Assembly: GCA_937870675.1 (NCBI GenBank)
Contig: CALMZN010000002.1
Span: forward strand, 1-40,357
DNA: 40,357 nucleotides
Direction: 5' to 3'
Source: an uncultured bacterium
GTDB lineage: Bacteria > Patescibacteriota > Patescibacteriia > UBA1558 > GWA2-36-10
Part shown: in pieces, positions 1 through 40,357 of the stretch
How the letters are laid out: the number at the start of each line of letters is the position of its first letter
How positions within the stretch are numbered: the stretch's first letter is position 1
Made by a program: the position numbers and the translations under genes
The notes under the pieces: model-generated
Databases searched by the model: none
The model's input: only the letters and a program-made list of their open reading frames with translations
Told to the model about the DNA's origin: nothing

Positions 1-88
1 GAGCGGCCTGATTTGTTAACCCCCTAAATCCCCCTTGACAGGGGGACTTTTTGAAATTCCGCCCCTGTTAAGTGGAGGTTGGAGGGGT
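1..88. repeat. Palindromic intergenic repeat (aaccccctaaatcccccttgacaggggg ... cccctgttaagtggaggttggaggggtt)
   Basis: Imperfect inverted repeat of C-rich and G-rich arms; similar words (cccctccaacctccccttgacagggg) recur at about 4960-5095. Confidence 0.6.
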
Positions 89-1662
89 TAAATATTTTTC
101 TTGTGTAAATTGCGGTATTTTTTTATAGCAAACCTGTGCGCTTGATTACGCATATATTGGACAAATAGTGATAAAGGACTCAAGCGGGCTAGGCGAAGGG
201 AAGTTTTTTTATTGGGCAAAAATATTTCCTCTTCTTTTTTGGCCAAAGCCATGGTCTTGGCAGTCCAACTTTTTGGTAGAATTTTTGAGACCACACTGAG
301 TTGATTTTTACCACCATCCAAGATGATCAAATCCGGCTCGGGCCATTCCTTGTGTCTAATCCTACGACTCAAAACTTCTTGCATCATCCAAGCATCATTG
401 GGACCAGTCACATATTTTATTTTGAACCAGCGGTATTGGTCAGCGGCAATTTTGCCATCCTGAAAGACGACCATGGCGCCGACTGCCAGCGTGCCTTGAA
501 TATTAGAAATATCATAAATTTCAATACGACGCGGTAAGGTTTTTAATTTGAGCAATGCTTGCAGAGCGTTAAGCTGTTGCCATTTGGTCTGGTCAATATT
601 TCTTTCCAAATGATCTTGGGCATTTTTTTGTACTAGTTCTAGTAATTTTTTATTATGACCTTTTTTCGGTATTAGTATTTTTATTTTGTCACTTAAAATA
701 GTTTGCGTTTTATTTATTTTTCTTGGTAATAGTAGCCCGGCTGGTTGGTCTACTTTGTCACTATAAAATTGGTTGATAAAATTTTCAATAATTTCTGCTT
801 TCGAGAGCTTAGGTTCGTTTTGAATAATAAAATTAAATTTATCACCCAAAATTCCTTGGCGGATTTGCATAACGGTCAAAGCCACGGTTTGTCCGAAGCT
901 GACCAGATTAATAATATCTTGGTTGATATTTTTGGCCGAAATTACTTTTTGTTTGGCTTGCAGTTTTTGCAGGGACTGCAACTGGTCTCTTTTTATTTTG
1001 GCTAGTTCAAAGTTTTTTTCGGCGCTGAATTTTTTTAAGCACGTCAACAAATCGGTCTCTAGTTCTTTGGTATCGCCACGAATTATTTTTTTGGCTTGAT
1101 TTATTAGGTCGTTGTATTCATCGGCGGAAATTAATTTTTCACAAGGACCCAAACAGCGGTGCAGATGATATTCCAAACAAACTTTACCTTTTGGTAAATG
1201 TGTTAGATCGCGACCGCAAGTACGCAAAGGCAAAATGCGATGCAAAAGCCGGACAGTAGTGCGCGCCGCCAGAGTAGAAGTATAGGGGCCAAAATGCTGG
1301 CCTTTTCTTTTTTGTCGGCCATGAATGACCACAATGCGTGGAAAGGGCTCATTAGTAATTACTATGTAGCCCCAATTTTTGTCATCTTTCAAAACTATAT
1401 TGTATTTGGGTTGGTGTTTTTTTATTTGGCTGGCTTCTAGTAGCAAGCTTTCGGTTTCATTGTCTACTAGAGTGTAGCGGATGTGGGCGATTTCTTGGAG
1501 CATCAGCAGTTTTTGTTCAGTCAGCTCACTGCTTTTTTGCCAATAGGAAACTAAGCGGCTTTTTAGATTTTTGGCTTTGCCGATATAGATGATTTGACCC
1601 TGTTTGTTTAGGAAAAAATATACTCCAGGGCTTTTGGGTATTTTTTTGAAATCAGGTATCAT
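88..1662 (-). CDS. uvrC: Excinuclease ABC subunit C, without the C-terminal HhH region
   Basis: GIY-YIG N-terminus (KIPKSPGVYFFLNKQGQIIYIGKAKNLKSRL), RTCGRDL..CLEYHLHRCLGPC, and RNase H-like region (IEIYDISNIQGT..VGAMVVF..DLIILDGGKNQL). Internal Met at 1662 is the more likely start than 1698. Confidence 0.93.
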   Translation of the reverse strand: MIPDFKKIPKSPGVYFFLNKQGQIIYIGKAKNLKSRLVSYWQKSSELTEQKLLMLQEIAHIRYTLVDNETESLLLEASQIKKHQPKYNIVLKDDKNWGYIVITNEPFPRIVVIHGRQKRKGQHFGPYTSTLAARTTVRLLHRILPLRTCGRDLTHLPKGKVCLEYHLHRCLGPCEKLISADEYNDLINQAKKIIRGDTKELETDLLTCLKKFSAEKNFELAKIKRDQLQSLQKLQAKQKVISAKNINQDIINLVSFGQTVALTVMQIRQGILGDKFNFIIQNEPKLSKAEIIENFINQFYSDKVDQPAGLLLPRKINKTQTILSDKIKILIPKKGHNKKLLELVQKNAQDHLERNIDQTKWQQLNALQALLKLKTLPRRIEIYDISNIQGTLAVGAMVVFQDGKIAADQYRWFKIKYVTGPNDAWMMQEVLSRRIRHKEWPEPDLIILDGGKNQLSVVSKILPKSWTAKTMALAKKEEEIFLPNKKTSLRLARLSPLSLFVQYMRNQAHRFAIKKYRNLHKKNI

Positions 1663-1786
1663 ACTCTTAATATAGCAGACATTAAATATTAAAAGCAATT
1701 TTTGATTTTTTAATTGTTTTGAGATAAACTTTATAGCAGTGTTGTGTTCCGGCTGTTTTCATCCTAGCAGAGTGAGGAGGTGTCTT

Positions 1787-1966
1787 ATGAGTGACCCAAG
1801 CTTTCCGCAAGATCCGAGTCAGGATCCAGAGAGAAGGTTGTGTCTTCCCAATCTATGGGATGATGATGAGCTACAGATCCAACCCATCTTAGTTCCGGAG
1901 TCGTTTGTCGGGCGCGATGATCCCAAAGACCAACCGAGGACTGATGAGCCCTCAGAAGCTGTTTAG
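1787..1966 (+). CDS. Small acidic hypothetical protein (59 aa)
   Basis: ATG at 1787 preceded by a strong SD (gtgaggaggtgtctt); a hairpin follows at 1990-2017. Confidence 0.55.
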   Translation: MSDPSFPQDPSQDPERRLCLPNLWDDDELQIQPILVPESFVGRDDPKDQPRTDEPSEAV

Positions 1967-1989
1967 TAGCCAAGGCTACACTGAGGATG

Positions 1990-2017
1990 GACCCGAGTCT
2001 TTAAGGAGGCTCGGGTC
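1990..2017 (+). terminator. Putative terminator hairpin
   Basis: gacccgag-tctttaaggagg-ctcgggtc, perfect 8-bp stem followed by ttaaattt. Confidence 0.55.
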
Positions 2018-2105
2018 TTAAATTTGGCCAAGTGGCTCTAGTTATTGACTTTGCGTCAAAGTCGTGATATCATTTGCAGGATATTATTTTTAAATTTTCG
2101 GACTC

Positions 2106-4958
2106 ATGCCAAAATATATTACTATCAAAGGCGCTAATGTCCATAACTTGAAAAATTTGTCGGTGAAAATTCCGCGCGACAAATTTGTGGTGATCACTGG
2201 TCTTTCGGGATCGGGAAAATCATCACTGGCCTTTGATACAATCTATGCCGAGGGGCAAAGACGTTATGTAGAATCATTATCGTCTTATGCTCGGCAGTTT
2301 TTGGGCTTGATGGACAAGCCCGACGTGGAAAGCATTGATGGTTTGTCGCCAGCTATTTCTATTGATCAGCGCTCCAGTTCACGCAATCCGCGATCGACTG
2401 TCGGCACAGTGACGGAAATTTATGATTATCAGCGCTTGTTGTATGCCAAAATTGGCATACCGCACTGCTACAAGTGCGGACAGCCAGTAGTCAAGCAGAC
2501 CATGCAACAAATTGCCGAAAAAATTTGGCAGTTGCCATCTGATACTGACTTTATGCTTTTGTCGCCTTTGGTTCAGGACAAAAAAGGCGAACACCGAGGA
2601 GCTTTGGACAGAGTCAAGATCGCTGGCTATCGTCGCGTGCGTTTGGATGGCGATATGCTGACTTTGGAAGACGCCCAAAATGTTGATTTGGATAAATACA
2701 AAAAGCATACCATTGAAGTAGTGGTGGATCGCTTGCGACGCGATGATACCAAAGAGACCAAGAGCCGTTTATTGCAGTCAATTGAAACTGCCCTGGATCT
2801 CAGCAATGGCTATATTTCAGTGCATTTGCCACAGGAGAAGAGAGATATTAATTTTAGTGAACATTTTACTTGCCCTAATCATCCGGAAATTTCTTTTGGA
2901 GAAATAGAGGCCAGGAATTTTTCTTTCAATAGTCCGCATGGCGCTTGTCCAGAATGCACTGGCTTGGGTACCAAGCTGACGGTTGATCCAGAATTAGTCA
3001 TACCCAACCCCAAGCTATCTATTGCCGAAGGCGCTATCCGTCCTTGGTCAAGGACTGCGGCCAACCAGTCTTGGTATGCGGCTATTTTGGAGGCCGTGGC
3101 CAAGAAGCATAAATTTTCTACTAGAGTAGCGGTCAATAAACTGACCAAAAAACAATTGGATATAGTGATGCACGGCACTGGTGATGAACGCTATGAATTA
3201 AATTTTTCCACCGATAGATTCAATGGAAATTACAGCCCAACTTTTGAAGGTGTCATACCAAATCTGGCGCGTCGCTACAAAGAAACAGACTCGGATTATA
3301 TCCGTGGCGAGATTGAACGCTATATGCGTATTGATCCTTGCGAGGTCTGCCAAGGCAAGCGCTTGAAGCCAGAAATTTTGGGTATCAAAGTAGCTGGTAA
3401 AAACATCGCCGAAGTATCAGCACTCAATATTGTGGAGTTGCAAAAGTTTTTTACTGAAGTACCAAAGCAACTCAATGAGCGAGAATTACAGATTGCCAAG
3501 CAGATTATCAAAGAAATCAAAGAGCGCTTGAATTTTATGCGCAATGTTGGTTTGGATTATCTGACTTTGGACAGAAACGCCAGCACGCTGTCAGGCGGTG
3601 AGGCCCAGCGCATTCGTCTGGCCACCCAAATCGGCTCTTCTTTGACTGGCGTTTTGTATATTTTGGATGAGCCATCCATTGGTTTGCATCAGCGTGATAA
3701 TGATCGCTTGATTGAGACCTTGAAAACTTTGCGCGACTTGGGCAACACGGTCATTGTGGTAGAGCATGATGAAGAAACCATACTCAACGCCGACTATGTC
3801 ATAGATATCGGTCCGGGCGCTGGCAAACATGGCGGAGAAGTGGTGGCTGAAGGCACGCCTCAGGCCATTATGCGCAACAAGAAATCTTTGACTGGCCAGT
3901 ATTTGCTTGGCGCCAAAACCATTCCCGTGCCAAAAAAGAATCGCGCTGGCAATGGCAAAATGCTGTCAGTCATTGGCGCTAGTGAATTTAATTTGAAAGA
4001 AATTGATGTTAATTTTCCTCTAGGCAAATTCATCAGCATCACGGGTGTTTCTGGCTCTGGCAAATCTACTTTGATGACGGAAATTTTGGCCAAGGCCTTG
4101 ACCAAACATTTTTATCGCTCCAAAGAAAATCCTGGTCAGCACAAAATGATCAAGGGCTTGGAATATATTGATAAAGTGATTGACATCGATCAGTCGCCAA
4201 TTGGTCGCACACCTCGGTCAAACTCCGCTACCTACACTGGCGTCTTTACTTACATCAGAGATTTGTTTGCCGAAGTGCCAGAAGCCAAAATTCGTGGCTA
4301 TCAAGCCGGACGCTTTAGCTTCAATGTCAAAGGCGGTCGTTGTGAAGCTTGTCAGGGCGATGGCGTGATCAAGATTGAAATGAATTTTTTGCCCAATGTC
4401 TATGTAGAGTGCAAAGAATGTCATGGCCACAGATATAATAATGAAGCGCTAGAGATACACTACAAAGGAAAAAATATTTCTGAAGTTTTGCAGATGACTG
4501 TTGAAGAGGCCATGAATTTCTTTGTCAATATTCCCAATATTTATAACAAACTAAAAACTCTTTTTGATGTGGGCTTGGGCTATATCCAGCTGGGCCAATC
4601 AGCCACCACACTGTCTGGTGGTGAAGCCCAACGCATCAAGTTAGCCACGGAATTATCGCGTCGCTCTTCTGGTAAGACACTGTATATACTAGATGAGCCA
4701 ACCACTGGTTTGCACTTTGATGATGTCAAAAGATTGCTAGAAGTTTTGCATCGCTTGGTGGACAAAGGCAACACCGTGCTAGTGATTGAGCACAATCTTG
4801 ATGTGATCAAAAGCTCGGACTGGGTCATAGACCTTGGGCCAGAAGGCGGAGATAAAGGTGGCTATCTAGTGGCCGAAGGCACGCCAAAGCAAGTGGCTAA
4901 AGTAAAAAATAGTTATACCGGACAATATCTGGCCAAGATGTTTAATAAAGCGAAATAA
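2106..4958 (+). CDS. uvrA: Excinuclease ABC subunit A
   Basis: Full-length 950 aa; two ABC modules ([24 protein letters not shown]), [12 protein letters not shown] and [12 protein letters not shown] signatures, zinc-binding CxxC motifs. Confidence 0.97.
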
Positions 4959-4961
4959 TAA

Positions 4962-5095
4962 CCCCTCCAACCTCCCCTTGACAGGGGAGGAACATTTAAG
5001 CCCCCTATTGTCTCGCCCAGGGGGCGATCACCCTCTGGGTGAAAAGGGGGTTCCTGCCTGCCGGCAGGCAGGTGGGGGATTAGGGGTGGGTTAAA
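4962..5095. repeat. Palindromic intergenic repeat cluster
   Basis: aacccctccaacctccccttgacaggggagg; cctgcctgccggcaggcagg perfect palindrome; related to the repeat at 1-88. Confidence 0.65.
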
Positions 5096-5161
5096 TAATC
5101 TTGGCCAGTATTTTTTTGGTTATTTGTTGAAAAAAAGTGTTTTTAGGGTTAAGATTAAGTC

Positions 5162-6106
5162 ATGTTGAACGATTTGGAAAAATCCATTATCAAGACCATT
5201 GCTTATTTTGATGTTTTTAATTTTCCTCTGACTACTTTAGAAATCTGGAAGTGGCTTTATCGCCCTCGAGAAAAATACACCTTGCAGGAGGTGCGTGAGG
5301 TCTTGGAAAGCAGTTTGGAGTTGCAAAATAGGGTGACTTTGCAAGAAGGATTTTTTTCCCTGAAAAAAAGGGACAATATTTACCTGTTGAGAAAACAAAA
5401 TAATAACTGGGCAGAAAGAAAGTTTCAAAAAACCGTACGCTTGGTTAAAATTTTTCGTTATTTACCTTTTGTGCGCATGATCGCGGTCTGTAATAATTTG
5501 TCATACAGCAATTCAAAGGATTCCAGCGATATTGATTTGTTTATTATTACCAAAAAAAATCAGATTTGGCTGGCCAGATGTTATTGCTTACTGATATTAA
5601 AATTTTTTGGTTTGCGTCCCAGCATAGAAAATCATCGCGACAAATTTTGCTTAAGTTTTTTTATTGACGAGGGCTATTTGGATATGCAAGGTGTGATGCT
5701 CGGTCAGCATGATGTGCATTTTGTTTATTGGTTTTCCCAATTTTTGCCAATTTATGATCCCGACAATTTGTTTGCCAAATTGCGGACAGCCAATTCCTGG
5801 TGCCAGGAATATTTGCCCAATGCCTATGCTAATGAATTCATTAACAAAGTAGAGCCGATTTTTTTGTCAGATTTGCTTGGCAAAGTAGTAAGTTTTTTTA
5901 GCCAATTGCCAATCATTGCTGGCTGGCTATACAATCAAGCGCGTGTTTTGCAGATCAAGATTATTGATCACAATATGCGAGCCATGGTCAATATAGACAC
6001 TAGAGTGATTATCAATGAACAAATGCTCAAGTTTCATTCTAATGATCGCCGTGACCAATATTTTCACCAGTGGAAAGAGCGGGTAAAGCAATTATTGACC
6101 CCGTGA
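5162..6106 (+). CDS. Nucleotidyltransferase-domain protein (hypothetical)
   Basis: Motif SNSKDSSDIDLFIITKK resembles a minimal NTase motif (S..D.D). C-terminus (LLTP*) is encoded by the left arm of an inverted repeat. Confidence 0.6.
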   Translation: MLNDLEKSIIKTIAYFDVFNFPLTTLEIWKWLYRPREKYTLQEVREVLESSLELQNRVTLQEGFFSLKKRDNIYLLRKQNNNWAERKFQKTVRLVKIFRYLPFVRMIAVCNNLSYSNSKDSSDIDLFIITKKNQIWLARCYCLLILKFFGLRPSIENHRDKFCLSFFIDEGYLDMQGVMLGQHDVHFVYWFSQFLPIYDPDNLFAKLRTANSWCQEYLPNAYANEFINKVEPIFLSDLLGKVVSFFSQLPIIAGWLYNQARVLQIKIIDHNMRAMVNIDTRVIINEQMLKFHSNDRRDQYFHQWKERVKQLLTP

Positions 6107-6210
6107 AATAAATTTAATTTGCGTTAGCATAAAAAAAAGAACGAGTTAACAATTTAGATAAAAAGTTAATATATTATTTTAATAATTAAATTTATTTCAC
6201 GGGGTCAATA
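6093..6210. repeat. Inverted-repeat element, copy 1
   Basis: Perfect 27-bp arms: tattgaccccgtgaaataaatttaatt (6093-6119) and aattaaatttatttcacggggtcaata (6184-6210). Confidence 0.85.
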
Positions 6211-6213
6211 TTT

Positions 6214-7524
6214 ATGAGCAAAAATTTTATACAAAAAAGTTTTGTTTTTCTATTAAGCTTTTTTGTTTTTGTTATCCCTTGGCAAAGTCGATTTATCTAT
6301 AAAGATATCATGCTGGAGGGTCAAATTTGGCAGTTTGGACGCTTGAGTATCTATGCCAGCATGTTGGTTTTGTTCGCCACGGCTTTGGCTTTTGGCTGGC
6401 ATCGTCGTGAGCAGTGGCACTTGTCCAAAAATAAATGGTGGTATGGTTTATTTTTTTATGGCTTGGCCGTCTGTCTTAGTAAGCCCCTACCGCTTTTAGG
6501 TCTTTATTATTTGTTTATTATTTTTGCCGCGATTTTGTTTATCTGGCTGGCACAATATGTCAATAAAAAAAATATTTTGTGGGCTTTGTTGCTTGGTGGT
6601 TTAGGGCAGAGTATTTTGGCAATTTATCAAGGGCTTACGCAAAATATTAGCGCCAACAAATGGCTAGGTATGGCTGAGCAATTAGCCCAAAATCGCGGTG
6701 TGTCTGTTTTGGAGAGCGGGGATATGCGTATTTTAAGGGCTTATGGCGCTTTGCCTCATCCCAATATTTTAGCTGGTTTTTTGGTTTTGGCAATTTTGGC
6801 TGGCTTATATTTGTGGCACAGCATTTACGTCCAAAGCGAACAAGCAGATTGGCAAATTAAAAAAATAAGAAAATATACGCTTAGTTTATGTCTGGTGATA
6901 GTTAGCTTGGTATTGATGAGCTTTGCACTGCTGGCTACTTTTTCTCGTAGCGCCCTGCTAGCAATGCTTGCCACCTTATTGTTTATTTTTGTTTTCAGTA
7001 TAATAAAAAAAGACCGACTTACTATTTATGTGTTTATCAAATACGCGGTTTTGTTGTTTATTACTTTTTTTGCTTTTAATTTGTATTATCCTAATCTATG
7101 GGCTAGCCGTTTTGATTTAAATAATCGTTTGGAAGCCAAATCAATAGAGGACAGGGGCTTGACCTATGGCCAACTGAGTTGGGGCAATCCCCAAGAAATT
7201 ATTTTTGGTCAGGGCTTGGGCTTGAATACTTATTGGGCCCATAAAAAAACCACGCCCTTGTCTGTTGATCAGATGCAACCTATTCACAATTGGTATTTAC
7301 TGGCTTTGACTGAAGTGGGTCTGGTAGGTGTATTTATGTTTTTGGTGTTATTATATTTTTATCTTAAAAAAAGTTTGTTTATAAAAAATAAAAACCAAAT
7401 TTGGTCTTGGAGTTTTGTTTTGTTAATATTGTTATTGGGATTGTTTGATCACTACTTGTGGACTTCTTGGACTGGCTGGCTGATGGTGGGGATAGTAGTA
7501 GCTATCGTTCATAATAAAGAATAA
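6214..7524 (+). CDS. O-antigen ligase-like (Wzy_C-type) polytopic membrane protein
   Basis: Many TM segments; FSRSALLAML and IFGQGLGLNTYW...PIHNWYLLALTEVGLVGV are typical of the O-antigen ligase family. Confidence 0.75.
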   Translation: MSKNFIQKSFVFLLSFFVFVIPWQSRFIYKDIMLEGQIWQFGRLSIYASMLVLFATALAFGWHRREQWHLSKNKWWYGLFFYGLAVCLSKPLPLLGLYYLFIIFAAILFIWLAQYVNKKNILWALLLGGLGQSILAIYQGLTQNISANKWLGMAEQLAQNRGVSVLESGDMRILRAYGALPHPNILAGFLVLAILAGLYLWHSIYVQSEQADWQIKKIRKYTLSLCLVIVSLVLMSFALLATFSRSALLAMLATLLFIFVFSIIKKDRLTIYVFIKYAVLLFITFFAFNLYYPNLWASRFDLNNRLEAKSIEDRGLTYGQLSWGNPQEIIFGQGLGLNTYWAHKKTTPLSVDQMQPIHNWYLLALTEVGLVGVFMFLVLLYFYLKKSLFIKNKNQIWSWSFVLLILLLGLFDHYLWTSWTGWLMVGIVVAIVHNKE

Positions 7525-7528
7525 AAAA

Positions 7529-7562
7529 GCCCTAGCCGCCGTGTGTAATCGGTGGCTAGGGC
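7529..7562 (-). terminator. Rho-independent terminator for the minus-strand small ORF (possibly bidirectional)
   Basis: gccctagccgccg-tgtgtaat-cggtggctagggc; on the minus strand it is followed by cttttttatt. Confidence 0.8.
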
Positions 7563-7580
7563 ACGAAGTCGAAAAGAACA

Positions 7581-7826
7581 TCACAACACCACATTCTTGG
7601 CGCTGTTGTGCAACCAGTGCCTGAAATCGAGGGCGCGAGCCATGATGTAGGCGCCGAAAAAGAGCATGACGTGAAACAGGTCTAAAACTCCCTCCCCGAA
7701 CCTCATCTTTGAATATCTCAGGAACTTGGTGATGTTGTCAGGCAGATTCATGCCCCAGATGCAGATGGTGTAGAAGAGTCGAAGGAATTTGTCGATCAGG
7801 CGATTCTTGTGGTAGATAGTGCGCAT
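7581..7826 (-). CDS. Small hypothetical protein (81 aa), hydrophobic segments
   Basis: Strong SD on the minus strand (gggaggtgaaacATG) and a strong terminator directly downstream. Confidence 0.6.
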   Translation of the reverse strand: MRTIYHKNRLIDKFLRLFYTICIWGMNLPDNITKFLRYSKMRFGEGVLDLFHVMLFFGAYIMARALDFRHWLHNSAKNVVL

Positions 7827-7897
7827 GTTTCACCTCCCAAGTGGTGGATGTTTCTATTCACGATAGTTCAAATGAAATCATTTTATTGGATATTTGT

Positions 7898-7929
7898 CAA
7901 CCTTCGAGGTTGCTCAACCTCGAAGGTTG
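7898..7929. repeat. Palindromic element
   Basis: caaccttcgaggttg-ct-caacctcgaaggttg, perfect 15-bp inverted repeat. Confidence 0.8.
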
Positions 7930-7944
7930 GTCAAGTCATAATAC

Positions 7945-7973
7945 TTGACAATTTTTGGTTAGCACTCTAAAAT
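7945..7973 (+). promoter_or_regulatory. Sigma70-type promoter of groES
   Basis: TTGACA (7945-7950), 17-bp spacer, TAAAAT (7968-7973). Confidence 0.8.
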
Positions 7974-7985
7974 AGAGAGTGCTAA
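7959..7985 (+). promoter_or_regulatory. CIRCE operator (HrcA binding site)
   Basis: TTAGCACTC-N9-GAGTGCTAA, exact canonical CIRCE, overlapping the promoter upstream of groES. Confidence 0.96.
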
Positions 7986-7991
7986 TTTGAC

Positions 7992-8132
7992 TTCACCCCG
8001 TTAAATAAATTTAATTAACAGGGTGTGAATATTGAGTAAATAAAACATTAAAATTAGCCTTTATAATTTTTAATGATTTAATAATTAAATTTAATTTTTG
8101 CGCCAAGCGCAAAAATTATTTAACGGGGTGAA
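7992..8132. repeat. Inverted-repeat element, copy 2 (groES leader)
   Basis: Left ttcaccccgttaaataaatttaatta; right taattaaattta-[atttttgcgccaagcgcaaaaatta]-tttaacggggtgaa, with a nested hairpin in the right arm. Confidence 0.85.
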
Positions 8133-8133
8133 T

Positions 8134-8409
8134 ATGAAGTTAAAACCATTAGGTGATAGGGTGATTGTCAAACCATTACCCAAAGAAGAAACTACCAAGG
8201 CCGGTATTATATTGCCAGAAACAGTCAACAAAGAATCTCGTCAAGAAGGTGAAATAATTGCTATTGGCCGTGGAGAAAAAATTGTAAAATTAAATTTGGC
8301 TATTGGCCAAAAAGTTGTTTTTTCTGAATACGGCGGTTCGGAAATAAAAATAGACGGCGTGGAACACAAAATTTTGAATCATGATGATTTATTGGCCGTG
8401 ATTGAATAA
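8134..8409 (+). CDS. groES: Co-chaperonin GroES
   Basis: MKLKPLGDRVIVKPLPKEETTKAGIILPET...; start ATG 8134 (the track start at 8098 lies in the repeat). Confidence 0.96.
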   Translation: MKLKPLGDRVIVKPLPKEETTKAGIILPETVNKESRQEGEIIAIGRGEKIVKLNLAIGQKVVFSEYGGSEIKIDGVEHKILNHDDLLAVIE

Positions 8410-8426
8410 TTTTTTCTAATTGTCAT

Positions 8427-8571
8427 CTTCGGGCTCCCGCCCGACACGCCTCTGACGGCAGTCAAGGCGGGCGGGTGACCCGGAGATCCAAAAGTTTAAG
8501 TGTGGATTCCTGCCTTCGCCCGCTTCGCTTCGAGGCGAGCAGGAATGACGTAGAAAATAGGCAGGGATGAC
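8427..8571. repeat. REP-like palindromes between groES and groEL
   Basis: gggctcccgcccga/ggcgggcgggtgacccgg and gattcctgc...gcaggaatgac, inverted arms. Confidence 0.6.
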
Positions 8572-8603
8572 ATTAATAATAAACTTTATAAATTAAAATT
8601 TAA

Positions 8604-10253
<1,650 letters not shown>

Positions 10254-10313
10254 TCCCACAAAATCATTTCGAGTCGCTTTAGTTGGGGGGATAAAATAAA
10301 TTTAGTCAATATA

Positions 10314-10351
10314 AAAAACTCCTGTCGAGCTTAGTTTGATGGGGGTTTTTG
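10314..10351 (+). terminator. Putative terminator after groEL
   Basis: aaaaactcc ... gggggtttttg, A/T-flanked stem with a G-T pair and a long loop. Confidence 0.4.
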
Positions 10352-10369
10352 TTTTGTGATAATTTCTGT

Positions 10370-10375
10370 TATAAT
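10370..10375 (+). promoter_or_regulatory. Putative -10 box TATAAT for the 10395 ORF
   Basis: ctgtTATAATatag, 20 nt upstream of the ATG. Confidence 0.4.
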
Positions 10376-10394
10376 ATAGAAGTAAAAAAATCCT

Positions 10395-10919
10395 ATGATG
10401 CAGGGAAAAATTGAGCAAGTGGAGATTGATGGCAAGGTTGTTTCCATCCACGAAGAGGTTTGGGTAGCAGATTTTGGCTTGCCAGAAATAGAGCATGAGA
10501 TCAAAGAAGAAGTCATTAAGCTCAGGCCAAAAAATGTGAGAAATTTTAGTTGGGTTTTTTCTTCTCTGCTAATTGTCTTGCTCATGGTGGTGGGCGAGTA
10601 TCTGCTCTGGTCGTTGGGTCTTAAAAATTTTTGGTCGATTTTGACTATCACGATTGTGACCTGGATTTACCGTCTCTTGGTATTGCTTTTGTGGCTATAC
10701 TTGGGCTACTACCAGTGGGGCTTGAATCGGGAAAAAATAGTTGCCGTGGCTTTTTCTAGCGTCATTGTGGCTAGTATTTTGGTGGCTATTATGAAAGTAG
10801 TGATGATGCCTGAGCCATGGGCTTGGCTCAATATTTTGGTAGAGCCGATTTGGGCCTTGATCATGGTGGCAATAATAAATATTATATTTTTTAAATTCAC
10901 CCCGTTAAATGCCCGCTAG
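10395..10919 (+). CDS. Hypothetical membrane protein (174 aa)
   Basis: Hydrophilic N-terminus then several TM segments; stop lies inside a repeat, C-terminus TPLNAR* is repeat-encoded. Confidence 0.65.
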   Translation: MMQGKIEQVEIDGKVVSIHEEVWVADFGLPEIEHEIKEEVIKLRPKNVRNFSWVFSSLLIVLLMVVGEYLLWSLGLKNFWSILTITIVTWIYRLLVLLLWLYLGYYQWGLNREKIVAVAFSSVIVASILVAIMKVVMMPEPWAWLNILVEPIWALIMVAIINIIFFKFTPLNAR

Positions 10920-11005
10920 GCGGGCAAGCCGTGGCTTATTTAACGGGGTGAACCCCGTTAAATGCCCGCTAGGCGGGCAAGCCGTGGCTTATTTAACGGG
11001 GTGAA
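10896..11005. repeat. Inverted-repeat element, copy 3, tandemly duplicated (53-bp period)
   Basis: Two units of ccccgttaaatgcccgctaggcgggcaagccgtggcttatttaacggggtgaa; a partial ccccgattaaataaa follows. Confidence 0.9.
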
Positions 11006-11041
11006 CCCCGATTAAATAAAATTAAATAAAAAACAAAAATT

Positions 11042-11350
11042 ATGGAAAAAATACAAATAAACAAGCACGATGTTGAAGAACACAAGGTAAGCGCGGCTAT
11101 GAGCTATGTGGGAATTTTATGCTTATTTCCACTGATGTTCAAAAGGCATTCACCCTATGCGCATTTTCATGCCAAGCAGGGATTGCTTTTATTTTTGGTA
11201 GAAATAGCTTGCGCCGCTTTTTTCTTTTTGTTGTGGCCAGTATTTATCTTGGCGATTTATTTTGCGGTGCGTGGCATCAGTCAAACCCTGCACGGCAAAT
11301 ATTGGCGCTTGCCATTTTTAGGTCGCTTCGTTGAGAAGCTAAACGTTTAA
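11042..11350 (+). CDS. DUF4870/Tic20-like small membrane protein
   Basis: AAMSYVGILCLFPLMFKRHSPYAHFHAKQGLLLFL... pattern of the family. Confidence 0.6.
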   Translation: MEKIQINKHDVEEHKVSAAMSYVGILCLFPLMFKRHSPYAHFHAKQGLLLFLVEIACAAFFFLLWPVFILAIYFAVRGISQTLHGKYWRLPFLGRFVEKLNV

Positions 11351-11471
11351 TAAATAATAAAATTTTTAACTTTCAACTTTTTTGCTCAGTCCTCGACCAC
11401 GAGATTGAGGCTCGAGTGGAGGCGAGTTCGCTTTTGGCCGAAATTTTAAACTTTTAACTTTAGACTATAAT

Positions 11472-13862
11472 ATGCCCAAAAAATTTATTTTATGGTTCAA
11501 TGAGATTGGTATCAAAGATATACCTATTGTCGGTGGCAAAAATGCTTCGCTGGGTGAGATGTATCGCAAGTTGACACCAATTGGTGTCAAAATTCCCAAT
11601 GGCTATGCCGTCACGGCCGCGGCTTATGATTATTTTTTGGATAACAGTGGCGTCAAAGATAAGATTAAGAAAATTTTGAAGAATTTGGATACTGGAGACA
11701 TGAAAAATTTGTCTCAGCGTGGCGCGCAGATCAGAAAAACTATACTGCAAGCCGAGTTTCCCGAAGATTTGAAAAAAGAAATTACAAATTATTATCATCA
11801 GCTTTCCCAGCAATTCAAGGCGGTCAATACTGATGTGGCTATTCGCAGTTCAGCCACTGCCGAGGATCTACCCGATGCTTCTTTTGCTGGCCAGCAAGAG
11901 TCATATTTGAATATCAAGGGCGAAAAAGCCCTGCTGGATGCTTGTCGTAAGTGTGTGGCCTCACTATTCACTGATCGCGCTATTTCTTATCGCACAGATA
12001 AGGGTTTTGATCATTTTTCTATCAAACTTTCCATCACAGTGCAGAAAATGGTGCGTTCGGACAAGGCCTCTTCTGGTGTTATGTTTTCTATTGACACCGA
12101 GTCCGGCTTCAAAGACGCAGTTTTGATCAATGCTACTTATGGCTTGGGGGAATATATTGTCAAAGGCAAAGTCAATCCGGATGAATATTATGTTTTCAAA
12201 CCGACTTTATTAAAGGGCTTGGATCCGATTATCAGTCGTCGCTTGGGTTCCAAAGAACAAAAATTAATTTACAATTTTGCTGGCAGTGTTCACGCTACTG
12301 TGGATATGAAAGTGCCAGCCAAAGAAAGGCATAAATTTGTTTTGACGGACAAGGAAGTAATTCGTCTGGCCAAGTGGGCCGTGATTATTGAAAAGCACTA
12401 CAATAAAGCCATGGATATGGAGTGGGCTAAAGATGGTTTGACCAATCAATTATTCATAGTCCAAGCTCGTCCCGAGACCGTGCGCTCACAAGATGATCCC
12501 AACAAGCTCAAAGAATATATTTTGCAAACCCGTGGTAAAGTGCTAGCCGAAGGCGCTTCGGTTGGGAACATGATAGGTCAGGGACTAGCCCACGTGATTA
12601 AAGATGTGGCTGATATTGGCAATTTCAAACAAGACGAGGTCTTGATTACAGAGATGACTGATCCTGATTGGGAGCCGATTATGAAAAAAGCGGCCGCCAT
12701 TGTCACCAACGCTGGCGGACGCACTTGCCATGCCGCCATTATTTCTCGTGAATTGGGCATCCCTTGCGTGGTAGGTACTGTGGACTGCACAGAAAAAGTA
12801 AAAAACAAACAAGCAGTGACTGTCAGCTGTGCTGAAGGTGAGCGCGGTTATATTTATAATGGCTTGTTGAAATTTCAAATCAAAGAAACTGATTTGAAAA
12901 AAATAAAAAAACCACGCACCAAGATTATGATGAATATCGGCAATCCCGAAATGGCTATGGCGCAGAGTTTTATCCCCAATGATGGTGTGGGTTTGGCTCG
13001 CGAAGAATTTATTATTACTTCGTATATCAAAATACACCCTCTGGCTTTGCTTAATTTTCATAAATTAAAAAATAAAAAAGCCAAACAGCAGATAGAAAAA
13101 TTGACAGTCGGCTATACAAATAAAGCGCAATTTTTTGTGGATCGACTGGCCGAAGGCGTGGCTAGGATTGCCGCTAGTTTTTATCCCAAAGATGTCATAG
13201 TTCGTTTGTCGGACTTCAAATCCAATGAATATGCCAATTTGATTGGTGGCGCCGAGTTTGAACCAGTAGAGTCCAATCCCATGATCGGCTGGCGAGGGGC
13301 TTCCAGATACTATGATCCAAAATACATAGCGGCTTTTGAGCTAGAATGTCGGGCCTTAGTCAAAGTCCGCGAAGATATGGGTCTGAGGAATTTGAAAATC
13401 ATGGTGCCTTTTTGTAGAACACTCGAAGAGGGCAAAAAGGTCTTGGCTATCATGGCCAAGCATGGTTTGAAGCGAGGAGTGGGAGGCCTAGAGGTCTATG
13501 TCATGTGCGAGATACCGTCCAATGTAATTTTGGCCGAGGACTTTTGCAAAATATTTGATGGCTTTTCTATTGGCTCCAATGATTTGACCCAGCTTACTTT
13601 GGGAGTAGACCGCGATTCGCAAATAGTGGCTCATGTTTATGATGAACGCAATCAAGCAGTCAAATCTTTGATTAGCCAAGTAATCAAAACAGCCAAAAAG
13701 AATAAAAGAAAAATTGGTATTTGCGGACAAGCGCCTTCTGATTTTCCGGACTTTGCCCAATTCTTGGTCAGAGAGGGTATTGATTCTATTTCTTTGAATC
13801 CCGACACAGTCATCAAGACCACTTTGGCCATCAAGCAAGTAGAAAGTAAAAAAAGAAAATAA
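11472..13862 (+). CDS. ppsA: Phosphoenolpyruvate synthase
   Basis: LWFNEIGIKDIPIVGGKNASLGEMY; phospho-His motif GGRTCHAAIISRELGIPCVVGT; C-terminal PEP-binding region (GICGQAPSDFPDFAQFLVREGIDSISLNPDTV). Confidence 0.95.
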   Translation: MPKKFILWFNEIGIKDIPIVGGKNASLGEMYRKLTPIGVKIPNGYAVTAAAYDYFLDNSGVKDKIKKILKNLDTGDMKNLSQRGAQIRKTILQAEFPEDLKKEITNYYHQLSQQFKAVNTDVAIRSSATAEDLPDASFAGQQESYLNIKGEKALLDACRKCVASLFTDRAISYRTDKGFDHFSIKLSITVQKMVRSDKASSGVMFSIDTESGFKDAVLINATYGLGEYIVKGKVNPDEYYVFKPTLLKGLDPIISRRLGSKEQKLIYNFAGSVHATVDMKVPAKERHKFVLTDKEVIRLAKWAVIIEKHYNKAMDMEWAKDGLTNQLFIVQARPETVRSQDDPNKLKEYILQTRGKVLAEGASVGNMIGQGLAHVIKDVADIGNFKQDEVLITEMTDPDWEPIMKKAAAIVTNAGGRTCHAAIISRELGIPCVVGTVDCTEKVKNKQAVTVSCAEGERGYIYNGLLKFQIKETDLKKIKKPRTKIMMNIGNPEMAMAQSFIPNDGVGLAREEFIITSYIKIHPLALLNFHKLKNKKAKQQIEKLTVGYTNKAQFFVDRLAEGVARIAASFYPKDVIVRLSDFKSNEYANLIGGAEFEPVESNPMIGWRGASRYYDPKYIAAFELECRALVKVREDMGLRNLKIMVPFCRTLEEGKKVLAIMAKHGLKRGVGGLEVYVMCEIPSNVILAEDFCKIFDGFSIGSNDLTQLTLGVDRDSQIVAHVYDERNQAVKSLISQVIKTAKKNKRKIGICGQAPSDFPDFAQFLVREGIDSISLNPDTVIKTTLAIKQVESKKRK

Positions 13863-13879
13863 TTTTAGTTTGTTATTTT

Positions 13880-13919
13880 AAAATCAGTGATTTGTTTATT
13901 GACAATTAGCTGATTTTTC
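13880..13919 (+). terminator. Putative terminator/hairpin between ppsA and the CCA-adding enzyme
   Basis: aaaatcag ... ctgattttt stem followed by U-rich tract. Confidence 0.45.
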
Positions 13920-13922
13920 TTT

Positions 13923-15488
13923 ATGTCAAACCTAGAAACACAAGAAAAAATTATTTCAAGCAAGGAAGTTGATGACACGGCTGTTAGTTTGGCTTTGCCT
14001 GAAAATTATATTGTTAATTGGCAGAGTAGGGGTTTGGAAAAACAGGCCGAATCCTATGAAGCGGTTGTGAGAATCTGCCGAGCCGTTCAGGAAGCTGGTG
14101 GTAAAGCGCTAATGGTCGGTGGTGGTGTGCGCGATTTACTTTTGGACAAAGAAGTAAAGGACTTTGACATTGAGGTCTATGGTATAGAGCCACTAGATCT
14201 TCAAAATTTATTGCGGCCCTTTGGTCATTTGGGGGAAGTGGGAAAATCTTTTAGCGTTTTGAAACTTTTTGTCAATCATGATATTCAGATTGATATTTCT
14301 CTGCCGCGTCGCGATTCAAAAACCGGCCCCTTGCATACCGATGTCGACGCGCAACCTGATCCTTACCTGTCAATATCCGAGGCGACGCGGCGCCGTGATT
14401 TTACCATCAATGCTATTTTAGCCGATCCGCTTACTGGTAAGATCATTGATCCTTTTCACGGCATTGATGATTTGAAAAGTAAAACGTTGCGGCTGGTGGA
14501 TGAAGAAACCTTTGTTGATGACCCATTGAGAGTATTGAGGGCCATGCAACTTATCGGCCGTTTTGAGTTGGCAATGGATGATGATAGTCGTCGGATTATG
14601 AGCAGTATGGCTGATGGGCTAAAGCATTTATCAAAAGAGAGAATTCGTGAAGAGTGGTGTAAGCTTTTGTTGAAATCCAATCAGCCATCACTGGGCTTGG
14701 AAGCAGGTCTCGAACTAGGAGTGCTCAAAGAACTGCATCCCGAGTTTGTGCCTTTGGTAGAAACACCGCAAGATCAAAATCAGCATCCCGAAGGAAATGT
14801 CTGGGAGCACACTTTGATAGCGGTTGATGAAATGACTGACATTGCTAGGCGAGAGAAATTAACTGAGCAGGAAATGTGGCCATTGATGCTAGCCGCTCTG
14901 TGTCATGATTTGGGTAAAGCAGAAACAAGCGAAGAAAAAGACGGAAAAATAATTGCTCACGGCCACGATTTGGCCAGTGTTGGTTTGACCAAAGTTTTTT
15001 TAGATGGCCTCAGGGTAGATAAGTTCACAGAAGCGCGAGTTTTGCCCTTGGTGCGCCATCACATGAGACCGTTGTATTTGTATAATGATATGTTGCAAAA
15101 TCGTCAAATAAAAGATGGTATTTTTCGTCGTTTGGCTAGAGATTTGGCGCCGTCTAGTATTAGAGATTTGGCTTTTTTGTCAGAAGCTGACTATCGGGCT
15201 ACGCGGAGGGAAGATAAAGAGGAAATAAAAAAATTAATTGACTGGTTGATAAATAAAGCAACGGAGATTGGTGTTGACCAGCAAGTTGCTCCAGAGCTTG
15301 TGACCGGCAAGGATTTTTTGCAAATGGGTTATGCTCCTGGTCCAGAAATTGGTCGCTTGATACAATTGAGCAGTGAATTAAGAGACGCGCGTGGTTTTAG
15401 TCGAGAAGACATTATTCAAGTGTTATTTAACATCAAAGATGTCACCGAAGCTATGAGTAAATTAGAAAAATTATTATTAACAGATTAA
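13923..15488 (+). CDS. cca: CCA tRNA nucleotidyltransferase with HD domain
   Basis: MVGGGVRDLLLDKEVKDFDIEVYG, RRRDFTINAILADPLTGKIIDPFHGIDDL, and HD motif (WEHTLIAVDEM..ALCHDLGKAETS). Confidence 0.9.
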   Translation: MSNLETQEKIISSKEVDDTAVSLALPENYIVNWQSRGLEKQAESYEAVVRICRAVQEAGGKALMVGGGVRDLLLDKEVKDFDIEVYGIEPLDLQNLLRPFGHLGEVGKSFSVLKLFVNHDIQIDISLPRRDSKTGPLHTDVDAQPDPYLSISEATRRRDFTINAILADPLTGKIIDPFHGIDDLKSKTLRLVDEETFVDDPLRVLRAMQLIGRFELAMDDDSRRIMSSMADGLKHLSKERIREEWCKLLLKSNQPSLGLEAGLELGVLKELHPEFVPLVETPQDQNQHPEGNVWEHTLIAVDEMTDIARREKLTEQEMWPLMLAALCHDLGKAETSEEKDGKIIAHGHDLASVGLTKVFLDGLRVDKFTEARVLPLVRHHMRPLYLYNDMLQNRQIKDGIFRRLARDLAPSSIRDLAFLSEADYRATRREDKEEIKKLIDWLINKATEIGVDQQVAPELVTGKDFLQMGYAPGPEIGRLIQLSSELRDARGFSREDIIQVLFNIKDVTEAMSKLEKLLLTD

Positions 15489-15626
15489 CCCCGTTAAATA
15501 AATTTAATTTATTGGGGCATAAAAATAAACCAAAAAAATAATTATAACAATTCAATTTTTTATTTATTATTAATTAAATTTAATTTTTATCGAGCTGGGC
15601 CCGATAAAAATTATTTAACGAGGTAA
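15485..15626. repeat. Inverted-repeat element, copy 4 (mscL leader)
   Basis: Left ttaaccccgttaaataaatttaattta; right taattaaattta-[atttttatcgagctgggcccgataaaaatta]-tttaacgaggtaaa, same layout as copy 2. Confidence 0.82.
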
Positions 15627-15629
15627 ATT

Positions 15630-15932
15630 ATGAAAGGATTTATAGATTTTATTAGAGAGCAGGGAGTGGTGGGCTTGGCCGTTGGTTTTATACTTGGTGG
15701 CGCAATTTCCAAAGTAGTGTCTGGTTTGGTCAATGATATTATCAATCCATTACTTGGTTCATTGTTGGGTGGCGCCAACTTAGATCAATTGGCTTGGCAG
15801 GTGGGTGAAAATAAAGTCATGTTTGGTAGTTTTGTGAATACAACAATAGATTTTATTATTATTGCCTTGGTAGTATATTTTGGCGTGAAAATTTTGAAAC
15901 TGGATCGCCTAGATAAGAAAAAAGACGCCTAG
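15630..15932 (+). CDS. mscL: Large-conductance mechanosensitive channel
   Basis: MKGFIDFIREQGVVGLAVGFILGGAISKVVSGLVNDIINPLLG... Confidence 0.95.
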   Translation: MKGFIDFIREQGVVGLAVGFILGGAISKVVSGLVNDIINPLLGSLLGGANLDQLAWQVGENKVMFGSFVNTTIDFIIIALVVYFGVKILKLDRLDKKKDA

Positions 15933-16077
15933 TAGTTTAGTTTTTTATAAACATAAAAAATAGCTTTTGGCAGGGCAATCATTTTATTTATGGATTGACT
16001 AAAATCTCAATAAAATCTATAATATTTGCGCATATTATTAAGTAAATTAATAGTTAATTATTCTTTGAATAATTTTT

Positions 16078-19000
16078 ATGAATTATCTGCACATTGTTCA
16101 TCAACACAAAAACAGAATAATTTTTTTCATTTTTGTCTTCTTATTTGTTATTTTTGGTAGTTTTTTGTTTGTGGGGGTTGAGAGAGCTAGTGCCGCGACA
16201 TATTATGTTTCCACAACAGGTACCGATGATGCTAGCCATGGCACCGGCACTGGTACTGATGCTTGGCTGACCCTAGATTATGCTTTGACTGGTTCACGGG
16301 TTGCCATGGGAGACACTATTAATATTGAAGCTGGGACTTATAGCTCTTTTTATGGAGCTGACACTTATATTAGCCCCACTATAAACACCGCTAGTGGTAG
16401 CGGACCGGTTATAATACAAGCTTATCCTACCGATGCCGTGGTCACTCTTGATATGCCAGTTAATACTTCCGGCAGTTATGCTTTCCTTTTTCTAAACTCA
16501 ACTAGATGGGGTGAGTTTACTTTTAAACATATTAATTTTACCAATTCCAACGCAGTTGCTTCCCAATTATTTTGGATATACGGTCACAACCTAACTCTTG
16601 AGGATTGCCAAATAACCTTTAACGCCGCCGTGACCAGAACACAAATTTATATAAGCACTGATACTGAAGATGCTAATTTGATATTTAGAAGAACTAAGAT
16701 CATCAATGGTCCATCGGGTAGCAGATACATAATTAGCAACGGTAAGGTCGGCGCAAATGTTACTCTTGAAAGTAGTTTATTTTATGATCAAATTTATTAT
16801 ATCCTAGCCCTAGGAGCTAGAACAAATGTGACTGTGACTAATTCTACTTTTTTCACCAGTTATGCAAAATTTTATATGCCCGCTGAAGCGAGTGGATCAA
16901 TTTTCCATATCAAAAATAATATTTTTTATGCCAATACAGACACCGACTATCGGCCGTTTGTAACGGTTGACGCTATATCAGCTGAAATAATAGCAAATCC
17001 AGACAATTGGGATGTTACAAATAATATTTGGTACTGGTCTAAAGCACCGGTAGCTGAAGTAATACAATATCAGTACTTTATAGGTGGACATACCCACATT
17101 GACCAGGTTGATAGCACCAATCATTATATAAATCCTCAATTTACAGCAACCTCTACTGATGATTATACTATACAAGTTGGATCTGATATCTGTGGTCATG
17201 GATTGCAGGCCAGCTTACCAGCCGACGGTGATGTCACTGGGGTAGCTTGGACTGGTAATGATATTGGCGCTTATAAGTGCCCTAGCTCAAGTACTGGCGT
17301 TACTTTATTAGATAAAGTTGCCTTTGTTGGTGATTCTATAATGCTTCAAGGTACAGTCGCTTCAACTTTTACTGACCAAACTGGCCTAGATGTTGTTGCC
17401 GTCGCTGATACCGCAATATCTGGCGCACCAATGCAAAAAATATTTGATTCTATTGATGCTGTAATGATAAATAGTAGCCCCAGTACTGTATTTTTATCAA
17501 TTGGCATCAATAATTTAGCCTTGCAAACACCAGCCCTAGCCACCAACACCGAATATGCTAATTATATTTTAGAGATTATGGAAAAAATTGAAGATTGGGG
17601 AGCAACACCGATCTGGTTGGGCATAGGGACACTTAATAATTACGGTGGGTTGCCTGACACTCCTATTCCTATAATCAACGCCGCTGTTGAAGCTGGTTGC
17701 GTCTCTCATGGCTGGACATGTGACGCCTATTATGATCAAATGACTTTCAACTCTAGCTGGCAATCCGCCTCACCTAATGGATATTATGACACCAATGGCG
17801 ATGTCCATCCCAATACTGCTGGCTATCAGCTCATCGGAGAATTTGCTGAATATTTATATTATACTCACCACACTATGGGTACTGATGAAATAGATGTCGG
17901 AGCCGGAGCTAGAGTCTACTCTAATGGTAAATTTAGAGATCAAGGCGTTGTTTCTGGGATTACGGCTGATTTGACAGTAACACCAGCGTGGGGTGGCTTT
18001 ACAACTGGAGATTACTCTTATTGGTTGGATGTCGGTATTGATTCGTGGTTGACTAGTGGCACATATAATAAACAATGGACTGCTTCTTCTACTTTAGCCA
18101 CAACTACGATTTATACAATTGGTGATTTAGCCCCATCAAAATATTATAAATTTAAATTAGATGGAGCTGATTATACCAGTATTACTGGTGACACTTGCGC
18201 CAGTGGTATTTGTCTTTCAGATTCTTTGGGTAACCTTACTTTTACTTATGCGGGTGGTTATTCTACCCACACTTTTGCTTTGGAACAAAATACTAGTGCG
18301 CCAACTAATATTGGATTTACATCAATTACTGCTGATTCTACAAGTCAGCTAACAATTTTGGCAGACACAGCTGTTGACTCTGATCCGGGATTATCAGCAA
18401 CTCCATATTGGTTTGATGAAACAACAGGTGGTTCAGGCGCAACAGATTCTTCGGATTGGCAATCTTCAGCCACGTATATAGATAGTGGCTTATCAACTAA
18501 TACTCAGTATACTTATAGAGTCAAGGCCCGAGATGGCAATACCAACGAATCCGACTATTCTACTACCTTATCAAAATATACTCTAGCCCCTACACCCAGC
18601 AATCTATCAGCCACTGCCAGCCGAACTAGCATAAGTCTATCGGTCAGCGCTTTAGATAATGCCAGTTCTGGTTCATCGGGTTATTATTTTTCTCGCAATG
18701 ACGGTACTAACTCCGGCTGGATACAAACTAATACTTGGGATGATACAAGTTTATCTTGTGGCACTTCATATACCTATTCAGTAAAGTATCGAAATGGTGA
18801 TGGGACAGAAACTAGCGTAAATACCATCACTAAATCAACAAGTGGTTGTAGTGGTGGTGGTAGCTACTATATACCCTCCGTTGGTCTGGGGAGTACGGAT
18901 TTTTATTTTAAAATTGGTGAGACCAAAGAAATTACTGGCCTAGGAACCAATGGAATAAATATTTTGGTCTATGTTCATTCATCATTGATATTTAGTTTGG

Positions 19001-19725
19001 TAAATTCAAATACAAAATATAATTTGGAAGTTTTGGATTTAGATACAGCTACTGGTCTAATAAAAATAAAATTAGCGGACAGAATTTTTTATTTATCACC
19101 TGGTAAAAGTCAAAAATTTGACCTTGATGGGGGTGGAAATTTTGATTTGCAATTAGTTTATAATAAATTAAAAGTTAATCAAATTGATTTAACTCTGCTC
19201 ACATTAGATCAGCCAATCCCGACTTCTGACTTATTAGCAAATGGTAGTCTAGTCAAAACACCGAACGATCCGGCGGTTTATCTGGTAGAAAACGGGATGA
19301 AGAGGCACATAATCAATGAGGATGTTTTTATAGCCCAAGGATTTTCTTGGTCTGATATTATAGATGTGCCGAATTTGGACAATTATCCTTCTGGAGAAAT
19401 AATAAATATCACTAGTAATAAAACCAACAACCCATCAGTGATAAATAATTATGTATTTACAGTTAATTTGCCATATGGTAGTGCTAGTGATGATGTGCTA
19501 CGGCTACAAAAATTTTTAAATGCCAATGGATTTATTGTGGCTAATACTGGGTTCGGCTCACCTGGTCATGAAACTAAAATATTCGGCAGAGCTACCAGAG
19601 CGGCCTTAATAAAATTTCAAAATAAATATAAAAAACAAATTCTTGAACCCTTGGGTCTAAGCAATGGCACTGGAATTTTTGGTCCAGCCACTAGAGAATT
19701 TATAAAAAATAATTTTAGTTATTAG
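16078..19725 (+). CDS. Large secreted multidomain surface protein: beta-helix, SGNH-type hydrolase, FN3-like repeats, C-terminal peptidoglycan-binding domain
   Basis: N-terminal TM/signal; pectate-lyase-like repeats; SGNH blocks VAFVGDSI, FLSIGINN, DVHPNTAGYQL; FN3-like segments; C-terminal GSASDDVLRLQKFLNANGF...IFGRATRAALIKFQ. Confidence 0.8.
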   Translation: MNYLHIVHQHKNRIIFFIFVFLFVIFGSFLFVGVERASAATYYVSTTGTDDASHGTGTGTDAWLTLDYALTGSRVAMGDTINIEAGTYSSFYGADTYISPTINTASGSGPVIIQAYPTDAVVTLDMPVNTSGSYAFLFLNSTRWGEFTFKHINFTNSNAVASQLFWIYGHNLTLEDCQITFNAAVTRTQIYISTDTEDANLIFRRTKIINGPSGSRYIISNGKVGANVTLESSLFYDQIYYILALGARTNVTVTNSTFFTSYAKFYMPAEASGSIFHIKNNIFYANTDTDYRPFVTVDAISAEIIANPDNWDVTNNIWYWSKAPVAEVIQYQYFIGGHTHIDQVDSTNHYINPQFTATSTDDYTIQVGSDICGHGLQASLPADGDVTGVAWTGNDIGAYKCPSSSTGVTLLDKVAFVGDSIMLQGTVASTFTDQTGLDVVAVADTAISGAPMQKIFDSIDAVMINSSPSTVFLSIGINNLALQTPALATNTEYANYILEIMEKIEDWGATPIWLGIGTLNNYGGLPDTPIPIINAAVEAGCVSHGWTCDAYYDQMTFNSSWQSASPNGYYDTNGDVHPNTAGYQLIGEFAEYLYYTHHTMGTDEIDVGAGARVYSNGKFRDQGVVSGITADLTVTPAWGGFTTGDYSYWLDVGIDSWLTSGTYNKQWTASSTLATTTIYTIGDLAPSKYYKFKLDGADYTSITGDTCASGICLSDSLGNLTFTYAGGYSTHTFALEQNTSAPTNIGFTSITADSTSQLTILADTAVDSDPGLSATPYWFDETTGGSGATDSSDWQSSATYIDSGLSTNTQYTYRVKARDGNTNESDYSTTLSKYTLAPTPSNLSATASRTSISLSVSALDNASSGSSGYYFSRNDGTNSGWIQTNTWDDTSLSCGTSYTYSVKYRNGDGTETSVNTITKSTSGCSGGGSYYIPSVGLGSTDFYFKIGETKEITGLGTNGINILVYVHSSLIFSLVNSNTKYNLEVLDLDTATGLIKIKLADRIFYLSPGKSQKFDLDGGGNFDLQLVYNKLKVNQIDLTLLTLDQPIPTSDLLANGSLVKTPNDPAVYLVENGMKRHIINEDVFIAQGFSWSDIIDVPNLDNYPSGEIINITSNKTNNPSVINNYVFTVNLPYGSASDDVLRLQKFLNANGFIVANTGFGSPGHETKIFGRATRAALIKFQNKYKKQILEPLGLSNGTGIFGPATREFIKNNFSY

Positions 19726-19799
19726 TTTGGAGAGGTCGCCCCGTACCATAACCTCGCACTGCTTCGGCTGGCTACGGGGTAAACATAGTTGATAATTCT

Positions 19800-19889
19800 G
19801 GAAGGTTCGCATAGTGGTCTAGTGCGCACGCTTGGAAAGCGTGTGAGGTGTCAAAACCTCCGAGGGTTCGAATCCCTCACCTTCCGCCA
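19800..19889 (+). tRNA. tRNA-Ser (anticodon GGA), CCA encoded
   Basis: Acceptor ggaaggt/accttcc + G + CCA; anticodon stem-loop cacgc-ttGGAaa-gcgtg; long variable arm gaggtgtcaaaacctc; T arm gagggttcgaatccctc. Confidence 0.95.
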
Positions 19890-19890
19890 T

Positions 19891-20044
19891 CCTTCGCGCT
19901 AAGCGAAGGAATGTCGTCCGTAGCTTTAGCGAAGGACGACAAATAAATATAAAAATTATTTGACAAAGCGCCGCTTCGGATGGCAGGCCAAAATAATTCT
20001 GGGTGAGAATCTTTACCCGCCAAAGTCCGCAGGACGTCGGCGGG
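19891..20044. repeat. Palindromic repeats downstream of the tRNA
   Basis: ccttcg-cgctaag-cgaagg; gtcgtccgtagctttagcgaaggacgac; cccgcc-aaa-gtcc-gca-ggac-gtc-ggcggg. Confidence 0.6.
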
Positions 20045-20089
20045 CTGTCCTCTCCGCCACCTTAAATTTTAAAAAATAATTTAATATAT

Positions 20090-21370
20090 ATGGGCAAATA
20101 TAAATATCTTTATCTGGGAGCATTGTTGGTTGTTGTTTTTCTTTTTGTGATTGTTAAATCTAGCAACTCTGAAAATAATCGAATTGATAAGCAAGGCATA
20201 GAAATAACTGGCTCTATTGCGTCAAAAGTAGATTTGTATTTTTTTTGGGGCGATGGTTGTCCGCATTGCGCTCAAGAGGAAATATTTTTGAAAAGCATAG
20301 AGTCCAAATATCCAGATTTGAGAATTCAGCGTTTTGAAATTTGGGAGCATCAAAACAATGCGAGATTGATACTGGAAGTAGCTAAAAAATTACAGACAAA
20401 TATTGGTGGTGTGCCATTTACCGTTGTAGGCGACCAATCTTTCGTGGGCTTTGACGAAAACTACACAGCTCCAAAAATAGAAGCCAGAATCAAAGAGTGC
20501 CTAGCCGGCTCTTGCCCAGATTCACTTGCTTCATTGGTGCCGGCGATAAAATCAGCCAAAGATTCGCAAGCGGTCGCTAGCGCCGATGTCGTAGAGCCAG
20601 CCAAATCAAAAGCAGTTGGCAAAATAGATGCTGGTGTATTTGGCGAAGTTGATATGGCCAAATTTTCCTTGCCTGTATTGACTATCATTATTGGCGCCTT
20701 AGACGGCTTCAATCCTTGTGCTATGTGGGTTTTAGTATTTTTGATTAGCTTGCTGATTGGCATGCAGAACAGGAAGAGGATGTGGATCTTGGGTTCGGCC
20801 TTTATTGTGGCTTCAGCCGCTGTTTATTTTCTTTTTATGGTTGCTTGGCTGAATATATTTTTATTTATTGGCGTGGTGGCTTGGGTCAAAATTTTGATTG
20901 GTTTGGTAGCGCTACTCGGAGCGGGTTATAGCTTGAAAGATTTTTACAAAAACAAAGAGGCCACTTGCGAAGTGGGAGATATAGAAAAAAAGAAGAAGAT
21001 CATGGACAAGCTGAAGGGCTATGTGGCTTCTCAGAATTTTTGGCTGGCTTTGTTTGGCATTATGGCCTTGGCTTTTATGATCAACTTGGTTGAACTTTTG
21101 TGTTCAGCTGGTTTTCCGGCGGTCTATACCCAAGTACTAGCTATGAACAACATGACCGGCTGGTATTATTATGCTTATATTTTGCTTTATGTGTTGTTTT
21201 TTATGCTGGATGATTTGATCGTCTTTTTTATTGCCATGTTCACTTTGCAGGCCACTGGTTTGACTACCAAATATACCAGGGCCTCGCGGTTGATTGGTGG
21301 CATTTTGATGTTGGTCATTGGCTTGTTGATGATTTTCAAGCCAAGCATTTTGACGAGTTTTGGTAATTAA
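20090..21370 (+). CDS. Membrane protein with thioredoxin/glutaredoxin-like domain fused to a DsbD/CcdA-like TM region
   Basis: LYFFWGDGCPHCAQEE (CPHC), GVPFTVVGDQSFVGFDE; then polytopic domain with DGFNPCAMW and NLVELLCSAGFPAVYT. Confidence 0.8.
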   Translation: MGKYKYLYLGALLVVVFLFVIVKSSNSENNRIDKQGIEITGSIASKVDLYFFWGDGCPHCAQEEIFLKSIESKYPDLRIQRFEIWEHQNNARLILEVAKKLQTNIGGVPFTVVGDQSFVGFDENYTAPKIEARIKECLAGSCPDSLASLVPAIKSAKDSQAVASADVVEPAKSKAVGKIDAGVFGEVDMAKFSLPVLTIIIGALDGFNPCAMWVLVFLISLLIGMQNRKRMWILGSAFIVASAAVYFLFMVAWLNIFLFIGVVAWVKILIGLVALLGAGYSLKDFYKNKEATCEVGDIEKKKKIMDKLKGYVASQNFWLALFGIMALAFMINLVELLCSAGFPAVYTQVLAMNNMTGWYYYAYILLYVLFFMLDDLIVFFIAMFTLQATGLTTKYTRASRLIGGILMLVIGLLMIFKPSILTSFGN

Positions 21371-21385
21371 TATTATGTTTTTGGT

Positions 21386-21415
21386 GCGGCGCCCCGCTAG
21401 CGGGGCGCCGCTTTT
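21386..21415 (+). terminator. Rho-independent terminator
   Basis: gcggcgccccgctagcggggcgccgc, perfect palindrome followed by ttttg. Confidence 0.85.
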
Positions 21416-21477
21416 GTTTATTTAAGATTTAGGTTAAAATATACAATATAGTCGATTAACAGGAATAAATATATTTT

Positions 21478-21828
21478 ATGTCAGAAAAATTTGGACCATG
21501 CTTAGAAAAAAATTGTTCACACTGTTGTGATCCCGTGAAAGTTGGTAGGTTTTTTTCAGAAGAAGATGTGCCAATAAATAAAGATGGTAATAAGATATGG
21601 ATGGGAAAAAATGAGCTGTTAGTTTCGGTTGATGTACCAGATGGTCAGAAACTTAAAACGTATAATTGTGTTAATTTTGATGCGCAAACAGGAAAATGCA
21701 AAGATTATAATAATAGGCCAGAAATTTGTAGAAACACAAGTTGCGTTAGTGCGGATTCTACGGAAAGCATAGACGAACAACATACTAAATTTGTTGGCGA
21801 AAAATTTATATCAATTTCAAAGAAATAA
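21478..21828 (+). CDS. YkgJ-like Cys-rich zinc/iron-chelating domain protein
   Basis: CLEKNCSHCCDP...YNCVNFDAQTGKCKDYNNRPEICRNTSC cysteine arrangement. Confidence 0.65.
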   Translation: MSEKFGPCLEKNCSHCCDPVKVGRFFSEEDVPINKDGNKIWMGKNELLVSVDVPDGQKLKTYNCVNFDAQTGKCKDYNNRPEICRNTSCVSADSTESIDEQHTKFVGEKFISISKK

Positions 21829-21832
21829 AAAT

Positions 21833-22921
21833 ATGAAAAAAATAAATGTTGGTATTTTATTTGGAGGTAAATCAGCTGAGCATGAAGTTTCTATACAATC
21901 AGCTAGAAATATTTTTAAAGCTTTAGACAAAAATAAATATCAATCCCTCTTGATTGGTATTGATAAAAATGGTCGCTGGTTATTTTATGATCAAGCTAGC
22001 TTTTTATTGCATTCCGAGCAAGTAAGTTTAAGAAAATTTAGTAAAGCAGTAAAAGAAATTGCTTTGGTACCGCAGAGTCAAGGTAAAATATTAAATGTTT
22101 CTGGTTTGGCTAGTAAAAAATCAATAGATGTTGTTTTTCCAATATTACATGGGCCATTTGGCGAAGATGGTACTATTCAGGGTCTACTAAAGTTAGCCAA
22201 TGTGCCTTTTGTTGGAGCAGGAGTATTGTCCTCGGCAGTAGGCATGGATAAAGATATCATGAAAAGACTTTGGCGAGAGGCCGGATTGCCTATTTGTAAA
22301 TTTTTAGTATTTAAAAATAAAGAATCTATAAATTATAAACAAGTAGTAAAAAACTTGGGCTTGCCCTTTTTTGTTAAACCAGCCAACTTGGGATCATCTG
22401 TCGGAATAAGTAAGGTAAGTAACCAAAGTCAGTTTACTAAGGCGGTTAAGATCGCTTGGCAATATGATAATAAAATCATAATTGAAGAAAATATAACGGG
22501 CAGAGAAATCGAGTGTGCTATATTAGGCAATGAAGATCTCAAAGCTTCTGTGCCCGGTGAAGTGAAGCCCAGTCACGATTTTTATTCCTATGAAGCTAAA
22601 TATATTGATGAGCATGGAGCGACCCTGATTATTCCCGCAAAATTGTCTAAAAACGTTATTAAAAAAATTCAAGATTTATCTGTTAAGGCATTCAAAGTTT
22701 TGGATACCGAGGGTTTGGGGAGAGTGGATTTATTTTTGAAAAATAATGGGGAAATAGTTTTAAATGAAATAAATACAATGCCCGGATTTACTGTCATTAG
22801 CATGTATGCACGCTTATGGCAGGCTAGTGGCTTAAGTTACGATAAATTAATTGATAATTTAATACAGCTAGCTATTAGTAGATTTAAAAAAGAACAAAAA
22901 TTAAAAACAACTTATTTATAA
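21833..22921 (+). CDS. ddl: D-alanine--D-alanine ligase
   Basis: MKKINVGILFGGKSAEHEVSIQSARNI, PILHGPFGEDGTIQGLL, FVKPANLGSSVGISK, EINTMPGFTVISMY. Confidence 0.95.
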   Translation: MKKINVGILFGGKSAEHEVSIQSARNIFKALDKNKYQSLLIGIDKNGRWLFYDQASFLLHSEQVSLRKFSKAVKEIALVPQSQGKILNVSGLASKKSIDVVFPILHGPFGEDGTIQGLLKLANVPFVGAGVLSSAVGMDKDIMKRLWREAGLPICKFLVFKNKESINYKQVVKNLGLPFFVKPANLGSSVGISKVSNQSQFTKAVKIAWQYDNKIIIEENITGREIECAILGNEDLKASVPGEVKPSHDFYSYEAKYIDEHGATLIIPAKLSKNVIKKIQDLSVKAFKVLDTEGLGRVDLFLKNNGEIVLNEINTMPGFTVISMYARLWQASGLSYDKLIDNLIQLAISRFKKEQKLKTTYL

Positions 22922-22930
22922 ATAACTAGC

Positions 22931-23629
22931 ATGACTCCGCAGAATGCTTTGAAAAAATTATCCAGTCCTCAAAGAGCGCAGAGTTCAAGGAGATTTTTTA
23001 AGACGGATCCAGGCCAATACGGAGAAGGCGATGAATTTATTGGCGTGGTAGTGCCTGATATTAGAAAAGTTGCTAGGCAATATTTTGGCGTGTCATTAAA
23101 AGAAGTTGCTGAACTTTTGCACTCCAAAATACATGAGGAGCGACTGTGTGCTTTGTTTATTTTAGTGGAGCAGTACAAAAAAGGGGATAGTAAAAAACAA
23201 AAAAATATTTTTGAGTTGTATTTAAAAAATTATAAATATATAAATAATTGGGATTTGGTGGATTTGACGGCACCGCCTATTGTCGGCGCGTATTTGGCTG
23301 ACAAGCCCAAAGATGTTTTATATAAATTAGCGCATAGCCGGAATTTGTGGCAAAGACGAATAGCTATTGTGGCTACTTTTTATTTTATTTATCAAGGAGA
23401 GAGTAAGACAACCCTCGAGCTTGCCAAAATTTTACTTCATGATAAGCATGATTTGATTCACAAGGCAGTGGGCTGGATGCTAAGAGAAGTAGGTAAGCGT
23501 TGTGATGAGCGGATTTTGCTGAATTTTTTGGATAAACATTATAGGGATATGCCACGCACTTGCCTAAGATATGCGATTGAGAGATTACCCAAAATAAAGC
23601 GTCGGGCTTATTTGCGCGGTTTGATTTAG
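22931..23629 (+). CDS. DNA alkylation repair (AlkD-like) HEAT-repeat protein
   Basis: FFKTDPGQYGEGDEFIGVVVPDIRKVARQY...NNWDLVDLTAP...DLIHKAVGWMLREVGKR typical of the family. Confidence 0.88.
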   Translation: MTPQNALKKLSSPQRAQSSRRFFKTDPGQYGEGDEFIGVVVPDIRKVARQYFGVSLKEVAELLHSKIHEERLCALFILVEQYKKGDSKKQKNIFELYLKNYKYINNWDLVDLTAPPIVGAYLADKPKDVLYKLAHSRNLWQRRIAIVATFYFIYQGESKTTLELAKILLHDKHDLIHKAVGWMLREVGKRCDERILLNFLDKHYRDMPRTCLRYAIERLPKIKRRAYLRGLI

Positions 23630-23660
23630 CCAAATAGCAATTTTTTTGTGGGTGATTTTT

Positions 23661-23670
23661 GTGCTATAAT
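23661..23670 (+). promoter_or_regulatory. Putative extended -10 promoter
   Basis: tttttGTGCTATAATat; the word ttttgtgctataatat recurs at about 25236. Confidence 0.5.
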
Positions 23671-23682
23671 ATAAGCGTCAAT

Positions 23683-25212
23683 ATGGCGAAATTTTTTAAG
23701 ATACCATACACCAAAAAAATTTTTACCTTTTTCCTAATTTTTGTTTGGGTTTTTTCATCTTGGCCGAAAATTATTGATTTTCCGCCAACAGTAAAAGAGG
23801 CCTCCGCCGCTAGTGGCGATGTCATACTTTTGTGGGACACGGCCAATGGTTCAGTCCCTTCGGGCTGGACTTGTATTTCTTGCACTGGTGGTGATGCTTT
23901 TTACGGTGTTTTCCCCAGAGCCGCTTCCAGCTATGGCGCGTCCACGGCTGGCTCTGATACTCATACGCACACTTTAACTTATTCTAGCGCTACCCAAGGC
24001 GCCAATGGTGATGCCTTGGGTGAACTTACTGGTAATAGAGCGTCTGTCAACACGCATACGCATACTTGGGGCAATATTACTTCTGGTAGTGGCGATGTCA
24101 GGCCAAGTTATAAAAATTTGAATTTTATTTATGCCAACAATCCTTCATCAATTCCCGCCAATGTTATTGCTGTGTTTGATAGCACTTTGCCGTCTGGCTG
24201 GACAAGATACAGCGCTTTGGACAGCATATATTTGCGTGGCAATGCTGATAATGCGACCGGAGGCGGAGCAACGCATTATCATGCTATTGCTAGTGGCTCC
24301 ATAACCTCAAGCGGTCACAGCAATATTTTGACTGACTCTGGCAATGCTCGCAGTGCTTGTAATCAAACGGCTGGCCACCTTCTTCCTTCGGCCACTACAA
24401 ATCTTGATAATAACAACAATGCCCCTCCCTATGTTCAGGTAATTTTTGCCTATAATTCCAGCGGTAGCGCTATTTCTCTTTCTTCAACTTCGGCTACAGG
24501 CATGATTGCTTTTTTCAATGCCACGCCACCTTCGGGCTGGGACACTATTTCAGATGTCTCGCCTTGGAATGGTAATTTTTTGATGGGTTATTCTAGCTAT
24601 GGCTCAACCGGCGGCTCAAGCGCTGATCATAATCATGGTGGGTCCAAGAGTTTTACATCAGCCGCCTGCGCGTCAAGCGCGAATGGTCTTGGTCCAACTG
24701 GCACTTATACTGGCGCATTAGAAACTCATTCTCATAGCGTCACTTACACGATTGATTCTCAAGCATCACTGCCGCTTTATCGCGATGTTATTTTAGCCAA
24801 AAAAGAAGCGCCAACATTTAGCATTAGCATATCCACCAATGGCGCAGTAGCTTTTGGAACACTGGCTCTGGAGCAGACCCAAGACAATACAGTTACCGGA
24901 GTCAATGATATAGAGATTGTGAGCGTTGATGTTGGCCCGGTAGATTTGGATATCAAAAGCACAGTTTTTACAGAGGGAGGTAATACTTGGACACTTGGCT
25001 CCAGTAATGGTTCCAATCAAGTCAAATGGGAGTTTGCCACCTCAACTAATAATTGGGTGACTATGGCCGTGGCCAATTCAAATTATGAGATGGATCTCAA
25101 TGTCGCCCAGTCAGCTACTAGAAATGTATATTTGCGCATTACTATGCCAACAGCGACCAATTCTTACAACCAATATAGCTCAACAGTCACCATTACGGCC
25201 TCATCTCCGTAG
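23683..25212 (+). CDS. Secreted protein with three phage tail collar-like repeats and a C-terminal beta module
   Basis: Signal/TM N-terminus; repeats PSGWTC..., PSGWTR..., PSGWDT..., each with a His-rich motif (DTHTHTL, HYHA, DHNHGG); C-terminal YSSTVTITASSP. Confidence 0.65.
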   Translation: MAKFFKIPYTKKIFTFFLIFVWVFSSWPKIIDFPPTVKEASAASGDVILLWDTANGSVPSGWTCISCTGGDAFYGVFPRAASSYGASTAGSDTHTHTLTYSSATQGANGDALGELTGNRASVNTHTHTWGNITSGSGDVRPSYKNLNFIYANNPSSIPANVIAVFDSTLPSGWTRYSALDSIYLRGNADNATGGGATHYHAIASGSITSSGHSNILTDSGNARSACNQTAGHLLPSATTNLDNNNNAPPYVQVIFAYNSSGSAISLSSTSATGMIAFFNATPPSGWDTISDVSPWNGNFLMGYSSYGSTGGSSADHNHGGSKSFTSAACASSANGLGPTGTYTGALETHSHSVTYTIDSQASLPLYRDVILAKKEAPTFSISISTNGAVAFGTLALEQTQDNTVTGVNDIEIVSVDVGPVDLDIKSTVFTEGGNTWTLGSSNGSNQVKWEFATSTNNWVTMAVANSNYEMDLNVAQSATRNVYLRITMPTATNSYNQYSSTVTITASSP

Positions 25213-25238
25213 GGGGGTTTGGTGTTTTTTTAAATTTT

Positions 25239-25248
25239 GTGCTATAAT
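25239..25248 (+). promoter_or_regulatory. Putative extended -10 promoter
   Basis: aaattttGTGCTATAATat, same 16-nt word as at about 23660. Confidence 0.5.
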
Positions 25249-25337
25249 ATTATCATGTAATTTTAATATATATATAAATATAAAAATAAAAAATATTAAT
25301 ATATATAAAATAATAAATAAAAACTAAATGTAAACGT

Positions 25338-25856
25338 ATGAAAGAAACTATTTTATCAACATTGATTGTCATTGTTTTTGGTTTTTTGGTGGTAGTTGGT
25401 GTCAGAGCCGCTGACAATGCGGATGTCACAGCCACTGTCACAGTCCAAAACATTGCTATGACCTTGAGCCAGTCAACATTTGACTATGGCACTATGTCAA
25501 GCAATACCACCTCTACCACAGTGCCTCTTTGGGCGGGGGCAGGCATAGTAGCCACCAACACTGGCAATGTCAACGAAGATTTTGACATCAACAGCGCTGA
25601 CACTGCTGCTTGGACGCTAGCGACAGCCACATCAACCGCTGATATTTACGCTCATCGTTTTTGCAATGACACGGATAATGACTGCACAACACCTTGGACT
25701 AATTACACAGCCATGACTACATCGCCAGGAGCGTTGGACACGGGAATAGCAGCATCGGGCACAGTTGCTTTTCAATTGCAGATACACACTCCCAACCCTA
25801 GCACAGTTTTTACTGAGCAGAGCTCTAGCGTGACAGTGACGGCTAGCGCCAGCTAA
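25338..25856 (+). CDS. Small secreted beta-rich surface protein (172 aa)
   Basis: Signal peptide (MKETILSTLIVIVFGFLVVVGVRAAD); C-terminal QSSSVTVTASAS matches the C-terminal module of the 23683 ORF. Confidence 0.65.
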   Translation: MKETILSTLIVIVFGFLVVVGVRAADNADVTATVTVQNIAMTLSQSTFDYGTMSSNTTSTTVPLWAGAGIVATNTGNVNEDFDINSADTAAWTLATATSTADIYAHRFCNDTDNDCTTPWTNYTAMTTSPGALDTGIAASGTVAFQLQIHTPNPSTVFTEQSSSVTVTASAS

Positions 25857-25889
25857 GTGAATATTTAAATTTTGTTTTTATAACCGGTT

Positions 25890-26492
25890 ATGAAAAAATC
25901 TACCTTAGCGGTTGTGGCTATTTGTTTATTTTTACCTTTTTGGGCTTTGGCCAAGATTGGCGTGGGGGTGGGGACTGGTAAAATAGTGGTTGATCAGCCG
26001 ATGAAACCCGGTTTGATTTACACTTTACCACCTTTAGTGGTTCTAAATACCGGCGATGAGGCCTCAGATTACGGCGTCACTATTCAACATCGTGAAAATC
26101 AAGAGCAGATGAAACCAGCTAAGGAATGGTTTAGTTTTGAGCCCAGTAGTTTTTATCTGAATCCCGGTGAATCAAAAGTTGTTCAAATCAAATTAACTTT
26201 GCCCATAAAAGGGGCTAGACCGGGAGATTATTTTGCTTTTTTACAGGCCTATCCAAAGCAAAAAGCTGGTGTCTCGGGTACTAGTGTCAATATAGCCGCC
26301 GCCGCTAAATTGTATTTTACGATAGTGCCTAGTAATTTTTTTGCCGGAATTTATTATAGGATTGTTTCACTTTTGACGCTTTATTCTCCTTGGGGGTACA
26401 TAGTTTTGGTAGTCATTGGAGCTACTTTGTTGCTTGGCATACTGCGCCGTTTCATTTCTTTTAATATCGGACTTAGCGTCAAGAAAAAATAA
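25890..26492 (+). CDS. DUF916 (WxLIP)-like secreted/membrane protein
   Basis: Signal peptide; GKIVVDQPMKPGLIYTLPPLVVLNTGDEASDYGVTIQ...FYLNPGESKVVQIKLTLP..GARPGDYFAFL; C-terminal TM segment. Confidence 0.6.
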   Translation: MKKSTLAVVAICLFLPFWALAKIGVGVGTGKIVVDQPMKPGLIYTLPPLVVLNTGDEASDYGVTIQHRENQEQMKPAKEWFSFEPSSFYLNPGESKVVQIKLTLPIKGARPGDYFAFLQAYPKQKAGVSGTSVNIAAAAKLYFTIVPSNFFAGIYYRIVSLLTLYSPWGYIVLVVIGATLLLGILRRFISFNIGLSVKKK

Positions 26493-26506
26493 GATTGTCA
26501 TAATGA

Positions 26507-27562
26507 ATGAAAAAACATGATTTGATGGTTAATTTATTTTTTTTATTAACAATAGTTTTGGCTATTGTTTTTTTTATTTTTTCTAAAGAAATAGTTTTTA
26601 GCAGTGATAGTGTGGTGACGACAGTGCAAATATCGGTTTGTGGTAATGGCGTCAAAGAGGGCGGCGAAGATTGCGATACTAATGATTTTGGGGGAGTATC
26701 TTGCACTTCTTTGGGCTACACCAGCGGTACTTTGACCTGTGATGCGGCTTGCGATTACGTCACTAGCGCTTGTATATACACGGCACCAGTAATTATTGGC
26801 GGTGGTGGCGGTGGTAGCACTGTATTGTTGCCAACAGTGACAGGAGTAAGCTTTTCAGGCAAAGCTTATCCATCAAGTGAAGTCACAGTTTTAAAAGATG
26901 GCCAAATTATTTCTATGACCATGGCTGGTCCGGATGCTAATTTTTTAGTCAGTTTATCCAATATTTCAGCGGGTAATTATATTTTTGCTTTATATACTGA
27001 GGATTCTCAGGGTCTGCGTTCTTCTTTGTTTACTTTTCAGGTCTATGTCACTTTTGGCGCTATTAGCACGGTTAGTGGTATTTTTCTTTCACCGACAATC
27101 ACTGCGGACAAAGTCGAAGTTAAAAAAGGCGATAATTTGGCAATCTTTGGTCAAACAACGCCCAATTCTCAAGTGAGTATCCTAGTCAACTCTTCTCAAG
27201 ATTTTTTTGCTAGCGCCAGTACGGACGAATCAGGCGCTTACCTTTATAATTTTGATACTAGTGTTTTGGAAGAAGGGGACCATAGTACTAAGTCAAAAGT
27301 AACCCTCAATAGCGCTACTAGCAACTATAGCACAGCCGTTGGTTTTTTGGTGGGTGATAAAAACGTCAGCCGACAACCTGGCGCTGATTGTGGTAATCTG
27401 CGAGGGGACATAAATTGCGACGGCAAGGTAAATTTGGTTGATTTTTCCATTGCCGCTTATTGGTATCGGCGGACAAATCCACCAATTCGCGTTGATATTA
27501 ATGGCGATGGGCAGGTGAGTTTGGTAGATTTTAGTATTATGGCTTACAATTGGACTGGTTAA
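26507..27562 (+). CDS. Secreted protein with CGNGxxEGGEDCD Cys-rich module, Ig-like domains and C-terminal type I dockerin
   Basis: VCGNGVKEGGEDCDTND; C-terminal duplicated calcium loops DINCDGKVNLVDFSI and DINGDGQVSLVDFSI. Confidence 0.85.
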   Translation: MKKHDLMVNLFFLLTIVLAIVFFIFSKEIVFSSDSVVTTVQISVCGNGVKEGGEDCDTNDFGGVSCTSLGYTSGTLTCDAACDYVTSACIYTAPVIIGGGGGGSTVLLPTVTGVSFSGKAYPSSEVTVLKDGQIISMTMAGPDANFLVSLSNISAGNYIFALYTEDSQGLRSSLFTFQVYVTFGAISTVSGIFLSPTITADKVEVKKGDNLAIFGQTTPNSQVSILVNSSQDFFASASTDESGAYLYNFDTSVLEEGDHSTKSKVTLNSATSNYSTAVGFLVGDKNVSRQPGADCGNLRGDINCDGKVNLVDFSIAAYWYRRTNPPIRVDINGDGQVSLVDFSIMAYNWTG

Positions 27563-28449
27563 TGTTTATGATAAAAGGAGCAGTAAAAATATTATTGTTG
27601 TTGGGTCTGATCTGGCCCTTGAGCGGACAAGCGGCTTTGTTTTATTTTGAAGATAAGCAAAACAGCGCCGTGGTTGGCCAAGATACGAGCATTACTCTAA
27701 AAATTGATACTCAAGGTCAGCTGATAAACGCTATTGAGGGTGATGTGCTTTTGCCGTCGGATTTACAATTAGTGGATATTTTTGATAATGGCTCTATAAT
27801 AAGTTTTTGGGTGGAAAAACCGGAAAACAAAAATAATATAGTCCACTTTTCTGGTATTACTCCGGGCGGTTTTATGGGGCAGGGAATTTTGTTCAAAATA
27901 TTGGTCAAGGCAGGTTCGTCTGGGTCAAGACAAATAACTTTGGGTAATTTGTCAGCTTATTTGAGTGATGGACAAGGCACGAACGTTATTGTGAGCAGTC
28001 AGTCCGCGCAAATGGATTTTATTATAAGTGAAGAGGCGCCGGCAATTGAAATAAAAATAAATGACAATGAACGGCCCGAAGATTTTACACCTATCATTAG
28101 TCGTTTGGATCAGATTGAGCCGGGTATTTATTTTTTGATTTTTGCTACTCAAGATAAGGGGTCAGGAATTGACTATTATGAAGTGCGAGAAGGATGGTAT
28201 AATTACCAACTAGCCCTTAGCCCTTATCGTCTGAAGAATCAAGAATTGAATCAAGATATTTTTGTCAAAGCCGTGGATAAGGCCGGCAATGAACGAGTCG
28301 TTAAGGTCTTGGCTCTATACGATAAGGCGTGGTATGAAAATTTTTGGTTTTATGTTATAATGATAAGCGTAGTTATTTCGTTGTTTTTGGGTAAAAAAAT
28401 AAAATTATTACGGCATCATGGCCGATCGACAAACAAAAATAAAAGTTAA
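27562..28449 (+). CDS. Cohesin-domain membrane-anchored protein
   Basis: Signal peptide, cohesin-like domain (VVGQDTSITLKIDTQGQLINAIEGDVLLPSDLQLVDI...LSDGQGTNVIV), C-terminal TM; start overlaps the previous stop (TAATG). Confidence 0.78.
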   Translation: MFMIKGAVKILLLLGLIWPLSGQAALFYFEDKQNSAVVGQDTSITLKIDTQGQLINAIEGDVLLPSDLQLVDIFDNGSIISFWVEKPENKNNIVHFSGITPGGFMGQGILFKILVKAGSSGSRQITLGNLSAYLSDGQGTNVIVSSQSAQMDFIISEEAPAIEIKINDNERPEDFTPIISRLDQIEPGIYFLIFATQDKGSGIDYYEVREGWYNYQLALSPYRLKNQELNQDIFVKAVDKAGNERVVKVLALYDKAWYENFWFYVIMISVVISLFLGKKIKLLRHHGRSTNKNKS

Positions 28450-30184
28450 AAATAAAATCAATAAAAAAACGTGGTTAGGCGCCGTAGTTTTGGCGTTATT
28501 TTTTATTTTTGGTCATCAGGTTAAGGCGCAAGCGGCCAGCCTTTATTTTAGTCCGTCAGCTGGATCTTATACAGTAGGGAAAACTTTTAGCACGGCTGTT
28601 TATGTTTCGTCAGCCAGTCAAGCAATCAATGCTGTCTCGGGTGTAATCCGTTTTCCCAGCGATCTGTTGGAGGTGACTAGTGTTTCCAAGTCCGGATCAG
28701 TATTGACTTTTTGGGTGCAAGAGCCATCGTATTCCAATAGTAATGGCGAGATAAATTTTGAAGGCATAGTGATGAACCCGGGTTTTACCGGAACTGGTGG
28801 CAAGATTATAACCATCACTTTCAAAACCAAGACCGCTGGTGTCGCCAATTTGAGTTTGGGCAGTGGTTCGGTTTTGGCCAATGACGGTCAGGGGACCAAT
28901 ATTATTAATTCTTTGGGTACAGCCAGATTTAATATTGAAGCTAAGCAAGTGGGACCAGCCGCTCCTGAAGGGGAAACGCCGTCAGAATCAGTCGGCACGC
29001 CACCTGCCCCCAAGATTGAATCCAGCACTCATCCTGATCCCAATGCTTGGTACGCCAACAATAACCCAGAATTTTCTTGGGTCTTGGCCAAAGATATTAC
29101 TTCGGCCAGCTTATTGGTCAGCAATAAACCCCAAGATGTCCCCAGCATCAACTATACACCAGCGATTAGTAGCAAAAGTTTGGCCGGCATTGATGACGGC
29201 GCTTGGTATTTACACATACGTTTGCGCAACAAATTGGGCTGGGGCGGAACGACGCACTATCGTTTTCAAATTGATCGAACCAATCCGGAATATTTAAATA
29301 TCAAAATGTTGGATCGGGCAAATTTGACCGAGGCGAGCTTAAAATTTATTTTTGATGCCTTTGATGCTGCTTCTGGCATTGAAAAATATGAAATCCAAAT
29401 GGATAACAATGATACCATCAAATGGATTGATGATGGCAGTCATGTCTATACCACCGAATCACTAGTTCCAGGCCGGCACACAATGATAGTCAAGGCCATT
29501 GATCGCGCTGGTAATTTTGTGGCTAATTTTGTGGAATTCAACATTGAAGCCATTAATGCGCCGGTGATTACTTATTATCCCACCAGTTTGACGAGCAAGG
29601 ATATATTTTTGGTCAAAGGCGAGACTTACACCAATGCCAAAGTTTTTATTTCTATTCGTCGCGATCACGATGAGCCACAAAAATTTGAAACCCAAGCTGA
29701 TGAAAACGGCAAGTTCACTTTTGTGGCGGATGATAAATTATCGGACGGCATTTATCACTTCTGGGCAGAGGCAATGGATAGTAAGGGGGCCCGCAGTCTC
29801 CCCACGCAACAATACCGCTTTATGGTCGAGCAGCCAAAATTTATCCGCATCGGTTCCCTTGCTATCAGTTTCTTGTCAGTAATAATTTCTTTGATCGCCC
29901 TACTCTTGGGCTTAGTAATGTTTTGGGGTTATTCAATGAGAAAAGCTAAGACCATCAGTCGTCGCGTGAAAAAAGAGACCGTAGAAGCTAGCACGGTTTT
30001 GCATCAAGAATTTCATAAGTTAAAGGACAATGTCAAGAAGCAGTTGACTTCCATAGAGTGCGCTGGCAAAAAACGCGCTCTAACCAAAGAGGAGGCGAAG
30101 CTATTAAAGAAATTAAGCGCAGATTTGACGGTGGCCGAAGATAAAGTGGCCAAAGAAATTTCTGATATCAAAAAACAAGTATAG
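28418..30184 (+). CDS. Cohesin-domain membrane-anchored protein with Ig/FN3-like repeats and cytoplasmic coiled-coil tail
   Basis: LYFSPSAGSYTVGKTFSTAVYVSSASQAINAVSGVIRFPSDLLEVTSV...; TM near LAISFLSVIISLIALLLGLVMFW; charged C-terminus; overlaps the upstream ORF by 32 nt. Confidence 0.8.
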   Translation: MADRQTKIKVKNKINKKTWLGAVVLALFFIFGHQVKAQAASLYFSPSAGSYTVGKTFSTAVYVSSASQAINAVSGVIRFPSDLLEVTSVSKSGSVLTFWVQEPSYSNSNGEINFEGIVMNPGFTGTGGKIITITFKTKTAGVANLSLGSGSVLANDGQGTNIINSLGTARFNIEAKQVGPAAPEGETPSESVGTPPAPKIESSTHPDPNAWYANNNPEFSWVLAKDITSASLLVSNKPQDVPSINYTPAISSKSLAGIDDGAWYLHIRLRNKLGWGGTTHYRFQIDRTNPEYLNIKMLDRANLTEASLKFIFDAFDAASGIEKYEIQMDNNDTIKWIDDGSHVYTTESLVPGRHTMIVKAIDRAGNFVANFVEFNIEAINAPVITYYPTSLTSKDIFLVKGETYTNAKVFISIRRDHDEPQKFETQADENGKFTFVADDKLSDGIYHFWAEAMDSKGARSLPTQQYRFMVEQPKFIRIGSLAISFLSVIISLIALLLGLVMFWGYSMRKAKTISRRVKKETVEASTVLHQEFHKLKDNVKKQLTSIECAGKKRALTKEEAKLLKKLSADLTVAEDKVAKEISDIKKQV

Positions 30185-30210
30185 TTTTTAATTGCTAAAT
30201 AAATTTATAA

Positions 30211-30250
30211 CAGCCCTGCACCGCCTGGTACAGGGCTGGCTTGTTTTTTT
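30211..30250. terminator. Rho-independent terminator between convergent genes
   Basis: cagccctg-caccgcctggta-cagggctg followed by gcttgttttttt. Confidence 0.75.
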
Positions 30251-30259
30251 GGTCAAATT

Positions 30260-30871
30260 TTACTGACAGCTAGTTGTCGGCAGGCCATTAACTTGGCTGA
30301 CCCAGAAAGAAGTTGAATGACTGCAGTAGCCACTAAAAGGATCATTGCCTGGGTAGGCGTATTTTCTGACTTCAAAATGCAAGTGCGGACCAGAGGAGTT
30401 GCCAGATGAACCGCTTTTGGCAATGCCTGCTCCGCATAGCACGGACATTGGCCAGACAGCAGTATCTAGCTGTAGGTGGGCGTAGAGTGTCACCCAGCCA
30501 ATACCGTCGGTCAAAATTCCTTCATGATCAATGCGAACATTGTTGCCATAGCCACCGCCACAAGTACTGCCCAAGTAGCCGTAGGTCGGACAGCCGTTAT
30601 AGCGGTAGTAGAGCCCGCCGACTGCTGAAGCATAGACAGGCGTACCCACTGCCGTGGCTAGGTCAGTGCCGGCATGTCCTTCATAAGTGCCGCTAGTGAC
30701 GCAGGTGTATTTTCTTAGACCTAGGCCAGCTTGGTTGTCATAAAAAGAGCTAAATACCGGTGTGGCGCTGATTGGTCGGCGGAATTTTGGCTCGGCCTTA
30801 GCTTGCGGGGCCAAAAACCAGAACATGGCCAATAGCAAAAATAAGCTCACGCTTTTCTTTAAAATTTTCAT
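30260..30871 (-). CDS. M23 family metallopeptidase (LytM-like)
   Basis: Signal peptide; GHAGTDLATAVGTPVYAS, LYAHLQ, SSGPHLHFEVR. Confidence 0.9.
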   Translation of the reverse strand: MKILKKSVSLFLLLAMFWFLAPQAKAEPKFRRPISATPVFSSFYDNQAGLGLRKYTCVTSGTYEGHAGTDLATAVGTPVYASAVGGLYYRYNGCPTYGYLGSTCGGGYGNNVRIDHEGILTDGIGWVTLYAHLQLDTAVWPMSVLCGAGIAKSGSSGNSSGPHLHFEVRKYAYPGNDPFSGYCSHSTSFWVSQVNGLPTTSCQ

Positions 30872-30875
30872 AAGT

Positions 30876-31871
30876 TTATTTTTTTATAATTTTACCAGTT
30901 AAATCGACATTGATACTTTGGACGCTAGTTTGCTGGCTGTTGTTTAATATTACATTTACAACTTGGCCATTTTGACTCCAAGTCGCTTCTTGTCCATAGG
31001 TCAAAAATTTGCCAGTCAGCTGGTTTTTTTCGGCGTTGAATTGGTTGAGCCAGATAGCGTGGTCGGACTCATAGAGCAACATAGTGCCATCAGGCGACCA
31101 AATTGGTTTTTCAGAGGGCATAGGCAGGCCATTATCTTTGATGTAGTAGAGCCCAAAATTAGACAGCTGTTTTTTGTTTTGGCCGTCACGGTCAATGACA
31201 AAATGCGAGCTAGTGCCTTGGTCATTGGTAGAAAAGAAAAGCACCTTTTGTCCGTCAGGAGTCCAGAGGGGGAGCCAGTCCTCCCACCTGTTGGTTATTC
31301 TTACTTCTTGTCTAGTATCCAGATCCAAGACAGTCAGACCGAGCGCTTGGTCAGTGTAAGGCGCTATCCAGTCGGGGTTTAATTTTTGATAAACCATAAA
31401 CCGCCCGTCTAACGACAAATCAGGCGAAAAAACTTTGTCCATGATTTTTTCTTGGCTTGACTGATTGATATCATGGCGCCAGAGATTTTGCTGGGCATCA
31501 GTGAAATAGATTAGCGTATTTTTGGGATCCAAGTCAGCCCAGCGCACCAAATCATTGGATATTTTTTGCTCACTCTTGTCTAGTAAGTTGATCAAAAATA
31601 AATTAGTTCCGCCAGTGCTTTCGCTATTAGCAACAACTTCTCCTTCCCAGGCCTTGCCCACTAGAGCATAGTGGCTGTTGTAGTCAAACAGGATTTTTAA
31701 ATCAGCTTGGTTGGTAAATTGTTTTTTTTCTAGGGCTTGGCTGGTTGAATAAAGGTTGCCGTTTAGGATAGTCAATTTTTCGGCTTGGGCTTTTTGGCTT
31801 GGGCGAATGAAATACGCTCCTAGCAGTAGGGTCAAGCTCAAGACCAATGGTATTATTAATTTTAGCTTCAT
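30876..31871 (-). CDS. TolB-like/WD40-type beta-propeller secreted protein
   Basis: Repeats such as PLWTPDGQKVLFFSTNDQ and PIWSPDGTMLLYESDH; N-terminal signal. Confidence 0.75.
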   Translation of the reverse strand: MKLKLIIPLVLSLTLLLGAYFIRPSQKAQAEKLTILNGNLYSTSQALEKKQFTNQADLKILFDYNSHYALVGKAWEGEVVANSESTGGTNLFLINLLDKSEQKISNDLVRWADLDPKNTLIYFTDAQQNLWRHDINQSSQEKIMDKVFSPDLSLDGRFMVYQKLNPDWIAPYTDQALGLTVLDLDTRQEVRITNRWEDWLPLWTPDGQKVLFFSTNDQGTSSHFVIDRDGQNKKQLSNFGLYYIKDNGLPMPSEKPIWSPDGTMLLYESDHAIWLNQFNAEKNQLTGKFLTYGQEATWSQNGQVVNVILNNSQQTSVQSINVDLTGKIIKK

Positions 31872-31889
31872 AAGATTTTATTTAATTTA

Positions 31890-32042
31890 ATAAAAAAACT
31901 CAAAAATACTTTTGAGTCAAGGAGGAGAGTGGTTGTAAAAAATAAAAACACCTAGTTCAAACAGAACCTGATCTAAGGGCCTGTTTGCCTTCAGTGCTAA
32001 ATCGCTTTTCATCTTACTTTTCTTACTAGAATTTTAGCTTAT
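31890..32042 (-). ncRNA. Candidate short transcript (structured sRNA or 31-aa peptide mRNA)
   Basis: Minus-strand TTGACA (32071-32076), N16, TATTTT (32049-32054); terminator actcaaaa-gta-tttttgagttttttta; internal ORF 32012->31917 (MKSDLALKANRPLDQVLFELGVFIFYNHSPP*). Confidence 0.45.
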
Positions 32043-32143
32043 TTAAAAAAAATAGGCAAGGAGCGCATTTTGTCAAACAAATTGCTTGATTCGCCATTTT
32101 TGGCTATAATAACAGTATATTGAATAAGTAATGGGTTTATGGT

Positions 32144-32320
32144 ATGAAACCACCAAAATTTTTTATCATTATCATTATTTTTTTGATAACCGTTTTTTTG
32201 CTAGCCGGCTTGATGTGGTTGCGTGGCGATGAAGACGCTTGGTTATGTGTAGGGGGTCAGTGGGTGCGTCACGGCAATCCCAGCGTTTCTCAACCAACAA
32301 CACCTTGTGATAACAAATAA
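32144..32320 (+). CDS. Small secreted/membrane protein (58 aa), not in supplied ORF track
   Basis: MKPPKFFIIIIIFLITVFLLAGLMWLRGDEDAWLCVGGQWVRHGNPSVSQPTTPCDNK*; TATAAT at 32105-32110 upstream. Confidence 0.65.
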   Translation: MKPPKFFIIIIIFLITVFLLAGLMWLRGDEDAWLCVGGQWVRHGNPSVSQPTTPCDNK

Positions 32321-32403
32321 ATTTTATGGATACAGAGAAAAAAGCATTCAACTGTGTAGCCATCATCTTGTCTTATGCTATTTTATTAATTAACTAAAAA
32401 AAT

Positions 32404-33363
32404 ATGGATAATACAAAAAACAATTCAGCGAAGTTTGCGTTTCTTTATTTATTATCACTGGTGGCTTTGGGCTTTGTGTCCGTCAACGTTGGGCAGATTA
32501 TTTTTCAATTGATCAACAAATACATTGTTGATATTTTGAGTCAGAACAACGCGGCTTTTTCTTCGGATATTTTAAAGTTTGCCATTGCCTCATTGGTGAT
32601 TGCCACACCAACTTATTATTTTTGTAATAAGTTTATTTATGGCAGTTTGTACAAAGGCGAGCTAGACAAAGAATCAGGCGTGCGCAAGTGGCTGACTTAT
32701 TTGATTATTTTTATCGCCTTCTTGGTGATGATTGGTTCTTTGATTGCTATCTTGGTTAATTTCTTAAACGGCGCTCTGACCACCCAGATTATCCTCAAAT
32801 CCTTGACCACTCTGGTTATTTCTGGCATTGTTTTTTCCTTTTATTTTTATGATATTAGACGGGAAAAAACTGCTGATTATAAAGATAAAATTATAAAAAT
32901 ATACTTTTTTGCTTCACTGGCAGTGATTGTCCTTACTTTTGTGGCTTCGCTGTTTATAGTAGAGTCCCCTCAAGTAGCTAGAAACAGGCAAATTGACCAA
33001 AGAGTGTTGAGTAATTTTAACGAGCTAGACAATAATTTGAGTAATTATTATCAAATCTATAAAAAATTACCAGCAGATTTTTCTGCCCTAAAAGCAGAGT
33101 ATAAATATATTAGCGATGATTTATTAAAAAATCCTAAGACCCAAGAAATGTTCACATATCAAGTCAAGGGAGACAGGGAGTATGAATTGTGCGCTACTTT
33201 TTTGACTGACGCTTCGGCTAATATTCAAAACAAAGATATGGCTTATTATTATGATACGCGCTGGCCACATGGTATTGGCTATCAATGTTTGACTCAAAAA
33301 GTGCAGATCTTCAACAAAGACGGCTCGTTAGTAGAACCAGTGCCAGCAGTGCCATTCAGATAA
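32404..33363 (+). CDS. DUF5671-like membrane protein
   Basis: N-terminal AFLYLLSLVALGFVSVNVGQIIFQLINKYI and several TM segments; soluble C-terminal region. Confidence 0.6.
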   Translation: MDNTKNNSAKFAFLYLLSLVALGFVSVNVGQIIFQLINKYIVDILSQNNAAFSSDILKFAIASLVIATPTYYFCNKFIYGSLYKGELDKESGVRKWLTYLIIFIAFLVMIGSLIAILVNFLNGALTTQIILKSLTTLVISGIVFSFYFYDIRREKTADYKDKIIKIYFFASLAVIVLTFVASLFIVESPQVARNRQIDQRVLSNFNELDNNLSNYYQIYKKLPADFSALKAEYKYISDDLLKNPKTQEMFTYQVKGDREYELCATFLTDASANIQNKDMAYYYDTRWPHGIGYQCLTQKVQIFNKDGSLVEPVPAVPFR

Positions 33364-33508
33364 TAATGGCTAAATATTTTACTAGTTATCTAAAAATACC
33401 AATTGGTCTGTTGGCAATTACTGCCACGGACCAATTTGTTATAGTAGTAGATTTTGTGACTCACAAAAAGGTTTTGACTAAAAATCGCATTTCGCTTAAT
33501 ATAAGCTT

Positions 33509-35296
33509 ATGCAGAACCCAGTGGAAGAAATAAAAGCCAAGTTGGATGTAGCCGATATTATCTCTACCTATATTACTTTGAGTTCAACTGGCTCCAATCT
33601 CAAAGCGCGCTGTCCCTTTCACAATGAAAAAACAGCCAGTTTTATGGTTTCTCGGGAAAAGCAAATCTGGCATTGTTTTGGCTGTGGCAAGGGCGGGGAT
33701 ATTTTTACCTTTATTCAGGAATATGAGGGCTTGAGTTTTTCGGAAGCTATCAAGCTGTTGGCTGAGAAAGCCAATGTTTCTTTGGCCGGCTATCAAACAT
33801 TACCCAAAGAAAATTTTAATCTTTTGTTTGAAATAAATCATTTGATTTCGGAAAAATATCAAGCCAATCTTTTTGATAAAAGTGAAACTAGCGCCAAAGT
33901 TTTGGACTATCTTTTGTCGCGGGGCTTGACTATAGACAGTATAAAAAAATGGAATCTTGGTTTGAGTACTGAGTCCTGGGATGAAGCTTTACAGTATTTG
34001 AAAGCCAAGAAATTTTCCGATACTGATATTTTTCAAGCTGGCATATCAGTCAAAAAAAAAGATGGCAGTGGCTATGTGGATCGCTTTCGCAAGCGACTGA
34101 TGTTTCCCATATTTGACACGGCTGGGCGAGTAGTGGCTTTTACTTCGCGTACTTTGCAGGGCATTGTCTATCAGGATGAAGATTTTGGCGGTAAGTATAT
34201 CAATAGCCCGCAGACCAATATCTATGACAAAAGCAAAATACTATATGGCTGGCATTTAGCCAAAGCCACGATCAAGCAAAAAGATTATTTGATTATTGTG
34301 GAAGGCAATCTTGACGCTATTTTGAGCCAGCAAGCTGGCACCACCAATACCGTGGCCGTATCTGGCACAGCCCTGACCATTGATCACTTGAAGCTAATCA
34401 AGCGTTATACTAAGAATGTCATCTTGGCTTTTGATGGTGATATGGCTGGCTCCAATGCCGCTTTGCGTAGTATCACTTTGGCTTGGGCTCAAGAAATGAA
34501 TATGAAAATTTTGGTCTTGCCGACAAACCAAGATCCAGCTGATATAGTAAAGAGCGACAAAAATTTATGGTTGAAACTAGTGCGTGATTCTATCCAAGTG
34601 ATGGATTATTATTTTCAGCGGATTTTATCTGGCGTGGACTTGAATCGCGCTGATCACAAAAAAATAGCGGTGCAAAAATTATTGCCGATTATAAAATATC
34701 TAAAAAGCGCGGTTGAGCAATCTCATTATTTGCAACTATTAGCTGATAAATTACATTTGCCCTTGGATATTTTGCAGAGCGATCTCAAACAGGTTAGCAG
34801 TTTCTTGGAAAATGTTCGGCCCGAAAAAAAGGTCATAGCTATCAAAAAACCAAGCGTTAGTTTTTTAAGCGAAGAATTATTGGGTATTGTATTTTTTCGA
34901 AACAATTATCTAGAGCGTCTAGTCAATGAGCTGGAGCCAGAAATGATGGAAGAGAGTTTATTGGATCTTTACAAAAAGGTAATAATCTATTATACTAAGC
35001 AACGTAATTTAGATAATTTTATTGATTCGGCTGATTTGGAAGCCGAAACAAAACAGCAGTATATTCGTCTATTAATGTCGGCCGAGCAGAACATGGCTGA
35101 TTTATCAGGTCAAGAGCTAGACAGCAATTTCAATGTTTCCTTGGAAAGATTGAAAAGCAATAGATTCCAAGAGCGCCGTCAGCTTTTGATCGAACAATTG
35201 CGTCAGGCCGAGCTAAAAAATGACGCCATAGCTCAAGATCAAATTACTCATCAAATTAATTTATTAAATAAGGAAATAACTAAACTACAGCGCTAA
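33509..35296 (+). CDS. dnaG: DNA primase
   Basis: [34 protein letters not shown] zinc motif; [16 protein letters not shown] and [11 protein letters not shown]. Confidence 0.96.
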
Positions 35297-36594
35297 TGAC
35301 GACTGTAAAAAAGGCCAAAAGCCACAAAAAATTGAATAAAAAATCTAAAACTGCTGTCAAACACAGCAGACCCAAGCCGCACAAGGCAAAAGCAACGCCG
35401 AAAAAAAAATCGGCGAAAAAAAATTTAGGCCTCAAGAGGACTAAGCCCGCAAAAAAATTAGTCACTAAAAAAAGTAAAGTAATAGTCAAAGTAAAAAGCC
35501 CCAAAGCTGAGTTAAGCGATGAGGTTATTCAAGCTTTGTTAAAAAAAACCCACTCCCGAGGATTTGTCACTCAGGAGGAAATTTTGCGCACTTTTACTGA
35601 TGTGGAGGACTACGTTGGTAAGTACGAAGAATTTTTGGATAAATTAGAGGACTTAGCCATTCAGGTGATTTCCACGGAAGGTAATATTTTGGATTCTGGC
35701 ATCAAAGGCGAGGATATTGTGTCCAAATCAGGCATCCAAGCTGATGAAAAGCGCGGTGATCTGACGGACATTGCCGCCGACTCTATTCAGATGTATTTGC
35801 GGGAGATTGGCAAAGTGACTCTGCTGGTGCAAGAAGAAGAAATGATGCTGGCCAAGCGCAAAGAAAAGGGCGACTTGGAAGCCAAGAAAAAATTGATTGA
35901 GTCCAACTTGAGGTTGGTGGTCAGTATTGCCAAAAAATTCACTGGCCGCTCTTTGACTTTACTAGATTTGATTCAAGAAGGAAATATTGGTTTGTTTCGG
36001 GCGGTAGAAAAATTTGATTATCGCAAGGGTTTCAAATTTTCTACTTATGCTACTTGGTGGATTAGGCAAGCCATCACTCGCGCTCTAGCTGACCAATCAC
36101 GCACTATCCGTATTCCAGTGCACATGGTCGAAACCATCAATCGTTTTAATCAAATTGAGCGTCGTCTGGTGCAGGAGCTGGGTCGTGATCCACTACCTGA
36201 GGAGATTGCCGTGGAAATGGGTGAGGATATTGATAAGATTAGACAGATTATCAAGATTTCCCAAGAGACCGTGTCCCTAGAGGCCTCAGTTGGCGATGAT
36301 GACGACGACAGCACTTTGGGTGATTTTATTGAGGATGAAAAAAATATCAGTCCAGATCGGGTGGCGGCCATGAAATTATTAAGCGATCATGTTCGTCATG
36401 TGATTTGCGACTTGACTCCGCGTGAGCAAAAAATTCTGGAAATGCGTTTTGGTTTGACCGATGGCGTGGCGCATACTTTGGAAGAGGTGGGTCAGGAATT
36501 TGGAGTGACCAGAGAGCGCATCAGGCAGATTGAAGCCAAAGCTCTAGAGCGCATCAAAAAACACGAAGATATGCGCAAACTTAGAGATTATTAA
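35296..36594 (+). CDS. rpoD: RNA polymerase primary sigma factor (sigma70) with Lys-rich N-terminal extension
   Basis: Region 2 ([45 protein letters not shown]) and region 4 ([24 protein letters not shown]); start overlaps dnaG stop (TAATG). Confidence 0.97.
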
Positions 36595-36613
36595 TTATTA
36601 GTGATCTACAGAT

Positions 36614-37072
36614 ATGTTTATGACGGCCCACACTTCGGTGGCCTTGTGGCTGACTACCAAGTTGCTTAATCCTTGGCTGGCTTTTTTACTCGGCTTTGTC
36701 ATGCACTTTTTTTTGGATTTTTTACCGCACGGCGATAGTGATTTTGATTATCATAAGAAAAACGAGCATGAGCAGAAAATTTTTGAGCTCAAAATTGCGG
36801 CGATTGATGTTGTCTTTTCAGCTATACTGATATATTCTTTTTTGACATCCCAGATTGATTTCAATCAATGTATTTTGTTGGCCGCACTGGTTGGCTCTTG
36901 GATGCCGGATTGGATTTGGATGGCCAGTGATTATCTGCATTTAGGGTTCATGGGTTGGTACAATAGATTTCATGTCAAAGTGCACAATTTAATCGGTTAT
37001 GATTTTACTATGCCCTTTGGACTTACTTTTCAGATTCTAGTGACTATATTTTTTACAGCTTTAGTGTTTTAA
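36614..37072 (+). CDS. Membrane protein (metal-dependent hydrolase-like, hypothetical)
   Basis: AHTSVALWLTTKLL...HFFLDFLPHGDSD; TM segments. Confidence 0.5.
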   Translation: MFMTAHTSVALWLTTKLLNPWLAFLLGFVMHFFLDFLPHGDSDFDYHKKNEHEQKIFELKIAAIDVVFSAILIYSFLTSQIDFNQCILLAALVGSWMPDWIWMASDYLHLGFMGWYNRFHVKVHNLIGYDFTMPFGLTFQILVTIFFTALVF

Positions 37073-37073
37073 A

Positions 37074-38699
37074 ATGCGGAACAAGTTATTAAAACTTTAC
37101 CAAAACCAAATGTTTATTTGGTTTTGCTATTTATTAGTGGCTTGGCTTTTGTATTTTAGGGTACTGAACAATTTTTTTGTTAGCGATGATTTTCATTGGC
37201 TGTCGCTAGCCAAAAGCCGGCCTTGGGATTGGTCTATTTTTATTACCAATTATGAGGGTCTAAATTTAGGTGGCTCTTATAATCCACTGCTGTTTATTTT
37301 TTGGAAAGTGGTTTTTGGATTTTTTGGTTTGCACTATCAGTGGTATCACGCGATCAGTATATTTTTGCATGCCACCAACGCTTGGCTGGTCTATATTTTG
37401 GCCAAAAAATTGTTAGGCCAGTATCAAGTCAGAGCCGCTTATTGGGCCAGCTTGGGTGGCCTGTTTTTTCTGTTGTGGCCAGTGCAAGTTGAGGCCATTT
37501 CTTGGATTGCGGCTTGGCCGCATCTTTTTGGCACTTTATTTTATTTATTGTCTCTGATATTTTATCTGAAATTATTGCCAGCCAAAAAACGCTTGGCTTT
37601 ATTTTTGTCAGTCACTTTTTTTGTGTTGGGCTTGATGTGCAAAGAGATTGTCATGACCCTGCCCTTAGCTATTATTTTTATCAATTTATACTTAAAAAAT
37701 AAAATATTTAGCAAAAAAATATGGCCTTATTTTTTCTGCTTAATTATCTTTTTTATTTTACGTTGGCAAGCGACGGGGCAGTTTTTGGGCTATTATGGTC
37801 AAGCCAGTTTGGGACTGAAAATAAATGAATGGCTAGGGAATTTAGCGATTATTTTTTTGGCTTGGCCGAGCGCTGGTTATTTTCAGACAATTTTTTATAA
37901 AGTTTGGTATCATTATCTTTGGTTTTTGGCCCTTGTTTTGGTTTTGTTTTTGGTGGCGTATATATTTTATTTGTGGCGTTATAAAAATAAGCAACGGCTT
38001 TACCTTTTTCTTTTATTGATCTTAAGCTGTCTGCCAGTGTTGCCCTTGGGTTTGCACCGCACGACATTTGCCGGAGAAAGATATTTGTATTTGCCGACAG
38101 TTTTTTTTGTGATTTGGTTTATCTCACTGTTGGCTGATCTGAAACTGACCATCAACAAAAAAATGGCCATAATATTTTTTATGGCCTTTTGTTTTATGGT
38201 GATTATAAATGACAAAAATATAATTTGGTCAAAGGCCAGTGCTTTAAGTCGGCAGATAGTGGCCAGCTATGCTGATTTACATCTTGAGCCAGACACCAAA
38301 GTAATCAGTGTGGCTTTGCCTGATAATTTGCAAGGCGCAGAAGTTTTTAGAAATAATTTACAGCAAGCTCTGGAGCTATATTACCCGGGCAGTCATCCGC
38401 AGATTATGCCTTTACCGGTTTATGTGCAACTAAAAAATTATAATGTAAATCAAAATTTGTTGCGCTGGCGTACGGATGAGCGGGGTTGGTTTTTGGAAAG
38501 TATTGATCGCAGTTTTGTGGTCACTGGTCTGACATCTATTACAATCAATCAAGTATATTTTGAATTGTGGCATTATAATTATCAAAATTATACGGCGGAT
38601 CTAGCGCGTCTTATGCCAGAACCAGAGTTGCTTTCAGAACTGCGACAGGGGACAGTCAAATGGCTAAGTTTTGATAGGGGGAGATTGATAATTAAATAA
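37074..38699 (+). CDS. Polytopic membrane protein, glycosyltransferase-like (GT-C/PMT-type)
   Basis: Many TM segments; FFVSDDFHWLSLAK near N-terminus; WPVQVEAISWIAAWPHLFGTLFYLLSL; GERYLYLPTVFFVIW. Confidence 0.6.
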   Translation: MRNKLLKLYQNQMFIWFCYLLVAWLLYFRVLNNFFVSDDFHWLSLAKSRPWDWSIFITNYEGLNLGGSYNPLLFIFWKVVFGFFGLHYQWYHAISIFLHATNAWLVYILAKKLLGQYQVRAAYWASLGGLFFLLWPVQVEAISWIAAWPHLFGTLFYLLSLIFYLKLLPAKKRLALFLSVTFFVLGLMCKEIVMTLPLAIIFINLYLKNKIFSKKIWPYFFCLIIFFILRWQATGQFLGYYGQASLGLKINEWLGNLAIIFLAWPSAGYFQTIFYKVWYHYLWFLALVLVLFLVAYIFYLWRYKNKQRLYLFLLLILSCLPVLPLGLHRTTFAGERYLYLPTVFFVIWFISLLADLKLTINKKMAIIFFMAFCFMVIINDKNIIWSKASALSRQIVASYADLHLEPDTKVISVALPDNLQGAEVFRNNLQQALELYYPGSHPQIMPLPVYVQLKNYNVNQNLLRWRTDERGWFLESIDRSFVVTGLTSITINQVYFELWHYNYQNYTADLARLMPEPELLSELRQGTVKWLSFDRGRLIIK

Positions 38700-38714
38700 T
38701 ATTTTTAAAAAATA

Positions 38715-38740
38715 AAACTCCGCCTTTAGCGGAGTTTTTG
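38715..38740. terminator. Bidirectional terminator between convergent genes
   Basis: aaactccgc-cttta-gcggagttt + ttg; A/T tracts both sides. Confidence 0.75.
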
Positions 38741-38741
38741 T

Positions 38742-38927
38742 TTATATTTTATGGGAATTTTTTCTCTTGGCCCTTACTATTCCAATAACGCTCATGACAA
38801 CAACTATTAGCCCTATCAATTGAGCTCCGGGGCTATCATCATATCCTCCATACACAAATATAAATATCCCGATTAATATCAACAAAACAAAGGATAGTAT
38901 TTTTATTATGTATTTTCTTTTATTCAT
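38742..38927 (-). CDS. Small membrane protein (61 aa)
   Basis: Two TM segments with basic ends; convergent terminator downstream. Confidence 0.5.
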   Translation of the reverse strand: MNKRKYIIKILSFVLLILIGIFIFVYGGYDDSPGAQLIGLIVVVMSVIGIVRAKRKNSHKI

Positions 38928-38985
38928 ATAGAAAGTATAGCATATTTTTTTATACCAAAAAATGAAACCCCAATTTTGACAAACC

Positions 38986-39013
38986 TTGACAGCCAGTTGT
39001 CATTGAATATACT
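38986..39013 (+). promoter_or_regulatory. Putative sigma70 promoter for the 39102 CDS
   Basis: TTGACA (38986-38991), 16-bp spacer, TATACT (39008-39013). Confidence 0.55.
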
Positions 39014-39101
39014 ATTATTGACAAGAGCAATGAGGACTATGATGCCTTACTGCGAATGAGATGGGAAATGTCGGGTAAATTATAAATTAAGTAGTACATC
39101 T

Positions 39102-40357
39102 ATGAAACATAAATTTTATAAGAAAATAGCACTAAATAGAATTTTGTCGTTACTCGTAGGTTTATTAATAACAACTGGGACTTTTTTCGCAGTCGGCCTA
39201 GAGCCGGTCTTGGCCAGCGAGACGATTTATCTGGGCGATGGAGGTTGGAGTGTGCCAGTCGGGACATGGGATCCTGTTTCTCGGATCGCAGTTTTGACAC
39301 AGGATACATCAAGTTCAATTGTAATAACATCAAATTACATTGTTCTTGATGGCAATGGCTACACAATCTCTGGAGATGGTACGGGCAATGGAGTATATAC
39401 CGAGAGCAAGCATGATATTACCATCAGGAATTTGCTCATTGTTGGTAAACAGAATGGCGTTAAACTGTATAAAACGCATCATAGCATCGTTGAAAATAAC
39501 ACTATATCCAATAATACCCAGCTAGGCATATATCTCTATGAAGCCACACTCGTTTCTGTCATAAATAATAAAACCTTCAGCAATGGTTTGGCAGGAATCT
39601 CGGTTCGAGCATACTCTACCTACAACACCATTGAGAATAACGAGTCCTATCTCAATGAAACTGGTATAAAATTTGAAGGTGGATTTAACAATATTGTCCG
39701 AAACAACGAGATACGAGATAATACAGCTTATGGATTATTAATTACAAATGATTTAGCTCTTGTTGGCGGGGTACTAGTGACGCTTGTGACAGATGATAAT
39801 CAAATCTACAACAATAATTTTGTCAATAACTGGGCTCAAGCCTATGTATATACTTCGTTAGTCGGCGACAATAATGTATTTAATCTTGACTTGCCTATCG
39901 GTGGCAACTACTGGAGCAACTGGACTTCGCCAGATGAGAACAATGACGGGATTGTTGATAGCCCTTATGTGCATGTGCCTTATGGTGTGCAGGATAATCT
40001 ACCATGGACAACTCCAAATGGCTGGCTAAACCTGCCACTTCCAAATCAAGCGCCAATCGCTGACGCTGGTGGCCCATATTCCACCATTCTTGGCAATGCG
40101 GTCACCTGTGAGGGTGGTAGCTCTTATGATCCTGATGCTACTTCCGGTGATAGTATCGTCAGCTACAACTGGGATATCGTGGAAACTTACTACGTCCTAG
40201 CTGGTGTAACACCAACGCTTAGCATTGAAGAAATTAATGCCCTAGGGATAGGAACCTATTCAGTAAACTTAACAGTAACTGATTCGTTTGGAGCTACACA
40301 TACCGATACTACCACTCTTGAGATATTGCCACTTCCAACTACTGTCTTGGAAGATGC
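39102..40357 (+). CDS. Secreted NosD-like right-handed beta-helix protein with PKD domain (truncated by window end)
   Basis: Open to window end, no stop. MKHKFYKKIALNRILSLLVGLLITTGTFFAVG...; NosD signature NYWSNWTSPDENNDGIVDSPY; PKD-like APIADAGGPYSTILGNAVTCEGGSSYDPDA. Confidence 0.85.
   Translation, partial: MKHKFYKKIALNRILSLLVGLLITTGTFFAVGLEPVLASETIYLGDGGWSVPVGTWDPVSRIAVLTQDTSSSIVITSNYIVLDGNGYTISGDGTGNGVYTESKHDITIRNLLIVGKQNGVKLYKTHHSIVENNTISNNTQLGIYLYEATLVSVINNKTFSNGLAGISVRAYSTYNTIENNESYLNETGIKFEGGFNNIVRNNEIRDNTAYGLLITNDLALVGGVLVTLVTDDNQIYNNNFVNNWAQAYVYTSLVGDNNVFNLDLPIGGNYWSNWTSPDENNDGIVDSPYVHVPYGVQDNLPWTTPNGWLNLPLPNQAPIADAGGPYSTILGNAVTCEGGSSYDPDATSGDSIVSYNWDIVETYYVLAGVTPTLSIEEINALGIGTYSVNLTVTDSFGATHTDTTTLEILPLPTTVLED

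What the first reader, a model, noticed from the sequence alone, without database searches (positions are those of the whole stretch)
23683..30871. Wider surface-assembly island: collar-like, beta-rich, DUF916-like, dockerin and cohesin proteins facing an M23 peptidase
Five consecutive plus-strand ORFs are predicted secreted or membrane-anchored, with the two-gene M23/TolB-like unit convergent. The order small beta-rich secreted protein -> DUF916-like protein with C-terminal TM recalls the WxL/WxLIP surface systems of Firmicutes, here next to a dockerin/cohesin set. As one unit this could be an undescribed cell-surface appendage or attachment system, relevant for a host-associated lineage. The functional link is inference from co-localisation.
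Basis: partly seen in the sequence, partly recalled or inferred. Interest (0 to 1): 0.75.

Follow-up and report, generated by a model that had tools for sequence, protein, structure and literature searches.

The report
Cohesin–dockerin surface operon of Patescibacteria
Six neighbouring genes in a tiny uncultivated bacterium encode a conserved set of cell-surface proteins that look built to snap together (dockerin into cohesin) and to hold out an interchangeable sticky head, and the same set recurs across many Patescibacteria, where how cells grip their hosts is largely unknown.

Summary
Six (not five) plus-strand genes at 23683–30184 form a tight operon of secreted or membrane proteins: a 'large' protein (variable phage-collar-like head plus C-terminal beta domain), a 'small' protein made only of that domain, a DUF916-like membrane protein, a protein ending in a type I dockerin, and two membrane-anchored cohesin proteins. 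Single-sequence profile searches miss DUF916 and cohesin, but family profiles find both: the DUF916 family's best solved structure is the WxL-interacting protein EfmWxLIP1 (E=3.6e-7), and cohesin PF00963 passes its cut-off in orthologues. Gene order is conserved: in 61 of 61 assessable relatives, small cohesin and dockerin genes lie upstream of the large cohesin gene, and 37 of 54 also have the WxLIP-like gene. The window genome has exactly one dockerin and two cohesins, so this is a closed pair, not a cellulosome. The beta domain occurs exactly twice per genome (one large, one small), matching the minimal WxL cluster, although it is not a WxL domain by sequence. The M23/TolB-like pair is a separate, clade-restricted unit. 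Best reading: an undescribed WxLIP-like plus cohesin–dockerin attachment complex, widespread in Patescibacteria. Its function is inferred, not shown.

The parts
23683..25212 (+). Gene 1, 'large' surface protein (509 aa): signal/TM, three collar-like P-S-G-W repeats with HxH motifs (variable head), C-terminal ~136-aa beta domain (24784-25209)
   Evidence: the C-terminal domain is homologous to gene 2; the head is interchangeable among relatives
25338..25856 (+). Gene 2, 'small' protein (172 aa): signal peptide plus one beta domain (25416-25853) with a conserved N-terminal strand VTATVT
25890..26492 (+). Gene 3, short WxLIP-like protein (200 aa): signal, one Ig-like DUF916-type domain (about residues 23-147), C-terminal TM and basic tail; no DUF3324/HBD
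26507..27562 (+). Gene 4, dockerin protein (351 aa): N-terminal TM/signal, Cys-rich segment, Gly linker, two Big_6 Ig-like domains, C-terminal dockerin (27404-27541) ending ...NWTG
27562..28449 (+). Gene 5, small cohesin protein (295 aa from ATG): signal, cohesin (27589-28050), OmpL47-like beta module, C-terminal TM, basic cytoplasmic tail
28418..30184 (+). Gene 6, large cohesin protein (588 aa): signal/TM, cohesin (residues 39-175), two Ig-like modules, Big_13, TM (474-500), about 85-aa charged cytoplasmic tail
30211..30249 (.). Inverted repeat (12-bp arms, one mismatch) followed by a T-run between the convergent units; probable terminator
   Evidence: Read directly from the sequence printed; not listed by the consensus scan
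30260..30871 (-). M23 peptidase, secreted (203 aa); optional neighbour, not core
   Evidence: conserved convergent position only in genera g1 and g8
30876..31871 (-). TolB-like/PD40 beta-propeller protein (331 aa), paired with M23; optional neighbour

Best explanation
The operon encodes a membrane-anchored surface attachment complex made of two joined modules. Display module: the large protein carries a variable receptor-binding head (here collar-like, with HxH motifs). Its C-terminal beta domain, together with the small protein made of the same domain, is held at the cell surface by the WxLIP-like membrane protein, as WxL and WxLIP proteins are proposed to do in Firmicutes. Anchor module: the dockerin protein locks by its calcium-binding C-terminal dockerin into the cohesin of the large cohesin protein (and/or the small one). 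Both cohesin proteins span the cell's own membrane, so the assembly is linked to the membrane and, through the tail of the large cohesin protein, to the cytoplasm. Because the head is swapped between species while the frame is kept, the likely job is adhesion to a particular surface or host cell. Shown here: gene order, domain families, one-dockerin/two-cohesin and one-large/one-small stoichiometry, conservation. Inferred: dockerin-cohesin binding, WxLIP-beta-domain binding, contact between the two modules, calcium dependence, adhesion.
For: Gene order is conserved in family members. In 79 loci found only by similarity to the large cohesin protein, 61/61 assessable ones have the small cohesin gene directly upstream, all 61 have a dockerin gene upstream (56 within 2.5 kb), and 37/54 have a WxLIP-like gene. 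Median gaps are 9, 7 and -23 bp. Across 287 phylum-sampled genomes the dockerin and cohesin proteins co-occur in 40 (Fisher p=4e-21, not corrected for phylogeny), in 38 of them within 5 kb. The DUF916-slot family profile hits EfmWxLIP1 structures at E=3.6e-7, next best 0.04; PF06030 is over cut-off in the same slot of G044; short and long forms match by hhalign (97.4%, 1e-11). Cohesin PF00963 is over cut-off in four of ten orthologues tested; the best PDB match of the small-cohesin family is a scaffoldin cohesin (E=0.0012). The window genome has one dockerin and two cohesins. The beta domain occurs exactly twice, one large and one small, in 7/7 genomes. Dockerin (67%) and large-protein cohesin (55%) are the most conserved parts of their proteins; 68/77 dockerin proteins end in WTG. 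Heads differ: collar, tail fibre, laminin-G, Gly-rich.
Against: No binding, expression or localisation data. The window's own DUF916 and cohesin domains are below detection singly. The beta domain has no profile match to WxL, and P0003 lacks the second WxLIP domain. 17 of 54 assessable loci have the triad without a detectable WxLIP gene, and WxLIP-like proteins occur in many genomes without the triad (131/287), so the two modules are separable and may not touch. Head swapping could reflect phage or immune pressure rather than host choice.
Confidence: 0.6

Rival explanations
1. A donor-strand fibre (pilus-like) in a single-membrane cell: P0003 is a membrane-tethered PapD-like chaperone, P0002 the fibre subunit whose conserved N-terminal VTATVT strand completes its neighbour, and P0001 the two-domain tip adhesin that lacks that strand. 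The dockerin-cohesin triad is the base that ties the fibre to the membrane.
For: The P0003 model's best folds are pilus chaperones FaeE, Caf1M, DraB and FimC (E about 2e-5). The P0002 model's best folds are FimA pilins (E about 2e-3). PapD_N touches 2/33 WxLIP-family members. The archaic pilin domain SCPU gives weak full-length matches to small proteins of other clades and to one A9 row. The small-protein rows but none of the large-protein rows in A9 show the V/I-x-A/G-T-V-T strand. PMC10599100 reports a prediction that a DUF916 strand inserts into WxL.
Against: The P0002 model is poor (pLDDT 56). Foldseek TM-scores are low (0.3-0.4) and the Ig fold is common. Profiles of the small proteins hit no pilin in the PDB, and small-protein families of different clades do not match each other. 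No usher was sought.
Confidence: 0.2
2. A surface-coat or S-layer anchoring system: the proteins tile the cell surface and the triad ties the coat to the membrane, with no dedicated receptor binding.
For: Patescibacteria are thought to be monoderm with surface coats (own knowledge). All six proteins are secreted, and the anchor domains are the most conserved.
Against: The large protein has a head that changes in type between genera, resembling phage tail fibres and lectins, unexpected for a lattice protein; the small protein is a single short domain.
Confidence: 0.12
3. A minimal cellulosome-like enzyme scaffold, in which the cohesins collect dockerin-bearing hydrolases for polymer breakdown.
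For: Dockerin and cohesin families are those of cellulosomes.
Against: Only one dockerin was found in the whole genome, and it is on a non-enzymatic Ig-like protein of the same operon. Same-family genomes with the full cluster have one to three dockerin matches.
Confidence: 0.04
4. Loose neighbourhood of unrelated secreted proteins at a surface-protein hot spot, kept together by chromosomal position only.
For: In several family members the island sits in one chromosomal slot between ppdK and a TM gene-dnaG-rpoD, and its flanks hold other surface proteins.
Against: The same order recurs in many other lineages without that slot, with overlapping genes and fixed copy numbers.
Confidence: 0.04

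Closest known systems
WxL/WxLIP (Csc) surface clusters of Firmicutes (PMC10599100, PMC9772566)
   Same: One large protein with a variable head and C-terminal beta domain, one small protein with the domain alone, one DUF916-type (WxLIP) membrane protein with C-terminal TM, in one cluster; WxLIP homology shown to EfmWxLIP1
   Different: Beta domain is not WxL by profile and has one W-x-L motif; P0003 lacks the DUF3324/HBD half although related clusters keep it; no LPxTG protein noticed; instead a dockerin protein and two cohesin proteins; found in Patescibacteria, where the library searched holds no report of it
Cellulosome cohesin-dockerin type I pairs (e.g. scaffoldin cohesin 5aoz)
   Same: Dockerin with two calcium-loop repeats at the C-terminus (PF00404); cohesin domain after the signal peptide (PF00963 in orthologues)
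   Different: One dockerin and two cohesins in the genome, all in one operon; no enzyme; cohesins sit on membrane-spanning proteins; near-invariant WTG terminus
Chaperone-usher pili (FaeE/Caf1M/FimC; FimA; SCPU archaic pilins)
   Same: Predicted fold of P0003 resembles the PapD-like chaperone domain; adhesin/subunit/chaperone division of labour
   Different: No sequence membership; the chaperone-like protein is membrane-anchored; no usher known; low-confidence model for P0002
Essential dockerin protein SEML1_0315 of Southlakia epibiontica (PMC10633639)
   Same: A dockerin-bearing envelope protein in a Patescibacterium, reported as essential
   Different: Saccharibacteria; no cohesin partner or cluster is described there; relation to this operon not tested

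Membership tests
WxL/WxLIP cluster | WxLIP PGBD (DUF916, PF06030) | tested here: met
   Met at family level: A7 profile to EfmWxLIP1 E=3.6e-7; PF06030 matches 14/33 members, over cut-off in G044's same-slot gene; short vs long form hhalign 97.4%. P0003 alone is below threshold
WxL/WxLIP cluster | WxLIP HBD (DUF3324) following PGBD | tested here: not met
   P0003 has only about 125 aa of ectodomain and matches positions 1-156 of the 303-position family model; the long forms in other clades do carry the second half
WxL/WxLIP cluster | WxL domain (PF13731, two W-x-L motifs) in large and small proteins | tested here: not met
   No PF13731 match in P0001, P0002 or 24 related domains; one conserved W-x-L only
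WxL/WxLIP cluster | One large, one small and one WxLIP protein in one cluster | tested here: met
   Beta domain exactly twice per genome, one large and one small, next to P0003 orthologues in 7/7 genomes
WxL/WxLIP cluster | Peptidoglycan and host binding | not testable with these tools
   Needs binding assays
Type I dockerin | PF00404 above cut-off with two calcium loops | tested here: met
   P0004 26.0 vs 22.9 bits; both D-x-N-x-D...D loops conserved
Cohesin | PF00963 above cut-off / cohesin fold | tested here: met
   Met for orthologues: L055 24.3, L060 28.5, L067 24.7 (small) and L059 24.2 (large) vs 24.1 bits; P0005 and P0006 themselves not matched singly; families linked by hhalign 100%
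Cellulosome | Several dockerin-bearing enzymes per scaffold | tested here: not met
   One dockerin in the genome, on P0004
Chaperone-usher pilus | PapD-like chaperone family membership | tested here: not met
   P0003 has no PapD_N match; 2/33 relatives weakly; fold resemblance only
Chaperone-usher pilus | Outer-membrane usher | not tested
   No usher search was run
M23 peptidase as part of the unit | Conserved linkage to the operon | tested here: inconclusive
   Orthologue in 2 other genomes of 53 searched, both of genus g8, each time convergent beside the cohesin gene; absent from the other clusters

The most novel reading that the evidence does not exclude
A donor-strand-assembled surface fibre of single-membrane, host-dependent bacteria: a membrane-tethered DUF916/WxLIP-type chaperone, a small self-complementing subunit and an interchangeable tip adhesin, fixed to the membrane by a private dockerin-cohesin clamp. 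This would unite WxL/WxLIP and pilus chaperone biology.
Probability: 0.15. Interest if true: 0.92.

Novelty: new variant of a known kind. Interest (0 to 1): 0.73.

Why it matters
All cultivated Patescibacteria live on other microbes, and how they recognise and hold them is largely open beyond type IV pili (PMC12206443, abstract). This operon gives a concrete candidate with clear partners to test. It also extends WxLIP-type proteins from Firmicutes to nearly half of the sampled Patescibacteria genomes (131 of 287), and suggests cohesin–dockerin pairs used as a one-to-few structural clamp rather than as enzyme scaffolds.

Tried and rejected
Single-sequence Pfam and NCBIfam scans for DUF916, WxL and cohesin: no match. 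Early PDB search with the eight short WxLIP sequences gave only antibody noise; the broader 33-member profile resolved it. P0002 structure: low confidence, fold hits not relied on. Beta domain vs PDB: nothing. Small proteins of other clades vs PDB: nothing useful, and no profile link among small-protein families. Window collar head vs PDB and PHROGs directly: nothing; supported only through the G013 orthologue. Large-cohesin tail matched ATP synthase subunit b in the PDB: rejected as coiled-coil composition. Promoter/terminator consensus scan at or only modestly above shuffle level. The idea that the extra N-terminal part of the longer Magasanik-type dockerin proteins is a fused WxLIP: not seen on reading. 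Cellulosome reading rejected.

Full report
Observation. The window lies in an 829-kb, 84-contig genome whose family includes Candidatus Komeilibacteria (G007, contig length 534,444, equals L121, MHKS01000005; the family assignment is inferred from this match). Between 23683 and 30184 there are six same-strand genes, not five. Gaps are 125, 33 and 14 bp, then a TAATG overlap at 27560-27564 and a 32-bp overlap, typical of one operon. Every protein has an N-terminal signal or TM segment; genes 3, 5 and 6 also have a C-terminal TM followed by a basic tail. The M23 and TolB-like genes are convergent and separated from gene 6 by an inverted repeat with a T-run.

Domain identity. In the window proteins themselves only the dockerin, Big_6, Big_13, M23 and PD40 calls pass curated cut-offs. 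For gene 3, an alignment of 33 proteins, nearly all from the same slot (A7), finds EfmWxLIP1, the solved WxL-interacting protein of Enterococcus faecium, at E=3.6e-7, with the next PDB entry at 0.04. 14 of the 33 match PF06030, the same-slot gene of G044 passes the PF06030 cut-off, and short and long forms match by profile comparison. P0003 is a short form, with one Ig-like domain and TM; the AlphaFold model has pLDDT 76. For genes 5 and 6, PF00963 passes its cut-off in three small-protein and one large-protein orthologues, the small-cohesin family's best PDB match is a scaffoldin cohesin, and the two protein families share the domain.

The beta domain. The C-terminus of gene 1 and the whole mature gene 2 are the same domain. 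A search of 53 relatives finds it in 7 genomes, exactly twice in each: once at the end of a large protein and once alone in a small one, always in this cluster. This is the one-large/one-small/one-WxLIP arrangement reported as the minimal and commonest WxL cluster (PMC9772566, PMC10599100). The domain is nevertheless not WxL by profile and keeps one W-x-L motif, not two. In other clades the small slot is filled by other beta-rich families that are not detectably related.

The head. The N-terminal part of gene 1 has three P-S-G-W repeats and five HxH motifs, as in phage collar/tail-fibre domains. Its G013 counterpart matches phage tail collar families at 1e-30 and 2e-11, G004's matches a tail fibre family, G009's carries laminin-G and L159's a Gly-rich domain. 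So the frame is constant and the head is exchangeable.

Conservation. The order large, small, WxLIP, dockerin, cohesin, cohesin is seen in several family members (G006, G007, G009 and G013 entire, with the G006 WxLIP gene interrupted by a stop; G001, G004 and G010 split or cut by contig ends). A blind scan with the large-cohesin family returned 292 relatives, of which 79 loci were kept, almost all Parcubacteria-type MAGs under many candidate-phylum names. In all 61 loci with at least 2.5 kb upstream, the small cohesin gene is directly upstream; a dockerin gene is upstream in all 61 (56 within 2.5 kb, five with one or more genes between). A WxLIP-like gene is upstream in 37 of 54 with at least 4.5 kb. 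In 287 genomes drawn across the phylum, the dockerin protein occurs in 51, the cohesin proteins in 67 and both in 40 (Fisher p=4e-21, not corrected for phylogeny), 38 of them within 5 kb. WxLIP-like proteins occur in 131. Thus the triad is the core, and the WxLIP module is a frequent but separable partner. Magasanikbacteria-type clusters have the triad with a different upstream set.

Partner logic. The window genome has one dockerin and two cohesins, all in this operon. The dockerin is the most conserved part of gene 4 (67% mean pairwise identity) and the cohesin the most conserved part of gene 6 (55%), while the rest of each protein is lower. 68 of 77 dockerin proteins end in W-T-G, and two of the others are cut by contig ends. 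These facts fit a dedicated clamp. Binding itself is not shown.

Mechanism. I commit to a membrane-anchored adhesion complex with a swappable head (confidence 0.6). The main rival adds donor-strand fibre assembly: the P0003 model resembles pilus chaperones, the small protein has a conserved N-terminal strand that the large one lacks, and weak SCPU matches appear in other clades. The P0002 model is too poor and sequence support too thin to prefer it.

M23/TolB-like pair. The specific M23 orthologue was found in only two other genomes, both of genus g8, each time convergent beside the large cohesin gene. It is a clade-specific neighbour, not core.

Known or new. The library searched holds no paper joining WxL or cohesin terms with Patescibacteria for such a system; the library is partial, so this is not proof of novelty. 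An essential dockerin protein has been reported in Southlakia epibiontica (PMC10633639), which makes a functional role of Patescibacterial dockerins plausible. I rate it a new variant of a known kind: WxLIP-type clusters joined to a private cohesin–dockerin clamp, in a new phylum.

Limits. The 79 loci are the closest relatives and not independent lineages; MAG contigs are short; ORF calling was mechanical; no expression or binding data were available.

Noticed in passing
window 11472-13862 and 32404-36594: The island sits in a conserved chromosomal slot: ppdK upstream, a TM gene-dnaG-rpoD downstream, in several genomes of the family, suggesting vertical inheritance with variable content.
   Followed up: partly
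phylum sample: WxLIP-like proteins occur in 131 of 287 sampled Patescibacteria genomes, mostly without the cohesin triad: a broader distribution of the DUF916/WxLIP family for which no report was found.
   Followed up: no
L134, L141, L160, L178 (mostly Magasanikbacteria loci): The dockerin-cohesin triad is preceded by a conserved 130-160 aa membrane protein (APTIATV.DPEKL...) and, in three of the four, a roughly 2000-aa repetitive surface protein instead of WxLIP; an alternative display module.
   Followed up: partly
window 16078-19725 +: 1215-aa secreted protein: beta-helix-like N-terminus, GDSL lipase, fn3, C-terminal peptidoglycan-binding domain.
   Followed up: no
window 39102-40355 +: Start of a secreted NosD-like beta-helix plus PKD-like protein running off the contig end.
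   Followed up: no
G006:C8:5954-6553 (L005) and G010:C139:7958-8539 (L008): The P0003 orthologue is interrupted by an in-frame stop in two relatives (TAA, TGA); real loss or assembly error not decided.
   Followed up: no
L060, L062: Genus g8 genomes keep cohesin genes with the convergent M23/TolB pair; L060 has two large cohesin genes and a long dockerin protein but no detectable WxLIP or beta-domain genes.
   Followed up: partly

What the first reader, a model, noticed from the sequence alone, without database searches (positions are those of the whole stretch)
26507..30184. Compact dockerin-cohesin-cohesin operon: candidate minimal cell-surface docking apparatus
Seen in sequence: a secreted protein ending in a duplicated type I dockerin (DINCDGKVNLVDFSI / DINGDGQVSLVDFSI) is followed, with overlapping starts (TAATG, then a 32-nt overlap), by two proteins that each have a signal peptide, a cohesin-like domain and a C-terminal TM segment. 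Established: dockerin and cohesin pair in cellulosomes through calcium-dependent binding. Inference: the two cohesin proteins are the membrane receptors for the dockerin protein. No carbohydrate-active catalytic domain is visible in this trio, so the cargo could be adhesion or structural rather than cellulosomal.
Basis: partly seen in the sequence, partly recalled or inferred. Interest (0 to 1): 0.85.

Follow-up and report, generated by a model that had tools for sequence, protein, structure and literature searches.

The report
Membrane cohesin pair docking a dockerin protein
A tiny-genome bacterium, probably of the Patescibacteria (CPR), carries one secreted protein with a calcium-binding 'plug' (dockerin) next to genes for two membrane proteins with matching 'sockets' (cohesins); the same plug-and-socket unit recurs across its phylum, which suggests a widespread and apparently undescribed, non-cellulose way of holding proteins on the cell surface.

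Summary
Confirmed and extended. Window 26507-30184 encodes a dockerin protein followed by two cohesin proteins. The dockerin meets Pfam's cut-off and has two intact Ca loops. The cohesins miss Pfam singly, but 39 of 74 homologous domains hit Pfam Cohesin (best 2.7e-11), a family profile finds PDB cohesins first, and AlphaFold/Foldseek returns cohesins.

In 389 genomes of the phylum, dockerin (91) and cohesin (136) co-occur in 75 (Fisher 7e-27). Of 61 strong dockerin hits, 46 have a cohesin within 600 nt downstream. The units co-diverge (Mantel r about 0.6). Receptors come as short-tail and long-tail (about 85-residue cytoplasmic coil) types. No CAZyme cargo in 21 scanned dockerin proteins.

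Best reading: a Sec-exported Ig-like protein is retained at the membrane by its two cohesins. It works like a cell-anchoring scaffoldin but is not a cellulosome. Binding, Ca2+ dependence and cargo function are unproven. Novelty: new variant of a known kind.

The parts
26507..27562 (+). Secreted dockerin protein: N-terminal hydrophobic segment, Cys-rich stretch, glycine run, two Ig-like (Big_6) domains, C-terminal dockerin
   Evidence: (Big_6 6.3e-9; Dockerin_1 1e-5)
27386..27559 (+). Dockerin domain with two near-identical Ca-binding loops, each followed by DFSIxAYxW; ends at the stop codon (WTG*)
   Evidence: loop Asp and DFSI positions invariant or nearly so in 29 units; PDB dockerins, best 2.1e-9
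27562..28449 (+). Short-tail cohesin receptor (cohA): signal peptide, cohesin, Ig-like region, TM, about 12-residue cytoplasmic tail
   Evidence: start overlaps the dockerin stop (TAATG)
27628..28017 (+). Cohesin domain of cohA
   Evidence: 1.8e-38 to family profile
28418..30184 (+). Long-tail cohesin receptor (cohB): signal peptide, cohesin, Ig-like domains (Big_13), TM, 87-residue cytoplasmic helical tail; 32-nt overlap with cohA
   Evidence: (model)
28529..28936 (+). Cohesin domain of cohB
   Evidence: 2.5e-55 to family profile
29921..30181 (+). Cytoplasmic helical tail of cohB, conserved in length and charge pattern among long-tail receptors
30211..30250 (+). Hairpin plus T-run: probable intrinsic terminator of the row
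   Evidence: -20.2 kcal/mol, z -3.0; missed by the pattern scan
25890..26492 (+). Membrane-anchored Ig-like protein (PapD/NEW3-like) 14 nt upstream; same row, conserved only near the family
25338..25856 (+). Small secreted protein (no assigned family), same row, conserved only near the family

Best explanation
The trio encodes a dedicated, non-cellulosomal cohesin-dockerin surface-docking unit. The 351-aa Ig-like protein is exported by Sec (shown: hydrophobic N-terminus; most sister proteins have an AxA-like cleavage site) and would be lost from the cell once cleaved (inferred). Two co-translated type I membrane proteins present a cohesin outward (shown: anatomy; cohesin fold in models). The C-terminal dockerin, through its two Ca-loaded F-hand motifs, binds these cohesins and so holds the Ig-like protein at the membrane (inferred from profile, co-inheritance and predicted placement). 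The near-symmetric dockerin halves suggest the dual binding mode of type I dockerins. The short-tail cohesin is a plain anchor; the long-tail cohesin also carries a conserved cytoplasmic coil that may connect the docked protein to the cell interior (inferred). The cargo probably serves adhesion or envelope structure, not polysaccharide breakdown.
For: Cohesin: the profile of 74 domains finds PDB cohesins first (best 3.9e-5); 39 of 74 members hit Pfam Cohesin, best 2.7e-11; Foldseek best hit is the A. fulgidus non-cellulosomal cohesin 2xdh, E 6.6e-11, TMt 0.80. Dockerin. Pairing: natural TAA-readthrough reading at L094, pLDDT 92.1 and pTM 0.85; by my estimate, unrelated domain placement would give about 0.6. 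Association: 75 of 91 dockerin genomes also have cohesin, p = 7e-27; 46 of 61 adjacent. Co-divergence: Mantel r 0.60 (cohA) and 0.57 (cohB), p = 0.0005; genome G001 has two units and each one's dockerin and cohesin have the same nearest neighbour. Only dockerin and cohesin genes are widely conserved around the loci. TM after the cohesin in 97 of 114 proteins. One dockerin hit and two cohesin hits in the window genome.
Against: The window's own cohesins do not reach Pfam Cohesin singly. AlphaFold has seen cohesin-dockerin complexes, the two domains were joined by a natural linker, and no coordinates or PAE were available, so the interface itself was not inspected. The complex was modelled on a sister locus, not the window's own pair. 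The window protein lacks a clear signal-peptidase site, so it could stay membrane-anchored by itself. 16 dockerin genomes lack a cohesin hit and 61 cohesin genomes lack this dockerin. Mantel correlation also reflects shared species history. No binding data.
Confidence: 0.78

Rival explanations
1. The downstream proteins are ordinary Ig-like adhesins whose beta-sandwich resembles cohesin, and the dockerin only stabilises the end of its protein; the genes are a surface-protein row without docking.
For: Window cohesins miss Pfam Cohesin singly. Full-length cohB matches generic multi-Ig chains best. An adhesin domain (9ifr) also appears among the fold hits.
Against: Profile and fold hits are dominated by true cohesins; co-occurrence, order and co-divergence specifically with the dockerin.
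Confidence: 0.08
2. The dockerin binds cohesins in trans on neighbouring or partner cells, or host cohesin-like proteins, so the trio is a cell-cell adhesion or epibiont attachment system.
For: Patescibacteria are often epibionts; a dockerin protein (SEML1_0315) is named among essential proteins of Southlakia epibionticum, and its authors speculate about host-glycan targeting.
Against: Receptor and ligand are encoded together, overlap and co-diverge within one genome, which favours binding on the same cell. Nothing here tests trans binding.
Confidence: 0.1
3. It is a reduced cellulosome or other enzyme complex whose catalytic dockerin partners lie elsewhere.
For: Some relatives have several dockerin proteins (L192 with six) and proteins with both cohesin and dockerin (L197, L198), as scaffoldins do.
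Against: The window genome has a single dockerin hit. No carbohydrate-active family among 21 dockerin proteins scanned, although many carry unassigned regions.
Confidence: 0.04

Closest known systems
Type I cohesin-dockerin cell-anchoring scaffoldins of clostridial cellulosomes (e.g. OlpA/OlpC-type single cohesins; structures 3ul4, 4dh2)
   Same: Single surface cohesin on an anchored protein, type I duplicated Ca-binding dockerin on a secreted protein; fold hits include both structures
   Different: Anchoring here is by a TM helix and not by SLH (no SLH hit in the proteins scanned); one Ig-like ligand instead of many enzymes; ligand and receptors in one overlapping gene set; DFSIxxYxW signature in both dockerin halves
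Single-cohesin proteins with C-terminal TM helices in Firmicutes (genomic survey PMC11557425)
   Same: Cohesin plus C-terminal TM
   Different: In that survey partners are unclear or unidentified for some, and the context is CAZyme-type dockerin proteins; no cytoplasmic coil is mentioned in the passages read
Non-cellulosomal cohesins/dockerins (Archaeoglobus 2xdh; Peer et al. 2009, known here only from citations)
   Same: Non-cellulosomal context; 2xdh is the best fold match
   Different: Here a recurrent dockerin plus two-receptor unit across a phylum
Essential dockerin protein SEML1_0315 of Southlakia epibionticum (PMC10633639)
   Same: Dockerin protein in a Patescibacterium, thought to act outside the cell
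   Different: No cohesin is mentioned in that paper; whether it belongs to this dockerin subtype or has cohesin neighbours was not testable here

Membership tests
Type I dockerin (Pfam PF00404) | Profile score above curated cut-off | tested here: met
   27.9 and 26.0 bits against 22.9
Type I dockerin (Pfam PF00404) | Two 12-residue F-hand Ca loops with ligands at 1, 3, 5, 9 and 12, each followed by a helix | tested here: met
   (sequence); helices 17-25 and 46-56 in the sister-locus model
Type I dockerin (Pfam PF00404) | Ca2+-dependent cohesin binding | not testable with these tools
   no binding assay; only a predicted placement
Cohesin (Pfam PF00963) | Profile score above cut-off for the window proteins themselves | tested here: not met
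   but 39 of 74 homologous domains match at E <= 0.01
Cohesin (Pfam PF00963) | Homology to solved cohesins | tested here: met
   (family profile to PDB, top hits all cohesins)
Cohesin (Pfam PF00963) | Jelly-roll beta-sandwich fold | tested here: met
   on sister-locus cohA; window cohB modelled, whole-chain search shows cohesin-FN3 2w1n at rank 41
Cellulosome | Carbohydrate-active enzymes bearing dockerins | tested here: not met
   none in 21 dockerin proteins; the window genome has one dockerin hit
Cellulosome | Scaffoldin with tandem cohesins and a cellulose-binding module | tested here: not met
   single cohesin per protein in the window; no CBM
Patescibacteria (CPR) origin | Named taxonomic placement | not testable with these tools
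   genomes unnamed; inferred from bacterial markers and 0.5-1.7 Mb genomes throughout the listed phylum sample

The most novel reading that the evidence does not exclude
The dockerin protein is a ligand that bridges a short-tail and a long-tail cohesin receptor, using its two symmetric halves, and through the conserved cytoplasmic coil of the long-tail receptor links or signals a surface event to the cell interior: an integrin-like use of the cohesin-dockerin pair in ultra-small bacteria.
Probability: 0.15. Interest if true: 0.88.

Novelty: new variant of a known kind. Interest (0 to 1): 0.66.

Why it matters
Cohesin-dockerin pairs are known mainly from cellulose degraders. A self-contained unit with one secreted ligand and two membrane receptors, repeated across a phylum of mostly uncultured, small-genome bacteria, would show the pair used as a general surface-attachment system. 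It also gives a concrete alternative to the glycan-targeting idea for an essential dockerin protein of a cultured Patescibacterium (PMC10633639): that it docks on the cell's own cohesins. The overlapping gene pairs provide ready cognate pairs for binding and structure work.

Tried and rejected
Pfam Cohesin on the window genome: no match; resolved by the family profile. Single-protein PDB search with cohB: only coiled-coil noise and weak hits. First fused alignment A2 misplaced cohesin starts, rebuilt as A3 after tests. Full-length cohB Foldseek mostly returned generic multi-Ig chains. A homology scan of the named genome collection gave only two contigs titled 'bacterium isolate', so no taxon name. 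Peer et al. 2009 is not held. Paper searches for cohesin-dockerin in CPR, Parcubacteria, Patescibacteria or Saccharibacteria found no description of this unit; the library is partial and only selected papers were opened. Considered and rejected: WxL/DUF916-type identity of the upstream genes (no Pfam support); cellulosome (membership table).

Full report
What is there. The first (351 aa) has a hydrophobic N-terminus, a Cys-rich stretch, a glycine run, two Ig-like Big_6 domains and a C-terminal type I dockerin. The second starts inside the stop codon of the first (TAATG) and the third overlaps the second by 32 nt. A strong hairpin with a T-run follows, then convergent genes. Upstream on the same strand are a small secreted protein and a membrane-anchored PapD/NEW3-like Ig protein, conserved only near the family.

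Are the two proteins cohesins? Singly they miss the Pfam model. Collecting relatives and iterating a domain profile gave 75 domain hits, 74 of which were aligned (A1). That profile's hits in the PDB are headed by cohesins (best 3.9e-5), and 39 of the 74 members match Pfam Cohesin on their own (best 2.7e-11). The model of a sister locus finds the Archaeoglobus non-cellulosomal cohesin 2xdh first and cohesin structures almost throughout the top 50. I consider the cohesin assignment settled at family level.

Dockerin. Both loops carry the ligands D-x-N-x-D...N/S..D, and across 29 units the loop Asp positions and the DFSI motif in both halves are invariant or nearly so. The profile finds solved dockerins. 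The domain ends at or within a few residues of the stop in most units.

Do they belong together? In a 389-genome sample of the phylum, the dockerin subtype occurs in 91 genomes and the cohesin in 136; 75 have both (Fisher p = 7e-27). Of the 61 strongest dockerin hits, 46 have a cohesin domain starting within 600 nt downstream on the same strand, median 124 nt. In fetched loci there are 46 dockerin-to-cohesin units from 43 genomes: 33 with two cohesin genes, 6 with three, 2 with four, 5 with one. Dockerin and cohesin divergence are correlated (Mantel r 0.60 and 0.57, permutation p = 0.0005). Shared species history contributes to this, but genome G001 has two units and each unit's dockerin and first cohesin share the same nearest relative (window for one, G005 for the other). 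Around the trio loci no other gene family is conserved beyond eight loci, against 41 for each of dockerin and cohesin.

Predicted contact. In sister locus L094 the dockerin and first cohesin lie in one frame separated by a TAA, so the readthrough translation is a natural linked pair. Folded with 87 rows it gave pLDDT 92.1 and pTM 0.85. My estimate, from the pTM formula and domain lengths, is that independent placement would give about 0.6, so the dockerin's position on the cohesin is predicted with roughly 3-4 A error. Limits: no coordinates or PAE, AlphaFold knows such complexes, no non-cognate control, and the pair is not the window's own.

Receptor anatomy. A TM helix follows the cohesin in 97 of 114 proteins, several of the rest being truncated ORFs. 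Two types stand out: short-tail receptors ending about 10 residues after the TM, and long-tail receptors with about 85 residues of charged helix (window cohB: 87). The hydropathy and signal-site scans are simple scripts, not SignalP or DeepTMHMM.

Cargo. Pfam scans of 21 dockerin proteins (the window's and 20 from other loci, one of which also carries cohesins) gave Ig/FN3-type domains or nothing, one Sortilin/BNR protein, and no carbohydrate-active enzyme. Some relatives have expanded sets: six dockerin proteins in a row (L192) and proteins with both cohesin and dockerin (L197, L198).

How it most likely works. A Sec-exported Ig-like protein is caught by co-produced membrane cohesins through its Ca-loaded dockerin. 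Shown: domains, topology signals, linkage, co-divergence. Predicted: contact. Inferred: Ca2+ dependence, retention, function of the cargo and the coil.

Known or new? The parts are known kinds. The arrangement, a ligand with two TM receptors as a stand-alone unit across a phylum, was not found in the papers searched. Single cohesins with TM helices are reported in Firmicutes, and a dockerin protein of unknown partner is named among the essential proteins of Southlakia (the section on essential genes was read in part). Hence 'new variant of a known kind'.

Taxonomy caveat. Patescibacteria is inferred from bacterial genes that I recognise in the window (GroEL, UvrA, RpoD, D-Ala-D-Ala ligase, by sequence) and genomes of 0.5-1.7 Mb throughout the listed sample.

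Noticed in passing
L192 218-11884 (G163:C7): Six dockerin proteins in a row with no cohesin among them; a cohesin pair with its own dockerin gene is on another contig (L193). Their N-terminal regions match no Pfam family.
   Followed up: partly
L197 11052-12731; L198 1093-2985; L200 4887-5654: Single proteins that carry both cohesin and dockerin domains, as scaffoldins do.
   Followed up: partly
L123 5939-9385; L124 4857-8114: Long proteins with about nine dockerin-like repeats in tandem and without the DFSI signature of the trio dockerins.
   Followed up: no
window 23683-25212: Secreted protein rich in HTHTH motifs that reads like repeated phage tail-collar domains; no Pfam match, so only an impression.
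   Followed up: no
L003 5690-7303: A third, divergent cohesin protein on the opposite strand next to a trio.
   Followed up: no
window 16078-19725: 1215-aa secreted protein with GDSL lipase, FN3-like and peptidoglycan-binding domains.
   Followed up: no
L099 10048-10464 and five other loci: Small membrane-anchored protein beside the dockerin gene in six loci outside the window's family.
   Followed up: no
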